Below are positions 1 to 64,000 of a DNA stretch of 64,000 nt, piece by piece. A model generated the notes under the pieces. It made no database searches. It worked only from the letters and a program-made list of their open reading frames with translations, and had not been told where the DNA came from. This DNA comes from Streptomyces sp. Je 1-332. Lineage in GTDB: Bacteria > Actinomycetota > Actinomycetes > Streptomycetales > Streptomycetaceae. The stretch covers positions 4,960,001 through 5,024,000 of the forward strand of contig NZ_CP160402.1 in NCBI RefSeq assembly GCF_040730185.1. The letters run 5' to 3'. Position 1 is the first letter of the stretch, and each line of letters opens with the position of its first letter. Position numbers and translations under genes: made by a program.

Positions 1-3
1 GGT

Positions 4-501
4 ATGGTGCCCGTCAAGACCTCAAGAGTTGCTGAACGGACGGCGGGATCACAGCTGATGGACGACACCGACCGCGAACTGCTGGCGCTGTTGCAGGAGG
101 ACGCCGCCCAGCCGTACGCGACCCTGGGCAAGGCGGTGGGCCTTTCGGCGGGCGCGACGCATGAACGGGTACGGAAGCTGCGCGAGCGAGGGGTGATCCG
201 CCGCACGACGGTCGAGGTGGACCCGGCGGCCGTGGGCCGCGGAGTGCTGGCCTTCGTCATGGTCGACTCGACGGCGTGGATGGGGGACAGGGCGGCGGAC
301 TTCGCCGCGATCCCGGAGATCCAGGAGGCGCACGTCATCGCGGGCGCGGCAAGCGTCCTGGTGAAGGTGCGCACGGGGACGACGGAGCAACTCCAGGACG
401 TGCTGCGGCGGTTGTACGCGATCGACGGGGTGAGCGGGACGCAGGCGACGGTGTCCCTGGAGACGTTCTTCGAGCGGCCGGTGTCGCCGGGCCCGGCCTG
501 A
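4..501 (+). CDS. Lrp/AsnC family transcriptional regulator
   Basis: The protein has an N-terminal winged helix-turn-helix (recognition helix around LSAGATHERVRKL) and a C-terminal RAM/AsnC-type effector domain, the usual Lrp layout of about 150 residues. It probably senses an amino acid or related metabolite and binds DNA as an oligomer. The first ATG in the window is at 4, but an internal ATG at 58 gives a 147-residue protein starting MDDTDRELL, which is closer to a typical family start. The window edge prevents inspection of an upstream RBS. The target is unknown; the neighbouring VOC gene is convergent. Confidence 0.85.
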   Translation: MVPVKTSRVAERTAGSQLMDDTDRELLALLQEDAAQPYATLGKAVGLSAGATHERVRKLRERGVIRRTTVEVDPAAVGRGVLAFVMVDSTAWMGDRAADFAAIPEIQEAHVIAGAASVLVKVRTGTTEQLQDVLRRLYAIDGVSGTQATVSLETFFERPVSPGPA

Positions 502-547
502 GGCCCCGCCTTCCCCCGGCGCCCCACGCCCCCCCCAACCCCCCTAA

Positions 548-997
548 CTAACTCCGCGCCAGCTCAGGCCGCTTGCGGTAGTCGGTGAACCCCACGACGT
601 TCCCCCACGGATCGGCGATCTCCACGGTCCACCCCGTGGCCACGGAGAAGGGCGGTGCGAGCGCCTCGACTCCGCCGGCCTCCAGCGCCCGCCCGGTGGC
701 CCGCGCATCCCGCACCTCCAGCCACACCCTGGGCGTGGCCCACGCGGAGGGCCGGTGCTCGACCCCTTCCTCCACCCGCAGCAAGATCCCGGGCGTCTCC
801 TTGCCCACCTTCAGGATCGCGAGCCCGATCTCGTCGATCCGGTGGGTCACGGGGAACCCGGCACGCTCGTAGAAGTCGACGGCCTCGTCGAGACGGCCGA
901 CCGGAAACACGATGTTGTCGAAGCCGAGCAGTTCGGACGAGTGCTCGTCCGCCGAAGGCTGGTCAGCTGACAGGCCGACCGACTGGTTGTCTGACAT
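548..997 (-). CDS. VOC (glyoxalase/bleomycin resistance-like) family protein
   Basis: This 149-residue protein fits one vicinal-oxygen-chelate module: GFDNIVFPVGRLDEAVDFYE opens the first beta-alpha-beta-beta-beta unit, and EIADPWGNVVGFTDY closes the second. VOC proteins are metal-binding dioxygenases, isomerases or drug-binding proteins; nothing here fixes the substrate. The first 25 residues form a polar extension ahead of the domain. It converges on the Lrp gene with about 45 bp between stops. ATG start at 997; no strong RBS is visible. Confidence 0.8.
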   Translation of the reverse strand: MSDNQSVGLSADQPSADEHSSELLGFDNIVFPVGRLDEAVDFYERAGFPVTHRIDEIGLAILKVGKETPGILLRVEEGVEHRPSAWATPRVWLEVRDARATGRALEAGGVEALAPPFSVATGWTVEIADPWGNVVGFTDYRKRPELARS

Positions 998-1001
998 TCC
1001 G

Positions 1002-1247
1002 TCAGGGTAAGTCGATCAGCCCGAAATCAGCCGTAATGTCGCTGTTCAACCGCCACATGGCCGGATGCGTCACCCGGCCGGGGTGCTCAGCGGTTGATCG
1101 CCTGGATCTCCTGGACCTCGAGGTCCATGCCGGGCAGTTCGGCGCGGACCCTGACGTCTTGCCCCCTCCCGACCCACACGCGGTCAACAGCAGGGCCGCG
1201 GACGCGGTGAGTGCGGCCGTCAGGAGCCGGATGGGGCGGCGGTTCAC
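1002..1247 (-). CDS. small lipoprotein, probably frameshifted
   Basis: Residues 1-24 form a clear lipoprotein signal peptide (MNRRP, hydrophobic core, lipobox LTAC). After CGSGGGK the open frame turns into Arg/Ser-rich sequence unlike a real protein and runs to 1002. The next frame over continues as QDVRVRAELPGMDLEVQEIQ and stops at 1087, which looks like genuine protein. A one-base slip in the C5 run at about 1162-1166 (G5 on the coding strand) would join the two into a lipoprotein of about 53 residues. Either the gene is broken here or the homopolymer was misread. Function unknown. Confidence 0.45.
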   Translation of the reverse strand: MNRRPIRLLTAALTASAALLLTACGSGGGKTSGSAPNCPAWTSRSRRSRRSTAEHPGRVTHPAMWRLNSDITADFGLIDLP

Positions 1248-1324
1248 TTAGGACTCTCCCGTGGGGTGGTGAGGGCGTAACACAAGCGAACACACGCTAT
1301 CCGTGGGGCTCCTGGGAACGCACA

Positions 1325-1364
1325 TGGGCCCCGCCCCCCGGTGCGGAACCGGGAGCGGGGCCCA
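1325..1364 (-). terminator. sdh operon terminator hairpin
   Basis: A perfect 10-bp outer stem, TGGGCCCCGC (1325-1334) with GCGGGGCCCA (1355-1364), encloses a second 6-bp stem CCCGGT/ACCGGG (1337-1342, 1348-1353). It lies 26 bp past the sdhB stop, so it should end the sdhCDAB transcript. There is no T-run, as is common in Streptomyces. Confidence 0.75.
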
Positions 1365-1389
1365 CGTCAACGTGCGGCCGGCGGCGTGA

Positions 1390-2160
1390 TCAGAACCGCC
1401 GAGTGATCAACGCCCGCTTCACTTCCTGGATCGCCTTCGTGACCTCGATGCCACGCGGGCACGCGTCCGTGCAGTTGAACGTCGTGCGGCAGCGCCACAC
1501 GCCGTCCTTGTCGTTCAGGATCTCCAGGCGCTGCTCGCCCGCCTCGTCACGGCTGTCGAAGATGAAGCGGTGCGCGTTCACGATCGCTGCCGGGCCGAAG
1601 TACTGGCCGTCGTTCCAGAAGACCGGGCACGACGACGTGCACGCCGCGCACAGGATGCACTTCGTGGTGTCGTCGAAGCGCTCGCGGTCCTCCGCCGACT
1701 GCAGACGCTCACGCGTCGGCTCGTTGCCGGTCGTGACCAGGAACGGCATGACGTCGCGGTACGCCTGGAAGAACGGGTCCATGTCGACGACCAGGTCCTT
1801 CAGGACCGTCAGACCCTTGATGGCCTCGACCGTGATCGGCTTGGACGGGTTGATGTCCTTGATCAGGGTCTTGCAGGCCAGGCGGTTGCGGCCGTTGATG
1901 CGCATGGCATCCGAGCCGCAGATGCCGTGGGCGCAGGAGCGGCGGAAGGTCAGCGACCCGTCGAGCTCCCACTTGATCTTGTGGAGGGCGTCGAGGACAC
2001 GCTCCTTGGGGTCGATCTCCACCTGGAAGTCTTCCCAGGTCGCGTCCGCCGAGATCTCCGGGTTGTAGCGGCGGATACGGAAGGTCGCCGTGATGTACGG
2101 GGAGTCGGCGAAGCCGGCCTCGGGCTTGGCGTCTTCCTTGTCGAGGGTCGGAGTTGCCAT
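1390..2160 (-). CDS. sdhB: succinate dehydrogenase iron-sulfur subunit
   Basis: This 256-residue subunit passes electrons from the SdhA flavin to the membrane quinone site of complex II. The [2Fe-2S] motif is CAHGICGSDAM with the fourth ligand in NRLAC (C76, C81, C96; Asp in the third position as in E. coli SdhB). Two ferredoxin-like motifs follow: CILCAACTSSCP and CRTTFNCTDACPRG. The ATG overlaps the sdhA stop by one base (TGATG), so translation is probably coupled. It is the last gene of the operon, with a strong hairpin downstream. Confidence 0.98.
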   Translation of the reverse strand: MATPTLDKEDAKPEAGFADSPYITATFRIRRYNPEISADATWEDFQVEIDPKERVLDALHKIKWELDGSLTFRRSCAHGICGSDAMRINGRNRLACKTLIKDINPSKPITVEAIKGLTVLKDLVVDMDPFFQAYRDVMPFLVTTGNEPTRERLQSAEDRERFDDTTKCILCAACTSSCPVFWNDGQYFGPAAIVNAHRFIFDSRDEAGEQRLEILNDKDGVWRCRTTFNCTDACPRGIEVTKAIQEVKRALITRRF

Positions 2161-3914
2161 CAGTACTTACGCTCCATCGGCTGGTAGCGGGTCTGCACGA
2201 CCGGCTTGTAGTCGAGCCGGATCGACTCGGCGCCGTCGTCGCCTACCTCGCGGTACGCCATGGTGTGGCGCATGAAGTTGACGTCGTCGCGGTTCGGGAA
2301 GTCCTCGCGGTAGTGACCGCCGCGCGACTCCTTGCGGGCCAGGGCCGACTGCGCCATGACCTCGGCCAGGTCGAGCAGGTTGCCCAGCTCGATGGCCTCC
2401 AGGAGGTCGGTGTTGAAGCGCCGGCCCTTGTCCTGGATCGAGACGTTGAGGTAGCGCTCGCGGAGCTCCGCGATCTTCTCCACCGCCGTCTTGATCGTCT
2501 GCTCCGTACGGAACACCATGACGTTGGCGTCCATGGTCTCCTGCAGCTCCTTGCGGAGCTCGGCGACCCGCTCGTTGCCCGTGGCGTCGCGCAGGCGCTC
2601 GACCTGGGAGACGACGAGCTCCTCGGCGTTCTCGGGGAGTTCGACGAAGTCGTGCTTCGCCGAGTACTCCGCCGCCGCGATGCCCGCACGACGTCCGAAG
2701 ACGTTGATGTCCAGGAGCGAGTTGGTGCCCAGGCGGTTGGCGCCGTGCACGGAGACACAGGCGACCTCGCCCGCCGCGTACAGGCCCGGGACGACCGTGG
2801 TGTTGTCCGCCAGGACCTCACCCTCGACGTTCGTCGGGATGCCGCCCATGGCGTAGTGCGCGGTCGGCTGGATCGGGATCGGGTCCGTGTAGGGCTCGAT
2901 GCCGAGGTACGTACGCGCGAACTCCGTGATGTCGGGAAGCTTCGCGTCCAGCTGCTCCGGCGGGAGGTGCGTCAGGTCGAGGTACACGTGGTCGCCCTCG
3001 GGACCGCAGCCGCGGCCCTCTCGGATCTCCGTGTAGATCGAGCGCGAGACGACGTCTCGGGACGCGAGGTCCTTCATCACCGGCGCGTACTTCTCCATGA
3101 AGCGCTCGCCGTCCTTGTTACGGAGGATGCCGCCCTCACCACGGGCGCCTTCCGTAAGAAGGATGCCCATGCGCCAGATGCCGGTCGGGTGGAACTGGAA
3201 GAACTCCATGTCCTCCAGCGGCAGACCGCGGCGGTAGCAGGCCGCCTGGCCGTCGCCCGTCAGGGTGTGCGCGTTCGACGTCACCTTGAAGAACTTGCCG
3301 GTGCCGCCCGACGCGTAGACCACGGACTTCGCCTGGAAGATGTGGATCTCGCCGGTGGCCAGCTCGTAGGCGACCACGCCCGCGCTCTTCTTGACGCCGT
3401 CGACCTCCACCAGAAGCTGGTCGAGGACGTAGAACTCGTTGAAGAACTCCACGCCCTCCTTGATGCAGTTCTGGTACAGCGTCTGGAGGATCATGTGGCC
3501 GGTGCGGTCCCCCGAGTAGCAGGCACGGCGGACCGGGGCCTCGCCGTGGTTGCGGGAGTGACCGCCGAAACGGCGCTGGTCGATCTCACCCTTGGGCGTA
3601 CGGCCGAAGGGCAGACCCATCTTCTCCAGGTCGAGGACCGCGTCGATGGCCTCCTTCGCCAGGATCTCGGCGGCGTCCTGGTCGACCAGGTAGTCGCCGC
3701 CCTTGATCGTGTCGAAGGTGTGCCACTCCCAGTTGTCCTCCTCCACGTTGGCGAGCGCGGCGGCCATGCCGCCCTGCGCCGCGCCCGTGTGGGAGCGGGT
3801 CGGGTAGAGCTTCGTCAGGACCGCGGTCCGGCTGCGCTTCGTCGCCTCGATGGCCGCGCGCATGCCCGCGCCGCCGGCGCCGACGATGACAGTGTCGTAC
3901 TTGTGAATCTTCAC
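2160..3914 (-). CDS. sdhA: succinate dehydrogenase flavoprotein subunit
   Basis: SdhA (584 residues) oxidises succinate to fumarate in the TCA cycle. It has the N-terminal FAD-binding Rossmann motif VIVGAGGAGMRAA, the SHTGAAQGG segment in which H42 should carry the covalent FAD, and the conserved catalytic region around PTAHYAMGGI and GLYAAGEVACVSVHGANRLG. It lies 16 bp downstream of sdhD and overlaps sdhB by one base. Full length for the family. Confidence 0.98.
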   Translation of the reverse strand: MKIHKYDTVIVGAGGAGMRAAIEATKRSRTAVLTKLYPTRSHTGAAQGGMAAALANVEEDNWEWHTFDTIKGGDYLVDQDAAEILAKEAIDAVLDLEKMGLPFGRTPKGEIDQRRFGGHSRNHGEAPVRRACYSGDRTGHMILQTLYQNCIKEGVEFFNEFYVLDQLLVEVDGVKKSAGVVAYELATGEIHIFQAKSVVYASGGTGKFFKVTSNAHTLTGDGQAACYRRGLPLEDMEFFQFHPTGIWRMGILLTEGARGEGGILRNKDGERFMEKYAPVMKDLASRDVVSRSIYTEIREGRGCGPEGDHVYLDLTHLPPEQLDAKLPDITEFARTYLGIEPYTDPIPIQPTAHYAMGGIPTNVEGEVLADNTTVVPGLYAAGEVACVSVHGANRLGTNSLLDINVFGRRAGIAAAEYSAKHDFVELPENAEELVVSQVERLRDATGNERVAELRKELQETMDANVMVFRTEQTIKTAVEKIAELRERYLNVSIQDKGRRFNTDLLEAIELGNLLDLAEVMAQSALARKESRGGHYREDFPNRDDVNFMRHTMAYREVGDDGAESIRLDYKPVVQTRYQPMERKY

Positions 3915-3930
3915 TGGGTTCGCCTCGGCT

Positions 3931-4422
3931 TTAGCGGATGTTCGGGTCGAAGGTGAAGATCACCAGCGTGCCCAGAAGGATGGTGAACACCGTGGCGGTG
4001 TACAGCAGGCCCTTGAGCCACAGGCGCGTGTTGGCGCGCTCCGCGTAGTCGTTGATGACCGTGCGCAGGCCGTTGGCCCCGTGCAGCATCGCGAGCCACA
4101 GCATCAGCAGATCCCAGACCTGCCAGAACGGCGAGGCCCAGCGACCGGCGACGAACGCGAAGCCGATCTTGCTGACGCCACCGTCGAGCACCAGCTGGAT
4201 CAGCAGGTGGCCGATGACCAGGACGACGAGGACGACGCCGGACAGGCGCATGAAGAGCCATGCGGCCATCTCGAAGTTGCCGCGGGTCGAGCGCGGGGTC
4301 TTGGCGGTGCGCTTGCGCGGTGCCTCGATGAGGGGGGCCGGGTTGTCGGCGTCGTAGAGCGAAGCGCCTTCGACGGGACCCACTCCGGACCCGCCGGACT
4401 TCTCGAGCGTGGTGTCGGACAT
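3931..4422 (-). CDS. sdhD: succinate dehydrogenase membrane anchor subunit
   Basis: Start taken at the ATG at 4422 (MSDTTLEKSG), 8 bp after the sdhC stop; the open frame extends further upstream but only as an antisense-type shadow of sdhC. The 163-residue protein has a polar N-terminus of about 50 residues and three membrane segments. HGANGLRTVINDY in the second segment carries the likely haem-ligand His. It anchors SdhAB and helps form the quinone site. Confidence 0.93.
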   Translation of the reverse strand: MSDTTLEKSGGSGVGPVEGASLYDADNPAPLIEAPRKRTAKTPRSTRGNFEMAAWLFMRLSGVVLVVLVIGHLLIQLVLDGGVSKIGFAFVAGRWASPFWQVWDLLMLWLAMLHGANGLRTVINDYAERANTRLWLKGLLYTATVFTILLGTLVIFTFDPNIR

Positions 4423-4430
4423 GTCTGGCG

Positions 4431-4811
4431 TCAGCTCCCGAAGACTTCGCGGACGGCGTGGCCGAGGACCGGGTAGAGCGCCCCCACCATCAGGACGATC
4501 CAGATACCCATGACGGTCCAGAGCATCTGCTTCTGGAAGCGCGCGCCCTTCGACCAGAAGTCGACGGCGATGACACGCAGGCCGTTCAGCGCGTGGAAGA
4601 GGATGGCGGCGACCAGGCCGTACTCGAGGAGTGCGACGAGGGGCGTCTTGTAGGTGCTGACGACATCGTCGTACGCCTCCGGGGAGACGCGGACGAGAGC
4701 GGTGTCCAGCACATGCACGAACAGGAAGAAGAAGATGAGGACGCCGGTGACTCGGTGAGCCACCCAGGACCACATTCCTTCCCGGCCGCGGTACAGCGTT
4801 CCAGCCGGCAC
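4431..4811 (-). CDS. sdhC: succinate dehydrogenase cytochrome b556 subunit
   Basis: The GTG at 4811 (VPAGTLYRGREGMWSWVAHR) is chosen because GGAGGG lies 8 bp upstream and the 126-residue product matches the family; longer frames from 4964 add Pro/Arg-rich residues with no support. Three membrane helices are visible; HRVTGVLIFFF and HALNGLRVIAVDF are the conserved haem/quinone segments. First gene of the operon, with the promoter expected in 4812-4960. Confidence 0.92.
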   Translation of the reverse strand: MPAGTLYRGREGMWSWVAHRVTGVLIFFFLFVHVLDTALVRVSPEAYDDVVSTYKTPLVALLEYGLVAAILFHALNGLRVIAVDFWSKGARFQKQMLWTVMGIWIVLMVGALYPVLGHAVREVFGS

Positions 4812-4960
4812 GGCAGAACCCTCCGGGAGCGGGGATTGGGGCCAGCCGGCTTGGGTGGTCGGACGGGCCCGGCCGGGTACGGTCCACCGGCCGCTCGTCA
4901 TCGTATCGACGAGTTGTCGGTTCGCTCGCGCGGGGTAGCCAGGTGTGATCAAACAGGCAA

Positions 4961-5512
4961 TCAAACAGGCACGTACGGGCTATTCAGGTCGTGCACGAGC
5001 CGGGTGAGTCGCCCGCGGGCGAGTTTGCGCATCTCCTCGGCCGCCAGGACCCGCTCCTCCTCCGGGTCGCCCGCGAGGCGCGCGCGGATTCCGGCGAGCA
5101 GATGGTCGAGGGCCTGGGTCGGCGGGACGTCGTCCAGGCAGATCACGAAGGCGTGGCCGAACCGGCTCTCGTACGCGGCGTGCGCGGCCCGCAGAGCGGT
5201 GTCCGCGGCGCTGTACGTGCCCTGGCGCGGGACGGCCGGACCCAGAGGTTCGCAGGCCAGGGCCTCGGAGAGGGCCGCGGGCGGCAGGTCGTACGCCGCT
5301 TCGTCGGCTGCGGCGAGCAGGGCTTCCAGGTCGGGGTAGGGCCGGTGGGCGACGAGCCGGGCGGCCCAGAGCCGGCTGCCGCAGCAGGTGAGGAAGGCGG
5401 CCTCGGCCACGCCGGGCTCGGCGGAGTTCAGTTGCTCCGGGGTGCGTGTCGGCTCTGCCGGGGGACTCGGTGAACTGTGCGCGGACAGCGGGGGCTCCAG
5501 GGCAGGGGACAT
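4961..5512 (-). CDS. OHCU decarboxylase-like protein (catalytic residues apparently missing)
   Basis: The C-terminal half (AAYESRFGHAFVICL, then RLAGDPEEERVLAAEEMRKL) matches the helical fold of 2-oxo-4-hydroxy-4-carboxy-5-ureidoimidazoline decarboxylase (UraD), an enzyme of urate breakdown. The family's catalytic His in the AHPRIG-type motif aligns with ACEPLG here, and the S-x-E-E-Q motif aligns with VPRQG, so neither the His nor the Glu is evident. No other urate genes are nearby. It may be a non-enzymatic paralogue. It sits just upstream of sdhC on the same strand. Confidence 0.65.
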   Translation of the reverse strand: MSPALEPPLSAHSSPSPPAEPTRTPEQLNSAEPGVAEAAFLTCCGSRLWAARLVAHRPYPDLEALLAAADEAAYDLPPAALSEALACEPLGPAVPRQGTYSAADTALRAAHAAYESRFGHAFVICLDDVPPTQALDHLLAGIRARLAGDPEEERVLAAEEMRKLARGRLTRLVHDLNSPYVPV

Positions 5513-5657
5513 CGACTGGGGGCTGTGGGGGTTTTGTCGTCACGCTAGCGAGGTGTGGTGAAGCATGCCGGACGGATGCGTGAAATATCACCTGGATGGG
5601 CGAGTTTCACTTCATCTGGTGGACGCATGATCGCGGGCCCCGTTCTAGCGTGGCGGA

Positions 5658-7238
5658 ATGCAGCGTTTCGCTCTCGCCGCCACGGTCCTCATCGCCGGAG
5701 CCGTCGCCATCGCCGTGGTCGTCTGGCCCGGCGGCGGCACCGGTGGCGGCCCCGCGGCGTCCCCCGCCACCTCCGCCTCCGCGACCCCGACCCCCACGCC
5801 CACGAAGTCGTACCCCCTCTCCAAGGCCCCCGCCACCATCCCCGCCGTACGCGAGCACAGTGCGGCCCGCGGGCCGGGATGGAAGCCGGAGGGCGGCGGG
5901 CGCGTGGTCGTCGGTGACGACGCTCTCGCGGACGAGGGCAAGCTGCTCGCCGGTGAGCTGAAGCTCGACTACGCCGGCGACGCCGAGCCCCGTGCGGGCG
6001 ATGTGGAGCTGGCGCTCACCGACGACGACTCCGATGAGCGCGACGAGTCCTACACCCTCTCCGTGAAGGGGCAGCGGGTGAAGATCACCGCCCCCGAGGA
6101 AGCGGGCGTCTTCTACGGGACCCGCACCCTGAAGCAGGAGGTGCGCGGCGGCCGGACCGCGCCCGAAGGCGTCGTACGCGACAAGCCCGCCAAGCCGCAG
6201 CGCGGCTTCATGATGGACATCGCGCGCAAGCACTTCGACGCGGCCTGGATCGAGGACCGCATCCGGGAGCTCGGCGACCTCAAGTACAACCAGCTCGGTC
6301 TGCACTTCTCCGACGACCAGGCCTTCCGCATCGAGTCGGAGTCGCACCCGGAGATCGTCTCGCGCGACCACCTCACCAAGGCGCAGGTCCGCCGCATCCT
6401 CAAGCTCGCGGCCAGCCGCCACATCACGGTCGTGCCGGAGATCGACTCACCGGGCCACCTCGGCACGGTCATCGCCGCGCACCCCTCCCTCCAGCTCCGC
6501 GACACCCGTGGCGTCGCCACGCGCGGCGCCGTCGACATCTCCAAGCCGCAGGCCGCGGAGATCGTCGACGACCTCCTGGAGGAGTACGCGGACCTCTTCC
6601 CTGGGCGCTACTGGCATCTCGGCGCCGACGAGTACCAGGCCCTCACGGTCAGCAACCCCGAGGCCAGCTTCCCGCAACTGGCGTCCGCGGCCCGCGAGAA
6701 GTACGGGCCGGACGCCCGGGTCCAGGACCTCGCGACCGGCTGGCTCAACGACCGGGCCGAGACCATGCGCCCCTACGAGCGCGGGCTCAGGGCGTGGAAC
6801 GACGGGTTCTTCCGCGGCGGCGTGGAGAAGGCCGACGAGGACATCGACGTCGCGTACTGGACGGGCAAGGAGATCGGGTCGAGGGAGCCTGTCGAGTATC
6901 TGAAGGAGGGCCGGAAGGTCATCAACTACAACGACGAGTACCTCTACTACGTCCTCGGCCAGCCCAACGACTTCCGCTACCCCACCGGGCAGCGGATCTA
7001 CGAGCAGTGGACCCCGCTGGTGATCCGCGGGACGAAGCCGGTGGACGAGAAGTACGACGACCAGATCCTCGGCGGTTCCTTCGCGGTCTGGTGCGACCTG
7101 GCGAACTCCCAGACGCAGGAGCAGGTGGCGCAGGGGATCCGGATGCCGCTGCGGGCGACGGTCCAGAAGCTGTGGGACGCGCGCAAGCCGTCGATGCCGT
7201 GGGCGGAATTCGTCACGCTGGCCGGCCAGGTGGGGTAG
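5658..7238 (+). CDS. GH20 beta-N-acetylhexosaminidase, secreted or membrane-anchored
   Basis: Residues 5-23 form a hydrophobic signal or anchor helix, followed by a Pro/Thr-rich linker. A GH20b-like domain (about 70-170) precedes the catalytic GH20 barrel, which starts at GFMMDIARKHFDAAWIED. IPEIDSPGHLG and HLGADEY are the family signatures; D324-E325 should be the catalytic Asp-Glu pair of substrate-assisted hydrolysis. It probably removes GlcNAc from chitin or wall fragments outside the cell. The region upstream (5513-5657) is AT-richer and carries GTGAAA/TTTCAC half-sites; no DasR-type site was recognised. Confidence 0.92.
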   Translation: MQRFALAATVLIAGAVAIAVVVWPGGGTGGGPAASPATSASATPTPTPTKSYPLSKAPATIPAVREHSAARGPGWKPEGGGRVVVGDDALADEGKLLAGELKLDYAGDAEPRAGDVELALTDDDSDERDESYTLSVKGQRVKITAPEEAGVFYGTRTLKQEVRGGRTAPEGVVRDKPAKPQRGFMMDIARKHFDAAWIEDRIRELGDLKYNQLGLHFSDDQAFRIESESHPEIVSRDHLTKAQVRRILKLAASRHITVVPEIDSPGHLGTVIAAHPSLQLRDTRGVATRGAVDISKPQAAEIVDDLLEEYADLFPGRYWHLGADEYQALTVSNPEASFPQLASAAREKYGPDARVQDLATGWLNDRAETMRPYERGLRAWNDGFFRGGVEKADEDIDVAYWTGKEIGSREPVEYLKEGRKVINYNDEYLYYVLGQPNDFRYPTGQRIYEQWTPLVIRGTKPVDEKYDDQILGGSFAVWCDLANSQTQEQVAQGIRMPLRATVQKLWDARKPSMPWAEFVTLAGQVG

Positions 7239-7421
7239 GCGGCCGGGGAACTCAGGGGAGGGAGCGGGGCGGGGGCGGCGGCTAGATCCGTTTTCGGCTT
7301 TTTGGTGGCGAACTTGCTTACATCTGTGGTGTATTCGGCCCAAAGCCGATCGCCATCGCAGCCGTCGAGCGCCGTCGAGCGCAGTTGAGCAGCAGAGTCG
7401 AGTACACGGGGGGACGCGAGC

Positions 7422-7928
7422 ATGGGCTACTGGGGTTATTACGTCGTGGGCAGGAGCGAGCGGCCACTCGTGGAGCTCTCGGCGGTGGCGGGGGTGCGGG
7501 ACGAGCTGAGCCTCCTCGTGCAGCGGGACGACGGCTGGCAGGTGTGGGAGGTGCCGGGCGGCGACGGCACGCGCGACGTCGGCAACATGAACACCCTGGC
7601 CCTGGAGACGGGTTCGCCCGCCCTCTTCGGCTACGTCATGGACAGCGACTGCGTGGTCGTCGAGGCCGCGGCCCCCGAGAGCGGCGTATGGACGACGTGC
7701 CTGGCCCGCGAGGCGATGGCCGGGTACATCGGTGACGACGGCCTGAGCCTCGACGACTACTTCCTGGAGCCCCGCGACGCCGCGGACCGCGCGGTCACCT
7801 GGGCGGCCGAATCGGGCAGGACGGTGGCGCCGGCGCCGCTGCTCGACGTACTGAAGGCCGCCGCGGAACCCTCGGCCGAGGAGCTCTTCTTCCGCTTCCT
7901 GGACCGGCTCGGCGTCGTCCCGCAGTGA
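7422..7928 (+). CDS. conserved hypothetical protein
   Basis: A 168-residue acidic protein starting MGYWGYYVVGRSERPL, with GGGGGGA-type purines upstream of the ATG at 7422. It has no signal peptide, membrane segment or motif I recognise. Regular hydrophobic spacing and normal G/C3 codon use support it as a real cytoplasmic protein. The AT-richer stretch 7290-7350 upstream probably holds its promoter. Confidence 0.75.
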   Translation: MGYWGYYVVGRSERPLVELSAVAGVRDELSLLVQRDDGWQVWEVPGGDGTRDVGNMNTLALETGSPALFGYVMDSDCVVVEAAAPESGVWTTCLAREAMAGYIGDDGLSLDDYFLEPRDAADRAVTWAAESGRTVAPAPLLDVLKAAAEPSAEELFFRFLDRLGVVPQ

Positions 7929-8030
7929 CGTTCCGGGGGGCCCGCACGCAGTAGGGGACGTGTGCTGTCCGCGAGGGGACGTGCACGGACCTGCATGGAC
8001 GTGCACGGTCCGCGACGGGAGGCGTACGAC

Positions 8031-8618
8031 ATGAGCGGCGCGAGTCTGGTCGAGCTGATCGCCGAGGCCGACGAGAGAGGTCTGGCGGCGAGCGGGCTGG
8101 CGTGCCTCGACCGGTGTGTGCCGCTCCTCGGCGGCGGTGACGAGGTGCTGCGCCCGCTGTGGGGGAGCCTCGCGGAGGGCGTGGCCTGGGACGCGGAACT
8201 CGCGGATGCGCGGGTGACGCTGGGCGGCGCCGAGGTCCTGGAGGATCCCTCGGCGGACGAGGCGAGCACCCTCGCCTACCGCATGCTCGGAGCCGTGCCC
8301 TCGCGGCGGTCCGCCGCCGAGCTCCGGGAGTGGGCCGACGCCTGCTCCGTCGCCGCGTTGCAGATCCACCGGCTGCTCGACACCGCGCCGGACGGAGGGC
8401 CGAGGACGTCCGCCCTGACCGCGCGGCGCGCGGCCCGCGCGGACGGCATGACTCCGCTGGTCGCCGCCGAACTGAGGCGCCAGATACGCATCCTCGAACT
8501 TCTCGCCCGTCAGGACACGGGTGCCGGGGGCCTGCGCCAGGCGCTGGACGTGTCGACGGAGGGCCGCCGGGTGCTGCGGGCGGTGGTGTCGCGGCGGGAA
8601 CGGGGGAGCAGGGTCTGA
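8031..8618 (+). CDS. conserved hypothetical helical protein
   Basis: The ATG at 8031 is preceded by GGGAGG with 8-bp spacing, better than the upstream start at 7962. The 195-residue product (MSGASLVELIAEADERGLAA) is almost all helix and rich in Ala, Leu and Arg, with no membrane segment. Domain not recognised. Same direction as the preceding gene, about 100 bp away. Confidence 0.7.
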   Translation: MSGASLVELIAEADERGLAASGLACLDRCVPLLGGGDEVLRPLWGSLAEGVAWDAELADARVTLGGAEVLEDPSADEASTLAYRMLGAVPSRRSAAELREWADACSVAALQIHRLLDTAPDGGPRTSALTARRAARADGMTPLVAAELRRQIRILELLARQDTGAGGLRQALDVSTEGRRVLRAVVSRRERGSRV

Positions 8619-8658
8619 CGCGGGTCCGACCCGGGGCCGGGGCCTGCCGGAAGCCGAC

Positions 8659-9237
8659 TCACCGGGATTCGGCTTCGGACCGTTCGGCTTCGGATCGCTC
8701 GGCTTCGGGCCGTTCGCGCGTCGGCAGTTCGGCGGTGCAGGTGGCCCGTCCGTAGGAGCCGAACGCGGTGGCGCGCTGCCTGTGTTCACCCCGGACCGCC
8801 ACCGCACAGCTCGCCTCGCCGCCCTTCCTGCCGAGCTGGATGCTGACGGCCGGGTCCTTGCCGAGCGGTACGCGCACCGTCTTCTTCCACGGGAGTTCGA
8901 CACCTGCCTCGACGGTGGCGCTACCCTCCGAGCTGCGGGCCAGATACGAGACGTCGGCGTTGCCCGTGCCGGTGATGCGGTAGGTCACCGAAGCCGTCGG
9001 CACGGGTCTCTCCTCCGGCTCGTCGCCGCCGAGGAAGCCATACGTGACGCCGGCGGCGCAGATGCCGAACAGCGCCGCGCCCACGGCGACCACGCGCCGG
9101 TTCGAGATCTCGCCGACCACCTTCGCGTCGGCCATCGGCGGATACGCAATCTCCGCGTCCGTCATCTCCAGGTCCGTCATCTCATCCGCGATCTGCACAT
9201 CCGCCCTCTGCGCGTCCACCATCTTTTCGGTCGTCAT
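8659..9237 (-). CDS. MmpS-like membrane-anchored protein
   Basis: From the ATG at 9237 (MTTEKMVDAQ) the product is 192 residues: a polar N-terminus of about 45 residues, one membrane helix (VVAVGAALFGICAAGVTYGF), then a beta-rich extracytoplasmic domain (SVTYRITGTGNADVSYL) of the MmpS/DUF type with the late motif ATCTAEL. The C-terminus repeats EAERS, encoded by near-identical 15-bp units at about 8666-8711. MmpS proteins usually assist RND-type exporters; none is nearby, so its role is open. Confidence 0.65.
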   Translation of the reverse strand: MTTEKMVDAQRADVQIADEMTDLEMTDAEIAYPPMADAKVVGEISNRRVVAVGAALFGICAAGVTYGFLGGDEPEERPVPTASVTYRITGTGNADVSYLARSSEGSATVEAGVELPWKKTVRVPLGKDPAVSIQLGRKGGEASCAVAVRGEHRQRATAFGSYGRATCTAELPTRERPEAERSEAERSEAESR

Positions 9238-9560
9238 TTCCCCACCCCATGAGTGATTCGCGTAAGCGAGCGCCATTCGAAATCCGGCCGGTTATACAAC
9301 ACGTACGCGAAGGTCCACCAGGGGAAGAAGATTTCGGACCTATCACCAAGTGACCGTTATGTGCGGCGGGTTGACGCGCTGGAGAACGACTGCGTAGAAC
9401 TCTCGGCTGCTGATTGATCCATGTTTTCTGAGCCGCTCCAGGAATTCCTTGAGCGGTACTCGATCCTGCCCTCTTTCTGTTCTCGTTCTCTTCGCTTTCT
9501 GCTCGTGCGAGCGAACTGCGCGAATTTCCGAAAGAAGGCTCCGGAAGGGCAGTAGACACG
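9238..9560. promoter_or_regulatory. regulatory region upstream of the RHS toxin gene
   Basis: This 323-bp gap lies between divergent genes and is AT-richer than its surroundings. It contains a 24-bp imperfect palindrome at 9433-9456: CCGCTC, then AGGAATTCCT, then GAGCGG, with one mismatched pair between the blocks. Its symmetry and its position about 105 bp before the RHS start suggest an operator or RNA hairpin. No other gene was seen here. Confidence 0.45.
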
Positions 9561-12500
9561 GTGAGAAACGGATATCGAAGGCTGCTGGTCGGCCTTCTCG
9601 CGTCGGCGGTGGTGGGCACGGTGCTGCCCCAGGCCGCCCACGCGGAGACCGAGGAGAGACCGGCGCCTGTGCGGGCGCCGGCAGCGGACGAGGATGACGG
9701 CCCCCAGAAGGGCCCCAAGGTTCCGAGAACCCCGCCACGGAAGTACCCCAGCAACACCCCCGACCCCAAGGTCACCTACGGCGCTGGCGGGATCACCCTC
9801 GACGCCCCCGCCGTGGTGCACGGCACCGGCCCCGAACTGTCCTGGCCGAAGCCGAAGTTCACCTCCGGGAAGGGGAGGGGTGAGGCGCTCGGGGGTAAGG
9901 CTGTCGTCGGCTACCAGCTCCACCGCTCGACCCGCCCCGACTTCAAGGCGACCGCCGCCACCCTCGTGTCCCCGCTGGGCAAGGGCGCCACCTCGTACAG
10001 GGATACGACAGCCGAGCCGACCCGCGCGAACAGCGCCACGGAGACCGCGCGCCACTACTCGTACCGCCTCCTGGCCGAGACCAGGGACGGGCGGCTGCTC
10101 GCCTCACCGGTGCGCCGCGTGGGTGTGCCCAAGGCCGGGCACACGCTACGGGTCCTGCGGGCCGGCCAGTCGGACACCACGCTCTCCTCCTCCGAGCCGC
10201 GTACGAACCTGGACGAGAAGTGGCTGAGCGCCGGAACCGGCGACGGCACGTACGGCACCACGCGCGCGGCCCTGAAGTTCCCGACCGCCGGCATCCCCAA
10301 GAAGGCAGCCGTCCTCCAGGCCGAGCTGCGCCTGCGAACGGCGGCAGGGCAGCAGAAGGCCGGAAACAGGGCCCGGGGCCGGCTCGTCGAACTCAGCCCC
10401 CTCAAGCGCGAGTTCACCGAGAAGTCCGCCACCTGGGAGAAGGCGGGAGCCAAGGCTCAGTGGAGCGCGGACGGCGGTGACGTGTCGGCGCCCGTCGCCG
10501 ACACCGTCGGCCGCAGCGGCGCGTACACCTGGGACGTCACCTCGCTGGCCCGGCAGTGGGCGAAGCGCCCGAGCACCAACAAGGGTGTGCTTCTGAGCGC
10601 CGCCGACCAGGAGCCCACGCGCTTCCGGTCGAGCGAGGCACCGGAGGCGACGCAGCGACCCCAGCTCCGGGTCGTCACCGCGGAACCCACGCCCTGGGAC
10701 ACGTACTACGCACCGGACACGCCCACCCGCATGTCCGAGAACAACACGTACCCCGTGGATGTCACGGTCACCAACACCACGACGACCGCCTGGCCGGAGG
10801 GCGAGCGCGCGCTGTCGTACAAGTGGGCCCTGCCGGACGGCACGGACGCCACGACCGCCGACAACCAGCTGAAGGCGGACATCCCGGCCCTCGCGCCCGG
10901 TGCCACCGTGACCGTCAGCGCGACGGTCAAGTCGCCGTACACGGCCGACGGCAACCGGCGCTCCGGATACGCCCTCATCTGGGACATCCTCAACAAGGCC
11001 GACGGCAGCTGGCTCTCGCAGAAGCCGGGCATCGGCGGTCTGGAGCAGGCCACAGCCGTCGAGGACCCCACCGCGGACCGCGTCGGCATGGAGAAGCACC
11101 ACGCGTACACGGGCAAGAACACCGGCGCGGGCTCGACCCTGATGAACAACCTCGGCTCGGGCAACGCGGCGTGGTCGTACAACGCCTTCACGAACCCCGG
11201 CCGCGGCATCAACACCTTCGCGCGCTTCACGTACAACGCGCAGGACACCTCGGACAGCCAGCTCGGCCACGGCTGGTCGGCGCAGGCCGCGGGGCCCCTG
11301 CGGCTCGGCTCGATGCTCGACTTCCACCCGGACGCCGAACCCGGCGAGGCGTACGTCATCGACGGTGACGGCACGCAGCATCTGTTCCGCAAGCAGGGCG
11401 ACGGGAGTTGGAAGCCGTCGGCGGGCTACCGCTACCGCCTCACCGCCAAACCGGACGTCGTGAAGGTGTGCCAGACGGGCAGCAGCCCGGAGGTCCCGGA
11501 TGCCTGGACGCTGACCCGTCCGGACGGCACACGCTTCGTGATCGGCTGCGACGGCTACCTCACCTCGGTCGTCGACAAGAACGGCAACATCCAGAGCTAC
11601 GTCTACGAGCTGCGCGACTCCGGCAACCGCTGGGTCAAGTTCCTCAGGGAGATCAAGGACCCGGCGGGCCGCAGCTCCCTGAAGCTCGACTACTTCGGGG
11701 CGGGCGACGCCACGTACGGCTACATCGACGCCAAGGGCGAGAAGGCCTCGGGCACCGACCTGTGGAACCCGAGGATCTACGACCACGTGAAGTCCATGAC
11801 GGACGTCTCGGGCCGCAAGATCTCCTTCCTCTACACGGAGAAGGGCCAGCTCGGCCGCCTCACGGACGGGGATGGCGCGGCGCAGCCGAAGGTCTTCAAC
11901 TTCGGGTACGACGCGGCGCAGGGGAACAAGAACACCAAGCTGACCAAGGTCACGGACCCGCGCGGAAAGTCGACCGGCGTCGAGTACGCCGAAGGCCCCG
12001 ACTCCATGGCGTCGACCAAGACGATCACGGACAGGCTGCGCGCGACGACCGGATTCACGTACAAGCCGGCGGCGGGCAACGGCACCGAGACCAGCGCCAC
12101 CGACGCCGAGAAGCACGCGACGACGTACACCACGGATGCCCAGGACCGCCCGGTCAAGGTCACCAACGCCAAGTCGGAGACCACCAGGACGACATGGGAC
12201 GACGACCACAACGTCACGCTCCTGGAGGAGAACAACGGCGCGAAGACGGCGTACTGCTACGACGCGAGGACCGGCTACCCGCTCTGGGAGCGCTCGGCGG
12301 AGGAGAACAAGGGCGGTGTCCCCTCGGAGGCGGACTGCGCACCGGGCAAGGCTCCGGCGCACTCGACCCGCTACGAGTACAAGACCCGCGGGGACGGCTA
12401 CTCGGCCGACCTGGTCAAGAAGACCTCGGCGGAGGGCCGCGTCTGGCAGTTCGGCCATGACGCCAAGGGCAACCTGAAGACGGTCACGGACCCGAAGGGC

Positions 12501-15500
12501 GTCGCCTCGCCGGAGGAGGGCGACTACACGACGGCGTACGAGTACGACGCCTACGGCCAGTTGACGCGGGCGACGGACGCGAACGGCAATCCGACGGCGT
12601 ACAAGGACTTCGTCGCGGCGGGCTACCCGCGCACCACGACGGACGCACTGGCGAAGGTCACGACGACGGAGTACGACGCGCGCGGCCAGGTGACGGAGGT
12701 CGTCGACGCGCTCGGCAAGAAGACGACTCAGACGTACGACGGCTTCGGACGCCCGCTGGTGTCGAAGACGCCGAAGGACCAGGCAGCGGGCGTGTTCATC
12801 ACGACCCCGGCGCCGGAGTACGACGCGAACGACAACGTGACGAAGTCGACGGCGCCGAACGGGGCCGTTTCGACGGCGAGTTATGACGACGCGGACCAGG
12901 TCGTGTCGGCCACCGCGCCCAAGGACTCGGACACGTCCGGGGAGCGGAGGACGGCGTACACGTACGACAGCGTAGGCAACCTCAAGACGACGACGGAGCC
13001 GAAGGGCACGGCGACGCCTTCGATCCCCGACGACTACGTCACGACGAACTCCTACGACGAGATCTACCAGCTCACGTCCGTGGTGAACGCCAAGAAGGAC
13101 AAGGTCAGTTACGTCTACGACGGGGTCGGTAACCCGGTCCGCGTCATCGACCCCAAGAAGAACGCGACCCCTTCGCCCGACGACTACACGACGAAGACCG
13201 ACTACGACATGAACCACCGTGTCGTTGCGGTCGGCGACGCCGCGGGCCGCACGGTCAAGCAGGCGTACGACAAGGACTCCCTGACCGTCTCCACGACGGA
13301 CGCGGAGGAGAACACGACCAGGCACCACTACGACGAGCGCGGAAAGCTCGCGGTGGTGGAGACCCCGCACGAGGGCACGACGGTCCGTACGACGAAGTTC
13401 GGCTACGACGAGGTCGGCAACCAGATCAAGGTCTTCACGCCGAGGGGCGTGGCGACGGAGGGTGAGCCGGACGACTTCGTCGCGGAGACGACGTACGACC
13501 CCTTGAACCGCCCTTCCCGCCAGATCCAGCCGTACGACCCGAAGGACCCCCGCTACAACAGGAAGGTCTGGTCGGAGACGACGTACGACGCGGTGGGCCG
13601 GGTGCAGAAGACGTCGATGCCGCCATCCGAGGGCGAGACGACGCGCAACGACACCACGTACGGCTACTACGACAACGGCTGGGTGAAGACGTCGCAGGAC
13701 GTGTGGGACATCCGCACGACGTACGACTACAACGCCCTCGGCCAGCAGACGGCCCGCCAGCTGACGTCGGCCGGCGGCTCGACGAGCCGGACCATGCGCT
13801 GGGGCCACTACCCCGACGGCAAGCTCAAGTCGCGTGACGACGACGGCATTCCGGTCGGGGCGAGTGAGCTGGTGGCGTACGAGTCCCAGGCTCGCGCGGG
13901 CAAGGGAACGGAGTCGTCCCCGCACACCTGGAAGCTGCCGATCGCGAAGGCGGGCACGTACACGGCGTACGCGGAGACCGGGAGGTCTGGGAAGTCCGGG
14001 AAGTCCGGGAAGTGGACGAAGCTCGGCACGGCCACCTACAAGAAGGGCGAGAACGCCGACCTGAAGGCGCCCGCGGACACCGTGAAGCTGGTCCGCGACA
14101 ACGCGGCGGAGAAGGCGGCGGACACGGAGCGCAAGCGCTTCGCGTACGCGTACGACACCAACGGCAACCTGACGTCGATCGACGACACCTCGACGGGTAC
14201 GAAGGTCGACGCGTACACGATGTCGTACACGGGCCTGAACCAGGTCGAGAAGGTCGCGGAGGCGCTGGCGGGCCAGGAGAAGAAGACCACCTCCTACACG
14301 TACGACGCGAACGGCCAGCCGGAGACGCTCAAGCACCCGGACCAGTACGCGAAGTACACGTACGACCTGCGCGAGTTGGTGAAGACGGCGACGGTGGGCA
14401 AGTCGGCGTCGGACGCCTCACCGAAGGTCACGTCGTACGACTACACGTACCGGGGCGAGCGGAAGACGGAGACCAAGGCCAACAAGAACAAGGTCGACTA
14501 CTCCTACTACCTGGACGGTGCGCTCAAGTCCCAGACGGAGAAGAAGCCGGACGGCACGACGCTCGTCTCCTCGCACACCTACGCCTATGACGCGAACGGC
14601 AACAAGGCGCAGGACGTGGCGAAGAAGATGAACGCCGACGACCACGCGAAGTACATGTCGTCGACGACGTCCTACACCTACGACCCGGCGGACCGCCTGG
14701 CCAAGTCCGTCCGTACCGGGGACGGCGCGGGCACGGAGACCTACGTCCACGACGACAACGCGAACGTCATCTCGCAGACGGTCAAGGGAAAGACGACGAC
14801 GTTCGGCTACGACCGCAACCGTCTGCTGAAGACGACGACGGGCGGCGCGTCGGCCTCGCACACGTACGACGCCTTCGGCCGCCAGGAGTCGGTGACGTCG
14901 GGCGGCAAGGTCATCGAGCGCAACGCGTACGACGGCTTCGACCGCGTGAAGCAGCACGAGAAGGCGGACGCGTCGAGCGGCGCCCTGAAGACGACGAAGT
15001 ACGCGTACGACCCGCTGGACCGCACGTCGTCACGGACGGACGCGGGAGGCAAGTCGACGGACTACACGTACCTCGGCATGTCGGGCGAGGTCCTGGGCGA
15101 GGAGGTCGCCGGCAAGCTGACGAAGTCGTACCAGTACGGCCCGTGGGGAGACCGCCTCTCGCAGATCAAGCACGGTGCCGCCGACGGCGGGGCGGAGGAG
15201 TCGTCCTACTACGGCTACAACAGCCACACGGACGTCGAGACGCTGACCGACAAGGACGGCAACACGAAGGCGACGTACGGCTATTCGGCGTACGGGTCTG
15301 ACGATGCCGCCGACTTCACGGGCATCGACAAGCCGGACGCGGGCAACCCCACGAAGGACGCGTACAACCCGTACCGCTTCAACTCGAAGCGCTGGGACGC
15401 GGCTTCGGCGACGTATGACATGGGGTTCCGGGATTACAGTCCGGGGCTCAATCGGTTCACTACTCGGGATATGTACAACGGGGCTGCCGCCGACATGCGG

Positions 15501-16391
15501 TTGGGGGCCGATCCTTACACCAGCAACCGGTACGCGTTCACGGGAGGCAATCCGACCAGTCTCGTAGAGATGGACGGGCACGTGCCGTGCGCAGACGGGA
15601 TCAAGGGCGCGTGCGGTGGCGGAGCGTCCAGTGCCGGAGCCTGGTGCATGGTCTGCGTGGCCAACCTCAATCCGGGCATGAACAAGCCGCGTGCCCATGC
15701 GCCCAAGGTGGCCAACGAGGATCTTCGGAATATCATCGGAGAGCTCTACGCTCGTAAGCAAGTTCCTGACAGCAGTGTTACGGGCGACGGTCGTACGGCT
15801 ACCGCACTGATCGCTGAATACAATACGGGCAAGCCTGTCGGAAAGTGGCACGTGGAGAAGGCTTCCAACAAGCTGGCCGGATTGGCGGATCTCTTGGAGA
15901 AGGACAGAAAGGCAAGACTCAATGGTGGCAACGGTCTGCTCTCCAATGCCGATCTCAAGGTCGCCGGGGCCGAGGCTGATGGCCTGTGGAAGGCACTCAA
16001 TTCGCGAGATGTGACCGGTGCCGTGACCGCTCATGTGCAATCCAGTCCGAACACTCTCGGGGCCGTGCGGAAGAACAGGAAGTCCATCGTCGGCTCGGCA
16101 GCGATGTCGGAGATCACAGGGCAGGGCTTCGAGCAGCACCACCCGAAGGCCGCGCCCCGTCCTGTGGGGCAACCGACCAAGCTCGGTGGCGGGTACAAGG
16201 CCTTTGGTCTGGCCGGCGCCGGAGCCGGCGTCGTGGCACAAGCCCCCAGCTACATCCGGCAATTCGGAGTCGTAGGGGGAGCCTGGGAGATCGTGAAGGA
16301 CTCCATAGATCCGTTCGGTTTCCATGAGGCGGTGGAGCCGCCGAGCGGCTCGGGCGGGATCTGTGATCCTTCTTCCGGGAACTGTGCGTAG
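9561..16391 (+). CDS. secreted RHS/YD-repeat polymorphic toxin with DNRLRE domain
   Basis: The 2276-residue protein has a signal peptide (residues 1-28, ending QAAHA), a DNRLRE-type domain at about 195-375, an Ig-like segment at about 380-500, then tens of YD repeats (about 750-1915) that should form the hollow RHS shell. The RHS core is at about 1937-2007 (GFRDYSPGLNRFTTRDMY, YAFTGGNPTSLVEMDGH). The variable C-terminal toxin region (about 2008-2276) begins VANEDLRNIIGELYAR and ends in a Gly/Ala-rich hydrophobic stretch before a Cys-containing tail. I do not recognise the toxin activity. GTG start at 9561; RBS weak. Candidate immunity genes follow. Codon use changes near 15415. Confidence 0.93.
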   Translation: MRNGYRRLLVGLLASAVVGTVLPQAAHAETEERPAPVRAPAADEDDGPQKGPKVPRTPPRKYPSNTPDPKVTYGAGGITLDAPAVVHGTGPELSWPKPKFTSGKGRGEALGGKAVVGYQLHRSTRPDFKATAATLVSPLGKGATSYRDTTAEPTRANSATETARHYSYRLLAETRDGRLLASPVRRVGVPKAGHTLRVLRAGQSDTTLSSSEPRTNLDEKWLSAGTGDGTYGTTRAALKFPTAGIPKKAAVLQAELRLRTAAGQQKAGNRARGRLVELSPLKREFTEKSATWEKAGAKAQWSADGGDVSAPVADTVGRSGAYTWDVTSLARQWAKRPSTNKGVLLSAADQEPTRFRSSEAPEATQRPQLRVVTAEPTPWDTYYAPDTPTRMSENNTYPVDVTVTNTTTTAWPEGERALSYKWALPDGTDATTADNQLKADIPALAPGATVTVSATVKSPYTADGNRRSGYALIWDILNKADGSWLSQKPGIGGLEQATAVEDPTADRVGMEKHHAYTGKNTGAGSTLMNNLGSGNAAWSYNAFTNPGRGINTFARFTYNAQDTSDSQLGHGWSAQAAGPLRLGSMLDFHPDAEPGEAYVIDGDGTQHLFRKQGDGSWKPSAGYRYRLTAKPDVVKVCQTGSSPEVPDAWTLTRPDGTRFVIGCDGYLTSVVDKNGNIQSYVYELRDSGNRWVKFLREIKDPAGRSSLKLDYFGAGDATYGYIDAKGEKASGTDLWNPRIYDHVKSMTDVSGRKISFLYTEKGQLGRLTDGDGAAQPKVFNFGYDAAQGNKNTKLTKVTDPRGKSTGVEYAEGPDSMASTKTITDRLRATTGFTYKPAAGNGTETSATDAEKHATTYTTDAQDRPVKVTNAKSETTRTTWDDDHNVTLLEENNGAKTAYCYDARTGYPLWERSAEENKGGVPSEADCAPGKAPAHSTRYEYKTRGDGYSADLVKKTSAEGRVWQFGHDAKGNLKTVTDPKGVASPEEGDYTTAYEYDAYGQLTRATDANGNPTAYKDFVAAGYPRTTTDALAKVTTTEYDARGQVTEVVDALGKKTTQTYDGFGRPLVSKTPKDQAAGVFITTPAPEYDANDNVTKSTAPNGAVSTASYDDADQVVSATAPKDSDTSGERRTAYTYDSVGNLKTTTEPKGTATPSIPDDYVTTNSYDEIYQLTSVVNAKKDKVSYVYDGVGNPVRVIDPKKNATPSPDDYTTKTDYDMNHRVVAVGDAAGRTVKQAYDKDSLTVSTTDAEENTTRHHYDERGKLAVVETPHEGTTVRTTKFGYDEVGNQIKVFTPRGVATEGEPDDFVAETTYDPLNRPSRQIQPYDPKDPRYNRKVWSETTYDAVGRVQKTSMPPSEGETTRNDTTYGYYDNGWVKTSQDVWDIRTTYDYNALGQQTARQLTSAGGSTSRTMRWGHYPDGKLKSRDDDGIPVGASELVAYESQARAGKGTESSPHTWKLPIAKAGTYTAYAETGRSGKSGKSGKWTKLGTATYKKGENADLKAPADTVKLVRDNAAEKAADTERKRFAYAYDTNGNLTSIDDTSTGTKVDAYTMSYTGLNQVEKVAEALAGQEKKTTSYTYDANGQPETLKHPDQYAKYTYDLRELVKTATVGKSASDASPKVTSYDYTYRGERKTETKANKNKVDYSYYLDGALKSQTEKKPDGTTLVSSHTYAYDANGNKAQDVAKKMNADDHAKYMSSTTSYTYDPADRLAKSVRTGDGAGTETYVHDDNANVISQTVKGKTTTFGYDRNRLLKTTTGGASASHTYDAFGRQESVTSGGKVIERNAYDGFDRVKQHEKADASSGALKTTKYAYDPLDRTSSRTDAGGKSTDYTYLGMSGEVLGEEVAGKLTKSYQYGPWGDRLSQIKHGAADGGAEESSYYGYNSHTDVETLTDKDGNTKATYGYSAYGSDDAADFTGIDKPDAGNPTKDAYNPYRFNSKRWDAASATYDMGFRDYSPGLNRFTTRDMYNGAAADMRLGADPYTSNRYAFTGGNPTSLVEMDGHVPCADGIKGACGGGASSAGAWCMVCVANLNPGMNKPRAHAPKVANEDLRNIIGELYARKQVPDSSVTGDGRTATALIAEYNTGKPVGKWHVEKASNKLAGLADLLEKDRKARLNGGNGLLSNADLKVAGAEADGLWKALNSRDVTGAVTAHVQSSPNTLGAVRKNRKSIVGSAAMSEITGQGFEQHHPKAAPRPVGQPTKLGGGYKAFGLAGAGAGVVAQAPSYIRQFGVVGGAWEIVKDSIDPFGFHEAVEPPSGSGGICDPSSGNCA

Positions 16392-16416
16392 CGGGAAAAC
16401 TCACCATTCGTAAAGA

Positions 16417-16451
16417 GCCTGCCGGGTGTACGTCACGTATGCCCGGCAGGC
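16417..16451 (+). terminator. hairpin after the RHS gene
   Basis: GCCTGCCGGG (16417-16426) pairs perfectly with CCCGGCAGGC (16442-16451) across a 15-base loop, 25 bp past the RHS stop. It could end or attenuate the RHS transcript before the adjacent small gene. No T-run. Confidence 0.6.
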
Positions 16452-16473
16452 CTCCAGATGCGTTGGAATCGAC

Positions 16474-16917
16474 ATGGAACCCATTCCTTTCTCTGAAATT
16501 GTCGGCGAATTCCTTCGGCTTGTGCCCAAAGGGTCTGAAGTGCTGCGGGAGTTGCCCGACGAGGTGAGAAGCGAATTTGAGCAGTGGTCCACGGGGGTGG
16601 ACCTGTACGATTTCCTGTCCCGCGCGTTCATGCGTCCCGTCCTGTTGCCGGAACTCTTCGCGGATCATCCTGATGACGAGTTGCTTAAAGGGAGTTTTGC
16701 CTTTATCGAAGGGCTTGCCCTGAGTGAGGACGAATATGTGCAGGGAGCGCTTAATTTCGAGGTCTATGATCAGTTCCTTAGAGGGAAGAGAATTCTGGGT
16801 CGAGCCGATTCCCTGTTGCGTCCCGTGGCACGGGAAGGCCTCAATTCCCTCCTGGCGAACACTTACGGTGTATGGGGTGGCGTCGATGAAGCGCTGGCGA
16901 CGTTCAACTGGGACTGA
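16474..16917 (+). CDS. candidate cognate immunity protein of the RHS toxin
   Basis: An acidic 147-residue protein (MEPIPFSEIVGEFLRLVPKG) with no signal peptide, immediately downstream of the toxin gene. Size, acidity, cytoplasmic location and position are those expected of an immunity protein. The ATG at 16474 is preferred to the GTG at 16426, which lies in the terminator stem; only a weak GGA precedes it. Codon use is less GC-biased than in core genes, like the toxin tip. The family is not recognised (possibly the DUF7674 group). Function is inferred from context. Confidence 0.65.
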   Translation: MEPIPFSEIVGEFLRLVPKGSEVLRELPDEVRSEFEQWSTGVDLYDFLSRAFMRPVLLPELFADHPDDELLKGSFAFIEGLALSEDEYVQGALNFEVYDQFLRGKRILGRADSLLRPVAREGLNSLLANTYGVWGGVDEALATFNWD

Positions 16918-16936
16918 CGTGTACGCGCTGGTGGCC

Positions 16937-17104
16937 ACGCCTGAGTCGGGTCGATGGTTGTACGGGACGTAAGCCTTGTTCCTGTGAGAAGAGGCACGGC
17001 TCGGAGCCGTCACGGTAGAGAGATGACTTCCGCTTCGTAGGGGGAAGATGTGTCGCGCGCCCCCTGTACCGCTGAGTCGAAGGGGTGGGAGCCATGGACG
17101 GTGA
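16937..17104 (+). repeat. duplicated upstream region, copy A (copy B at 19281-19448)
   Basis: About 168 bp can be aligned with 19281-19448, including the CGCCTGAG start, the TGTGAGAAG-GGCAC block, GAGCCGTCACG and the GGGGTGGGAG-CATGGACGGTGA translation start. In copy B this segment leads into the gene at 19437. In copy A the gene is missing after about four codons and the sequence joins a SUKH C-terminal fragment. Confidence 0.75.
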
Positions 17105-17120
17105 AGCTCCGGGGCGTGGC

Positions 17121-17333
17121 AAGTGGACATGAGCAACATCGGAATTTATCTACCGCGTCCTGACGGACCCGGATTTCGAGCCGTTCTCGATCGCCTGGAT
17201 GTTCACCGGGGACCACCTGGCTATACCGAAACCGGGGCAAGGAAGAGACGCTCGTCGCCCGCTGGTGACGCCAGACAGCGGCCACCACATGAAGATCACG
17301 ATCTACAGCTGGAGTACTAGAAGGGGAATATAG
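17121..17333 (+). pseudogene. C-terminal remnant of a SUKH immunity gene
   Basis: From AAGTGGACATG onward this matches the end of the SUKH gene at 20710 (there at 21116-21210). One extra base after GACATGAGC shifts the frame. After that, frame 17142 reads EFIYRVLTDPDFEPFSIAW, then diverges and stops at TAG 17331-17333, directly before the TTG of the next gene. It is fused to the 5' region of a different gene (copy A repeat), so this is a recombination scar. Not expected to make a functional SUKH protein. Confidence 0.7.
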
Positions 17334-17854
17334 TTGGCGACGCTTTCAGAGATAGCAGCCCTGCTGGGTGAACCACGGTTCAACTGGTCCGATCCGACTC
17401 TTTGGGTCGAACTGGAGCGGGAAATCGGAATCGAATTCCCAGTGGATTTCCGTAGGATCGTGGACGCCTACGGTTCTATCGCAATCAACCGGCAATTGTA
17501 TCTGAAGCACCCGGCCAGCCATCTTCTGCACAGTCTGAGCGAGAACATCCGGGAGGACCTTGAATTCTGGCGCGAGGAGGACATGGCGGAGTACCTGCCT
17601 AGCGAGTAGGAGGCAGACCGGGGGAGTTGTTGCCGGTGCTTTCGGCTACGACGGGGGAAATGGTCTTCCTGCGTGTACCGGACGAGCCCTCGTCGCCCTG
17701 GCGCGTCTTGGTCCAGGAGTTCGATAGCCCGGCCTGGGTGCTGCTTGAGATGAAGTTCAGCGATTGGCTGCTCGCCTACCTCAGAGGTGATGACGTGACA
17801 GTCTGCTCCCGCAACCTCGCGCCCGACCATCCGTTTTACGAACCTCTGCCTTGA
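17334..17854 (+). pseudogene. SUKH (SMI1/KNR4) family immunity gene with single-base frameshift
   Basis: Frame 1 (17334-17609) gives a SUKH N-terminus (WVELEREIGIEFPVDFRRI, VDAYGS) and ends YLPSE-stop. Frame 2 continues at 17609 with GGRPGELLPVLSATTGEM and runs to 17854, ending DWLLAYLRGDDVTVC and PFYEPLP. Restoring one base after TA at 17607-17608 would read GAG TAY GGA GGC, E-Y-G-G, and give one intact protein of about 173 residues. The TTG start has AAGGGG 7 bp upstream. Either a recent inactivating deletion or a sequencing error. Confidence 0.8.
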
Positions 17855-18033
17855 GGCACTCGTGAAGCTCCCCCGTACCCTGGTGGCAGGGGAGCATTCG
17901 ACGATGAGTGGGGTCAGGGTCGACTCGGGAGCATGTCCGAATAGCTGTTCTCCAGGCGTCCAAAGGCGAGCGAGGCAAGGGGATGCACGGCCGCTGATCT
18001 CCCCCGTGGTTTTCGGTGACTTGCTGGAGTTTT

Positions 18034-18073
18034 GAGTGTGGGTGAATATCGTCCCCGATATTCACCCACACTC
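18034..18073 (+). terminator. perfect 18-bp stem, 4-base loop hairpin
   Basis: GAGTGTGGGTGAATATCG (18034-18051) pairs without mismatch with 18056-18073 around the loop TCCC, followed by TTTCTAT on the plus strand. It ends transcription from the SUKH pseudogene side or attenuates the SUKH gene that starts 23 bp downstream. The rest of the gap 17855-18033 shows no gene. Confidence 0.8.
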
Positions 18074-18096
18074 TTTCTATCTGAGAGGCTTATGAT

Positions 18097-18630
18097 ATGT
18101 GGGTCCAGCGAGTGGTCGAGTTGACTGGATGGGAACCGCTGGAAATATCTGTCGACTGGGAGGTGATCGAAGGAGAGCTGCAGTTTCCGCTACCAGTGGA
18201 CTACAAAGAGCTCTTCGAGACTTTTGGTGGCGGGGTCTTCAGCGATTCTGTCTACTTTCTCGGAAGTGACGAAGGTCTCGCCTTTGACTTTCTGACGCAA
18301 TGGCGAGTTGCTCTTTCAGTCGACCAGGAAGCTAGAGCCGTCGGGGTTTCCGTCGTTGAGCCTTACGGGATTTATGACCCGGGGGGCAAGGGGCTTGTTC
18401 CCTGGGGCTCCACCGAGTGGGCTGATGAATACTTCTGGCTGGTCGATGCTGACAAACCTGCCGAGTACCCCATCCTCGCGCGAGCCGAAGATGGAGAATG
18501 GCACAGGCATGACATGTCGACATCGGAGTTTCTGTACAGGGTCCTTGCTGATGCCGACTTCCAACCGTTCGGGGTTGCGCAGTACGCCCTAGGCCCAACG
18601 TTCGAGCCAGGCTACGAGAACGACAACTGA
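18097..18630 (+). CDS. SUKH (SMI1/KNR4) family immunity protein
   Basis: 177 residues starting MWVQRVVELTGWEPLEI. The SUKH hallmark is DWEVIEGELQFPLPVDYKEL followed by FGGG, and the later YGIYDPGGKGLVPWG and WLVDADKPAEYPILAR blocks match the paralogue at 20710. SUKH proteins bind and neutralise diverse secreted polymorphic toxins in the cytoplasm. Lower GC3 than core genes. It is separate from the RHS toxin's nearest gene, so it may be an orphan immunity gene against toxins of other strains. Confidence 0.85.
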   Translation: MWVQRVVELTGWEPLEISVDWEVIEGELQFPLPVDYKELFETFGGGVFSDSVYFLGSDEGLAFDFLTQWRVALSVDQEARAVGVSVVEPYGIYDPGGKGLVPWGSTEWADEYFWLVDADKPAEYPILARAEDGEWHRHDMSTSEFLYRVLADADFQPFGVAQYALGPTFEPGYENDN

Positions 18631-18633
18631 CAC

Positions 18634-18783
18634 ATGTGGGTTGAGCGTCTCATCTCGGCTGTGAACTGGGATCCTTTGAATATCGCCATCCCATGGTGCG
18701 ACTTCCCGAGGCCCGGTGAGCCTAGTGTGCCAGGCTCCCGCTTAGTTTACTTTCGCCCCTCTCGGCGACTAACCACGGATTGA
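18634..18783 (+). pseudogene. N-terminal remnant of a SUKH gene
   Basis: A 49-codon frame starts MWVERLISAVNWDPLNIAIP, nearly identical to the first 20 residues of the SUKH protein at 20710, then diverges (from about PWCDFPRPG) and stops. It begins 3 bp after the preceding SUKH stop and its TGA touches the ATG of the next gene (TGAATG). The rest of the SUKH domain is absent. Confidence 0.75.
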
Positions 18784-19176
18784 ATGATGGATATTTCGGA
18801 CAGTAGATTTGTGCGACAGAGTGTCTGGGAAAATGTACCGGAGGCGCATCCGTCCGTCGTTAAGCTCGAAGAGGAAGAATTGGAGCTGACGGACGGTGAG
18901 TGTTCTGCTCCCGGCATGTATTCCGTACTGAGCTACGGGTTCGTGCATCCGGTTTTTCGGCCCGCGCTGGAAAATTTTGCGGAGGACACGATCGTTCGCG
19001 CTGCTCGCCTCATAGAGGTGCTGCTGGGTTCGGGGCGCCCGCAGGTGGTGGAACTCGTCAGCATTCGCGTCACGGATCAACTCCTGGGATACCCCGAGCT
19101 CTGGGAGCGGTTCTCGAGTTACGCGGGTCCGCATATGCGATTCGAGGTGGACCTGCGGCGTGAGCACTATCGCTGA
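18784..19176 (+). CDS. hypothetical protein in immunity array
   Basis: A 130-residue protein with tandem ATG at 18784/18787 (MMDISDSRFVRQSVWE). It has an acidic N-terminal third (EEEELELTDGE) and a C-terminal helical half (RAARLIEVLLGSGRPQVVEL) ending FEVDLRREHYR. No signal peptide. Family not recognised, but size, acidity, codon use and place between SUKH genes suggest another immunity protein. No RBS of its own; translation may be coupled to the upstream remnant whose stop it touches. Confidence 0.65.
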   Translation: MMDISDSRFVRQSVWENVPEAHPSVVKLEEEELELTDGECSAPGMYSVLSYGFVHPVFRPALENFAEDTIVRAARLIEVLLGSGRPQVVELVSIRVTDQLLGYPELWERFSSYAGPHMRFEVDLRREHYR

Positions 19177-19280
19177 GGGTCGTCAGCCGCGAACCCCTGT
19201 CACGGTGTTCATTCTGCTGGCCGCATAGACGTGCGTGCTCAGAGTCTTGAAGATCGCTTTGCGCGCCTCGCGGTGTCGCG

Positions 19281-19448
19281 ACGCCTGAGGCTGGTCAATG
19301 GTTGCACGCGGTAGGCGAGTTGACTCTGTGAGAAGGGGCACGTCCAGAGCCGTCACGCGAGAGCGGTGGCTTTCGCTTGGTAGAGGGAGGGTGCGCTGCG
19401 CGCCCTCCCTGTTGCCGAGTTGAAGGGGTGGGAGTCATGGACGGTGAG
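19281..19448 (+). repeat. duplicated upstream region, copy B
   Basis: The intact partner of 16937-17104, reaching into the first codons of the gene at 19437 (GGGGTGGGAGTCATGGACGG). Together with 19177-19280 it fills the 260-bp gap before that gene; a promoter is likely here but I cannot place it. Confidence 0.7.
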
Positions 19449-19871
19449 GGAAGACGGGTGCCGAGAGCCGAGGAGATGCGGGGGCAGGCCCGGGAGTTCG
19501 TTGCGCGTGTGACCGTGCGGAATCGGCTGCCGCTCGACTACTCCGTCGCCAGCCTGCGTGTCGTCGACTTTCTCATCGAGGGTCTTCGTAAGGGCGGGCG
19601 TGGACGCGATGAGGTGGCCGGGGCACTCTTCGGTCTCGGCGCCTACGTCGGGGAGGTGTTGGTGCGCCGTGCCGGTGCCGTCTGGGTCGAATTCGACGAG
19701 AGCCAGCGTCTCTACTTTGGACAATCTGTGGGTGTACGGATGCCGGACGGGAGGGTGTGGAATCCCTTGGGGAAGGTCGTCAATTGCTTTGACGCTGCCG
19801 CTGATTCCGCGGAGCAGTCCTTGCAGACCTTCTACCTCACCCTTCCGGGGCGCTCTCGGCGCGTGGCGTAG
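19437..19871 (+). CDS. hypothetical protein, DUF3806-like
   Basis: 144 residues from the ATG at 19437 (MDGEGRRVPRAEEMRG); the start is supported because the duplicated copy at 17094 preserves GTGGGAG-CATGGACGG. The middle (AGALFGLGAYVGEVLVRRAG, VWVEFDESQRLYFGQSVGV) and end (PDGRVWNPLGKVVNCFD) resemble the DUF3806-type cytoplasmic proteins found in immunity arrays. The stop is 80 bp before the ECF sigma gene. Function not known. Confidence 0.65.
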   Translation: MDGEGRRVPRAEEMRGQAREFVARVTVRNRLPLDYSVASLRVVDFLIEGLRKGGRGRDEVAGALFGLGAYVGEVLVRRAGAVWVEFDESQRLYFGQSVGVRMPDGRVWNPLGKVVNCFDAAADSAEQSLQTFYLTLPGRSRRVA

Positions 19872-19951
19872 TCCGCGGGCCGCGTTCGCGCGGGAGGTTT
19901 TGCTGGGGGCACGGGCACGGTGAGCAGTGTCAACGGGGTTAAGAGGAGAGC

Positions 19952-20608
19952 GTGGGGCAGGGTGGGGAACGACATCGCCGTGCGTCGGCCAGCGATGAGG
20001 AGCTGACGCGGGCGCTGGGGGGTGCCAGAGGCGGGGACGAAGCGGCTTTCGCTGTCGTCTATCGGTGCGTCCAGCCTGGGCTTCTCGGGTATTTGCGTGG
20101 GCTCGTCCGTGATGACGCCGAGGACGTGGCTTCCGAGGCGTGGTTGCAGATCGTGCGAGACCTGGGGCGGTTTCGCGGGGGCGGGGCCGACTTCCGCCGC
20201 TGGACAGCAACTGTCGCCCGCCATCGCGCCATTGACCATCTGCGACGCCAGAAGAGCAGGCCGCGGGCCTCCCTGCTGGAGTGGGACGCGTTCGCTCTGC
20301 CGGCTGCTGATGACACCGCGGGTGAGGTCCTTGAGTCGCTCACCACCGATCGCGTCCTGGGACTCGTGGCTGAACTGCCCCCGGACCAGGGGGAGGCGGT
20401 GCTCTTGCGGGTTGTGGTGGGGCTCGATGGCCCGGCAGCCGCGCAAGTCCTCGGTAAGCGGCCTGGGGCCGTACGCGCGGCTACCTACCGTGGACTGCGG
20501 GAATTGGCCCGGCAGTTGGCCTGTGAGACGGAGCTCGCCTGTCCTCCTCGGAGGCGTCCCGTCGGGAGCGGATATGCCGTGCGGCGGAAGAGACGGGCGG
20601 TGTGTTGA
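19952..20608 (+). CDS. ECF-type RNA polymerase sigma factor (paralogue 1)
   Basis: 218 residues, GTG start with AGGAGA upstream. Region 2 is GDEAAFAVVYRCVQPGLLGY through EAWLQIVRDLGRFRG and ATVARHRAIDHLRRQK; region 4 is LPPDQGEAVLLRVVVGLDG with the helix-turn-helix AAQVLGKRPGAVRAATYRGL. No transmembrane anti-sigma gene is attached. It is closely related to the sigma factors at 28912 and 30074, and the upstream DNA (GGGGGCACGG-CACGGTGAGC) is shared with 28912. The C-terminus carries an Arg-rich tail. It sits inside the immunity array. Confidence 0.9.
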   Translation: MGQGGERHRRASASDEELTRALGGARGGDEAAFAVVYRCVQPGLLGYLRGLVRDDAEDVASEAWLQIVRDLGRFRGGGADFRRWTATVARHRAIDHLRRQKSRPRASLLEWDAFALPAADDTAGEVLESLTTDRVLGLVAELPPDQGEAVLLRVVVGLDGPAAAQVLGKRPGAVRAATYRGLRELARQLACETELACPPRRRPVGSGYAVRRKRRAVC

Positions 20609-20709
20609 GGTCTTCTCCGGGGCTGGCCCTTGATCACGCACGCCGTCCTGGAGTGGAGCATCGGGCCCATGTCATCGGGCAACGCACAAGGGTCTTTGGG
20701 GGTTTGTGC

Positions 20710-21231
20710 ATGTGGGTTGAGCGACTTGTATCGGCCGTGAACTGGCATCCCCTGAACATCAACCTCCCATGGGGAGAGGTCGAAGAAGGGCTCGGAAAGC
20801 CGCTCCCTGAGGATTACAAGAGGGTCGCGGAAGTGTTTGGGAAGGGCGAGTTCTCGGAATTTCTGCAGGTTCCGTCTGTCGATGACGTGGGCCATCTCGA
20901 CCTGGCCCGCACCTGGCGGAAGTATCTGGACGGCAGCCCTCAGGACGGCCCGGATCTCATGCTTGAGCCGTATGAGATCTATCGGCCCGGCCGACGCGGT
21001 CTCATCCCCTGGGGATACGGTGAACGTAGGTGCGGATACTTCTGGCTCGCGTCTGCGGAAGACGACCCGGCGAGCTGGCCTGTTGTTACGCGGGGTGAAC
21101 TCTATCCCTGGCACCAAGTGGACATGCGCACTTCGGAGTTCATCTACCGCATCCTGACTGACCCGGATTTCGAACCGCTCTCGATTGCCCGGCTGTTCCC
21201 GGAGCCGGACTTCTTCCCGACGATTCAGTGA
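20710..21231 (+). CDS. SUKH (SMI1/KNR4) family immunity protein
   Basis: 173 residues starting MWVERLVSAVNWHPLNINLP; SUKH core WGEVEEGLGKPLPEDYKRV, then YEIYRPGRRGLIPWG and TSEFIYRILTDPDFEPLSIA. This is the intact reference for the two remnants at 17121 and 18634 and a paralogue of 18097. Likely cytoplasmic immunity protein with no toxin gene beside it. The ATG at 20710 is chosen because the same MWVERL start is preserved in the paralogues; the preceding GGTTTGTGC is a poor RBS. Confidence 0.85.
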   Translation: MWVERLVSAVNWHPLNINLPWGEVEEGLGKPLPEDYKRVAEVFGKGEFSEFLQVPSVDDVGHLDLARTWRKYLDGSPQDGPDLMLEPYEIYRPGRRGLIPWGYGERRCGYFWLASAEDDPASWPVVTRGELYPWHQVDMRTSEFIYRILTDPDFEPLSIARLFPEPDFFPTIQ

Positions 21232-21304
21232 TGTGAGAGCGTGCGGATCTGCATTCCCTGCGGAGCCGGAAGCCGGAGGCGGAGGCGGCCTTCGGAGCTG
21301 GGCG

Positions 21305-22102
21305 TCAGTCCCACCAGAAGGACCAGAGTGCGTTGTCGATCAGCGATTCCGCGTACTCGGGATATGGCGTCGGCGGGTCCTTGATGACGTTGTCCGCTGT
21401 GGTCAGGACATGCTCCAGGGCGATGTGCAGCGCCTGTTCTTGAGTGTGAGGCGGACAGGCGACCGAGACGTACGCCGTGCTGCCGAGGATGGCGAAGAGC
21501 AGGGCCCCGAATCTCGCCTCCCAGCTTCTGAGCAGGGCGCACAGGAGTGGGAGGGGGGCCTCCGCCTGCCATCCGATGGCGGCGGGGACGTCAGCGCTGT
21601 GGGCCGCCGAGACCAGGGCGAGGTGGCAGTCGGAGACTGAGTCGGGGCTCTCCGCCGCCAGGCGCGCCAGCACCCTTCGTGCCACGTCATCCGGGTCGGC
21701 GTCGTCGGCCGGTTCCAGCGCGGGGGCCAGTCCCGGCCAGCGGTCGAACGGTGCACCCGGGTCGTCCTCGAACGGCTCGATGAACTCAGCGACGTCCGGT
21801 GGCAGCGGCACCGGAGGCGAGGGGTTCGCGAGCCGTTGAACCTGTTGTTGCCTATAGCTCCGCCAGTCGCGCTCAAGCACATGCTCCAGGTCCACTGCCG
21901 CGATGTACTCCGGTGCGAGAGGCTGGGCCTCAGCATGCGGAGAGCAGAGGATCGGCCTTAGGCCCGTGGCAGCCTGTTGCCGCTGGTAATACATCCACAA
22001 GCGTGCGGGATCCGCGACGGGGTCATCGGAGATCCACATGACTGGGGATGTACTCGGGACGATCGACCCCCGGGGAAGCCCATCGGGAAGTGGCGGCATC
22101 AT
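21305..22102 (-). CDS. DUF4253 domain-containing protein
   Basis: Start at the ATG pair 22102/22099 (MMPPLPDGLPRG); upstream frame is a shadow of the DUF397 gene. The 265-residue protein has a C-terminal DUF4253-type domain (PAAIGWQAEAPLPLLCALLRS, WEARFGALLFAILGSTAYVS, YPEYAESLIDNALWSFWW). The family is common in Streptomyces and has no established function. Convergent with the SUKH gene and encoded just after DUF397. Confidence 0.75.
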   Translation of the reverse strand: MMPPLPDGLPRGSIVPSTSPVMWISDDPVADPARLWMYYQRQQAATGLRPILCSPHAEAQPLAPEYIAAVDLEHVLERDWRSYRQQQVQRLANPSPPVPLPPDVAEFIEPFEDDPGAPFDRWPGLAPALEPADDADPDDVARRVLARLAAESPDSVSDCHLALVSAAHSADVPAAIGWQAEAPLPLLCALLRSWEARFGALLFAILGSTAYVSVACPPHTQEQALHIALEHVLTTADNVIKDPPTPYPEYAESLIDNALWSFWWD

Positions 22103-22131
22103 GCGGCGGAGCTTAGATCCCGTGTCCCGTC

Positions 22132-22440
22132 CTACGCCGTGAGTGAAGGGACAGCGGTGCCTGTGCCGACCGCCCTGACGAACGCCGTCCAGGCGCGCGC
22201 CCCGAAGACGATCGCCGGGCCTTGGGGGTTCTTGCTGTCGCGGACCGGGATGTGGGCGTGTGTCTGGCAGGCGGCGTCGTTCACTTCTAGGCAGTCGCCG
22301 CTGGAGCCGCCGCTGTACGTGGACTTGCGCCAGGCCGCGTAAGCGGTGGGGGAGGTGACCTCTAGGCAGTCGCCGCTGGTCCCGCCGCTGTAGCTGGACT
22401 TGCGCCATGTCGGTACGACCGAGGAGTCGGGGATGCTCAT
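22132..22440 (-). CDS. DUF397 protein with internally duplicated core
   Basis: 102 residues from the ATG at 22440. The DUF397 core WRKSSYSGGTSGDCLEV appears twice in tandem (second copy WRKSTYSGGSSGDCLEV), followed by the usual VPVRDSKNPQGP-type block and a Trp/Phe motif (ARAWTAFVRAV). DUF397 proteins pair with XRE/DUF5753 regulators, probably as antagonists. It starts 4 bp after the XRE stop, so the two form one unit. The duplicated core is unusual; most members have one. Confidence 0.88.
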   Translation of the reverse strand: MSIPDSSVVPTWRKSSYSGGTSGDCLEVTSPTAYAAWRKSTYSGGSSGDCLEVNDAACQTHAHIPVRDSKNPQGPAIVFGARAWTAFVRAVGTGTAVPSLTA

Positions 22441-22444
22441 GTGC

Positions 22445-23284
22445 CTACTGCTGCGCATGCTCGTAATCCTTTGCGACGGACCTGATCAGGGCCAGGGATG
22501 CGCGGTGCGAGAGTGCGTCTCCCAGGGCGTGATCGTATGCCGCCTGGCACTCGCGCACCACGGACGGGACTTCGAGCACCCGCCCTGTCTTCAAGCCTTC
22601 CACATAGGCGGCTGGCGGCAGGTCCTCGAACCACATGAGCGTGACGATGCCTTCCAATAGCGCGTGGAAGCCCGCTGAGAAGGGAATCACATGCACTCGG
22701 ATTCGGCGGCTCTCGCCCAACTCCACGATGTGACGGAGCTGTTCGCACATGATCGACGGGGTGCCGATGGGGCGCCGCAGTACCGCCTCGTCGAGCAGGG
22801 ACCAGAACACCGGTGAGTGAAACTCAGCAAGGATATGGGCGCGTTCGAGGCGTGTGACGAGCAGCTTGTCACGTTCCCCGACGGTCTTGGAGGGGAAGCC
22901 TGAGCCGAGAACCTCGCTCGCGTATGCCTCGGTCTGCAGTACGCCCGGTACCAGCTTGGCGGCATAGTCCCTGATCACCGTGGCCTGTCGCTCCAGGTTC
23001 AGGGCCTCGTTGAAGTGCGCGGCGACATGGCCCTCGCCCAGCGTGGGCAGGAACTCCTCGAAGAATCCGCCTGTGTTCAACACCTGGTCAAGGCGTCGCG
23101 CGTCCTCCAAGTCGGGTCTGCGGCGGCCCCCTTCGATGTGCGCGATATGCGTACGCGACATGATCGCGCGCTGGCTCAGCTCCTCCTGGGTGAGCTCGGC
23201 TTCCTCGCGGCGCCGCTTGAGCTCCTTGCCGTACTTCTCGCGAGACTGCGGGTTGTCCTCAATCGCCACGTCCAACACCCCCAT
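22445..23284 (-). CDS. XRE-family regulator with DUF5753 domain
   Basis: 279 residues: N-terminal helix-turn-helix (LKRRREEAELTQEELSQRA, SRTHIAHIEGGRR) and a C-terminal DUF5753 domain (VPGVLQTEAYASEVL, RLERAHILAEFHSPVFW, VHVIPFSAGFHALLEG). These regulators act with DUF397 partners, as in the Streptomyces WhiJ-like systems. The DUF397 partner is directly downstream. The divergent gap 23285-23382 should hold the promoter. Confidence 0.9.
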   Translation of the reverse strand: MGVLDVAIEDNPQSREKYGKELKRRREEAELTQEELSQRAIMSRTHIAHIEGGRRRPDLEDARRLDQVLNTGGFFEEFLPTLGEGHVAAHFNEALNLERQATVIRDYAAKLVPGVLQTEAYASEVLGSGFPSKTVGERDKLLVTRLERAHILAEFHSPVFWSLLDEAVLRRPIGTPSIMCEQLRHIVELGESRRIRVHVIPFSAGFHALLEGIVTLMWFEDLPPAAYVEGLKTGRVLEVPSVVRECQAAYDHALGDALSHRASLALIRSVAKDYEHAQQ

Positions 23285-23382
23285 GTGCAGGTTCTGTTGT
23301 CACGCTGAGCTATCTACCCAGCGTACGGCGCCCGCCTCACTCTGTGATCGGAACAGCACACAGAGCGAGAGGTGGCGCGGCG

Positions 23383-23559
23383 ATGGAGTCGAAGGCGCAC
23401 GAGGCCGGAGGTGCCGGCATCACGCTGAGGGTGTCGCGGGACGGCGGGCGAACCTGGGGGACACGGGTGACGTACTACCCGGCGCGGGATGCGGCTCCGT
23501 TGCAGTCCGGTGGGCGGTTTCCGCCTTGCGCGTGTCCGAGGTGCACGCGCGTGAAGTGA
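23383..23559 (+). CDS. small conserved hypothetical protein
   Basis: 58 residues from the ATG at 23383 (MESKAHEAGGAGITLRVSRD), ending in a Cys-rich CACPRC motif that could bind a metal. An upstream ATG-like start at 23344 would add 13 residues. It lies divergent from the XRE gene and ahead of the replication-like HTH gene. Function unknown. Confidence 0.5.
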   Translation: MESKAHEAGGAGITLRVSRDGGRTWGTRVTYYPARDAAPLQSGGRFPPCACPRCTRVK

Positions 23560-23634
23560 CCCTGCGTGTCTGCGAGTTCATGTAGCGTGACCTCGATCGC
23601 TTCCTCGCGTGCGTACGTCTACGGCACACGAGGC

Positions 23635-23670
23635 GGCCCTCGTCCCCGGCGGGAACCGGTGGCGAGGGCC
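23635..23670 (+). promoter_or_regulatory. hairpin in the leader of the HTH gene
   Basis: GGCCCTCG (23635-23642) pairs with CGAGGGCC (23663-23670), with ACCGGT in the loop, 32 bp before the ATG at 23702. It may be a terminator for the small gene upstream or an attenuator. Confidence 0.4.
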
Positions 23671-23701
23671 TTCACCCCGAGTGCTTAGAGGAGCACCCGA
23701 A

Positions 23702-24616
23702 ATGCTGCGTCATGTTATCGCGCCTGCCCGATTCTTCTCCCAGGTGCCGAACGAAATCATCCGCCACCCCCGGCTATCCTCCGACGCCGTCCGGCTGTTG
23801 ACCTGGCAGCTCTCCCTCCCCGTCGATGCCGCCGATTCCTTGTCGAAGACCGCCCAGAGCGCCGGCATCGGTAAGGTCGCCTTCCTGCGCACCAAGCGGC
23901 AGTTGAAGGACGAGGGGTACGTCCATGAGTGGCGCGAGCAGGTCGAGCGCGGGCGGTGGCGGACCCGGCAGCTCGTGTCGAACGTGCCGCTCGGTCGCGA
24001 CGAGGCGGCGCGGGTCAGCGGGGGATCGCCGCAGGTCGCGCCGGTGGACGTGGTACCGGCCGTCGGTGCCCCGACCGGTCGGGACGTCGGCCGTCTTCCA
24101 GATCAAACCCCCGTAGGGAACACCCTCCAACCGTCCCCGGAAGCCCGTCGTGCGGTCGACTCCCTGCACCGGCTCGACCCCCGGCTCCGCGTCCCGCGCG
24201 GCATACTGCCCGAGCTGGCGGCCCTCGCCGAGGTGTGGCTGGACGCCGGGTACACCGTGGAAGGCGTACAGGAAGAGGTTCGGCGGCAACTGCCGAGCCT
24301 TGGGGCGCCTGTTCACCGGCCCGGCGGGCTCGTCCGGTACGTGTTGCGAGAGGTCCCGCCTCTCGTCGTACCGCCCGATCCGGGTGCGGGTGTCGCGGGG
24401 ATGGTGGAGTGCGCGGGGGCGGTGCATGTCCAGCCGCTTCTCTTCCGGCCCCTCGCCGGTGAGGCGCTCTGCGCCGACTGTCGGCAGGCGCGGGCGGAGG
24501 CTGCTGACGACGGGGTCGTGGTTGCCGTGCGGGGTGCGGATGCGGTCCGCGCTGCCTTGCGGAGTGGCGGGCTGCGGGGCGTCGAGCCCTGCGGAGATGG
24601 AGCAGGTGGCTCGTAG
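23702..24616 (+). CDS. helix-turn-helix, replication-initiator-like protein
   Basis: 304 residues; the ATG at 23702 has AGAGGAG upstream, better than the start at 23609. Residues 1-90 resemble the N-terminal winged helix of mobile-element replication or helper proteins (FSQVPNEIIRHPRLSSDAVR, SAGIGKVAFLRTKRQLKDEG). A proline-rich middle and a helical C-terminal part follow, with CAGA/CADCRQA cysteines that could form a zinc site. No relaxase, integrase or origin is nearby. Overlaps the next small gene by one base. Confidence 0.7.
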   Translation: MLRHVIAPARFFSQVPNEIIRHPRLSSDAVRLLTWQLSLPVDAADSLSKTAQSAGIGKVAFLRTKRQLKDEGYVHEWREQVERGRWRTRQLVSNVPLGRDEAARVSGGSPQVAPVDVVPAVGAPTGRDVGRLPDQTPVGNTLQPSPEARRAVDSLHRLDPRLRVPRGILPELAALAEVWLDAGYTVEGVQEEVRRQLPSLGAPVHRPGGLVRYVLREVPPLVVPPDPGAGVAGMVECAGAVHVQPLLFRPLAGEALCADCRQARAEAADDGVVVAVRGADAVRAALRSGGLRGVEPCGDGAGGS

Positions 24617-24828
24617 TGGGGCGCGACGACGTGGTCTGGCCCGGCAGGTCGGTGGAGCCGTTCGCCGAGATCGACGCGGCCATCGCGCAGGCCGAGGCCG
24701 AGGCCGATGAGCTGGATTGGCCCCCGCCGGGTCAGGTCAGTCCGGAGGAAGTGGCCGTCGTCCAGGCTGAGATCGAGGCCGCTCGTGCCGCGTCCAAAGC
24801 AGCTGCCCGGCGCGGACAGCGCGGCTGA
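24616..24828 (+). CDS. small acidic helical hypothetical protein
   Basis: 70 residues from GTG 24616, which shares its G with the TAG of the upstream gene, so translation is probably coupled. Ala/Glu-rich heptads (IDAAIAQAEAEADELD, EEVAVVQAEIEAARAA) suggest a coiled coil. No motif recognised. Confidence 0.6.
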   Translation: MGRDDVVWPGRSVEPFAEIDAAIAQAEAEADELDWPPPGQVSPEEVAVVQAEIEAARAASKAAARRGQRG

Positions 24829-24836
24829 TCCCCTGC

Positions 24837-24901
24837 GCACGGCGCGCCGCAACGCCCGGCGCCGTGCCACCCCCAAAAAGTCTGGGGAGCAGCACGGCGC
24901 C
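24837..24901. terminator. three-armed convergent terminator
   Basis: GGCGCCGTGC at 24858-24867 can pair with the GCACGGCGC arm at 24837-24845 or with GCACGGCGCC at 24892-24901; the second loop also holds CCCCA/TGGGG. It lies between convergent genes and could serve both strands, with mutually exclusive stems. Confidence 0.65.
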
Positions 24902-24928
24902 TAGGTACCGCTCAGGAACCGCCCGCCG

Positions 24929-27709
24929 CTACGGCGTCAGCACCTGGCCCAAATGCGCCCCCGCCGGAGTCCCCAACTGCGTACGCCCGTAGTAGGCGCC
25001 GCTCGATGTCGAGACGCCGGACGCGCCCGTGTCCAGTTGGAGGATCGTGCCGTTGCCCTCGTCCTCTCCGTCCACGCCGATCGCCAGATCCGCGCGGCCG
25101 TAGCCCGACAGGTCGGCGAGGATGACCGAGGAGCCGAGGCGGTCCGCCGACTCCGTGGTGCCCGTGATGCCCTCCGTGTCCTGGGAGAACGCCTGCGCGC
25201 CCGTGCCCGTCAGGCCCGCTGACGTGCCCTTCAGGAGCAGCGAGGTGCCCGCGTCCTTCTTCGCCGCACCGGACCTGGTGATGTCCTCGTTCGGCGCGCC
25301 CGCCAGGACGTCCGCGTAACCGTCCAGGTTGAAGTCGCCCGCCGAGACCGACCAGCCCATCGCGTCGCCCGACTCCGCCGCTCCGGGGACTCCGGACGTG
25401 CCCTGGTGGACGGTTTTCAGGCCCGTGGTCGTGAAGCCCGTCGACGTGCCCGGGACCACCGTCACCTGGCCGCCCGCGTGCGCGCCCGACTCGGCCGTGT
25501 ACGGCTGGCCGATGACCAGGTCGTCGTACCCGTTGCCGTTCACGTCACCGACGGCCAGCGAGCGGCCGCCCTTCACCGAGAGGGAACCGACCCTGCTCAG
25601 GCCGGACTTCGTGCCCTTGAACCACTGCACCTTGCCGATTCCGGCCTGGTCGCGGTAGTTGAGGGCCACGTCCGCGTAGCCGTCGCGGTTGAAGTCGCCG
25701 GACGCGGCATCCGCGTACGAGATGGCCGTGTCGCCCGACGTCAGCGTGCCGCCCACCTCGGTGCCCGCCTTGAAGCGTGCCGCCCATGTGCCGCCCGTGC
25801 CGGTGGACGCCGAAAAGACGTCCGCCTTGCCGTCCGCGTTGAAGTCGCCGACCGCCACGGCCGAGCCGAACCTGGCGCCCGGATAGTGGAAGTCGTCCGC
25901 CAGCTGCATGTCCGTGCCGCTGGTGAAGTCCGGGCCGTAGAGCATCGTCACCGCGCCGCGGTCCTTGTTCGTGGCGTCGTCCTCGCCGGGGGCGCCGATC
26001 GCGAGGTCCGCGTGGCCGTCGCCGTTGATGTCGCCCCACGCCGTGGCCGAGGCCCAGTTGTCGCCCGCCTCGGAGGCGCCGGGGACGCCGGGGCTCGACT
26101 GGGTGAGGGTCTTCTTGGATCCGGCCACCGGGCCGTCGAGGCCGCCGGGGACGATCGTCAGCGTGCCCACGCCGCCGGACGCCTTGGGTGTGCCCGCCAC
26201 CAGGTCCGTGATGCCGTCACCGTTGAAGTCGGAGGTGGGGATGGCCGAGTTGCGCGCCGCGCTCGTCGCGTAGCGGCGGATCTCGCCGAGCTTGGGGTAG
26301 AGGTTCTTGCCGGGGCAGGCGGTCGCGAAGCCGTCCCGGTGGCCCGAGATCGTGTTGAGGGACGGGGTGTCGCCCTTCTTCCATACGCCCGTGTCATCGG
26401 CCGCCGTCAGCGTGACCTTGCCGGCGGGGTTGCCCCCGTACTGGCCGAGCTTCCAGGCCGCGACGCGGGAGGCGGACTCCAGCGCGGCACGGGTCGGCTT
26501 GCCCGCCTTCTTGTACGTCTCACCGGGCTTCGGGTTCTCGTTGCCCTCGAAGTCGCCGATGATCGCGATGCCCGCCGAATCGCCGTTGAAGCCGTACGTG
26601 TGCGCGCCGCGCACCGGCAGATCGGTGCCGCCGCCGCGGCCCTCGAAGATCTGACCGCACTTGTCCACAAGGAAGTTGTAGCCGAGGTCGTTCCAGCCCT
26701 CGGTCTCCACGTGGTACGCCATGAGGCCACGGACCAGGGACGGCGACTGGGCGCAGCTGTAGTCATTCGTGCCGGTCGTGTGGTGGACGAAGACCGCCTT
26801 GACCTTCTCTATGTACTCCGGCGGATCCTTGACCTGCGACTCGTCCGCGCCCCAGGCCGCCCTGCCGATCATCGGCGGCTTGGTGACGGTGGACGGCGGG
26901 GCCGGCGGCACCGTGGGCTCGGGCTCCGGGTCGGGGGATGCCGAGCCCGAGGGGGTCGGTGACGCGGGCGGCTCGGTGCCCGGATCCGATGCGGTCGGGG
27001 CCGGTGAGGTCGGGGCCTCCGTCGGTTCGGGCGAACCCGAACCGCCGCCCGTGCCCGGGTCGGGCGGCACCGTCGTCTCGTCGGCCACGGGCGCCGCGAA
27101 CGCCACCGGCGCCATCGCCGAACCGTCGAGCGCCGGGTTCTTCGCCTCCTTGGAGGTCACACCGGGGTCCACGAGGTTGACCTCAAGGCCTTGGGGCAGC
27201 GCGGCGGTTGTGGTGCCGTCGGCCGCCACCACGCGGACCTCGACGCCGTCCGACGGGCCGACCCACAGCGGCTCGGAGGCGGCGCGCATGCCCGCCTCGG
27301 CCTTCTCGGGCAGGTGCAGCTCCAGGTCCAGGTGCTGCCAGCCGCTCCACTCGGCGCTCTCGATGGAGCGGGTGCGGACCTGGGCCGTGCCCTCCAACTC
27401 CTTCGTCACGCCGGTCCACGAGACGCCGAGCAGCGAGAACTGCTTCGTCGACGTACGCGGCAGCTCTCTCTCCTTGGCTCCGTCGGCCTTGAGCGCGATG
27501 TCGTGCACGCTCACCGGGCGCTTGTCGCGTGAGACGTCGCCCGGCTGGTCCCCGTTCGAGGGGTCCGCCATCGCGTACGTGACGGCCCCCGCGCCGCCAA
27601 GGACGACGGCTCCGATCGTCAGCCACGCCCTGCGCTTGAGACTCAGTGGTCTGTACGCGTGCGTGCTGCGCGCTGCTTCGCGCGGTTTGCGCGGGCTCAA
27701 ATGCCCCAC
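24929..27709 (-). CDS. secreted peptidoglycan amidase (PGRP/Amidase_2) with FG-GAP repeats
   Basis: 926 residues. A Tat-like or Sec signal region (LKRRAWLTIGAVVLGGAG) precedes a beta-rich segment, then a Pro/Ser/Thr-rich linker (about 210-285). The N-acetylmuramoyl-L-alanine amidase domain of the PGRP type follows (RAAWGADESQVKDPPEYIEK; zinc ligands expected in VHHTTG, SGHRD and ACPGK). At least seven FG-GAP repeats form the C-terminal propeller (DFNGDGITDLVAGTP, DINGDGHADLAIGAPGED, DVNGNGYDDLVIGQPY, and others). It should cut the stem peptide from wall glycan; the propeller probably binds wall polymers or calcium. Confidence 0.92.
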   Translation of the reverse strand: MGHLSPRKPREAARSTHAYRPLSLKRRAWLTIGAVVLGGAGAVTYAMADPSNGDQPGDVSRDKRPVSVHDIALKADGAKERELPRTSTKQFSLLGVSWTGVTKELEGTAQVRTRSIESAEWSGWQHLDLELHLPEKAEAGMRAASEPLWVGPSDGVEVRVVAADGTTTAALPQGLEVNLVDPGVTSKEAKNPALDGSAMAPVAFAAPVADETTVPPDPGTGGGSGSPEPTEAPTSPAPTASDPGTEPPASPTPSGSASPDPEPEPTVPPAPPSTVTKPPMIGRAAWGADESQVKDPPEYIEKVKAVFVHHTTGTNDYSCAQSPSLVRGLMAYHVETEGWNDLGYNFLVDKCGQIFEGRGGGTDLPVRGAHTYGFNGDSAGIAIIGDFEGNENPKPGETYKKAGKPTRAALESASRVAAWKLGQYGGNPAGKVTLTAADDTGVWKKGDTPSLNTISGHRDGFATACPGKNLYPKLGEIRRYATSAARNSAIPTSDFNGDGITDLVAGTPKASGGVGTLTIVPGGLDGPVAGSKKTLTQSSPGVPGASEAGDNWASATAWGDINGDGHADLAIGAPGEDDATNKDRGAVTMLYGPDFTSGTDMQLADDFHYPGARFGSAVAVGDFNADGKADVFSASTGTGGTWAARFKAGTEVGGTLTSGDTAISYADAASGDFNRDGYADVALNYRDQAGIGKVQWFKGTKSGLSRVGSLSVKGGRSLAVGDVNGNGYDDLVIGQPYTAESGAHAGGQVTVVPGTSTGFTTTGLKTVHQGTSGVPGAAESGDAMGWSVSAGDFNLDGYADVLAGAPNEDITRSGAAKKDAGTSLLLKGTSAGLTGTGAQAFSQDTEGITGTTESADRLGSSVILADLSGYGRADLAIGVDGEDEGNGTILQLDTGASGVSTSSGAYYGRTQLGTPAGAHLGQVLTP

Positions 27710-27918
27710 CCCTTAGTGGAATCGCGGCTTGATCCGGTTGACCAAAGCGAGTGCGTACGACCGTCCGAGGGGCCAAACGGTTGTACGGCGGTGGGTGAAA
27801 TGTGACGTGACGTATGCCGCACTCCAGGGGTGTGACAGGTGGACGGGGGATTGCGCTGGGTCCTCTGACAGCTGTGCACGCGAAGTGGGGGAGTGCGAGA
27901 GAAGTGTGGGTGGGGGAC

Positions 27919-28788
27919 ATGGTTTCAGTGGTGGTCAAGAGACGCCGGTGGGGGCGGGCAGTCGTGTGCTGTCTCGTGATGGGGGCGCTCGCGTCGTGCG
28001 GCGGTGCGGAGGGGAAGGTCTACGAGGGTCTCGTCGAGCGGACGCCGACGGCACCGGCGAAGCCCGCCGACGAGGTGCGGGGCGAGCGGCTCTCGGGGGA
28101 GTCCATGGAACTGCTCCGGAACGCCGAATCCCTGCGTATCGGCTTGGAGATGACCACCGCCGCCAGGGGGCGCGAGGACATCTCCGTGCATCTGGACCGG
28201 CGCGGCAACTGCACGGCGACCTTCGACTCGGGGCCCGCGCGCAAGGGCGACATGATCGTCGTCGGTGGCGGGGCGGTGTACTTCCGGTTCTCGAACGAGA
28301 CGTTGGACGCGGTCGGCGACGAGGCGTCGGCGGGCGCACCGGAGTTGAGGCAGCGGGCCAGGGAACGGATCGCGCTCGCGCGCGGCAAGTACGTGAAGGT
28401 GCCGAAGAAGGGCGGAAGTTCGCAGGGTCAGGCGTCGGGGGCGCTGACGAAACTGTGCGACCTGCGGAGCATGCTCGACCAGGTGGCCGGAGCCGGCGGG
28501 ACGGACACCGACGGCGGTGTGCGGGCCCTGCCGGACAAGGAGTGGCACGGGCGGCAGGTCACTCCGCTCGTCCCGACGGAGGGCGAGGGCGGGATGACCG
28601 CCTATCTGGCGACGGGCGACGAGCCGTACATCGTCGGGGCGACGCAGACCACGGACGACGAGCAGGTGGAGATGCGGATGTCCGACTACGACAAGCCGGT
28701 GGCCGCGCGCGCCCCCGACCCTTCCCTGGTCATCGACATGGAGGCGCTGGGGATGGGCGCCGGCGGTGGCACGCTGTTCGAGGTCTGA
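27919..28788 (+). CDS. lipoprotein of unknown function
   Basis: 289 residues from the ATG at 27919 with GGGGG just upstream. Signal peptide with lipobox ALASC, then a LppX/LolA-like pattern: SLRIGLEMTTAARGREDISV, RRGNCTATFD, KGDMIVVGGGAVYFRF. This resembles actinobacterial lipoproteins that carry lipids or wall components, but it is not a firm assignment. It is divergent from the amidase gene and upstream of an ECF sigma gene with its own shared 5' region. Confidence 0.75.
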   Translation: MVSVVVKRRRWGRAVVCCLVMGALASCGGAEGKVYEGLVERTPTAPAKPADEVRGERLSGESMELLRNAESLRIGLEMTTAARGREDISVHLDRRGNCTATFDSGPARKGDMIVVGGGAVYFRFSNETLDAVGDEASAGAPELRQRARERIALARGKYVKVPKKGGSSQGQASGALTKLCDLRSMLDQVAGAGGTDTDGGVRALPDKEWHGRQVTPLVPTEGEGGMTAYLATGDEPYIVGATQTTDDEQVEMRMSDYDKPVAARAPDPSLVIDMEALGMGAGGGTLFEV

Positions 28789-28911
28789 GGCTCCGGGGCA
28801 CCGGGGCACCGGGGTCGGCCCGTACCTGTGACATTTCTGTGAGCCCTGGCGCAGCTCAGCGTGGGGGCACGGACACGGTGAGCTGTGTCGCGTCGGTACG
28901 GATGGGAAAGC

Positions 28912-29499
28912 GTGGGCCGAGGAGGGGAACCCCGTCGCGCACGGGTGAGCGACGAGGAGCTGGGCGCGGCGGTCGCGCGGGCGCAGGAGGGTGACGAGGC
29001 GGCCTTCGCGGTCGCGTACCGCCTGGTCCAGCCGGGGCTCGTCGGCTACCTGCGGGGCCTTGTCGGCCACGACGGCGAGACCGCGGAGGACATCGCGGCC
29101 GAGGCCTGGCTGGAGATCGCCCGTGATCTGGGGCGGTTTCGCGGTGACGGCGCGGGTTTTCGCGGCTGGACGGCGACGATCGCGCGGCACCGGGCCCTTG
29201 ATTTTCTGCGGCGCCAGAAGGTCCGGCCGCGTCCGTCCGCCCTCGACCAGGACGTGCTCGATCTCCCCAGCCCGCACAGCACCTCCGGGCAGGCGCTGGA
29301 GTCGATCTCCACGGGTGAGGCGCTCGCGCTGATCGCCGGGCTGCCGCGGGACCAGGCGGAGGCGGTGCTGCTGCGGGTCGTGGTCGGCCTTGACGCGGGG
29401 GCGGCGGCGCGGGTGCTGGGCAAGCGGCCCGGGGCGGTACGGACTGCCGCGTATCGGGGGCTCCGGCGGCTTGCCCAGCAGCTGGGGGGCTCGCGGTGA
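28912..29499 (+). CDS. ECF-type RNA polymerase sigma factor (paralogue 2)
   Basis: The GTG at 28912 (VGRGGEPRRARVSDEEL) is chosen because it aligns with the start of paralogue 1 (MGQGGERHRRASASDEEL); the longer frame opens at 28885. 195 residues with region 2 (GDEAAFAVAYRLVQPGLVGY, EAWLEIARDLGRFRGD) and region 4 (LPRDQAEAVLLRVVVGLDAG, RVLGKRPGAVRTAAYRGL). No anti-sigma gene adjoins it. It lacks the Arg-rich tail of paralogue 1. Confidence 0.9.
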   Translation: MGRGGEPRRARVSDEELGAAVARAQEGDEAAFAVAYRLVQPGLVGYLRGLVGHDGETAEDIAAEAWLEIARDLGRFRGDGAGFRGWTATIARHRALDFLRRQKVRPRPSALDQDVLDLPSPHSTSGQALESISTGEALALIAGLPRDQAEAVLLRVVVGLDAGAAARVLGKRPGAVRTAAYRGLRRLAQQLGGSR

Positions 29500-29547
29500 G
29501 GGGGCCTGCGGCGGCTGCGGGGGAGGGGGCTCGCGTGGCCTTCACCC

Positions 29548-29750
29548 TGCACGTGCGTGGGGGCTTGTCGCGCAGTTCCCCGCGCCCCTGAAGTGCCATG
29601 CGCCCGCCGTTTTTGTCTGCACGTGCGTGGGGGCTGATCGCGCAGTTCCCCGCGCCCCTATCGGGCGCCCCCGTTGGTCTTTGTCTGCACGTGTGTGGGG
29701 GTTGCCCGCGCAGTTCCCCGCGCCCCTTTAAGGGGCGCGGGGAACTGCGC
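29548..29750. repeat. Streptomyces intergenic repeat, three direct copies plus one inverted copy
   Basis: TGCACGTGCGTGGGGGCT followed by CGCGCAGTTCCCCGCGCCCC occurs at 29548-29589, 29618-29659 and 29686-29728. A fourth, inverted, copy of the second half follows at 29730-29751 and forms a perfect hairpin of about 21-22 bp with the third (arms 29707-29728 and 29730-29751, one central base). The hairpin may terminate transcription. It fills most of the 574-bp gap 29500-30073. The remainder (about 29860-30073) probably holds the promoter of the next sigma gene, and no other gene was seen. Confidence 0.85.
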
Positions 29751-30073
29751 GACGTTCAGCAAGAAGGGGGTCGGGGATCAAAGCCCCGGGGTGGCGGAGC
29801 TGCCGAGTCAAATCCGTCGGGCCCCTGCCAAGGTGAGCGGCCGGGGTCGCCACCCCCCACAGGAGAGACCCCGGCCGTCACGCGGACGGACCGCACGCGG
29901 TCCGTACTCCCTTCAGCGCCGTGGGTGCGTTTTCTGTCACACCGCGTACTGTCACGCGCTAGTTGCGCGTTGTACCAAACATGGACGTGACCCCACTTCA
30001 GCCCGTAGCGTGCTGCTTCGCGCCAGGCTGCGGGGGCAGGACCGCAACCGGTGTAGGCGCATAGGGAGAAGTT

Positions 30074-30739
30074 GTGCTGGGGGACGACGCGGAACTGACC
30101 GCCGCGGTGCTTGCGGCGCAGGACGGGGACGAGACCGCGTTCCGTACTGTGTACCGCTCCGTGCACCCGCGGCTGCTCGGCTACGTACGGACACTCGTCG
30201 GGGATCCGGACGCCGAGGACGTCGCGTCCGAGGCCTGGCTGCAGATAGCCCGTGACATCGACCGGTTCAGCGGCGACGCGGACCGGTTCCGCGGCTGGGC
30301 CGCACGCATAGCGCGCAACCGCGCCCTCGACCACATACGCATGCGGGGCCGCCGCCCGGCGATAGGCGGCGACGAGACCGAGCTCACCGGAAAGCCGGCC
30401 GACGCGGACACCGCCGACGAGGCGATGGAGTCCCTGGCCACCGGCGACGCCCTCGCCCTGATAGCCCAACTCCCGCAGGACCAGGCCGAAGCAGTCGTGC
30501 TCCGGGTGGTCGTCGGCCTCGACGCGAAGAGCGCCGCTCAGACCCTCGGCAAGCGCCCCGGCGCGGTCCGCACCGCCGCGCATCGGGGCCTGAAGCGGCT
30601 CGCGGAACTCCTGGGCGCGGACGGCCCGCCGAGCGAGGGCGCGCTGGACGCCGTACCGCCCCAGAGGGAGCGGCGTGGGCGGGCGGTGACGCCCGCCGGT
30701 GTGACGCATTCTCGTTCGCGGGCGCAGAAGGACATGTGA
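30074..30739 (+). CDS. ECF-type RNA polymerase sigma factor (paralogue 3)
   Basis: 221 residues, GTG at 30074 with GGGAGAA upstream. Region 2: GDETAFRTVYRSVHPRLLGY, EAWLQIARDIDRFSGD, RGWAARIARNRALDHIR; region 4: LPQDQAEAVVLRVVVGLDAK, QTLGKRPGAVRTAAHRGL. Unlike its two paralogues it is translationally coupled to a downstream membrane protein (TGATG overlap), which may be its anti-sigma factor. Confidence 0.92.
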   Translation: MLGDDAELTAAVLAAQDGDETAFRTVYRSVHPRLLGYVRTLVGDPDAEDVASEAWLQIARDIDRFSGDADRFRGWAARIARNRALDHIRMRGRRPAIGGDETELTGKPADADTADEAMESLATGDALALIAQLPQDQAEAVVLRVVVGLDAKSAAQTLGKRPGAVRTAAHRGLKRLAELLGADGPPSEGALDAVPPQRERRGRAVTPAGVTHSRSRAQKDM

Positions 30740-31869
30740 TGGCCGACGAGGATTACAGGTGGCTGGACCGCGACGCGGCGGAGCGTTTGCTGAGCGGTGA
30801 GTCCATCGACGGCACCGACCATCACGCACGGGAACAGGCCGCACAGCTGGCCAAGGCCCTGGCCGCACTGGCGGCGGACGACCGCGCGGGATCCGTCGTA
30901 CCCGCCGACGTCTCCGCCGAACTCCCTGGTGAGGCCGCCGCCCTGGCGGCGTTCCGGGAGGCCCGAGGCCCGAAGGCCCGGACAGCTTCTACGCGCGTGG
31001 GAGCGGGCGAAACCACACGAGCAGGCGAAACCACACGAGCAGGCGAAACCGCACGAGCGGGCGAAACCGTACGTATCGGGCGCACCGCCGAGCCTTCCCG
31101 CCCCGCGCCCTGGGCCCGCCCCCTGCGCTACGGCCTCGCCGCCGTGCTCGCCGGCTGCATGGTCGGCGGCGTCGCCGTCGCGGCCGGTACGGGCGTGCTG
31201 CCCTCGCCCTTCGGCGACCGGGAGCAGCCGGGCCCCGCGGCCTCCGCGTCGTCCGTCGCGTCCCCCGAGCCGCTCGGCTCCCCCTCGGAGGGCGCGAGCG
31301 AGACCCCGGACGTGGAGCCCGACGATGTGACGACCACCCCGCAGGACCCCTCGCGCGCGCCCGGCAGCAGCGCGCCCCCACGGCAGTCCGAAACCCCCGA
31401 CGGCGCCTCCCAGGACACCGCGGGCACCGCGCGGCCCGGCTCCGGCGACCCGCAGCGCGAGGACGAGGCGAAGGGGTGGTACCGCAAGGTCGTCTCCGCC
31501 TGCCGCGACTACCGCAGCGGAGAACTCCAGGGCGAGAAGCGGCGCCGCCTGGAGGAGGCCGCCAAGGGCTCCCGGCGGGTGACCGAGTTCTGCGGCCGTG
31601 TCCTGGACGGATCGGGCAGCGACCGCGAGTACGACGGCGGCGGAACGTCCGGCGGCAACGGAACCGGCAACGACAGCGGCGATGACGACGACGGCGACAA
31701 GGGCGACGGCGACGGATCGTCCGGCGGCAACGACCACTGGGGCAACGGCGGCAGGAACCCCGTCCCGCCCGTCGTCGCACCCTCGCTCCCACGACCGGCG
31801 CCCGCCCCCACGCCCGCCCCCACGGTCTCCGCCTCCTACAGCGCGCAGCCCGCACTACCGGGCTCCTGA
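30739..31869 (+). CDS. single-pass membrane protein, probable anti-sigma factor
   Basis: 376 residues: a cytoplasmic N-terminus of about 130 residues (DYRWLDRDAAERLLSGESID), one membrane helix (LRYGLAAVLAGCMVGGVAVA), then a long Pro/Ser/Asp/Gly-rich outer region. The start overlaps the sigma gene by one base. Anti-sigma role inferred from coupling and topology; no zinc HxxxCxxC motif is present. Residues about 89-113 are a 6-residue repeat (GETTRA) from 18-bp tandem DNA repeats. The GDDDDGDKGDGDG segment is acidic. Confidence 0.7.
   Translation: MADEDYRWLDRDAAERLLSGESIDGTDHHAREQAAQLAKALAALAADDRAGSVVPADVSAELPGEAAALAAFREARGPKARTASTRVGAGETTRAGETTRAGETARAGETVRIGRTAEPSRPAPWARPLRYGLAAVLAGCMVGGVAVAAGTGVLPSPFGDREQPGPAASASSVASPEPLGSPSEGASETPDVEPDDVTTTPQDPSRAPGSSAPPRQSETPDGASQDTAGTARPGSGDPQREDEAKGWYRKVVSACRDYRSGELQGEKRRRLEEAAKGSRRVTEFCGRVLDGSGSDREYDGGGTSGGNGTGNDSGDDDDGDKGDGDGSSGGNDHWGNGGRNPVPPVVAPSLPRPAPAPTPAPTVSASYSAQPALPGS
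31006..31077 (+). repeat. 18-bp tandem repeat, four copies, in coding sequence
   Basis: GGCGAAACCACACGAGCA repeats at 31006, 31024, 31042 and 31060 with increasing divergence (the last reads ACCGTACGTATC). It adds repeats of G-E-T-x-R-A ahead of the membrane helix and could vary in length between strains. Confidence 0.85.
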
Positions 31870-31999
31870 GCTGCTGAAAAGCCCCGCACGCCGTGGGTGT
31901 GACGTTTTTTGAAGCAGTGACGCAGTAAGAAGTGAGCCGACTGGTCATCGGCCCGCGCACGAGCCAGGGGTTCCCCCCGTACCTTTGGCTCAGTGCCAC

Positions 32000-32040
32000 C
32001 AGCGTGGGCGGGAGACGTTCCCCCGATCCCGCCCACGCTG
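32000..32040. terminator. convergent terminator hairpin
   Basis: CAGCGTGGGCGGGA (32000-32013) pairs perfectly with TCCCGCCCACGCTG (32027-32040), 13-base loop. It lies between the converging membrane-protein and L,D-transpeptidase genes, in the 197-bp gap that otherwise holds no gene. Confidence 0.8.
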
Positions 32041-32066
32041 ATTAATCCCGCGCCCGTCCCGCGGCC

Positions 32067-32927
32067 TCACTTGTAGACGACGACCTTGTCGCCCTTCCTG
32101 ACCTGCGCGAACAGGTTCGCGATCTTCTTCTCGTCCCGTACGTTCACACAGCCGTGCGAGGCGCCGTTGTAGCCCGTCGCCGCGAAGTCCGACGAGTAGT
32201 GCACGGCCTGGCCGCCGCTGAAGAACATCGCGTACGGCATGGCGGTGTCGTAGAGCGTCGAGACGTGGTGCCGTGACTTCCAGTAGACGGTGAACGCGCC
32301 GTCGCGGGTGGGCGTGTACTGCGAGCCGAAGCGCACGTCCATCGTCGAGACGACCTTGCCGTCGATCATCCAGGTCAGCGTGCGGCTGGCCTTGCTGATG
32401 CACAGCGCGCGGCCGGTCAGGCAGCGCTTGTCGGGCTTCGACGCCGGGATGCCGCCCCCGGAGTAGAGCTCGTACTTCGTGGGGGTGCGGGTCATGCCGA
32501 CCAGCTTCTGCCAGGTGACGGTGTCCGTCGTGCCCGTGCGGGGCAGCCCGCGCTTGCCCTGGAACCCCTTGACCGCGGTGGTCGTGGCGGAGCCGTACGT
32601 ACCCGACGGGTCGTCGAAGAACCAGGCGATCTGCCGGAGCCGGGCCTGCAGCTCACGCACCTGGTCGCCGCGCTGTCCCGGGGCGAGCAGGGTCTTCGGA
32701 GCGGGCTTCGGGGCGGGCTTCGTCGGGGCCGTCTGCGGGGTCGCGGTCCGCCCTGGCGTGGCGGACGGCGCGTCCGGGCCGTCCGATGCCGTCTTCGTGG
32801 GGGATATCCGGACCGGCTGCGCCTTCCCGTCGGAGTTGACGGCCTGCGCCTTGCACCCGCCCACCAGGGCGACCGTGACCACGGCCCCCACGGCTATCGC
32901 ACCTCTGCGCACAATGACCCCCGTCAT
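32067..32927 (-). CDS. L,D-transpeptidase lipoprotein with peptidoglycan-binding domain
   Basis: 286 residues from the ATG at 32927 (MTGVIVRRGAIAVGAVVTVA). Lipobox ALVGGC, Pro/Thr-rich linker, a PG-binding_1 domain (LLAPGQRGDQVRELQARLRQ), then a YkuD domain whose catalytic motif SHGCVNVRD places the nucleophile at C260, with the partner His in the GQAVHYSSDFAATGYNGA region. It should form 3-3 crosslinks in peptidoglycan at the membrane-wall interface. Divergent from the mutase gene. Confidence 0.92.
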   Translation of the reverse strand: MTGVIVRRGAIAVGAVVTVALVGGCKAQAVNSDGKAQPVRISPTKTASDGPDAPSATPGRTATPQTAPTKPAPKPAPKTLLAPGQRGDQVRELQARLRQIAWFFDDPSGTYGSATTTAVKGFQGKRGLPRTGTTDTVTWQKLVGMTRTPTKYELYSGGGIPASKPDKRCLTGRALCISKASRTLTWMIDGKVVSTMDVRFGSQYTPTRDGAFTVYWKSRHHVSTLYDTAMPYAMFFSGGQAVHYSSDFAATGYNGASHGCVNVRDEKKIANLFAQVRKGDKVVVYK

Positions 32928-32991
32928 CGCTCGACGCTCGACAGACTCGCCGGGAGTCTCCCCACGAGTGACCACGCCTGAACGTTGCCCC

Positions 32992-33078
32992 ATGCTGGAG
33001 GCGGACCGCTATACCGGAGAGGTAACGGAGAAGGATCTCCGGGATCTCTGGCAGGAGGCACAGAGCGATGGCGCGTGA
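32992..33078 (+). CDS. possible 28-residue leader ORF
   Basis: ATG 32992 opens a 28-codon frame, [20 protein letters not shown] and on, that overlaps the mutase start by 11 bases. Its composition is protein-like and the mutase RBS lies inside it, so it may couple translation. No RBS of its own was seen. Confidence 0.3.
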
Positions 33079-34648
33079 GTCGGAGTCCGGACTGCCGTTC
33101 GAGTCCGTGTACGGGCCTGAGGCCCTCGACGGGTGGGATCCCGCGACGAGGCTGGGCGCGCCGGGCGCCTATCCCTTCACACGCGGCGTGTATCCCTCCA
33201 TGTACACGGGGCGCCCCTGGACGATGCGCCAGTACGCGGGCTTCGGCACGGCGGTCGAGTCCAACGCCCGCTACAAGCAGCTGATCGCCGACGGCACCGC
33301 GGGTCTCTCGGTCGCCTTCGACCTGCCCACGCAGATGGGCCACGACTCGGACGCCCCGATCGCGTCCGGCGAGGTCGGCAAGGTGGGTGTCGCGATCGAC
33401 TCCGTCGACGACATGCGCATCCTGTTCGGCGGCATCCCGCTGGACCAGGTGTCGACGTCGATGACGATCAACGCACCCGCGGCCCTGCTGCTCCTCATGT
33501 ACCAGCTGGTCGCCGAGGAACAGGGCGTCGACGCGGGCGAGTTGACGGGCACGATCCAGAACGACGTCCTGAAGGAGTACATCGCGCGCGGCACGTACAT
33601 CTTCCCGCCCAAGCCGTCGCTGCGCCTGATCGCGGACATCTTCAAGTACTGCCGCTCCGAGATCCCGAAGTGGAACACCATCTCCATCTCCGGCTACCAC
33701 ATGGCCGAGGCGGGTGCGACGCCCGCGCAGGAGATCGCCTTCACCCTCGCCGACGGCATCGAGTACGTCCGCACGGCGGTCGCCGCGGGCATGGACGTGG
33801 ACGACTTCGCGCCCCGCCTCTCCTTCTTTTTCGTGGCACGTACGACGCTCCTGGAGGAGGTCGCCAAGTTCCGTGCCGCACGCAGGATCTGGGCCCGCGT
33901 GATGTGCGAGGAATTCGGAGCGAGGAACCCGAAATCCCTGATGCTGCGCTTCCACACGCAGACAGCCGGGGTCCAGCTCACCGCGCAGCAGCCCGAGGTG
34001 AACCTCGTCCGGGTCGCCGTCCAGGGCCTCGGCGCGGTGCTGGGCGGCACCCAGTCGCTGCACACGAACTCCTTCGACGAGGCGATCGCGCTGCCGACCG
34101 ACAAGAGCGCGCGCCTGGCGCTGCGCACGCAGCAGGTTCTCGCCTACGAGACGGATGTGACCGCCACGGTCGACCCGTTCGCCGGGTCCTACGTCGTCGA
34201 GAAGATGACCGACGACATCGAGGACGCGATCCTCGGGCTCATGCGGCGTGTCGAGGACATGGGCGGCGCGGTGGCCGCCATCGAGAACGGCTTCCAGAAG
34301 AACGAGATCGAACGCAGCGCCTATCGCATCGCCCAGGAGACCGACTCCGGCGAGCGGGTCGTGGTCGGTGTCAACCGCTTCCAGCTGGACGAGGAGGAGC
34401 CCTACGAACCCCTGCGCGTGGACCCCGCCATCGAGGCCCAGCAGGCGGCCCGCCTCGCGAAGCTGCGGGCGGAGCGCGACCAGCGGGCGGTGGACGCGGC
34501 GCTCTCCGCGCTCCAGTACGCGGCGAAGGGGGCGGCCAACGTCCTCTACCCGATGAAGGACGCGCTGCGGGCGCGGGCGACGGTGGGCGAGGTCTGCGAC
34601 GCGCTGCGGGAGGTCTGGGGCGCGTACGAGCCGACGGACGCCTTCTGA
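33068..34648 (+). CDS. methylmalonyl-CoA mutase family large subunit, no B12-binding domain
   Basis: 526 residues covering only the substrate-binding TIM barrel. TMRQYAGFG (Y56) and [12 protein letters not shown] (R174) have the same 118-residue spacing as Y89 and R207 of the Propionibacterium methylmalonyl-CoA mutase, which favour a dicarboxylic CoA over isobutyryl-CoA (Phe/Gln in IcmA). [20 protein letters not shown] and [13 protein letters not shown] are conserved barrel parts. The DxHxxG cobalamin domain is absent, so a separate small subunit must exist outside the window. RBS GGAGG. Confidence 0.9.
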
Positions 34649-34666
34649 CGCACGACGAGAAGTCGC

Positions 34667-34687
34667 GGTGTCCGATGTACGGACACC
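34667..34687 (+). terminator. terminator after the mutase gene
   Basis: GGTGTCCG (34667-34674) and CGGACACC (34680-34687) form a perfect 8-bp stem with a 5-base loop, 19 bp past the mutase stop. Confidence 0.65.
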
Positions 34688-34726
34688 TGATCCCTCATGC
34701 CGTACGCGCGTGCGACACTCCGCCCC

Positions 34727-35380
34727 ATGCTGGGTGTCACCGATCTTCCGACCTATCTCGCGGGCCTCGCCCTGATCATTCTGCTGCCGGGGCCGAACTC
34801 GCTGTACGTGCTCTCCGTCGCCGCGCGCCGCGGCGTACGCACCGGTTATACCGCCGCCGCGGGCGTCTGGTGCGGTGACACCGTCCTGATGACGCTCTCG
34901 GCGGCCGGTGTCGCCTCGCTCCTGCAGGCCAATGCCCTGCTGTTCGGGATCGTGAAGTACGCCGGTGCCGGCTATCTGACCTGGCTCGCGGTCGGGATGC
35001 TGCGGGCCGCGTGGGGGATGTGGCGCGCGCGGCGCGAGCAGGTCGCCGAGCGGCAGGAGAGCGGGACGGACGAGGCGGGGGAGCGGCCCTTCCGCAGGGC
35101 CCTGGTGATCAGCCTGCTCAATCCGAAGGCCATCCTCTTCTTCATCGCCTTCTTCGTGCAGTTCGTCGATCCCGGGTACGCCTATCCCGCGCTCTCCTTC
35201 CTGGTGCTCGGGGCCTTCGCCCAGTTGGCGAGCTTCCTGTACCTCACCGCTCTGATCTTCAGCGGCACGAAGCTGTCGGCCGCCTTCCGCCGCCGCAAGC
35301 GGCTCTCGGCGGGAGCCACTTCGGCGGCGGGCGCGCTGTTCCTCGGGTTCGCGGCGAAGCTGTCGCTCGCCAGTGGGTGA
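34727..35380 (+). CDS. LysE/LeuE family amino-acid exporter
   Basis: 217 residues from ATG 34727 (MLGVTDLPTYLAGLALIILL); an upstream ATG at 34697 would add ten polar residues. Six membrane segments, with the family motif LLPGPNSLYVLSVAARRGVR near the N-terminus and SLLNPKAILFFIAFFVQFV in the fourth. It should export an amino acid (leucine-like) by proton exchange. Monocistronic; convergent with the MarR gene. Confidence 0.88.
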   Translation: MLGVTDLPTYLAGLALIILLPGPNSLYVLSVAARRGVRTGYTAAAGVWCGDTVLMTLSAAGVASLLQANALLFGIVKYAGAGYLTWLAVGMLRAAWGMWRARREQVAERQESGTDEAGERPFRRALVISLLNPKAILFFIAFFVQFVDPGYAYPALSFLVLGAFAQLASFLYLTALIFSGTKLSAAFRRRKRLSAGATSAAGALFLGFAAKLSLASG

Positions 35381-35396
35381 GTGACGGCAGAGGGGC

Positions 35397-35861
35397 TCAG
35401 TGGTGCCAGGCCGTTCCGCCCACGTTGTGGATCATGCGCTGAAGCACCTTGAGGGTGCGGACGTACTCCTCGTCCGCGATGCCCTCGTGGATCTCCGCGC
35501 GGGTCTTCTGCTGACGTGCGGCGGCGTCCTCGCGGAGGCTGCGCCCCTCGTCGGTGAGGCGGAGGCGGCCCCCGGCGTCCTCGGTGAGCAGGCCGCGGTC
35601 GTGCAGGGCTTCGATGTCGTGGTGCAGGGCCCCGTCGCCCACGTTCAGGTAACCGCGCAGGGTATTCACCACGGCGGCCTTGTCGCGGCCGTCATCGGCG
35701 ACGATCTGGTTCAGGATCCACCACTCGGGCTGGGTGAGCCCGAACTCGGCGAGCATGGTGCGGATGTGGTGCACGACGGCATCGCCCGCCGCCGACGCCC
35801 AGTATCCGATGGGCTGGTTGACGAGGTCTTCGTCGCTGTGGGAGTACGTGAAAGTGTCCAT
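35397..35861 (-). CDS. MarR-family transcriptional regulator
   Basis: 154 residues from ATG 35861 (MDTFTYSHSDEDLVN). Winged helix around LTQPEWWILNQIV, NTLRGYLNVGDGALHHDIEA and DRGLLTEDAGGRLRLTDEGR. MarR dimers usually repress their own promoter; CCTCAA-N6-TTGAGG lies 16 bp upstream of the start. It is downstream of, and on the same strand as, the FAD monooxygenase. Confidence 0.85.
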   Translation of the reverse strand: MDTFTYSHSDEDLVNQPIGYWASAAGDAVVHHIRTMLAEFGLTQPEWWILNQIVADDGRDKAAVVNTLRGYLNVGDGALHHDIEALHDRGLLTEDAGGRLRLTDEGRSLREDAAARQQKTRAEIHEGIADEEYVRTLKVLQRMIHNVGGTAWHH

Positions 35862-35876
35862 GCCCAGAACGTAGAA

Positions 35877-35929
35877 CCTCAAGTTTGATTGAGGTCAACC
35901 GTCCTGTTTGATTGAGGTCAATCGTCCTG
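35877..35929 (-). promoter_or_regulatory. direct and inverted repeats upstream of the MarR gene
   Basis: GTTTGATTGAGGTCAA-CGTCCT occurs twice with a 23-bp period (35883-35905, 35906-35928). The first copy also belongs to the inverted repeat CCTCAA-GTTTGA-TTGAGG (35877-35894). The second copy contains the monooxygenase stop codon. Likely MarR operator region. Confidence 0.6.
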
Positions 35930-37417
35930 GTGGATCAGCCTGAAATAGTCGGTGAGGCCCCTCGCGTCCTCGCCCGCCCAGCCGACGTACCCGTCGGGGC
36001 GCACCAGGAAGAGGCCCTTGCCGTACGGCGCGTAGGCGTCGATGCGGTGTACGTGGGTCAAGTCCCCGCCCAGTGACGGCAGTTCCGCATCGGTGCCGAC
36101 CGCGAGGAGCGTCCAGTGCGGGCCCCTGAACGCGTCGAACAGCCTTCCCCCGGCGCAGGGCCCGTCCGGCGCGCGGTCGCCGGCCCGCAGCGCGTCGTCC
36201 GCGAGGCCCGTACGGGTCTCCACCGCCAGGGAGCTGTCCCGGTAGCCGAGGCCCAGTTGGCGGGTCGCGTCCCCGCGTCGCTCCTCTCCCCGGTGGATAC
36301 GGGTGGAGAGGCCGAGCATCTGCGCGGCCACGGGCAGGCGCTCCTCCTCGTACGTGGCGAGGAGGGCGGCGGGCGCGCCGCCCCGCAGCACCGCGCCGAG
36401 CTTCCAGCCCAGGTTGTAGGCATCCTGCACGCTGGTGTTCAGGCCCTGCCCGCCCGCCGGTGAGTGCACGTGCGCCGCGTCTCCGGCGAGGAACACGCGG
36501 CCCTCGCGGAACCGGTCCGCCATCGCGGCGCGCGGCCGGAAGTCCGAGGCCCAGCGCACCTCGGTCACCTCGTCCGCGGTGAGGTGCGTACGGGCGGCGA
36601 CGACCTCGCGTACGCCTTCGAGCGAGGGGTCGGGATCGGTCCCGTCCGTGAACTGGGCCGTCAGCTGGAAGTCCGGGATGCCCGGCAGCGGGCAGACCGC
36701 CAGGAAGCCGGCGCCCTCGGCGGTGGGCGGGAACATGTGCCAGTTGTCGCGGTCCAGGGAGGGGATGCGGACGTCGGCCACCAGGACCGGGTTCGGGTCA
36801 ACCTTCCCCAAGCTCTCAGCTTCGTTCGAGCAGGGGAGACCCCAATCGCCCGTCATGCCGATGCCGAGCGCCGCGCGCACGGTGGAGCGGCCGCCGTCCG
36901 CCGCCACGGCGTACGCGGCGCGGACGGTCCGGCCGTCCGCGAGGCGTGCGGTGACGCCGTCGTCGTCCTGCGCGATGCTGGTCAGTGCGGCGCCGAACGC
37001 GATCTCCTCGCCGCCGAGTTCCAGCAGGCGGGCGTACAGGATCTCCTGGGTGCGCCACTGGGGGAGCATCAACGGCCGGTCGTACGGGGCGTCCTCTGTC
37101 GGCTCCCGCTCGTCGAACATCCGGTGCTCGCCCTGCCGCTCGCCGTTCTGCCAGATCATGCCGACCGGGTAGGTGCCGCCCGCCGCCTCGGCCGCTCCGA
37201 GGATGCCGAGGTCGTCGAAGACTTCCTGGGTGCGCGGCTGGATGCCCTTGCCGCGGGAGCCCGGGAACAGGGCGTCGGCCTGCTCGACCACCAGGGCGCG
37301 CACGCCGCGCCGCGCGAGATCGCAGGCCAGCGTCAGGCCGGTCGGGCCTGCGCCCACGATGAGTACCTCCGTCACGACAGCCGTCACGGCCGCGTCCTTA
37401 ACGCTGTTAAGTTCCAT
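35918..37417 (-). CDS. FAD-dependent aromatic monooxygenase (PheA/TfdB/TetX type)
   Basis: 499 residues from ATG 37417, or 485 from the GTG at 37375 (VTEVLIVGAGPTGLTLACDL), which would place the TetR operator outside the coding region. FAD motif GAGPTG, then GDAAHVHSPAGGQGLNT that closes the FAD site, then a thioredoxin-like C-terminal domain (about 400-499). It should hydroxylate an aromatic compound using NAD(P)H. Around residues 190-205 the sequence WGLPCSNEAESLGK looks like an in-frame insertion of a Streptomyces palindromic repeat. Divergent TetR gene. Confidence 0.88.
   Translation of the reverse strand: MELNSVKDAAVTAVVTEVLIVGAGPTGLTLACDLARRGVRALVVEQADALFPGSRGKGIQPRTQEVFDDLGILGAAEAAGGTYPVGMIWQNGERQGEHRMFDEREPTEDAPYDRPLMLPQWRTQEILYARLLELGGEEIAFGAALTSIAQDDDGVTARLADGRTVRAAYAVAADGGRSTVRAALGIGMTGDWGLPCSNEAESLGKVDPNPVLVADVRIPSLDRDNWHMFPPTAEGAGFLAVCPLPGIPDFQLTAQFTDGTDPDPSLEGVREVVAARTHLTADEVTEVRWASDFRPRAAMADRFREGRVFLAGDAAHVHSPAGGQGLNTSVQDAYNLGWKLGAVLRGGAPAALLATYEEERLPVAAQMLGLSTRIHRGEERRGDATRQLGLGYRDSSLAVETRTGLADDALRAGDRAPDGPCAGGRLFDAFRGPHWTLLAVGTDAELPSLGGDLTHVHRIDAYAPYGKGLFLVRPDGYVGWAGEDARGLTDYFRLIHQDD
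36803..36848. repeat. Streptomyces palindromic repeat inserted in a coding region
   Basis: The segment running CTTCCCCAAGCTCTCAGC to GAGCAGGGGAGACCCCAA resembles repeats common in Streptomyces intergenic DNA (TCCCC/GGGGA and GCTC/GAGC complementary arms). It reads in frame through the monooxygenase gene and adds about 14 residues. Confidence 0.6.
37397..37411. promoter_or_regulatory. TetR operator 1
   Basis: CTTAACGCTGTTAAG is a perfect palindrome (CTTAAC, 3-bp spacer, GTTAAG) between the divergent monooxygenase and TetR genes. It overlaps codons 3-7 of the monooxygenase if translation starts at 37417. Confidence 0.8.
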
Positions 37418-37432
37418 GCTCCAGAGCCTGCG

Positions 37433-37447
37433 CTTAACGGTGTTAAA
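37433..37447. promoter_or_regulatory. TetR operator 2
   Basis: CTTAACGGTGTTAAA repeats operator 1 with two changes, centred 36 bp away. It lies 8 bp before the TetR GTG start, so it probably allows autorepression and control of both genes. The opposite strand reads TTGACA just beyond, a candidate -35 for the monooxygenase. Confidence 0.8.
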
Positions 37448-37455
37448 TTGTCAAG

Positions 37456-38103
37456 GTGGCTACGACACCGCTGGACCGCGCCCGCGTCGCGCGCACCGCC
37501 CTGAAGCTCCTGAACGAGACGGGCCTCGACGGGCTCTCGCTGCGCGCCATCGCCAAGGAACTGGACGTCAAGGCGCCCGCGCTGTACTGGCACTTCAAGG
37601 ACAAGCAGGCGCTGCTCGACGAGATGGCGACCGAGATGCTGCGCCGCATGAACGAGGAGCTCCTGGCGGGCGCGGAGCCGGACGCCGACTGGCGGACCGC
37701 CCTCACCGCCGCGATGCGCGGCCTGCGCCGTCACCTGCTGATGTACCGCGACGGCGCGAAGGTCTACAGCGGCACGCACTTCACCGACCTGTCCTACGCC
37801 GCCCCCATGGAGGCCCACCTGCGCACGCTCACCGGCGGCGGCTTCACACCGGGCGGAGCCGCCCGCGCCTGGCTCACGGCGTACAGCTACACGATCGGTC
37901 ACGTCATCGAGGAGCAGTCCATGGGCCCGGACCCCGCGAGGGCGGAGGGCGGCTACGACCTGGCGGCGCGCGCCGAACGCCTGGCCGCGTACCCGCTCGC
38001 GGCGGCGGCCGGCCACGAGATGTTCCGTGACTACGACGCGGGGTTCGAGAAGGGCCTGGCCGCGGTGGTGGCCGGGATCGGGGCGACGATGCTGGAAACG
38101 TAG
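37456..38103 (+). CDS. TetR-family repressor (TetR_C class)
   Basis: 215 residues, GTG start. N-terminal helix-turn-helix (LSLRAIAKELDVKAPALYWH, FKDKQALLDEMATEM), then a C-terminal domain of the tetracycline-repressor class (AMRGLRRHLLMYRDGAKVY, SYTIGHVIEEQSM). It almost certainly represses the divergent monooxygenase and itself via the two CTTAAC-N3-GTTAAG sites; the ligand is probably the monooxygenase substrate. No SD was evident; it may be leaderless. Confidence 0.92.
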   Translation: MATTPLDRARVARTALKLLNETGLDGLSLRAIAKELDVKAPALYWHFKDKQALLDEMATEMLRRMNEELLAGAEPDADWRTALTAAMRGLRRHLLMYRDGAKVYSGTHFTDLSYAAPMEAHLRTLTGGGFTPGGAARAWLTAYSYTIGHVIEEQSMGPDPARAEGGYDLAARAERLAAYPLAAAAGHEMFRDYDAGFEKGLAAVVAGIGATMLET

Positions 38104-38112
38104 TCTGGCCCC

Positions 38113-38298
38113 ATGAGTGAAGCCGAGACGCTGGAGAGGCTGGTCCAGGAGTTGGCGGACGCCCTGGGCGAGGCCGAGGCCGCCATGGGCGAGGCGCTGG
38201 ACGTGGCCCGCGCGGTGGCGGCGGACGACGCCGACGCCGTCGCCACCGCCGACACGACCGCCGACACCACCGCGGACGGAGTCACTTCCGCGTCATGA
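38113..38298 (+). CDS. small Ala/Asp-rich hypothetical protein
   Basis: 61 residues (MSEAETLERLVQELADALGE) starting 9 bp after the TetR stop and overlapping the 3' end of the acyltransferase gene by 17 bp on the opposite strand. Helical, acidic and low complexity; it ends in a TADTTADTT repeat. Real expression uncertain. Confidence 0.4.
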   Translation: MSEAETLERLVQELADALGEAEAAMGEALDVARAVAADDADAVATADTTADTTADGVTSAS

Positions 38299-39424
38299 GC
38301 CCGCGGCGGATCAGCGGTGTCAGACGCTCCTCCACGAAACGGTTCAGGAGCCACGCCAGCAGCAGCATCGCCGCGATCGTCAGGCCGAGGGTCGCGTAGG
38401 ACGGAAGCCCGAGGCCCCGGTGCAGCGCGCCCACGGTCACCCAGCCCAGGTGTTCGTGCACCAGGTAGAAGGGGTACGTCAGGGCTCCCGCCACCGTCAG
38501 CCACTTCCAGTCGACCCGGTGCAGCGCGCCGAGCGCGATCAGCAGGACCGCCGCGAAGCCCGCCGTCACGACCGCGATGATGCCGAAGGACGTGCGGTAG
38601 GAGAAGAACTCCGGGTCCGGCGCGTGCCAGAGACGGTCCACCGCGTAGTGCTGGCCGATCAGCCAGCTCACGCCCACGATGCCCCACGCCGTGAGGTCCC
38701 TGCGGTCCCGGTGGACGAGGTAGATGCCGATGCCGCCGATGAAGAAGGGCGCGTACTCGGGCATGAGGACGAGGTCGAGCAGCGGCTCGTTCGCACCCTC
38801 CGCGACGACCGCGGCCAGGGTCCACACCGCGCAGAACAGGATCACGCGGGCCCGGTTCGCGCCGGGCATGACGACGCAGAGCGCGAAGAGGGCGTAGAAG
38901 CGCAGCTCGGCCCAGAGCGTCCAGCAGACCCCGAGCACCCGGTCCACGCCGAGCGGTTGCTGCAGCATGGTCAGGTTCACCAGGGCGTCGCTGGGCGAGA
39001 CCGCCTCGTACGCCACGACGGGCAGCGCGAAGACCGCCGTCACCAGGATGATCGCCGCCCAGTAGGAGGGGAGCAGCCGCGAGGCGCGCGAGGCGAAGAA
39101 CGCACGCAGCGGACGGCCCCAGCCGCTCATGCAGATCACGAAGCCGCTGATCACGAAGAAGATCTGCACGCCGAGACAGCCGTACGCGAACCAGTTGTGC
39201 GCCGTGGGGAACTGGAGCTGCGGCGAGCTGCCCCACGCCTCGGAGATCTCACCGTCACGCCCGCCGTAGTGGTAGGCCGCGACCATCAGGGCCGCGATGA
39301 GCCGCAGCCCGTCCAGGGCTCTGAGGCGCGGGCGCACCCGCCGGATGGTGGGAGCCGCGATGGTGCGCGCGAGAGTGTCCGCCCCTGAGTTTTCCCTCGG
39401 GAGCGTGGCTGTGGGAGAGGTCAT
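38282..39424 (-). CDS. acyltransferase-3 (OafA/YrhL) family membrane protein
   Basis: 380 residues with about ten membrane helices. The family motif LRALDGLRLIAALMVAAYHY carries the likely catalytic His in AYHYGG; CMSGWGRPLRAFFASRASRL is the second conserved region. It should O-acetylate (or acylate) a surface glycan. Its ATG overlaps the stop of the polysialyltransferase-like gene (ATGA), so it belongs to that operon. Confidence 0.9.
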   Translation of the reverse strand: MTSPTATLPRENSGADTLARTIAAPTIRRVRPRLRALDGLRLIAALMVAAYHYGGRDGEISEAWGSSPQLQFPTAHNWFAYGCLGVQIFFVISGFVICMSGWGRPLRAFFASRASRLLPSYWAAIILVTAVFALPVVAYEAVSPSDALVNLTMLQQPLGVDRVLGVCWTLWAELRFYALFALCVVMPGANRARVILFCAVWTLAAVVAEGANEPLLDLVLMPEYAPFFIGGIGIYLVHRDRRDLTAWGIVGVSWLIGQHYAVDRLWHAPDPEFFSYRTSFGIIAVVTAGFAAVLLIALGALHRVDWKWLTVAGALTYPFYLVHEHLGWVTVGALHRGLGLPSYATLGLTIAAMLLLAWLLNRFVEERLTPLIRRGLMTRK

Positions 39425-40779
39425 CCGAGTGCGGTCCGCTTGATGGAGCGCTGGACCGAACGGGCGCGGCGCGCGACCCTGCGTACGGCCGCGTTGCGCG
39501 GGATGAACGAGAGCTGCGGGGGCAGCGCTCCGGGCAGGGCGAGGGCCGTGAGGCGGCGCCGCTTGAAGTAGCGCCAGGTGTGCGGGGTCAGGCGCGTCGA
39601 GAGGTAGCTCTCGGCGGCCCCGCGCCGGCGCGGGTAGATCTGCGGCTGCATGGCGAAGCCGACGGCGACGAGCAGCTCGCCCAGGTCGGCGACCGGCATA
39701 CCGGGCTGCCGCCCGGTGACCGCGCCCTGGTCGCCGAGGTCCGGGATCAGCGCGTCCACGATGGTGACCGGGACGCGGTTGCTGTTCTGGTAGGGCGCGA
39801 GCCGCTCCAGGAGGGTCTCCGTGCCCGTGCGGGCGACTGGAAGGCCGTAGAGCGCGGATGCGGTGAGCAGCGCGGTCGAGAAGCAGCCGATGACGAGCGC
39901 GGGCCGCATCCGCTGGTACAGGACCTCGGCGAGGACCGGCGAGTCGAGAACGGTCAGCTCCACGCCGATCGCCTCCGCCTCCTTCTCCAGCATGCGCGAC
40001 CAGCGGGCGGGCGCCGTCGGGTGCGGCTTGAACACCACGCGGGTATGGCCGAGTTCGGCGGCGCCGCGCACCATGCGTACGTGCAGCTCCTCCTCTTCCT
40101 CGGCGGTCAGGATGCCGAGGGCGGAGAGGTACTGGCCGAGGAGCAGGGCGGGTTCGGCGATGTCCGGGACGTCCGCTGCGCCCGCGTCGGATTCGGCGAG
40201 GCGGGCGAGCACCTTCACGAACGCCTCGGTCGGCACGATCTCCGGCTCGACGTCGAACTCGGTCAGGAGCAGCGGGGTCAGGCCGGGCACCAGGTCCAGG
40301 TGCAGGAGGCGGCGTACGCGCGTTCCGACCAGCGGGTCGATCTTGTTGCGGGTCGGGCCGTAGCTCATCAGGCCGTCCGCGTAGACGTCCACGGGCGCGC
40401 CCGTGAAGATCTGCGCGAGGGCCAGGGCCGGGTTGACCTGGATCGACTCGACGGCCAGCTCGATGTCGTCGTCACCGAGGTCCCACAGGAGCCGGATGTA
40501 CCGCTCCCACATCGGGATGTCGTCCGCCCGGGGGGCCCAACCGCCCGGGTGGAAAGGGGAGATGGTCTCGTTCCAGGACCGTACGTCGTCGAACCGGTCC
40601 CGCAGTTGCGCGAAACCCGGCATCTCGTCCACGGCGACCGTCGTCTCCGGTGTCGCCGCGTTGTTGCTGACGAGCAGCAGCCGCCGGTCGGCGGGACCGA
40701 AGCGGTCGGCGTCGATCGCGGCGGCCAGCGTCGCGGTTCCGTACAGCGTGGACGCGAAGAAGATCTGCGTCGTCGCCAT
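39421..40779 (-). CDS. polysialyltransferase-family glycosyltransferase
   Basis: 452 residues from ATG 40779 (MATTQIFFASTLYGTATLAA), which overlaps the GT2 stop by one base. HTRVVFKPHPTAPARWSRML and VIGCFSTALLTASALYGLPV fit the KPHP and SSTA-type motifs of bacterial alpha-2,8-polysialyltransferase relatives, which use CMP-activated nonulosonic acids. With NeuA and NeuB nearby it probably extends a nonulosonic-acid polymer. A basic C-terminus may bind the membrane. Confidence 0.8.
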   Translation of the reverse strand: MATTQIFFASTLYGTATLAAAIDADRFGPADRRLLLVSNNAATPETTVAVDEMPGFAQLRDRFDDVRSWNETISPFHPGGWAPRADDIPMWERYIRLLWDLGDDDIELAVESIQVNPALALAQIFTGAPVDVYADGLMSYGPTRNKIDPLVGTRVRRLLHLDLVPGLTPLLLTEFDVEPEIVPTEAFVKVLARLAESDAGAADVPDIAEPALLLGQYLSALGILTAEEEEELHVRMVRGAAELGHTRVVFKPHPTAPARWSRMLEKEAEAIGVELTVLDSPVLAEVLYQRMRPALVIGCFSTALLTASALYGLPVARTGTETLLERLAPYQNSNRVPVTIVDALIPDLGDQGAVTGRQPGMPVADLGELLVAVGFAMQPQIYPRRRGAAESYLSTRLTPHTWRYFKRRRLTALALPGALPPQLSFIPRNAAVRRVARRARSVQRSIKRTALG

Positions 40780-41756
40780 TACGCGGCCACCTCCGCCGAG
40801 ACCGGGCGCCTGCGAAGACGGCGGAGACGGGTCGCCCGCTGTATGTCCATGGAGTCGAGGGCGTCGTCGAGAACGCCCTGCGGCATCCGCTTCAGGGCGG
40901 CCGCGCTCAGTCTCTTCAATTTCCGCGCCACTTGTGGCTCGAACCTTTCGATGGATCCCAGATGGTGGGAAATGATCGCGCAATAGGTACGGACGGCCTT
41001 CGGCAGGAGTTTGTCGGCGTCCCGGTCCTCGGCTGTTTCGCGTACCACCTGGTCGAATGCCCGGATGAAATCGAGTTGCCGCACGTCGCCGATCTGGGTC
41101 AGTGACGAGGCGACCCCGCGCCGGTAGAACACACCGAGCAGACCCACCGCGGCGAACGATTCCGCCTCGCGGTGCAGGCGCCAGATCCAGGGCCGGTCCT
41201 CCGCGGTGCGCAGACCGTCCGTGAAGTGCAGGATGCCCTGGTCGGCGAGGCGCCGGTGGTAGATGCCCGCCCAGGCGTAGGCGTAGTCGACGGACGTCGA
41301 CCGGTCGGCGGGCAGGATGACGTCCCGCGGCGGCATGACGACACCGCGCCTGCCGTGCGGGACACGGTGGATGCTGCGGGCCCGAGCGGTGCACTGCACA
41401 TGGTCGGTACGCACGAAGTCACAGCCCAACTCCTCGATGGCTGCGACGAGTTGCGCGTAGTAACCGGGGGCGAGCCAGTCGTCACCGTCCAGGAAGGTGA
41501 GGTACTCGCCGCGCGCCGCGTCAAGGCCCGTGTTGCGGGCGGTCGCCAGACCGCCGTTCGTCTCATGTCGGAGATGGACGGCGCCGGGCAGCTCGCGCGC
41601 GGCACGCTCCAGGATCTCTGGAGTCTCGTCCTTCGAACAGTCGTCGACGAGAATGAATTCGAAGTCTTCACGTGCGTTCGCCCGCAGACTCCTCAAGGTG
41701 TCGGGCGCGTATTGCTGCACGTTGTAGAACGGCACGATGACGGAGAGCTTAACCAC
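40779..41756 (-). CDS. GT2 family glycosyltransferase
   Basis: 325 residues from GTG 41756 (VVKLSVIVPFYNVQQYAPDT). GT-A fold with FEFILVDDCSKDETPEIL, NGGLATARNTGLDAARGEYL and the metal motif FLDGDDW. An upstream ATG at 41825 gives a longer but unsupported N-terminus. It should add a sugar or sugar-phosphate to the surface polymer. First gene of the minus-strand unit GT2, polysialyltransferase-like, acyltransferase. Confidence 0.88.
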   Translation of the reverse strand: MVKLSVIVPFYNVQQYAPDTLRSLRANAREDFEFILVDDCSKDETPEILERAARELPGAVHLRHETNGGLATARNTGLDAARGEYLTFLDGDDWLAPGYYAQLVAAIEELGCDFVRTDHVQCTARARSIHRVPHGRRGVVMPPRDVILPADRSTSVDYAYAWAGIYHRRLADQGILHFTDGLRTAEDRPWIWRLHREAESFAAVGLLGVFYRRGVASSLTQIGDVRQLDFIRAFDQVVRETAEDRDADKLLPKAVRTYCAIISHHLGSIERFEPQVARKLKRLSAAALKRMPQGVLDDALDSMDIQRATRLRRLRRRPVSAEVAA

Positions 41757-41954
41757 GTGGGTGACGTTAGGTGTCGGCCCGGCATTCGTCTTGGCCGAGG
41801 GTGAGATGCCAGGTGAACGAAGCATGGCGGAACGGTTAACCCGCCTGCTTGGCCGCGGATTCCCGGGCTGATTCGCCATTCGTCGGCGTTCTGTTAACCG
41901 TTTGTTGCACCTGAGTTGGGCCGCCAATCTCAATGCCTTCCTAGCGTCCTTCCT
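41757..41954. promoter_or_regulatory. divergent glycan-cluster promoter with 10-bp inverted repeat
   Basis: AACGGTTAAC (41831-41840) and its exact reverse complement GTTAACCGTT (41893-41902) flank the middle of this 198-bp divergent gap. They are candidate operators for a shared regulator of the two arms. No gene was seen here. Confidence 0.6.
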
Positions 41955-43307
41955 GTGCCAGTAAGCAACAGCGGGACGACACGGATCACCGTGCTCGCCG
42001 ACTCCGACACCCGGTGGAAATGGGGCGCGCTCACCGCGAGCCGCCTCGCCGGCGAGGGAGCGGACACTCACCTCGACGGACGCCTCCTCAGGGGCAGGGC
42101 CACGCCCACCGTCCGGCAGCTCGAAGAGGTCGGGGTGCGCGCGGACACGCTCCGCGAGGTCACCGCCGTCGAGTTCCTGCGCGAGGTGGAGCGCGAAGCG
42201 CCCGACGTGATCGTGCTCGCCCTCGTGGGCGGCGCGGTCCAGGCGCTCCTGCACGGGCTCGCCCGTACGGCGGCCTCGGCGGTTTCCGGGAAGCGGCGCC
42301 CCGTGATCGTCACCGGCTACGTCGGAGTCGTCTACGAGAAGCTCGCCGACGGCCTGCTGTTGCGGCACGGCGCGGACGTCGTCCTCGCCAACTCCCGGCA
42401 GGACGCGGAACGTTTCCGCGCCGTGTACGAGGGAGTGGGCGCCGACGCGTCGGGCGTCGTGGAGAGCGCGCTGCCGTTCCTCGGCGGCGCCGCCTACCGC
42501 GAAAAGGGCCGGGGGACGGACCAGGAGACCGACCAGAAGAACGACCCGTACACGGTCGTCTTCGCTGCCCAGCCCTCCGTGCCCGACAGCCGCGCACACC
42601 GCACGTATCTGCTGCGCCGCATGGTCGAGCACGCACGGCTCCACCCGGACCGCGAGGTCCTGATCAAGCTGCGCAGCAAGCCCGGCGAACACACCACGCA
42701 CATCGAGGAACTGCCCTACCAGAAGCTCGCCAAGGGCGAGGACCTGCCGCCCAACTGCCGCCTCGTGTACGGGAACATGGGCGAGGTCCTCGACCGCACC
42801 GACCTGCTCGTCACGGTCAGCTCCACCGCCGCGCTCGAATCCCTGCACCGCCGCATCCCCACCGCGGTCCTCACCGACCTCGGGGTGCGCGAGGCGCTCG
42901 GCAACCACCACTTCATCGGCTCCGGATGCCTGGCGTCCTGGGACGAGATCGACGCCGGGTACAGCCCCGAGGCCGCCCCGGAGTGGGTCGCACGGCAGGG
43001 CGTCGCGCCCGACGGGACGTACGCGAAGGCCTTCGACGCGGCACGTGAGCGCGTCACGAGCCTCCTCGCGCAGGACCAGCTGCCGCCCATCACCCCGTAC
43101 TACAGCCTCATCACCGCCCCCGGATACCTCCCCGGCATCCTGGCCCGCCACCACCTCGGCCCCGACGGCTCCCCGCTGCCGGGCGCCCCCGCCGCGGACC
43201 GTGGGCCCGGCCCCGTGCGCCAGGCCGTCCGCAGCGCGGCACGTGGCGCCTACCGGCACGGGGTGCAGCGCGTGGCCCCCGTCATCCGGCGGATGGGCGA
43301 GCTGTGA
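41955..43307 (+). CDS. DUF6716-type putative glycosyltransferase
   Basis: 450 residues from GTG 41955 (VPVSNSGTTRITVLADSDTR). GT-B-like pattern: RPVIVTGYVGVVYEKLADGL, VVFAAQPSVPDSRAHRTYLL, VTVSSTAALESLHRRIPTAV. The SSTA-type motif and the C-terminal location again resemble polysialyl- or CMP-sugar transferases. It opens the plus-strand arm with NeuA-HAD, NeuB and the GT52-like protein. Confidence 0.75.
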   Translation: MPVSNSGTTRITVLADSDTRWKWGALTASRLAGEGADTHLDGRLLRGRATPTVRQLEEVGVRADTLREVTAVEFLREVEREAPDVIVLALVGGAVQALLHGLARTAASAVSGKRRPVIVTGYVGVVYEKLADGLLLRHGADVVLANSRQDAERFRAVYEGVGADASGVVESALPFLGGAAYREKGRGTDQETDQKNDPYTVVFAAQPSVPDSRAHRTYLLRRMVEHARLHPDREVLIKLRSKPGEHTTHIEELPYQKLAKGEDLPPNCRLVYGNMGEVLDRTDLLVTVSSTAALESLHRRIPTAVLTDLGVREALGNHHFIGSGCLASWDEIDAGYSPEAAPEWVARQGVAPDGTYAKAFDAARERVTSLLAQDQLPPITPYYSLITAPGYLPGILARHHLGPDGSPLPGAPAADRGPGPVRQAVRSAARGAYRHGVQRVAPVIRRMGEL

Positions 43308-43363
43308 TCCCCGCGCGAGGCATCCCCAGACAAGGCACTCACGGCATCCCCCAAGGAGCCCCC

Positions 43364-44650
43364 ATGTCCCACCCCCACCCAGCGGGAGCCCCCGCCCGCC
43401 GCGTCCTCGCCGTCATCCCGGCCCGCGGCGGCTCCAAGGGCGTGCCCGCCAAGAACCTCGCCCCGGTCGGCGGCGTGCCCCTGGTGGCGCGCGCCATCCG
43501 CGAGTGCCTGGCCGCGCGGTTCGTCACGGACGTCGTCGTCTCCACGGACGACCACGTGATCGCCGAGGCGGCGCGCTCGGCCGGCGCCGAGGTGGTCCTG
43601 CGGCCCGCGGCGATCGCGGGGGACACCGCGACCAGCGAGGCCGCGGTCCTGCACGCCATGGACGCCCACGAGTCGCTGCACGGCGCCTCCGTGGACGTCG
43701 TCCTGCTCGTGCAGTGCACCAGCCCCTTCATCGTCCGCGAGGACGTGGACGGCGTGGTCGGCTCGATCATCGAAGGCGGCGCGGACACCGCGCTGACCGT
43801 CGCGCCCTTCCACGGCTTCGTGTGGCGCGACGCCGACGACGAGCCCAAGGCCATGGACGCGCGCCGCACCGGCGAGGTGGGCGGCACCACGAAGGTGGCG
43901 AGCTCCACCGCCACCGACGGCGGCTACGGCATCAACCACGACAAGTCGTTCCGCCCGCGCCGCCAGGACCGCCCCCAGGACCTCCTGGAGACCGGCGCGG
44001 TCTACGCGATGGACGTCACCGGCTTCCGTGAGCACAAGCACCGCTTCTTCGGCCGCACGGAGCTGGTCCGCACGGACCCCGCGCGCGTCCTGGAGATCGA
44101 CGACCCGCACGACCTCGCCCGCGCCAGGGCGCTCGCGCCGCTCTTCGACTCCGGCCGGGCGGACGCCCTTCCGACGCGCGACGACATCGACGCGGTCGTA
44201 CTCGACTTCGACGGCACCCAGACGGACGACAGGGTGCTGATCGACTCCGAAGGACGGGAGTTCGTCTCCGTGCACCGCGGGGACGGCCTCGGCATCGCCG
44301 CCCTGCGGGACGCGGGCATCCCGCTGCTGATCCTGTCCACGGAACAGAACCCGGTCGTCGCCGCGCGGGCCAGGAAGCTGAAGCTTCCCGTCCTGCACGG
44401 CATCGACCGCAAGGACCTCGCACTCAAGCAGTGGTGCGAGGAGCAGGGCATCGCTCCCGAGCGCGTGCTCTACGTCGGAAACGACGTCAACGACCTCCCG
44501 TGCTTCGGCCTCGTCGGCTGGCCCGTGGCGGTCGCGAGCGCCCACGACGTCGTACGCGGCGCCGCACGTGCGGTCACCGCTCTCCCCGGTGGTGACGGCG
44601 CGATCCGAGAGATCGCCGCATGGATCCTCGGCCCCTCCCTCAACAAGTAA
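43364..44650 (+). CDS. neuA: CMP-nonulosonate cytidylyltransferase fused to HAD (KdsC-like) phosphatase
   Basis: 428 residues, RBS AAGGAG before ATG 43364. Residues about 12-235: NeuA-type cytidylyltransferase (VIPARGGSKGVPAKNLAPVG, LLVQCTSPFI), which activates a nonulosonic acid with CTP. Residues about 280-420: HAD phosphatase with nucleophile motif LDFDGTQTDD, then LSTEQNPVVAARARKL, GIDRKDLAL and GNDVNDLPC, close to 9-phosphate phosphatases of the KdsC group. The fusion pairs the last two steps, dephosphorylation and CMP activation, which suits a Kdn-like pathway that starts from a hexose 6-phosphate. Confidence 0.9.
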   Translation: MSHPHPAGAPARRVLAVIPARGGSKGVPAKNLAPVGGVPLVARAIRECLAARFVTDVVVSTDDHVIAEAARSAGAEVVLRPAAIAGDTATSEAAVLHAMDAHESLHGASVDVVLLVQCTSPFIVREDVDGVVGSIIEGGADTALTVAPFHGFVWRDADDEPKAMDARRTGEVGGTTKVASSTATDGGYGINHDKSFRPRRQDRPQDLLETGAVYAMDVTGFREHKHRFFGRTELVRTDPARVLEIDDPHDLARARALAPLFDSGRADALPTRDDIDAVVLDFDGTQTDDRVLIDSEGREFVSVHRGDGLGIAALRDAGIPLLILSTEQNPVVAARARKLKLPVLHGIDRKDLALKQWCEEQGIAPERVLYVGNDVNDLPCFGLVGWPVAVASAHDVVRGAARAVTALPGGDGAIREIAAWILGPSLNK

Positions 44651-44664
44651 GGAAAGTTCCTGCC

Positions 44665-45606
44665 ATGAGCTCTACGGTCTCCAACTCCCGTCTGCGCACC
44701 TTCGGTTCGAAGACGGCCGGACCCGGTCAGCCCGTCTACATCACCGGCGAGATCGGCATCAACCACAACGGCGAGCTCGACAACGCGCTCGCGCTGATCG
44801 ACGTGGCCGCCGACGCCGGCTGCGACGCGGTCAAGTTCCAGAAGCGCACCCCGGAGATCTGCACCCCGCGCGACCAGTGGGACATCGAGCGCGACACCCC
44901 CTGGGGCCGGATGACGTACATCGACTACCGCCACCGCGTGGAGTTCGGCGAGTCCGAGTACCAGGCCATCGGCGAGCACTGCAAGAAGCGCGGCATCGAC
45001 TGGTTCGCGTCCCCGTGGGACACCGAGGCCGTCACCTTCCTGGAGAAGTTCGACGTCCCCGCCCACAAGGTCGCATCTGCCTCCCTCACGGACGACGAGC
45101 TCCTTCGCGCCCTGCGCGCCACGGGCCGCACGGTCATCCTCTCGACCGGCATGTCGACCCCGAAGCAGATCCGCCACGCGGTCGAGGTCCTCGGCTCGGA
45201 CAACATCCTGATGTGCCACGCCACGTCGACGTACCCGGCGCAGGCCGAGGAGCTCAACCTCCGGGTCATCAACACCCTCCAGGCCGAGTACCCCAACGTC
45301 CCGATCGGCTACTCCGGCCACGAGACGGGCCTGCAGACCACCCTCGCGGCGGTCGCACTCGGCGCCACGTTCGTCGAGCGCCACATCACCCTCGACCGCG
45401 CCATGTGGGGCTCGGACCAGGCCGCGTCGGTGGAGCCCCAGGGCCTCACGCGCCTCGTCCGCGACATCCGCACCATCGAGGCCTCCCTCGGTGACGGCGT
45501 CAAGAAGGTCTACGAGTCGGAGCTCGGCCCGATGAAGAAGCTGCGCCGCGTCGCGGGCGTCGTCGCCGAGGCCGACGCCGCCGAGCGCGAGCCGGTCGCG
45601 GTCTGA
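44665..45606 (+). CDS. neuB: N-acetylneuraminate (nonulosonate) synthase
   Basis: 313 residues from ATG 44665, AAGGAAAG upstream. TIM-barrel synthase motifs: YITGEIGINHNGELDNALAL, CDAVKFQKRTPE, HATSTYPAQAEELNLRVI, PIGYSGHETGLQTTLAAVAL and ERHITLDRAMWGSDQAASVE. It condenses PEP with a 6-carbon sugar (phosphate). It lacks the C-terminal antifreeze-like (SAF) domain of classic NeuB, so it is shorter than usual. Confidence 0.9.
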   Translation: MSSTVSNSRLRTFGSKTAGPGQPVYITGEIGINHNGELDNALALIDVAADAGCDAVKFQKRTPEICTPRDQWDIERDTPWGRMTYIDYRHRVEFGESEYQAIGEHCKKRGIDWFASPWDTEAVTFLEKFDVPAHKVASASLTDDELLRALRATGRTVILSTGMSTPKQIRHAVEVLGSDNILMCHATSTYPAQAEELNLRVINTLQAEYPNVPIGYSGHETGLQTTLAAVALGATFVERHITLDRAMWGSDQAASVEPQGLTRLVRDIRTIEASLGDGVKKVYESELGPMKKLRRVAGVVAEADAAEREPVAV

Positions 45607-45642
45607 GCGCGCAGGCGCTCTTGGCGGGACCTCTCACCGGGA

Positions 45643-45661
45643 GTCCCGGAGCCCCCGGGAC
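45643..45661 (+). terminator. hairpin between neuB and the GT52-like gene
   Basis: GTCCCGG (45643-45649) pairs with CCGGGAC (45655-45661) around a 5-base loop; it may attenuate read-through. Confidence 0.45.
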
Positions 45662-45693
45662 CCCCCACAAGGACAGGACACGGTCATACGACG

Positions 45694-46806
45694 ATGAGCC
45701 CCCGACCCGGGCCGACGGCCCCCACCGCTGCGGCGCCCACCACCCTGGCGTTCGTAGAGAGCCCTGTGCAGCTCCTCAACGTCCTGGAGTGGGCGCATTC
45801 GGCGGGGGCGACAGGCCCGGCCGGGGGGCTCACCGTCGTCGTCCTGTCCCCGAACGACCCCATGACCCGCGGCCAGCTGCGCCGCATGGCCCAGCTGGCC
45901 CGTGACGAGGGCCTGAACGTCCGCTGGGAGGAGGCGCGCGGCGGCGCGGCTGCTCCCTTCCAGACGATCGGCGGCCTGACGGGCTCGCTGCGGGCGGCGG
46001 ACAGGATCGTGATCGGCGACCCGTTCTCGCGCTACGTCCAGCTGTTGTTGACCATCACCAGGGCCCGCTCGCTGGTGGTCGTGGACGACGGCACGGCCAC
46101 GATGGAGTTCGTGGCGCAGCTGGCGGCGGGCGAACGCCTGGTGCGCTGGCACCGCCGCGGGGGCCGCCCCGGCATGCGCGACCTGGCCTTCGCCCCGATC
46201 TCGTCCTCCGCACGCCGCCGCCTGACGCCGGGCGGCAAGCGCACGGTGGAGGTCTTCTCGTCCATGCCGATCGAGAAGGCCCCGGAAGGCGTGACGGTGA
46301 CGGCCAACACCTTCGCGTGGACGCGGGAACGGTTCGGCCCGCCGCGCATCTCCAAGGGCGCGGACCTGGTGGGCACGTCGCTGGTGGAGACCGGCGTGGT
46401 GGACCCGGACCGCTACGTGGAAGCGGTCCGCTCCCTGGCCCGGGCACACGGCGCCACACGCTATTTCGCACACCGGCGCGAAAGCGCCGAGAAACTCCAC
46501 CGCCTGGCGGTGGAGACGGGCCTGCAGGTGGTACGCCCGGACCTGCCCCTGGAGCTGATCGCCCGCCGGGGCCCGATCGGCCGCACGATCCTCAGCTTCC
46601 CGTCGACGGTCGTCCACACTTTGCCCCTGGCCCTGGCGGGCACGGATGTCCGCGTCGCGGTCTGCGACATCGACCCGGCCTGGCTCACGGAGAACGCCTC
46701 ACCACGGGCGCAGGGCTTCTTGTCGGGGGTGACGGGAACGGCACGCGATGTGCACCGGCTGGCCTCCATCGCCTCCCCGACACAGAAGATCGCGGCCACG
46801 GCCTGA
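45694..46806 (+). CDS. GT52/sialyltransferase-like protein
   Basis: 370 residues. The N-terminus (LAFVESPVQLLNVLEWA) and VVVDDGTATMEFVAQLAAGE resemble GT52-type CMP-sialic acid transferases; ATRYFAHRRESAEKLHRLAV and ILSFPSTVVHTLPLAL are the later conserved parts. It is probably the transferase that starts or extends the nonulosonic-acid chain. It has no signal peptide. 87 bp after neuB with a small hairpin between. Confidence 0.65.
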   Translation: MSPRPGPTAPTAAAPTTLAFVESPVQLLNVLEWAHSAGATGPAGGLTVVVLSPNDPMTRGQLRRMAQLARDEGLNVRWEEARGGAAAPFQTIGGLTGSLRAADRIVIGDPFSRYVQLLLTITRARSLVVVDDGTATMEFVAQLAAGERLVRWHRRGGRPGMRDLAFAPISSSARRRLTPGGKRTVEVFSSMPIEKAPEGVTVTANTFAWTRERFGPPRISKGADLVGTSLVETGVVDPDRYVEAVRSLARAHGATRYFAHRRESAEKLHRLAVETGLQVVRPDLPLELIARRGPIGRTILSFPSTVVHTLPLALAGTDVRVAVCDIDPAWLTENASPRAQGFLSGVTGTARDVHRLASIASPTQKIAATA

Positions 46807-46945
46807 AAGCCAGGAACTTTACCCACCTCAACCAGCGCTCATGCGCCCCGCGGCCACTTTTTCTTACCCTATCGGGCTGAAGTTTTGTTGATCGTGGGTC
46901 AGTTGGACCGTGCCTCGCCCTACCCTTCAGAGGGTGAACCAACTG

Positions 46946-48205
46946 ATGTCACGAGAGTCCGAGCGAGGGTCCGGGGCCGATCTGCCCGGGGAAACAGCGG
47001 GGGACGCCCCCGGGGAAGCGGTGCTCCCGGGTGCGCTCCCGGAAGCCCTGCGCGCCGAACTCATCGCCTTCCGCCGCGACTTGCACATGCACCCCGAGCT
47101 CGGAAACCAGGAGTTCCGCACCACCGCGGCCCTCAAGGCCCGGCTCGAACGCGCGGGCCTCGAACCCCGCGTACTGGACATCGGCACGGGGCTCGTCTGT
47201 GACATCGGTGAGCAGGGCGACCCCGTACGCCCCATGCTCGCTCTGCGCGCCGACATCGACGCGCTGCCCATCCCGGACACCAAGCTCGGCGTCCCGTACC
47301 GCTCCACCGTGCCCGACCGCGCCCACGCCTGTGGGCACGACGTGCACACCACCGTGGTGCTCGGGGCCGGCCTCGTCCTCGCCGAACTCGCGAAGCAGGG
47401 GCAACTGCCGCAGCCCGTACGGCTGATCTTCCAGCCGGCGGAGGAGGTGCTGCCCGGGGGAGCGCCCGACGCGATCGAGTCGGGGGTGCTCGACGGAGTC
47501 GGACGCATCGTCGGCGTGCACTGCGATCCGCGGGTGGACGCGGGGAAGATCGGGCTCCGGCACGGTGCCATCACCTCCGCCTGTGACCGCCTGGAGGTCT
47601 CGCTCGACGGTGCGGGGGGCCACACCGCGCGCCCCCACCTCACCACCGACCTCGTCACCGCCGCCGCCAAGGTCGTCACCGAGGTCCCCGCCCTGGTCGC
47701 CCGGCGCATCGACGCCCGCTCGGGGCTCGCGGTGACCTGGGGCCGCGTGGAGTCCGGGCACGCCTGCAACGTCATCCCGCAGCACGCCGAACTCTCCGGC
47801 ACCGTCCGCTGCCTCGACCTCGCGGCCTGGCGCAAGGCGCCCGACCTGGTGCACGGGGCCATCCAGGAGATCGCCGATCTCTACCGCGCCAAGTCCGAGG
47901 TGAACTACATCCGCGGCGTGCCGCCCGTCGTCAACGACCCGGACATGACCGAGCTGTTGCGGGAGGCCATGGAGCTGCGGCTCGGGGAGCACTCCGTCGA
48001 GGACACCGAACAGAGCCTCGGGGGAGAGGACTTCTCCTGGTACCTCGAACACGTCCCCGGGGCCATGGCCCGCCTCGGCGTCCGTACGCCCGGCGAGCGC
48101 ACTGTCCGCGATCTGCACCAGGGCGACTTCGACGCGGACGAGACGGCGATCACCGTGGGCGTCGAGCTCTTCACCGCCGCGGCGCTGATCGACGGCATCC
48201 GGTAG
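46946..48205 (+). CDS. M20-family amidohydrolase (hippurate/indole-amide hydrolase type)
   Basis: 419 residues from ATG 46946, AGAGGGTGA upstream. Zinc motif HACGHDVHTTVVLGAGL, catalytic LIFQPAEEVLPGGAP, and a dimerisation domain starting LEVSLDGAGGHTARP; the second metal motif is SLGGEDFSWYLEHVPG. It should cleave an N-acyl amino acid or amide. It lies just before the nucleoside uptake genes; a functional link is not shown, and it lacks the CTACGC operator. Confidence 0.88.
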   Translation: MSRESERGSGADLPGETAGDAPGEAVLPGALPEALRAELIAFRRDLHMHPELGNQEFRTTAALKARLERAGLEPRVLDIGTGLVCDIGEQGDPVRPMLALRADIDALPIPDTKLGVPYRSTVPDRAHACGHDVHTTVVLGAGLVLAELAKQGQLPQPVRLIFQPAEEVLPGGAPDAIESGVLDGVGRIVGVHCDPRVDAGKIGLRHGAITSACDRLEVSLDGAGGHTARPHLTTDLVTAAAKVVTEVPALVARRIDARSGLAVTWGRVESGHACNVIPQHAELSGTVRCLDLAAWRKAPDLVHGAIQEIADLYRAKSEVNYIRGVPPVVNDPDMTELLREAMELRLGEHSVEDTEQSLGGEDFSWYLEHVPGAMARLGVRTPGERTVRDLHQGDFDADETAITVGVELFTAAALIDGIR

Positions 48206-48310
48206 GTAAGCACCGCTATCGGCCGGTTACGGCGGGCCCGTTCACCCGGACGTAACCGGCCCTCGGCACGAATAGGTAACGGCAGTGCGAAACCCCGTTC
48301 CCCTCCCTTT

Positions 48311-48322
48311 CTACGCGCGTTA
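48311..48322. promoter_or_regulatory. nucleoside-regulon operator 1 (first BmpA gene)
   Basis: CTACGCGCGTTA, matching the half-palindrome CTACGC-GCGTAG except at the last two bases, lies 59 bp upstream of the BmpA start and overlaps a -10-like TACTGT (48321-48326). The downstream GAAATCAG stretch is shared with the second BmpA promoter. Confidence 0.75.
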
Positions 48323-48380
48323 CTGTGCGCCGAAATCAGGCCCGTCCAGGGTGCTTTGGGGAACGTAAGGGGTGCGTCCT

Positions 48381-49487
48381 ATGCGTCTTCGTCGAGGATC
48401 TCGTGGAACACGGGGATCGAGGCTCTCCCAGGTGGCCGTCGTGGTGGCGTCCCTCGCCCTCGCGGCCTCAGCGTGCGGCAAGACAAGCAACGAGGCGTCG
48501 GAGGACGAGGGCAAGGACGACAAGTCCGGTGGTTCCTCGGAGTACAGCGCCAAGGGCATCGGCCTCGCCTACGACATCGGCGGCCAGGGCGACCAGTCCT
48601 TCAACGACGCCGCGTACGCCGGGTACGCGAAGGCCCGCAAGGACTTCAAGATCGGCGGCGTGGACATGGAGCCGGGCGACGGCGAGTCCAGTGCCGACAA
48701 GGTGCAGCGGATCGAGCAGCTGGCCAAGCAGGGCTACAACCCGGTCATCGGCGTCGGCTACATCTACGCCCCCGCCATCAAGGAAGCCGCGGCGAAGTTC
48801 CCGAAGACCACCTTCGGGATCATCGACGACAACACCGTCAAGGCGGACAACGTCTCCGACCTGGTCTTCCACGAGGAGCAGGGGTCGTATCTGGCGGGCG
48901 TCGCGGCGGCCAAGGCCACCAAGGCCGATCACGTCGGGTTCATCGGCGGCGTGGACATCCCGCTCATCCACAAGTTCGAGGCCGGCTTCGTGCAGGGCGT
49001 CAAGGACACGAACCCCAAGGTCAAGGTCGAGAAGCAGTATCTGACCGAGAAGCCCGAGGACGGCGGCTTCAGCAGCCCCGACAAGGGCCAGAACGCGGCC
49101 AGTGGGCAGATCGAGTCGGGCGCCGACGTGCTCTACCACGCGGCGGGGCTCTCCGGTCAGGGCGTGATCCAGGAGGCCGGCTCGCAGAAGGTGTGGGCGA
49201 TCGGCGTCGACTCCGACCAGTACAAGCAAAAGGCCCTCGCCAAGCACAAGGACTACATCCTCGGCTCGGCCCTCAAGGACGTCGGCGGCGCCGTCTACGA
49301 CCTGACGAAGTCGGTGGTCGACGGCAAGCCGATCACGGGCGAGCAGCGCTACGACCTCAAGTCGGGCCGCGTCGGGTTCGCCGACACGAACCCGAAGTAC
49401 ACGGCGATGAAGGACGTGGTCGCCGCCGTGGAGAAGGCCGAGAAGGACATCATCGACGGCAAGGTCACGGTCAGCACCACGCCGTAA
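48381..49487 (+). CDS. BmpA/BMP-family nucleoside-binding lipoprotein
   Basis: 368 residues from ATG 48381 (AAGGGG 8 bp upstream); a GTG at 48372 is the alternative. Lipobox AASAC, then the BMP/PnrA domain (GIGLAYDIGGQGDQSFNDAA, GSYLAGVAAAKATKADHVGF, VDSDQYKQKALAKHKDYIL). It should capture nucleosides outside the membrane for the ABC importer downstream. The second BmpA gene at 49697 is very similar, so this is a tandem duplication with separate promoters and a terminator between. Confidence 0.92.
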   Translation: MRLRRGSRGTRGSRLSQVAVVVASLALAASACGKTSNEASEDEGKDDKSGGSSEYSAKGIGLAYDIGGQGDQSFNDAAYAGYAKARKDFKIGGVDMEPGDGESSADKVQRIEQLAKQGYNPVIGVGYIYAPAIKEAAAKFPKTTFGIIDDNTVKADNVSDLVFHEEQGSYLAGVAAAKATKADHVGFIGGVDIPLIHKFEAGFVQGVKDTNPKVKVEKQYLTEKPEDGGFSSPDKGQNAASGQIESGADVLYHAAGLSGQGVIQEAGSQKVWAIGVDSDQYKQKALAKHKDYILGSALKDVGGAVYDLTKSVVDGKPITGEQRYDLKSGRVGFADTNPKYTAMKDVVAAVEKAEKDIIDGKVTVSTTP

Positions 49488-49502
49488 CCCGGTCCGTGGC
49501 AG

Positions 49503-49535
49503 GTGGGGCGCCCCGTGCGGTGAGGGGCGCCCCAC
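49503..49535 (+). terminator. terminator between the BmpA genes
   Basis: GTGGGGCGCCCC (49503-49514) pairs perfectly with GGGGCGCCCCAC (49524-49535), 9-base loop, 15 bp past the first BmpA stop. Confidence 0.8.
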
Positions 49536-49609
49536 AGTGCGTACATGCTCCCGCAACCTCGCGGCCACAGCTCGATAACGGACGGGACAGAAGGGTTCTT
49601 ATGTCAGGT

Positions 49610-49621
49610 CTACGCGCGTTA
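49610..49621. promoter_or_regulatory. nucleoside-regulon operator 2 (second BmpA gene)
   Basis: CTACGCGCGTTA, identical to operator 1, overlaps a -10-like TACGCT (49620-49625), 75 bp before the start of the second BmpA gene. Confidence 0.75.
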
Positions 49622-49696
49622 CGCTGCGGCGAAATCAGCGCCAGGTGAGGCGCTCGTACGTGCTTGTGCTTGCTTGTACATAAGGAGTTCCTCTCT

Positions 49697-50752
49697 ATGC
49701 GCCGGGTTTCCCGAATTGCCGCAGCGGGCGCAGCCGCCGCCGCACTCGCCGTCTCCGCCACCGCTTGCGGCGGCACGTCCAGCGACGCCGCAGGCTCCAA
49801 GAGCGACGGCAAGAGCAAGGGCGTCGCCATCGCGTACGACGTCGGCGGCCAGGGCGACCAGTCCTTCAACGACGCCGCGACGGCAGGCATGGACAAGGCC
49901 GCCAAGGACCTGAAGGTGGGCAAGAAGGCCGTGGAGCCGACGGACGGGGAGTCCGACGCCGACAAGAGCCAGCGCCTCACCGAGCTCGCCAAGCAGGGCT
50001 ACAACCCGGTCATCGGCATCGGCTACGCCTACGCCCCGGCCGTGAAGGAAGTCGCCGCGAAGTTCCCGAAGATCAGCTTCGGCATCGTCGACGACGCCAC
50101 CATCAAGGCGGACAACGTCTCGGACCTGGTCTTCAACGAGGAGCAGTCCTCGTACCTCGCGGGCGTCGCCGCGGCCAAGGCCACGAAGACGAAGAGCGTC
50201 GGCTTCATCGGCGGCGTGAACAACAACCTGATCCGCAAGTTCGAGGCGGGCTTCGTCCAGGGCGTCAAGGACACCGACAAGTCGGTCAAGGTCAAGCGCC
50301 AGATGCTCACCGAGAAGGCCGAGGACGGCGGCTTCTCCAGCCCCGACAAGGGCAAGGAGGCGGCGAGCGGCCAGATCGAGGGCGGCGCCGACGTGGTCTA
50401 CCACGCCGCGGGTCTCTCGGGTCAGGGCGTCATCGAGGCGGCCGCCGCCGAGAAGGTCTGGGCGATCGGTGTCGACTCCGACCAGTACAAGCAGAAGGCC
50501 CTGGACAAGTACAAGAAGTACATCCTGACCTCGGCGACCAAGGACGTGGCCGGGGCGGTGTACAACCTGACGAAGTCGGTCCAGGATGGCAACGCCAAGG
50601 GCGGCGTGGTCCGTGCGGACCTGAAGTCCGGCGGTGTCGCGCTCGCCGACTCGAACCCCGAGTTCAAGAAGATGAAGGACCTGCAGGCCGCCGTGAAGAA
50701 GGCCGAACAGGACATCGTCAGCGGCAAGACCAAGGTCAAGACCACGCTGTAA
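49697..50752 (+). CDS. BmpA/BMP-family nucleoside-binding lipoprotein
   Basis: 351 residues from ATG 49697 with TAAGGAG upstream. Lipobox SATAC, then the BMP domain (GVAIAYDVGGQGDQSFNDAA, SSYLAGVAAAKATKTKSVGF). Closely related to the first BmpA protein over the whole mature length. Conserved between them is VWAIGVDSDQYKQKAL. The two may bind different nucleosides; the better RBS and identical operator suggest parallel control. Confidence 0.92.
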   Translation: MRRVSRIAAAGAAAAALAVSATACGGTSSDAAGSKSDGKSKGVAIAYDVGGQGDQSFNDAATAGMDKAAKDLKVGKKAVEPTDGESDADKSQRLTELAKQGYNPVIGIGYAYAPAVKEVAAKFPKISFGIVDDATIKADNVSDLVFNEEQSSYLAGVAAAKATKTKSVGFIGGVNNNLIRKFEAGFVQGVKDTDKSVKVKRQMLTEKAEDGGFSSPDKGKEAASGQIEGGADVVYHAAGLSGQGVIEAAAAEKVWAIGVDSDQYKQKALDKYKKYILTSATKDVAGAVYNLTKSVQDGNAKGGVVRADLKSGGVALADSNPEFKKMKDLQAAVKKAEQDIVSGKTKVKTTL

Positions 50753-50779
50753 CCGGACTGCGCTGTCACAGCGAAGTCA

Positions 50780-50825
50780 GGGGCGCGGAACGGGGTGTGG
50801 GGGACGATGGTTTCCCCCGCGCCCC
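50780..50825 (+). terminator. terminator after the second BmpA gene
   Basis: GGGGCGCGG (50780-50788) pairs with CCGCGCCCC (50817-50825); an inner GGGGGA/TTCCCC stem adds to it. It overlaps the GTG 50795 and ATG 50807 that open the ABC frame, which argues against those starts. Confidence 0.7.
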
Positions 50826-50867
50826 GTTCGCGCGGACCACTGCCCAACTCCCGTCGAACCAGGGGCG

Positions 50868-50879
50868 CTACGCGCGTAG
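50868..50879. promoter_or_regulatory. nucleoside-regulon operator 3 (ABC operon)
   Basis: CTACGCGCGTAG, a perfect 12-bp palindrome, 38 bp before the ATC start of the ABC ATPase. It falls inside the longer open frame, another sign that the longer frame is not coding. Confidence 0.85.
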
Positions 50880-50917
50880 GTGGCCCCTTTCCTGAGGATT
50901 CCCGAGGAGAGTGCGCC

Positions 50918-52561
50918 ATCGACGCGTCCACCAGTCCCGACAAGGACAAGTCCACCGCCAAGGTCTCGACCGGCCCGGATGGCACCGCCGTTGAACTCAC
51001 CGGCATCACCAAGCGTTTCCCGGGCGTCGTGGCCAACCACGACATCCGCCTGACCGTCCGCAAGGGCACCGTGCACGCCCTCGTCGGCGAGAACGGCGCG
51101 GGCAAGTCGACCCTGATGAAGATCCTCTACGGCATGCAGAAGCCGGACGAGGGCACCATCTCCGTCGACGGCACCCAGGTGACCTTCGCCGGCCCCGCCG
51201 ACGCCATCGCGCGTGGCATCGGCATGGTCCACCAGCACTTCATGCTCGCCGACCAGCTCACGGTCCTGGAGAACATCGTTCTCGGCAGCGAGAAGCTGCA
51301 CGGCATCGGCGGCGCCGCCCGCCGCAAGATCGCCGAGATATCCGACCGTTACGGCCTCGGGGTGCGCCCCGACGCCATGGTCGAGGACCTGGGCGTCGCC
51401 GACCGGCAGCGCGTGGAGATCCTCAAGGTCCTCTACCGAGGCGCCACCACGCTGATCCTGGACGAGCCCACGGCCGTGCTCGTGCCGCAGGAGGTCGACG
51501 CGCTCTTCGACAACCTGCGCGAGCTGAAGTCCGAGGGCCTGTCCGTCATCTTCATCTCCCACAAGCTGGGCGAAGTCCTGTCCGTCGCCGACGACATCAC
51601 CGTCATCCGGCGCGGCACCACGGTGGGCACGGCGATCCCGTCCGAGACGACGCCCCGCCAGCTCGCCGAGCTGATGGTCGGCAGCGAGCTGCCCACCCCG
51701 GAGACGGCCGAGTCGACGGTCACCGACCGCGCGATGATCGAGGTCGAGGAGCTCAAGCTGCTCGCCGACGGCGAGTCGGGCCGCGCCCTCCTCGACGACA
51801 TCTCCTTCACCATCCACGAGGGCGAGGTCCTCGGCCTCGCGGGCGTGGAGGGCAACGGCCAGACCGAGCTGATCGACGCGCTCATCGGCCTCAAGCACGC
51901 CGACTCCGGCGTCATCCGCATGGCCGGCAAGGACATCACCGACCTCGCCACCCGCCACCGCCGCGAGCAGGGCGTCGGCTACATCCCCGAGGACCGCCAC
52001 CGCCACGGCCTCCTCCTGGAGTCACCGCTCTGGGAGAACCGCATCCTCGGTCACGTCACCGAGAAGCCCAACTCCCGTGGCAAGGGCGGCTTCTGGCTCG
52101 ACACCAAGGGTGCGCAGGCCGACACCCGGCGCATCGTCGAGCAGTACGACGTCCGCACCCCCGGCATCGACGTCACGGCGGCCTCCCTCTCCGGCGGCAA
52201 CCAGCAGAAGCTGATCGTCGGCCGCGAGATGAGCCACAAGCCCCGCTTCCTGATCGCCGCCCACCCCACCCGTGGTGTGGACGTCGGCGCGCAGGCCCAG
52301 ATCTGGGACCAGATCCGCGAGGCACGGCGCGAAGGGCTCGCGGTGCTCCTCATCTCGGCGGACCTGGACGAGCTGATCGGCCTCTCCGACACCCTCCGCG
52401 TGATCTACCGCGGACGGCTCGTCGCCGACGCCGACCCGGCCACCGTCACGCCGGAGGAGCTCGGCTCGGCCATGACCGGCGCGGCGTCCGGCCACCTCGA
52501 ACACGTAGAAGAAGACCCCGAAGAGGGCTCTGGCGACGCTTCGGAGGACGAGGCCCGATGA
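50918..52561 (+). CDS. nucleoside ABC importer ATPase, apparent ATC start
   Basis: 547 residues. Two ABC domains as in sugar/nucleoside importers of the RbsA/YufO type: first Walker A GENGAGKSTLMKIL and Walker B TLILDEPTAVL; second has a degenerate Walker A (GVEGNGQTELIDAL) and signature SLSGGNQQKLIVGREM. In frame the only upstream starts are GTG 50795 and ATG 50807, both within a terminator stem. ATC 50918 follows GAGGAG with 8-bp spacing, and no ATG, GTG, TTG or CTG suits until inside the first ABC domain. Translation from ATC is inferred. The stop overlaps the permease ATG (ATGA). Confidence 0.85.
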   Translation: MDASTSPDKDKSTAKVSTGPDGTAVELTGITKRFPGVVANHDIRLTVRKGTVHALVGENGAGKSTLMKILYGMQKPDEGTISVDGTQVTFAGPADAIARGIGMVHQHFMLADQLTVLENIVLGSEKLHGIGGAARRKIAEISDRYGLGVRPDAMVEDLGVADRQRVEILKVLYRGATTLILDEPTAVLVPQEVDALFDNLRELKSEGLSVIFISHKLGEVLSVADDITVIRRGTTVGTAIPSETTPRQLAELMVGSELPTPETAESTVTDRAMIEVEELKLLADGESGRALLDDISFTIHEGEVLGLAGVEGNGQTELIDALIGLKHADSGVIRMAGKDITDLATRHRREQGVGYIPEDRHRHGLLLESPLWENRILGHVTEKPNSRGKGGFWLDTKGAQADTRRIVEQYDVRTPGIDVTAASLSGGNQQKLIVGREMSHKPRFLIAAHPTRGVDVGAQAQIWDQIREARREGLAVLLISADLDELIGLSDTLRVIYRGRLVADADPATVTPEELGSAMTGAASGHLEHVEEDPEEGSGDASEDEAR

Positions 52562-53700
52562 AGAAGTTCGACAAGGAGCGCGTGCTCCTCGCGGTGGCCG
52601 GACCGGTCATCGCGCTCGTCGTGGCCGTGGCGCTGACCTCGGTCGTGCTGCTCGCCTCGGGCAAGAACCCGATCGAGCCGTACACCCTGATGCTGGAGCA
52701 GATCAGCTACTCCGACGTCCAGGTCCTGACCATCAACCAGGCCGGGATGTACTACCTGGCGGCGCTCGCGGTGGCCATCGGCTTCCGCATGAACCTGTTC
52801 AACATCGGTGTGGACGGGCAGTACCGCCTCGCCGCGATGACCACCGCCGTGGTCGGCGCGCACATCGCGCTGCCGGCCCCGCTCCAGATCCCGCTCCTGA
52901 TGCTGGTCGCCATGCTCACCGGCGCCTTCTGGGCGGGCATCGCGGGCATCCTGAAGACCACCCGCGGGGTCAGCGAGGTCGTCGCGACGATCATGCTCAA
53001 CGCCATCGCGACGAGCGTCATCGGCTACATGACCCTCACCGACAACTTCGGTGTCCCGGTCGGCAACAACCAGACCACCGGCGAGATGCACAAGTCCGGC
53101 TGGTTCCCCGGCATCAGCATGGGCGAGTCCGGCGAGATCTACGGCTTCGTGATCATCGCCGCGCTCGCGGGCGTCCTGTACTGGGTCGTCCTCAACCGCA
53201 CCCGCTTCGGCTTCGACCTGCGCGCCACCGGCGCCTCCACGTCGGCCGCAGCGGCCTCCGGCGTGAACGCCAAGCGCATGGTGCTCAGCGCCATGCTGAT
53301 CTCCGGCGCGGTCGCGGGCCTCGCGGGCATGCCGATCCTGCTCGGCGACACCCACACCTACAGCCTCAGCTTCCCCGCAGGCCTCGGCTTCACCGGCATC
53401 GGCATCGCGCTGCTCGGCCGCAACAACCCGGTCGGCATCGCGTTCGCCTCGCTGCTCTGGGCCTTCCTCGACAAGGCGTCGCCCGCCCTCGACTACGCGA
53501 CCCCGGTCGCGTACGACAAGGAGATCGCGGTGATCATGCAGGGTCTCATCGTGATCGCGGTCGTCGTCTCCTACGAGGCCGTACGCCGCTGGGGCCTCAA
53601 GCGCCAGCAGCGCCGCGTCGGTGAGGAACTGGCCGCCGCCGCGCGCAAGAACGGCAAGAACGGCACCAACGACACCGTGAAGGAGGTGGCTGCCCGATGA
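52558..53700 (+). CDS. nucleoside ABC importer permease 1
   Basis: 380 residues, ATG overlapping the ATPase stop by four bases. About eight to ten membrane helices; the signature FRMNLFNIGVDGQYRLAAMT and ATGASTSAAAASGVNAKRMV are typical of the BPD_transp_2 (YufP-like) family. Overlaps the next permease (ATGA). A basic cytoplasmic tail ends the protein. Confidence 0.92.
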   Translation: MKKFDKERVLLAVAGPVIALVVAVALTSVVLLASGKNPIEPYTLMLEQISYSDVQVLTINQAGMYYLAALAVAIGFRMNLFNIGVDGQYRLAAMTTAVVGAHIALPAPLQIPLLMLVAMLTGAFWAGIAGILKTTRGVSEVVATIMLNAIATSVIGYMTLTDNFGVPVGNNQTTGEMHKSGWFPGISMGESGEIYGFVIIAALAGVLYWVVLNRTRFGFDLRATGASTSAAAASGVNAKRMVLSAMLISGAVAGLAGMPILLGDTHTYSLSFPAGLGFTGIGIALLGRNNPVGIAFASLLWAFLDKASPALDYATPVAYDKEIAVIMQGLIVIAVVVSYEAVRRWGLKRQQRRVGEELAAAARKNGKNGTNDTVKEVAAR

Positions 53701-54959
53701 GCTCGGCAACCGTAGCCAAGCCCCCGGCCAAGCAGCCCGCGCCGGGCCGCCGCCGCATATCGCTCCCCGTCCTCCTTCTCGTGATCGCGGGCGTCCTCGT
53801 CCTGACGTCCGTGGTCCGGCTGATCACCGACGCGAACGGCATCACCTCCACCGGCCAGATGTCGACCGCGCTGCGGCTCGCCGTGCCGATCGGCCTCGCG
53901 GGCCTCGGCGGTCTGTGGGCCGAGCGCGCGGGCGTGGTCAACATCGGCCTCGAGGGCATGCTGATCCTCGGCACCTGGTTCGGCGCGTTCGCCGGTTACC
54001 AGTGGGGCCCGTGGGTCGGCATCCTGTTCGGCATCCTCGGCGGAGCGCTCGGCGGTCTGCTGCACGCGATCGTCACGGTCACCTTCAACGTCAACCACAT
54101 CGTCTCCGGTGTGGCCCTCAACATCCTCGCCCTGGGCGTCACGCGCTATCTCTCCACCTTCGCCTTCGAGGGCAAGGAGGGCGGCACGTCGAAGCAGTCG
54201 CCGCCGGTGGACTCGCTCGGCGAGTTCTCCGTGCCGGGCCTCTCGAACTGGCTGCAGGACCTGAACGAGAAGCACTGGTTCCTCGTCTCGGACATCGCGG
54301 GCCTGCTCGGCGGCCTGTTCACGAACCTGTCGCCGCTCACCGTCATCGCCATCGCGATGGTGCCGCTGAGCTGGTGGGTCCTGTGGCGCACGTCGTTCGG
54401 TCTGCGCCTGCGCTCCTGCGGCGAGAACCCGGTGGCCGCCGAGTCCCTCGGCGTGAACGTCTACAAGTACAAGTACCTCGCAGTGATCATCTCGGGCGGC
54501 CTCGCAGGCCTGGGCGGCGCGTTCCTGTCGCTCGTCGCCTCGAACATCTACCTGGAGGGCCAGACCGGCGGCCGCGGCTACATCGGCCTCGCCGCCATGA
54601 TCTTCGGCAACTGGATGCCCGGCGGCCTCGCGCTCGGTGCCGGCCTGTTCGGTTACACCGACAGCCTGAAGCTCCGGGGCGGCGGCACGAACGTCCACGC
54701 ACTGCTCCTGCTCCTGGCAATCCTGCTGGTCATCGGCGCGGCGTACCTCGTATGGCGCAAGCGTTACGTCCCCGCGGCGATCACCGCGGCCGTCTCGGCG
54801 CTGATGTTCGCGTGGTACGGCTTGACCGACGAGGTGCCCAACCAGGTCGTCACCGCGACGCCGTACGTCGTCACGCTGCTCGTGCTCTCGCTCTCCGCCC
54901 AGCGGCTGCGGATGCCGAAGGCGGACGGCCAGCCCTACCGAAAGGGACAAGGAACGTGA
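53697..54959 (+). CDS. nucleoside ABC importer permease 2
   Basis: 420 residues. The second BPD_transp_2 subunit (YufQ-like): WAERAGVVNIGLEGMLILGT, LRSCGENPVAAESLGVNVYK and GGLAGLGGAFLSL. Together with permease 1 and the ATPase it forms the importer fed by the BmpA lipoproteins. Four-base overlap with cdd. Confidence 0.92.
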   Translation: MSSATVAKPPAKQPAPGRRRISLPVLLLVIAGVLVLTSVVRLITDANGITSTGQMSTALRLAVPIGLAGLGGLWAERAGVVNIGLEGMLILGTWFGAFAGYQWGPWVGILFGILGGALGGLLHAIVTVTFNVNHIVSGVALNILALGVTRYLSTFAFEGKEGGTSKQSPPVDSLGEFSVPGLSNWLQDLNEKHWFLVSDIAGLLGGLFTNLSPLTVIAIAMVPLSWWVLWRTSFGLRLRSCGENPVAAESLGVNVYKYKYLAVIISGGLAGLGGAFLSLVASNIYLEGQTGGRGYIGLAAMIFGNWMPGGLALGAGLFGYTDSLKLRGGGTNVHALLLLLAILLVIGAAYLVWRKRYVPAAITAAVSALMFAWYGLTDEVPNQVVTATPYVVTLLVLSLSAQRLRMPKADGQPYRKGQGT

Positions 54960-55345
54960 CCGATACCGACTGGGACGCGCTGCGGGATGCTGCGCGGGAG
55001 GCCATGTCCCGTGCGTACGCGCCCTACTCAGGCTTCCCGGTCGGTGCCGCGGCCCTCGTGGACGACGGCCGCACGGTGGCGGGCTGCAACGTCGAGAACG
55101 CGTCGTACGGCCTCGGCCTGTGCGCCGAGTGCGGCCTTGTCTCGCAGCTCCAGCTCACCGGGGGCGGCCGTCTGACGCACTTCACCTGCGTCGACGCCAA
55201 GGGCGAGATCCTGATGCCGTGCGGCCGCTGCCGCCAGCTGCTCTACGAGTTCGGCGGCCCGACGCTCCTGTTGGAGACGGCCGCGGGCATCCGGACGCTG
55301 GAGGACATGCTGCCGGACGCGTTCGGCCCGCAGCACCTGAACTGA
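54956..55345 (+). CDS. cdd: cytidine deaminase
   Basis: 129 residues from GTG 54956 (AAGGA upstream), overlapping the permease stop (GTGA). Zinc-site motifs NVENASYGLGLCAECG (Cys ligand and catalytic Glu in CAE) and PCGRCRQ (two Cys ligands). It converts cytidine and deoxycytidine to uridine and deoxyuridine. Being the last gene of the importer operon, it deaminates the incoming nucleosides. Confidence 0.95.
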   Translation: MTDTDWDALRDAAREAMSRAYAPYSGFPVGAAALVDDGRTVAGCNVENASYGLGLCAECGLVSQLQLTGGGRLTHFTCVDAKGEILMPCGRCRQLLYEFGGPTLLLETAAGIRTLEDMLPDAFGPQHLN

Positions 55346-55349
55346 CGTA

Positions 55350-55386
55350 CGGCCCCTGCCGGTTGCGGTCCGGTCGGCAGGGGCCG
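55350..55386 (+). terminator. terminator of the nucleoside importer operon
   Basis: CGGCCCCTGCCG (55350-55361) pairs with CGGCAGGGGCCG (55375-55386), 12-bp perfect stem, followed by TCTTCATCTC. Confidence 0.8.
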
Positions 55387-55400
55387 TCTTCATCTCGTGG

Positions 55401-55416
55401 CTCTATGCGCGTAGAG
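55401..55416. promoter_or_regulatory. nucleoside-regulon operator 4 (deoA)
   Basis: CTCTATGCGCGTAGAG, a 16-bp palindrome with one mismatched pair, overlaps a -10-like TAGAGT (55412-55417). The deoA start is 63 bp downstream. Confidence 0.8.
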
Positions 55417-55479
55417 TTTCGCGATCACTGTGTTGGACCCGTTGTAGATCATCGTTGTAGGCGCAAGAGGGGTTATGCC

Positions 55480-56757
55480 ATGGACGTCATCTCCGTCATC
55501 CGTACGAAGCGGGACCGCGGCGAGCTGAGCGGCGAGCAGATCGACTGGGTCATCGACGCGTACACGCGCGGCGCGGTGGCCGACGAGCAGATGTCGGCCC
55601 TGGCCATGGCGATCCTGCTGAACGGCATGAACCGCGGCGAGATCGCCCGCTGGACCGCCGCGATGATCGCGAGCGGCGAGCGCATGGACTTCTCGTCCCT
55701 GTCCCGCCCCACCGCCGACAAGCACTCCACGGGGGGCGTCGGCGACAAGATCACGCTGCCGCTCGCCCCGCTGGTCGCGGCGTGCGGCGCGGCGGTCCCG
55801 CAGCTCTCGGGCCGGGGCCTCGGCCACACCGGCGGCACCCTGGACAAGCTGGAGTCCATCCCGGGCTGGAAGGCGCTGCTCTCGAACGAGGAGATGCTCT
55901 CGGTCCTTGACGGCGTGGGCTCGGTGATCTGCGCGGCGGGCGACGGCCTGGCCCCGGCGGACAAGAAGCTGTACGCGCTGCGGGACGTGACGGGCACGGT
56001 GGAGGCGATCCCCCTGATCGCCTCCTCGATCATGTCGAAGAAGATCGCCGAGGGCACGGGTTCGCTGGTCCTGGACGTGAAGGTCGGCACGGGCGCGTTC
56101 ATGAAGACGCTGGAGGACGCGAGGGAACTGGCGTCCACGATGGTGGGCCTCGGCACGGACCACGGCGTACGCACGGTGGCGCTGCTCACGGACATGTCCA
56201 CGCCCCTTGGCCTGACGGCGGGCAACGCCCTTGAGGTCCGCGAGTCGGTGGAGGTCCTCGCGGGCGGCGGCCCGGCGGACGTGGTGGAGCTGACCCTCGC
56301 GCTGGCGCGCGAAATGCTGGACGCGGCGGGCCTGAAGGACGTGGACCCGGCGAAGGCGCTGGCGGACGGCTCGGCGATGGACGTATGGCGCCGGATGATC
56401 TCCGCGCAGGGCGGCGACCCGGACGCGGCCCTCCCGGTGGCCCGGGAGACGCATGTCGTGACGGCGCCGACGTCGGGCGTCCTGACCCGCCTGGACGCGT
56501 ACGACGTGGGCGTCGCCGCGTGGCGCCTGGGCGCGGGCCGCGCGCGCAAGGAGGACGTGGTCCAGGCGGGCGCGGGCGTCGAGCTGCACGCGAAGCCGGG
56601 CGCTCAGGTCCGCGCGGGGGAGCCGTTGATGACCCTGCACACGGATACTCCGGAGCGCTTCGACTACGCCTTGCAGGCGGTGGCCGGTTCCTTCGACATC
56701 GCCCCCGAGGGCACGGGCTTCGCGGCGACGCAGATCGTCCTGGACCGCATCGCCTGA
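55480..56757 (+). CDS. deoA: thymidine (pyrimidine-nucleoside) phosphorylase
   Basis: 425 residues from ATG 55480 with AGAGGGG upstream. MDVISVIRTKRDRGELSGEQ is the typical start; the phosphate/nucleoside site is ADKHSTGGVGDKITLPL and the signature SGRGLGHTGGTLDKLESI follows. It splits thymidine or uridine to base and (deoxy)ribose 1-phosphate. It works with cdd and the importer; own promoter with the shared operator. Confidence 0.95.
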   Translation: MDVISVIRTKRDRGELSGEQIDWVIDAYTRGAVADEQMSALAMAILLNGMNRGEIARWTAAMIASGERMDFSSLSRPTADKHSTGGVGDKITLPLAPLVAACGAAVPQLSGRGLGHTGGTLDKLESIPGWKALLSNEEMLSVLDGVGSVICAAGDGLAPADKKLYALRDVTGTVEAIPLIASSIMSKKIAEGTGSLVLDVKVGTGAFMKTLEDARELASTMVGLGTDHGVRTVALLTDMSTPLGLTAGNALEVRESVEVLAGGGPADVVELTLALAREMLDAAGLKDVDPAKALADGSAMDVWRRMISAQGGDPDAALPVARETHVVTAPTSGVLTRLDAYDVGVAAWRLGAGRARKEDVVQAGAGVELHAKPGAQVRAGEPLMTLHTDTPERFDYALQAVAGSFDIAPEGTGFAATQIVLDRIA

Positions 56758-56764
56758 GCCGGAC

Positions 56765-56960
56765 CTGGGGCTCCGCCCCAGACCCCGCTCCTCAAACGCC
56801 GGAGGGGCTGTTTCCCGCCCACCCACCCGATTACCCCGGAGCTGGCCATTTCCAGCCCGTCCGGCGTTTGAGGACGAACTCGGCGAAGCCGGTGATGACG
56901 GCACCCAAGGCCCCCGCGCCAGAGCGGGTTTTCGGGAAGGGGCGGGGTTGGGGAAGTGCC
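56765..56960. repeat. Streptomyces intergenic repeats after deoA
   Basis: CTCAAACGCCGGAGGGGCTG (56791-56810) is largely the inverse of CAGCCCGTCCGGCGTTTGAG (56853-56872). CTGGGGCTCCGCCCCAG lies ahead of it, and TTTTCGGGAAGGGGCGGGG near 56935 completes the composite. The same set recurs at 60777-60860. It fills the gap before the STAS gene and may act as terminator. Confidence 0.75.
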
Positions 56961-57019
56961 CGCCGCAGGCGAAACGGACCTACCGATGAGTTCCGAGCGC
57001 CCGCACGGTCTCCCCCAAC

Positions 57020-57379
57020 ATGGACGACACACACCGGCCGGAGCTGACGCTGACCGGCACCCTCGACCGAGAGGCCACGCACCGCCTCTGCGAGGAGGCC
57101 CGCGCCACGCTGCGAACGAGCGGCGCGGAAGTCCTCGTATGCGACGTCGCAGACGTAGGCCCACCCGTCCTCTCCGCGATAGACGCCCTGGCCCGCCTGC
57201 AACTCACCGCCCGCCGCGCAGGCGGCCGGATCCGCGTCAGGAACCCGGCCCCGGCCCTGCGCGAGCTACTGCACCTCGTCGGGCTCCCCATTGAGATCGA
57301 GATGGACCGGCAGGCCGAACAGCGGGAACCACCTGGGCGTGTCCAGGAAGCAGTGGAAGCCCGCGATCCGCCCCTCTGA
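57020..57379 (+). CDS. STAS-domain protein (anti-sigma factor antagonist-like)
   Basis: 119 residues (MDDTHRPELTLTGTLDREAT). STAS pattern: VLVCDVADVGPPVLSAIDAL, then RRAGGRIRVRNPAPALRELL and HLVGLPIEI. The residue usually phosphorylated (Ser/Thr in DxSxxxFxDSSG-like loops) may be the Ser of PVLSAID. No convincing RBS. Its last 114 bp overlap the 3' end of the opposing sigma gene, so the two are convergent and antisense. Confidence 0.65.
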   Translation: MDDTHRPELTLTGTLDREATHRLCEEARATLRTSGAEVLVCDVADVGPPVLSAIDALARLQLTARRAGGRIRVRNPAPALRELLHLVGLPIEIEMDRQAEQREPPGRVQEAVEARDPPL

Positions 57380-58273
57380 GATCTCGATGACCTGCACCGC
57401 CCACGGCGCGAACCCGCCCTTCTCGGGGTCGGGCTTGTAGTGGGCGAACCCCGGTGTGCCGTTGACGTCGACCGGGAACAGCCGGCTGCCGGCGCAGGCG
57501 GCGCCCATCGTCGACATGAAGCCGGTGATGTCGGACGTGCCGCGCAGCCAGAGGTCGAACGGGGGCATCGTCATGATGGCGTCTTCGTGCAGCAGGGCCG
57601 TCAGGGCCGCCATGTCATAGCCCTCGAACGCGGCCACGTACCGCTCGAGGAGCTTTTGCTGCTCGTCGTCCAGGGGATCGGACACCGCGGTGTCGTCGGC
57701 GTGCCCCTCGGCCAGCGTCGCCCGCGCCCGCTGCAACGCGCTGTTGACGGAGGCCACCGACGTGTCGAGGAGCTCGGCGGCCTCGCTGGCCTTCCACGCG
57801 AGGACCTCGCGCAGGATCAGCACGGCCCGCTGTCTGGGCGGCAGTTGCTGCAGGGCGGCGACGAAAGCGAGCCGCACGGACTCCTTCGCCACGGCGGCCT
57901 CGGCGGGGTCGCTGACGGAGGGCAGCACGCGCGCGTCCGGCATCGGCTCCAGCCACACGTTGTCCGGGCGGGGAGTGAGCGCGGCCTGGGCCAGCGGCGC
58001 CGCCGCCGTCAGGTCCATGGGCCGGGCGCGGCGGCTGCCGGCGTTCAGCATGTCCAGGCAGACGTTCGTCGCGATGCGGTACAGCCAGGACCTCAGGCTG
58101 GAGCGGCCCTCGAACTTCTCATGGCTCCGCCACGCCCGCACCATCGTGTCCTGCACCGCGTCCTCGGCCTCGAAGGCCGAGCCCAGCATGCGATAGCAGT
58201 ACCCGGTCAGCTCGACCCGGTGCTTCTCCAGCGTGACGTCGAGCTCCGACGTCGTACCTGCGATGTCAGTCAT
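57266..58273 (-). CDS. ECF sigma factor with C-terminal SnoaL-like domain
   Basis: 335 residues. Region 2 (GYCYRMLGSAFEAEDAVQDT, LRSWLYRIATNVCLDMLN), region 4 (LPPRQRAVLILREVLAWKAS, LLDTSVASVNSALQRARATL), then a SnoaL-like domain (LERYVAAFEGYDMAALTALL, VIEISEGRIAGFHCFLDTPR) to the end. This is the SigG/SigJ-type ECF layout, where the extension replaces a separate anti-sigma factor. Confidence 0.88.
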   Translation of the reverse strand: MTDIAGTTSELDVTLEKHRVELTGYCYRMLGSAFEAEDAVQDTMVRAWRSHEKFEGRSSLRSWLYRIATNVCLDMLNAGSRRARPMDLTAAAPLAQAALTPRPDNVWLEPMPDARVLPSVSDPAEAAVAKESVRLAFVAALQQLPPRQRAVLILREVLAWKASEAAELLDTSVASVNSALQRARATLAEGHADDTAVSDPLDDEQQKLLERYVAAFEGYDMAALTALLHEDAIMTMPPFDLWLRGTSDITGFMSTMGAACAGSRLFPVDVNGTPGFAHYKPDPEKGGFAPWAVQVIEISEGRIAGFHCFLDTPRWFPLFGLPVHLDLNGEPDEVQ

Positions 58274-58385
58274 ACCAACCCACCCACCCCTGCGGCTGCC
58301 ACGAAAGTCCCAGCACTTTGGAAGCTACCGCAGCCCACTGACAACGGCCCCCGGAGTGAGAAAACCCGCAGGTGAGAAGGGTGGT

Positions 58386-59699
58386 TCAGTGCGCCGCCAC
58401 GAGCCCCCGCCGCTCCTGACGCGCCCGCCGCTCCTGCACCCGGGCCACGCGCGACCCCCAGACGGTGATGGAGACGACGCCGAGCACCGCGAGCAGCCCC
58501 AGGCCCACCGTCCCGGCCCAGCCCCCCGCGTGGAAGGCGACCGCGCCGAGCGTGCCGCCCGCGCTGGAGCCCAGGTAGTACGCGGACTGGTAGAGCGCCG
58601 AAGCCTGCGCGCGCCCCGCGGTGGCCGTACGGCTCACGGACGAGGAGGCGACCGCGTGCCCCGCGAAGAACCCCGCGGTGATCAGGACGAGCCCGAGCAG
58701 CACCATGACCAGGGAGTCGGAGAGGGAGAGCAGCAGACCCCCAGCCGTCGTGCTCACCGCCAGGTACAGCGCCCCGCGCCTGCCGAGCCGCGCCACCAGC
58801 TTGCCCGCTGCGGCCGACGAGACCGTACCGACGAGGTAGACCAGGAAGATCGAGCCGATGATGCCCTGCGGGAGCGAGAACGGCGCTTCGGTGAGGCGGT
58901 AGCCGATCACGGTGTAGACCGCGCCGAAGACCGTCATGAACAGCGCGCCGATCGCGTACAGGCGGCACAGCAGCGGGTTGGAGAGGTGCGAACGGATCGT
59001 CCTGCCGAGCGCCTTGGGGTTGAGCGAGCCCGCCGTGAAGTGACGCGGCGCGGGCAGCAGCGCGCGGAAGGCGAGTGCGCACAGGACGGCCACGACACCC
59101 ACCACGCCCACGGCCACGCGCCAGCCCCATGCCTGCGCGACCCAGCCGGTGATGATGCGTCCGCTCATGCCGCCGATGGAGTTGCCCGCCACGAACATGC
59201 CGATCGCGGCGACCAGCGCCTTGGGCCGCACCTCTTCCGCGAGGAAGGCCATCGCGGACGCCGGGAGCCCGGCGAGCGCCGCGCCCTGCACGGCGCGCAG
59301 CGCGATGAGCGCGCCGATGGACGGCGCGAAGGGGACGAGGAGACCCACGACGACCGCGACCGTCAGGGAGACCGTCATGAGCGTCCGGCGCCCGAAGCGC
59401 TCGCTGAGCGCGCTCAGGGGCAGGACGAAGAGGGCCAGTGCGCCCGTCGCCGCCGACACCGTCCAGCTCGCGGAGCTCGCGCTGACGCCGAAGTCGGCGG
59501 AGACGAGGGGGAGCAGTGCCTGCGTGGAGTACAGGAGGGCGAAGGTCGCGACGCCGGCGAGGAAGAGGGCGAAGCTCATCCGGCGGTAGCCGGGCCCGCG
59601 GGGCGTGAGCCGGGAGTCGGCTTCGGGAGAGGCATCGGTGGACGACGGGGGAAGGGCGGCCGCGTGGGTGGCGGACGCCCCGCTACTGGCAGGAGGCAT
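58386..59699 (-). CDS. MFS transporter
   Basis: 437 residues with 12 membrane helices after a Ser/Ala-rich N-terminus of about 40 residues. LSERFGRRTLMTVSLTVAVV is the MFS motif A region; the second half starts near LCRLYAIGALFMTVFGAVYT. The YnfM/AraJ-like exporters of this type often pair with a divergent LysR gene, as here. Substrate unknown. Confidence 0.9.
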   Translation of the reverse strand: MPPASSGASATHAAALPPSSTDASPEADSRLTPRGPGYRRMSFALFLAGVATFALLYSTQALLPLVSADFGVSASSASWTVSAATGALALFVLPLSALSERFGRRTLMTVSLTVAVVVGLLVPFAPSIGALIALRAVQGAALAGLPASAMAFLAEEVRPKALVAAIGMFVAGNSIGGMSGRIITGWVAQAWGWRVAVGVVGVVAVLCALAFRALLPAPRHFTAGSLNPKALGRTIRSHLSNPLLCRLYAIGALFMTVFGAVYTVIGYRLTEAPFSLPQGIIGSIFLVYLVGTVSSAAAGKLVARLGRRGALYLAVSTTAGGLLLSLSDSLVMVLLGLVLITAGFFAGHAVASSSVSRTATAGRAQASALYQSAYYLGSSAGGTLGAVAFHAGGWAGTVGLGLLAVLGVVSITVWGSRVARVQERRARQERRGLVAAH

Positions 59700-59761
59700 G
59701 CGTCGAACGTAAGCACCCAGGACTCATCCGTCCAATGCATGAACTGGTCATAATCGTTCCC

Positions 59762-60760
59762 ATGGAGCATGAGCGCAGTTCAGGGCGGCGTCTGTCGCAG
59801 AGTAGTAACGTAGGAGACATCGGCGCGACAGTGTCCGCGCCGGCCGAGCTGACCCCGGAGTCCTGGTCGGCGCTGCTCTCGCCGCGGCTCGCGTACTTCG
59901 CGGGGGTCGCGCGCACGGAGCATGTGACGCGGGCCGCGCAGGAGATGCAGGTGCCGCAGTCGACGCTGTCGCGCGCGTTGGTACGCCTCGAACAGGACCT
60001 GGGTGTCGACCTGTTCGCGCGGCACGGCAGGACGGTGTCCCTGACCCCGGCGGGCCGCACCTTCCTCGCCTCGGTGGAACGGGCGCTCGGTGAGGTGGAA
60101 CGGGCCGCGGAGTCCGTACGGGCGGACGCGGACCCGGCGTCGGGCAAGGTGGCCTTCGGGTTTTTGCACACGATGGGCTCGGAGACCGTGCCCGGTCTGA
60201 TCCGCGCCTTCCGCGCGGACCATCCGAGGGTCCGCTTCAGCCTCGTACAGAACTACGGGGAGGCGATGATCGAGCGGCTTCGGGCGGGGGAGCTGGACCT
60301 GTGTCTGACGTCGCCCGTGCCGGACGCGCCCGATCTCGTCGCCCGCCGCCTGGACGAACAGCGCCTGCGCCTGGTCGTGCCGGACGACCACCGTCTCGCC
60401 TCCCGCAAACGGGTCCGCCTCGCGGAGGCGGCGGACGAGGCCTTCGTGACCCTCGAACCCGGCTACGGTCTGCGGCGCATCACGGACGACCTCTGCCAGG
60501 AGGCCGGCTTCAAGCCGCGGATCGCGTTCGAGGGTGAGGAGGCGGAGACGCTGCGGGGCCTGGTCGCGGCGGGGCTCGGGGTGGCCCTCTTGCCGCCACC
60601 GGCCGTGCCGCGCCCGGGAGTCGTGGAACTGACGGTGACGGGCCAGCGGGCGGTACGGGAGATCGGCGTGGCCTGGCTGGACGGGCACCCGGACACTCCG
60701 CCGGTGGCGGCGTTCAAGAGGTTTCTGTTGGGGCGGCGGGGGCGGTTGCTGCCGGAGTAG
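59762..60760 (+). CDS. LysR-family regulator
   Basis: 332 residues from ATG 59762. Helix-turn-helix about residues 45-75 (TRAAQEMQVPQSTLSRALVR, LEQDLGVDLFARHGRTVSLT), then a LysR substrate domain (GFLHTMGSETVPGLIRAF). It probably controls the divergent MFS gene from the 62-bp gap, which holds ATGCATGAACTGGTCAT. A start at 59735 adds nine residues. Confidence 0.88.
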   Translation: MEHERSSGRRLSQSSNVGDIGATVSAPAELTPESWSALLSPRLAYFAGVARTEHVTRAAQEMQVPQSTLSRALVRLEQDLGVDLFARHGRTVSLTPAGRTFLASVERALGEVERAAESVRADADPASGKVAFGFLHTMGSETVPGLIRAFRADHPRVRFSLVQNYGEAMIERLRAGELDLCLTSPVPDAPDLVARRLDEQRLRLVVPDDHRLASRKRVRLAEAADEAFVTLEPGYGLRRITDDLCQEAGFKPRIAFEGEEAETLRGLVAAGLGVALLPPPAVPRPGVVELTVTGQRAVREIGVAWLDGHPDTPPVAAFKRFLLGRRGRLLPE

Positions 60761-60776
60761 TTCCTTTCCCCAGATC

Positions 60777-60860
60777 CAGCCCGTCCGGCGTTTGAGGACA
60801 TCTTGTACGGGGGTCCAGGGGGCGGAGCCCCATGGTTTCGGGAAGGGGCGGGATCGGGGA
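60777..60860. repeat. Streptomyces intergenic repeat after the LysR gene
   Basis: CAGCCCGTCCGGCGTTTGAG (60777-60796), GGGGGCGGAGCCCC near 60820 and TTTCGGGAAGGGGCGGGAT near 60837 repeat the order seen at 56765-56960, in the same orientation as its second half. Confidence 0.7.
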
Positions 60861-60885
60861 AAGCCCCGCAGGGCCCGCCCCCCCC

Positions 60886-61650
60886 TCAGTGCCGCATCGA
60901 CTCCCCGAACCCCGCCGCGAGCGGCATCCGCAACCCCAACGGCGGCGGAGCCGCCAACGCGTCCTCCAGCGGCCGCGCGTACGCATGGCCGAACAGCGAT
61001 CCCAGGACGAAGTCCGAGGCCAGCGCCTCCACTTCGGACTGGTGCTGCTGCAACCGGTGTCTGTCGGAGTGGACTTCGAACCGGCACACCTCCCGGTTCG
61101 CCTTCTTCGCCCGCGCCGCGAGCCGGAACGAGAGCTCGGGGTCGGTCCGCTCATCGTTCGTGCCGTGCACGATCAGGACCCGCCGCCCCGCGAGCTGTTT
61201 CACCGGTTCGGGGGACGCGGCCACGTCGTCCTCCGGCAGCCAAGGGGCCAGCGCCAGGACGGAGTTGACCGCTTCGTGGCCACTGGCCCGCAGGGCGGCC
61301 CGGCCGCCCATGTCCCTGCCGACGAGGCAGATCGAGACGTCGCCGTAGAGCCGGACGATCTCGTCCGCCGCCCACTCCGCGTCCCGCGCGAGCTGCGCCT
61401 GCGCCCCGTTCCAGCCGCGGTAGCGGTAGTGCACGACGTGCGCGGCGAGCCCCTCCGCGCGGCCGTCCCGGGCCAGCCTGCGGCCGAGCGCGCGCATCGA
61501 GTTCGCGGCGAAGGGGGCCGGCTTGCGGGCGGAGGTCTCGTGGCCGCCGGGGAGCAGCAGCACCGCGCCGCTGACCGCCGATGGGCGGGCGCCGATCACG
61601 CGCCCGAGCCTGGCCGCGCGCGCGGAATCGGGCGTCGCTTGCTGTGCCAT
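60886..61650 (-). CDS. alpha/beta hydrolase (dienelactone-hydrolase-like) with Asp at the nucleophile position
   Basis: 254 residues. LLLPGGHETSARKPAPFA is the oxyanion loop and VLIVHGTNDERTDPEL, HSDRHRLQQH supply the acid and His. The nucleophile elbow reads CLVGRDMGGRAAL, with Asp in place of the usual Ser in G-x-S-x-G. That would fit haloalkane dehalogenase or epoxide-hydrolase-like chemistry, or loss of esterase activity. Divergent from add. Confidence 0.75.
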   Translation of the reverse strand: MAQQATPDSARAARLGRVIGARPSAVSGAVLLLPGGHETSARKPAPFAANSMRALGRRLARDGRAEGLAAHVVHYRYRGWNGAQAQLARDAEWAADEIVRLYGDVSICLVGRDMGGRAALRASGHEAVNSVLALAPWLPEDDVAASPEPVKQLAGRRVLIVHGTNDERTDPELSFRLAARAKKANREVCRFEVHSDRHRLQQHQSEVEALASDFVLGSLFGHAYARPLEDALAAPPPLGLRMPLAAGFGESMRH

Positions 61651-61736
61651 GACAGAACAGTGTCAGAAGCGATGGTGTACGCCACCCTTCCGCAGGGTCA
61701 CTGTTACGTATCGACCCGTGAGATCCCCCCGGCGAT

Positions 61737-61748
61737 CTACGCGCGTAG
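61737..61748. promoter_or_regulatory. nucleoside-regulon operator 5 (add)
   Basis: CTACGCGCGTAG, a perfect 12-bp palindrome, lies 16 bp before the adenosine deaminase ATG; the -10-like TAGAGT follows at 61753-61758. Confidence 0.85.
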
Positions 61749-61764
61749 GCGCTAGAGTGCCGAG

Positions 61765-62934
61765 ATGACGAGCCAGACCACCAAAGCCGGTCAGACGGAC
61801 CGCGAAACGCCCAGCGCCGACCAGATCCGCCGCGCCCCGAAGGTGCTCCTGCACGACCACCTCGACGGCGGCCTGCGCCCCGGCACGATCGTCGACCTCG
61901 CCCGCGAGTCGGGTTACGAGGGTCTGCCCGAGACCGACCCCGACAAGCTGGGGATCTGGTTCAGGGAGGCCGCCGACTCCGGTTCGCTGCCGCGCTATCT
62001 GGAGACCTTCGCCCACACCTGCGCGGTGATGCAGACGAAGGACGCCCTCAAGCGCGTGGCCGCCGAGTGCGCCGAGGACCTCGCCGAGGACGGCGTCGTC
62101 TACGCCGAGATCCGGTACGCCCCCGAGCAGCACCTGGAGCAGGGCCTCACCCTCGAAGAGGTCGTCGAGGCCGTCAACGAAGGCTTCCGGGAGGGCGAGC
62201 GGCGCGCGAAGGCCAACGGCCACCGCATCCGGGTGGGCGCGCTGCTGACCGCCATGCGGCACGCGGCCCGCGCCCTGGAGATCGCCGAACTCGCCAACCG
62301 CTACCGCGATCTGGGCGTCGTCGGCTTCGACATCGCGGGCGCGGAGGCGGGCTTCCCGCCCACCCGGCACCTCGACGCGTTCGAGTACCTCAAGCGCGAG
62401 AACAACCACTTCACCATCCACGCGGGCGAGGCCTTCGGTCTGCCGTCCATCTGGCAGGCCCTGCAGTGGTGCGGCGCCGACCGCCTCGGCCACGGCGTGC
62501 GGATCATCGACGACATCCAGGTCGCCGACGACGGCACCGTGAAGCTCGGCCGCCTCGCCAGCTATGTGCGCGACAAGCGCATCCCCCTGGAGATGTGCCC
62601 CAGCTCCAACCTCCAGACGGGCGCGGCGAGCTCGTACGCCGAGCACCCCATCGGCCTGCTGCGCAAGCTGCACTTCCGCGCCACGGTGAACACCGACAAC
62701 CGCCTGATGTCGGGCACCAGCATGAGCCGCGAATTCGAGCACCTGGTCGAGACTTTCGGTTACACGCTCGACGACATGCAGTGGTTCACAGTCAATGCGA
62801 TGAAATCAGCGTTCATTCCTTTCGATGAACGCCTTGCCATGATCAGTGACGTGATCAAGCCCGGATATGCCGAGCTGAAGTCCGAATGGCTGTTCCGTCA
62901 GACCGCCTCCACCAGGGCTTCTGTCGACGTGTAA
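61765..62934 (+). CDS. add: adenosine deaminase
   Basis: 389 residues. Metal and catalytic motifs in order: [33 protein letters not shown] (catalytic Glu), [15 protein letters not shown] and NTDNRLMSG. It converts (deoxy)adenosine to (deoxy)inosine in purine salvage. It is 5 kb from deoA but carries the same operator, so it looks like the fifth unit of the regulon. The close spacing (-10 to ATG) suggests a very short or no leader. Confidence 0.95.
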
Positions 62935-62955
62935 CAGAAATCGAAGCATTGTGGG

Positions 62956-62989
62956 CGCGGCCGGGAACATTAATTCCCGGTCGCGTTTT
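62956..62989 (+). terminator. terminator after add
   Basis: CGCGGCCGGGAA (62956-62967) pairs with TTCCCGGTCGCG (62974-62985) with one G-U pair, loop CATTAA, and is followed by TTTT: a classic intrinsic terminator. Confidence 0.9.
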
Positions 62990-63067
62990 GCTGTTTGCGG
63001 ACCGCCCCTTCACATGTTTACGGTCATGGGCCGCTCAAAAGTCCCCGTCATCAAGGACGCATTGAAG

Positions 63068-63487
63068 ATGAAGCAGTCTGCAGCCAAGACCCTCGGTGTC
63101 GCCGCTCTCGGCGCCGCCTTCGCCGCCGCAGGCGCGGGTGCCGCCAACGCCGCGCCGGCCCTGCCCGACGCCACGGGCGCCCTGGGTTCCGCCACCGCCA
63201 TGCTGCCCACGGAGCAGCTCGGCGAGAACCTGCCCGCGGGTGGCCCCGAGGCGGTCTCCGCCGGCCAGAACGTGGTCGGCAGCACCCTGCAGGCCTCCGC
63301 GCCGACCGTCGGCAAGCTCGGCGAGAGCATGAAGCACGCCGACGACCGGGGCAAGCCCGCTCCGGCCGACCCGGTCACCGGTCTGCTCGGCGGCCTGCCG
63401 CTGGCCGGCGCCCTGCCCGTGCAGGGGCTGCCCCTGCAGGGACTCCCCCTGGAGGGCCTGCCCGTGAACGGTGTGCCGCTCGGCTGA
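63068..63487 (+). CDS. small secreted protein of unknown function
   Basis: 139 residues from ATG 63068 (MKQSAAKTLGVAALGAAFAA). Signal peptide with cleavage after GAANA-A. The mature part is low complexity and ends in a repeated G-L-P-L-Q/E-G motif (about 115-139). Streptomyces encode many such chaplin-unlike small secreted proteins; no function is assigned. Strong convergent terminator follows. Confidence 0.75.
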   Translation: MKQSAAKTLGVAALGAAFAAAGAGAANAAPALPDATGALGSATAMLPTEQLGENLPAGGPEAVSAGQNVVGSTLQASAPTVGKLGESMKHADDRGKPAPADPVTGLLGGLPLAGALPVQGLPLQGLPLEGLPVNGVPLG

Positions 63488-63506
63488 TCAGCACGGTCTC
63501 CGCACA

Positions 63507-63550
63507 CGCCGATGGGGCGCACCCCCGCTCAAGGGTGCGCCCCATCGGCG
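63507..63550. terminator. convergent terminator
   Basis: CGCCGATGGGGCGCACCC (63507-63524) pairs perfectly with 63533-63550 (18 bp) around an 8-base loop, between the secreted-protein and PspC genes. Confidence 0.9.
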
Positions 63551-63578
63551 TACGTGTGTGGCAGCAAGGGCCGCCGAT

Positions 63579-63782
63579 TCACCAGGCTGCCTGCCTGGCC
63601 TTGCTGTCGGAGGGCAACAGGACCCAGAGCGCGATGTAGAGCAGGAACTGCGGGCCGGGCAGCAGACACGACACCACGAAGATCACGCGCATCGTGGTCG
63701 CCGATGTGCCGAAACGCTTGGCGAGGGCGGCGCACACTCCGCCGATCATCCGGCCGTTGGTGGGGCGGGCAAGGGCGGTCAT
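63579..63782 (-). CDS. PspC-domain membrane protein
   Basis: 67 residues: MTALARPTNGRMIGGVCAAL, AKRFG and one membrane helix pair (FVVSCLLPGPQFLLYIALWV). PspC proteins respond to envelope stress. Its promoter is in 63783-64000. Confidence 0.85.
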   Translation of the reverse strand: MTALARPTNGRMIGGVCAALAKRFGTSATTMRVIFVVSCLLPGPQFLLYIALWVLLPSDSKARQAAW

Positions 63783-64000
63783 GGTGGCTCCTTCGTGAAC
63801 CGTCGGTACGAGCTCCGGGGCGTGTACCCCGATGTCTCAAAGCTACGTTCGCGAAGCGGGCAAAGCGTCGCTCTAGGGTGCGATACCGACCCTGGGAATC
63901 GTCGGGGTCGACCCCTGAGAAGCGTCCTCCCGTGGGAGGGGCGCGCGGTGCTCCACATCAGTACGGCGACGGAGCCTGGCCCTGAGCGCGGGCACCACCG
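63783..64000. other. end-of-window intergenic region
   Basis: AT-poor sequence with GGTCGACCCC-type short palindromes upstream of the PspC gene. No convincing gene start or end is visible; a gene beyond the window may begin here. Confidence 0.3.

Follow-up and report, generated by a model that had tools for sequence, protein, structure and literature searches.

Nucleoside genes and palindromic sites in the window

The window, a stretch of 64,000 nucleotides from the genome of Streptomyces sp. Je 1-332, contains genes for the import and breakdown of nucleosides that are preceded by copies or variants of CTACGCGCGTAG, a 12-bp even palindrome with the halves CTACGC and GCGTAG. The genes and putative operators are:

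48311..48322, plus strand: putative operator of bmpA1, CTACGCGCGTTA (two mismatches); all 14 Streptomyces bmpA promoters compared have the same variant
48321-48326: -10-like TACTGT of bmpA1, beginning with the last two bases of the putative operator
48372..49487, plus strand: bmpA1, nucleoside-binding lipoprotein (PF02608); start GTG 48372 or ATG 48381
49610..49621, plus strand: putative operator of bmpA2, CTACGCGCGTTA (two mismatches), overlapping the -10-like TACGCT (49620-49625)
49697..50752, plus strand: bmpA2, nucleoside-binding lipoprotein (PF02608); an AAGGAG-like site precedes ATG 49697
50868..50879, plus strand: perfect putative operator of the ABC-permease-permease-cdd operon
50918..52561, plus strand: ABC ATPase (PF00005); start probably ATC 50918, longest open reading frame from 50795
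52558..53700, plus strand: permease 1 (PF02653)
53697..54959, plus strand: permease 2, named from its position and relatives
54956..55345, plus strand: cdd, cytidine deaminase (PF00383)
55401..55416, plus strand: putative 16-bp operator of deoA with the core CTATGCGCGTAG (one mismatch) at 55403-55414
55480..56757, plus strand: deoA, pyrimidine nucleoside phosphorylase (PF00591, PF07831)
61737..61748, plus strand: perfect putative operator of add, -28 to -17 relative to the ATG
61753..61758, plus strand: -10-like TAGAGT of add, 6 nt upstream of the ATG
61765..62934, plus strand: add, adenosine deaminase (PF00962, E 3.4e-105)

The first-pass annotation had placed five sites 16–75 bp before start codons and next to the -10-like sequences TACTGT, TACGCT and TAGAGT. 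A scan of the window allowing mismatches recovers all five at the same positions, and the three -10-like sequences are confirmed at bmpA1, bmpA2 and add, respectively. The distances from site to start codon range from 16 bp at add to 75 bp at bmpA2, with 65 bp at deoA, 49 or 58 bp at bmpA1, depending on the start codon, and 38 bp at the ABC operon, provided that its first gene starts at 50918. The M20, sigma, MFS and LysR genes had been described as lacking the site, and they have no match with up to two mismatches.

Specificity of the palindrome in the genome

Near-perfect sites are not scattered over random promoters. The 8.27-Mb genome contains exactly four perfect copies of CTACGCGCGTAG, all of them inside 28,615 bp. 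Two precede the ABC operon and add, and the others precede deoC and pnp, just outside the window. The reversed pattern used as a control has no perfect match genome-wide, and about 0.5 perfect copies are expected from the base composition of 92 kb of the genome. The probability of four random places falling within 28,615 bp is about 2e-7. The relaxed pattern CTAYGCGYGTWR has nine forward and five reverse matches, at ten places, compared with two and two in the control. Seven of the places belong to the nucleoside cluster, two are at genes for secreted 5'-nucleotidases, and one is within a coding sequence, so that nine of the ten are at nucleoside or nucleotide genes.

The signal is carried by near-perfect forms only. 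With up to one mismatch, the genome contains 23 matches, fewer than the 30 of the reversed-pattern control, and with up to two mismatches it contains 260, compared with 691. In the window, matches with up to three mismatches are not enriched (36 found, 54 expected). Away from the cluster, 12 of the 18 sites with one mismatch were inspected, and nine of these have no evident link. The proposal that one operator set serves nucleoside import and breakdown is supported, but its scope was too narrow: deoC, pnp, the secreted 5'-nucleotidases, purS and a purine permease of the NCS2 type also belong to the set.

Imperfect sites at purS, the purine permease and nucleotidases

The genes beyond the window carry their own imperfect versions of the palindrome, which are kept at 30 of 30 purS loci, 27 of 30 loci of the NCS2 purine permease and 79 of 80 loci of the secreted nucleotidase. 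In control windows, two mismatches are reached in 9 of 480 cases for purS, 2 of 656 for NCS2 and 3 of 1730 for the nucleotidase, and fewer mismatches in none. The imperfect forms are fixed promoter by promoter: CTACCCGCGTAG and similar sequences at purS, CTACGCGCGGAG at the permease and CTACGCGCGTTA at bmpA. The imperfections are mostly in the gene-proximal half of the site. The purS site is never perfect among the 30 loci and is perfect in one other genome (G306). It is positioned in an intergenic region shared with the gene for the nucleoid protein Lsr2, and purS is followed by purQ- and purL-like genes. The region of the first nucleotidase is presumably that named pyk1-SCO2015. A MarR gene is found near the purine permease and a GntR gene near the second nucleotidase.

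Conservation in Streptomycetaceae

Phylogenetic footprinting reveals that the sites are kept upstream of orthologous genes. All 199 genus genomes scanned carry the perfect site, in two to six copies per genome, about four being usual; so do 149 of 150 family genomes, but among genomes from other families 10 of 265 have it. The sites of add, deoC and pnp are each perfect in all 16 Streptomyces regions compared. The ABC operon has a perfect site in 10 of 15 Streptomyces, one mismatch in three and no site in two, and a site in one of seven regions from other genera of the family. Nine of 16 Streptomyces deoA promoters contain a site with up to two mismatches and seven do not, and one of seven regions from other genera has the deoA site. 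No site at this threshold was found in the Streptomyces regions at perm1 (0/15) or at perm2, two aldh genes, pmm and lpd (0/16 each). In an unsupervised word search, the palindrome comes out on top in all 16 Streptomyces; in 15 of them none of 20 shuffles is as good, and in the remaining one a single shuffle of 20 is. Of the additional perfect sites in family genomes, 18 distinct ones were inspected, and for seven of them no link is evident. Because the genome scan and phylogenetic footprinting agree, the assignment of the sites to one putative operator set kept throughout Streptomycetaceae is supported.

Among genomes outside the family, G269 contains three perfect copies, which were treated as chance occurrences: two are in one 45-kb stretch, at least 12 kb from the sole match there (34%, add-like), and the third has no gene start found nearby. 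None of seven outside-family loci with the site, from a sample that excluded G286, G329 and G408, adjoins a known gene of the set. The idea that other families use an ancestral form of the motif or a substitute for it was rejected, as the top shared word is equalled by at least one of 20 shuffles in 17 of 18 genomes. The GC-rich word CGCCGGCCGCCG of G363 is better than all 20 shuffles. In a preliminary run with six shuffles, four genomes scored one above the shuffles.

Position in promoters suggests repression

The site centers are at -22.5 (add), -19.5 (deoC) and -31.5 (pnp) from the start codon, and the start codons of these genes come 6–7 nt after a -10-like hexamer. TAGAGT or TACAGT is positioned 6 nt before the ATG in each of 15 add promoters whose aligned sequence extends to the start codon; the 16th ended short of it and is outside this count. 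The add transcript is therefore probably leaderless, and those of deoC and pnp, like that of add, are apparently leaderless, as judged from this spacing. The add, deoC and pnp sites span about -37 to -14, inside the core promoter, which suggests repression. Since the centers vary within the promoter, a repressor fits better than an activator. The distance from the site to the hexamer differs among add, pnp and deoC; therefore, the site is not a -35 element.

From the comparison of sequences, we infer one repressor behind the whole set: CTACGCGCGTAG and its promoter-specific variants are likely to serve throughout the family as operators for one repressor that recognizes this sequence. It is rather improbable that the palindrome is instead the site of an activator or a global nucleoid-type regulator. 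Such a role would accord with the lack of a regulator gene tied to the sites, with the intergenic region that the Lsr2 gene shares with the purS site, and with the binding of ArgR at the pyk1-SCO2015 region reported in the available text of PMC3293853. However, a position of about -37 to -14 at add, deoC and pnp is unusual for an activator, and a global regulator would not be expected to be limited to about four perfect copies in each genome, almost all of them at a single pathway. A division of the set among several regulators that recognize related sites, one using perfect forms for nucleoside breakdown and another using imperfect forms at purS and the permease, is unlikely. Fixation of the imperfect forms by promoter and the purS site that is never perfect in 30 loci speak for such a division, but every form is one or two letters from one word with the central CG kept, and G306 does have a perfect purS site. 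That the sites arose by chance, or form a promoter element that no regulator uses, is extremely improbable: loose matches are not enriched, as chance would predict, but the sites are clustered and conserved, and their variable distance to the -10-like hexamer argues against a promoter element.

Candidate regulators

The central C6-G7 is invariant in 257 of 257 sites, all of which were selected to have up to two mismatches and come from related genomes; the invariance is thus partly a matter of choice, because sites with more than two mismatches were excluded. The LacI gene that adjoins glnR, 7 kb from the second nucleotidase, was found by its place, where a gene of this family was expected. 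The available text of PMC4052901 gives an even palindrome with a central CG as characteristic of LacI-family sites, an operator length of 16–22 bp and autoregulation for 72% of LacI-family regulators. The palindrome is even with a CG center; by contrast, its core is 12 bp long, the outer bases differ between promoters, and no site was seen upstream of any regulator gene. The invariant central CpG suggests that the regulator may belong to the LacI family, a possibility that we regard as somewhat less likely than not. The protein encoded beside glnR is a candidate, although a weak lead that is quite unlikely to be the regulator.

The first-pass annotation named no regulator candidate inside the window, and this holds; a DeoR-family gene, weakly supported as a candidate, is 17.8 kb past the window end:

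C1:5041836-5042813: DeoR-family gene, 2.4 kb past the pnp site, encoding a DeoR helix-turn-helix (HTH) and a DeoR sensor domain

The encoded protein could bind the palindrome and act on deoxynucleoside genes in the manner of DeoR from other bacteria. The gene is near pnp in those Streptomyces and other family regions that are long enough to show it, DeoR occurs in all 18 genomes examined from 15 genera of the family, and four outside genomes with more distant DeoR matches have one perfect site each (G282, G286, G329, G376). However, in a DeoR regulon the motif would be expected wherever an orthologue with the same HTH occurs, and the genomes with the six closest orthologues outside the family (67–71% identity, HTH nearly identical) have no perfect site. 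The regulator gene would also be near the regulated genes, as it is in the family, but deoA, add, deoC and pnp are in none of 20 DeoR neighborhoods outside it, eight of which contain a sugar-type ABC ATPase. A weakness of the case against DeoR is that most stretches in a separate comparison stop before the expected DeoR position. The deoR promoter has no site with up to two mismatches in 15 Streptomyces regions, and another dyad is kept there. As the regulator, the neighboring DeoR protein is a poor fit; it is improbable as the palindrome binder, and it is retained but comes last among the named leads.

Proposed mechanism and comparison with known systems

Bound as a dimer, the single repressor would cover the region around -35 to -10 and block RNA polymerase, and its binding would depend on a signal in the form of a nucleoside, a base or a nucleotide. 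The controlled route would lead from external nucleotides to purines, starting with secreted 5'-nucleotidases and then nucleoside import by the BmpA-ABC system. Breakdown would involve the cytidine and adenosine deaminases, nucleoside phosphorylases and deoxyribose-phosphate aldolase with aldehyde dehydrogenases, and the purine part would comprise a purine permease together with purS and the purQ- and purL-like genes that follow it. Binding would be tightest at the perfect sites of add, deoC and pnp and weaker at the imperfect ones of purS, the permease, bmpA and the nucleotidases. We tentatively propose, with somewhat less than even confidence, that this is a master switch of the purine and nucleoside economy particular to Streptomycetaceae, with a graded operator code and a regulator that is in no described regulon. 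Each promoter's degree of imperfection would determine when its genes open, relative to the others, as nucleosides accumulate.

Such a switch would do alone what E. coli divides among PurR, CytR and DeoR. In E. coli, nucleoside breakdown has the separate regulators CytR and DeoR, which keep deo and cdd-type genes off until nucleosides arrive. The Streptomyces set has targets of the same type; to our knowledge, CytR and DeoR have other operator sequences, and purine synthesis genes are not their main targets. B. subtilis PurR is similar in that its regulon combines genes of de novo purine synthesis with those for the transport of purines and nucleosides; it has a long two-box operator and senses PRPP, and we know of no control by it of deoC, add, pnp or secreted nucleotidases. 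The 12-bp site presumably differs from the E. coli PurR box. E. coli PurR, of the LacI family, resembles the proposed system in its even palindrome, central CG and control of purine synthesis, according to the available text of PMC4052901; by contrast, the Streptomyces set has breakdown, import, external nucleotidases and purS under one site. The same text describes UriR, AdeR and HpxR as LacI-family regulators of nucleoside use; unlike the proposed switch, they are called local, with UriR named for corynebacteria and no streptomycete member named there (PMC4052901).

In the open-access literature, which leaves most subscription journals outside its scope, no master regulator of purine or nucleoside metabolism was found for Streptomyces. 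The 12-mer appears there in two articles, on DNA structure and on GapR as judged by title, its core together with Streptomyces gives two matches unrelated by title, and SCO gene tags give indirect mentions. Growth, (p)ppGpp, sporulation and nucleoside antibiotics all draw on purine nucleotides. A 12-bp palindrome that occurs two to six times per genome in perfect form would provide a direct bait for the regulator, and the promoter-specific variants form a natural series linking operator strength to the order of gene expression.

Distribution of the site in the genome

The perfect form of the 12-base palindrome, CTACGCGCGTAG, occurs four times in the genome of Streptomyces sp. Je 1-332 (8,274,399 bases), and the four copies span 28,615 bp. 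About 0.5 perfect copies per genome are expected from the base composition of 92 kb of this genome, and a reversed-pattern control has no perfect copy. The first-pass annotation had assigned five sites, before two bmpA genes, the nucleoside ABC transporter operon, deoA and add, to a single repressor; all five are present where it placed them, and the genome scan that it proposed places every one of the four perfect sites before a nucleoside gene. The cluster has seven sites in total: the four perfect ones, that of deoA with one mismatch, and those of the two bmpA genes with two mismatches. The relaxed word CTAYGCGYGTWR is found at ten places genome-wide (nine forward and five reverse matches, against two and two for the control), seven of which are cluster sites.

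Perfect sites and relaxed-word places outside the cluster (positions on contig NZ_CP160402.1, C1)
5010868: perfect site, in the window, from the genome scan
5021737: perfect site, in the window, from the genome scan
5033753, minus strand: perfect site before deoC, 10 kb past the window
5039471: perfect site before the purine nucleoside phosphorylase gene (pnp), 15 kb past the window
1986636: relaxed-word place, 48 bp upstream of a 5'-nucleotidase gene; second copy of a tandem pair
3817299: relaxed-word place near the beginning of a second 5'-nucleotidase gene (5' end), the start of which is placed approximately
5873898: relaxed-word place within a coding sequence

Two aldehyde dehydrogenase genes (aldh; one of the two domain-scanned) follow deoC, and a phosphomannomutase-like gene (pmm) lies downstream of pnp. 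The product of the 5'-nucleotidase gene at 1986636 looks secreted. The tandem doubling upstream of this gene occupies C1:1986623-1986647 (positions 1488-1512 of locus L230) and one named relative, Streptomyces alfalfae (L319), likewise has a tandem pair.

Loose matches to the site are no commoner than chance: 36 were found in the window with up to three mismatches versus 54 expected, and the genome contains 23 with up to one mismatch and 260 with up to two, versus 30 and 691 for the reversed control. The signal is carried by near-perfect forms. There are 19 one-mismatch sites in the genome, including that of deoA, and 12 of the other 18 were read in context. Three of these 12 are at genes linked to nucleosides or purines: one some 60 bp upstream of an NCS2 purine permease gene, one at the second nucleotidase and one 54 bp upstream of purS; no link is evident at the remaining nine. 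A further one-mismatch site, CTACGCGCGTGG at window positions 30989-31000, lies outside the 12.

Conservation of the site in Streptomycetaceae

All 199 Streptomyces genomes scanned contain the perfect site, in 2-6 copies each versus 0-3 for the control. Of 150 genomes sampled across Streptomycetaceae (39 of them Streptomyces), 149 contain it, representing 16 of 17 genera; in the single exception, G492, the deoC site has one mismatch and the pnp site two. Among 296 genomes sampled across the class, the perfect site was found in 31/31 Streptomyces versus 10/265 others, each of the ten having one copy except for one with three. The gene cluster itself was found in most of 20 genomes fetched from outside the family.

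Unsupervised searching within single genomes for the near-palindrome most strongly shared among promoters, scored against 20 shuffles, gives CTACGCGCGTAG the top rank in all 16 Streptomyces tested; none of the shuffles is as good in 15 of them, and one of 20 is in G093. At least one shuffle equals the top word in 17 of 18 genomes from other families, and in the remaining one, G363, a GC-rich word beats all 20.

Phylogenetic footprinting, also proposed in the first-pass annotation, demonstrates that sites are kept before orthologous add, deoC, pnp and bmpA. Sixteen Streptomyces regions were compared, including that of Je 1-332; the 15 others were picked from the part of the 199-genome scan with site positions, mostly for having their sites on one contig. 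The site is perfect before add, deoC and pnp in 16/16 regions each, and has the form CTACGCGCGTTA before bmpA in 14/14. Before the ABC operon it is perfect in ten of 15 regions, has one mismatch in three and is absent from two, and before deoA it is present with up to two mismatches in 9/16. No site with up to two mismatches was found in these regions before perm1 or deoR (0/15 each), or before perm2, both aldh genes, pmm and lpd (0/16 each). In 11 regions from 11 other genera, the site is kept before deoC (up to one mismatch, 11/11), pnp (up to two, 10/10) and bmpA-like genes (up to two, 6/6), and is perfect before add in eight of nine, the ninth being a 65% match and perhaps a different gene. 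It precedes the ABC operon and deoA in just 1/7 regions each. Because their sites are kept both in Streptomyces and in other genera, add, deoC, pnp and bmpA form the heart of the set.

The sites beyond the cluster are also shared among genomes. A site with exactly one mismatch precedes purS, which has purQ- and purL-like genes downstream, in all of the best 30 of 81 genomes, and a one-mismatch site precedes the NCS2 permease gene in 27 of the best 30 of 61. For the first nucleotidase, sites were read in 80 of its 565 relatives: 64 have one mismatch, 15 have two and one has five. In the same loci, two mismatches were reached by 9/480, 2/656 and 3/1730 control windows for purS, permease and nucleotidase, respectively, and no control window had fewer. 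The purS site is flanked on its other side by a divergently oriented gene encoding the nucleoid protein Lsr2 (PF11774; L255, 1756-2093), the expression of which it could also affect.

Of 110 perfect-site rows that were read, 83 belonged to add, deoC, pnp or the ABC operon. The other 27 included seven from other families and two duplicates, leaving 18: six at a second adenosine deaminase gene (one of the six domain-scanned), two at a nucleotidase-like gene, two at purN-like genes (one scanned), one at purS, and seven in family genomes without an evident nucleoside link (L031, L037, L115, L120, L141, L195 and L207), which are either chance occurrences or unrecognised members.

No description of the motif or regulon was found among the open-access papers searched. 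Repressors that bind palindromic operators are of a known kind. As far as can be told, the joint scope, comprising external nucleotidases, import, breakdown, a purine permease and purS, is new, and so are the gradation of the sites and their confinement to a single family.

Form and position of the site

Among 257 sites with up to two mismatches (worse ones were excluded, and the relatedness of the genomes makes the counts non-independent), C1, C6 and G7 are invariant. Mismatches fall in the upstream half of 36 sites and in the gene-proximal half of 147. The perfect form is usual at add (24/24), deoC (19/27) and pnp (22/26), whereas CTACCCGCGTAG is usual at purS (19/30), CTACGCGCGGAG at the NCS2 permease (25/27), CTACGCGCGTTA at bmpA (18/20) and CTACGCGCGTTG at the nucleotidase (50/79). 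These promoter-specific forms suggest operators tuned to different strengths.

The site of add occupies -28 to -17 relative to the ATG; downstream of it is TAGAGT, with six bases between this hexamer and the start codon. That of deoC is at -25 to -14 from a GTG, directly followed by ATATGCT; an alternative ATG start is possible six bases past the GTG. In pnp, the site is at -37 to -26 from the GTG, with TACTCT seven bases ahead of the start. Among aligned genomes reaching the start, the arrangement is kept in 15/15 for add and 16/16 for deoC; that of pnp is kept in 15/16 aligned genomes, the exception being G340. All three genes appear leaderless, with their sites in the region from about -35 to -10, where a bound protein would block RNA polymerase.

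Candidate regulators

DeoR is the textbook candidate for such genes, and its gene lies near pnp. However, the protein fits poorly as the binder of the site: its six closest orthologues outside the family keep nearly the same helix-turn-helix and are located elsewhere, in genomes without a perfect site, and the deoR promoter keeps another conserved dyad. This dyad, like GAACAACTTCTGTTATTC, is about 66 bases upstream of the start codon (C1:5041770-5041787; L145, 1435-1452), occurs with up to three mismatches in 23 of 30 Streptomyces loci and is possibly DeoR's own operator. A LacI-type repressor leads among the candidate binders, because the site is an even palindrome with a central CG, which PMC4052901 gives as characteristic of LacI-family sites. 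The short core of 12 bp and the lack of observed autoregulation count against a LacI-type protein. A possible lead, by gene position, is the LacI gene adjoining glnR, located 7 kb away from the second nucleotidase.

Probable start codon of the ABC transporter ATPase gene

A conserved ATC codon (window positions 50918-50920) appears to be the start of the nucleoside ABC ATPase gene. It is present in 15/15 Streptomyces regions, preceded by GGAG or GGGG and AGTGCGYC. In G103, one of the genomes compared, an in-frame stop starts 12 bases upstream of the codon preceding the ATC, and the interval contains no ATG, GTG or TTG. In the genome of Je 1-332, an in-frame GTG and ATG are located about 110-120 bases upstream of the ATC at 50918, and 37 codons separate this ATC from the next conventional start on its downstream side. 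A conserved AUC start, if true, would be unusual.
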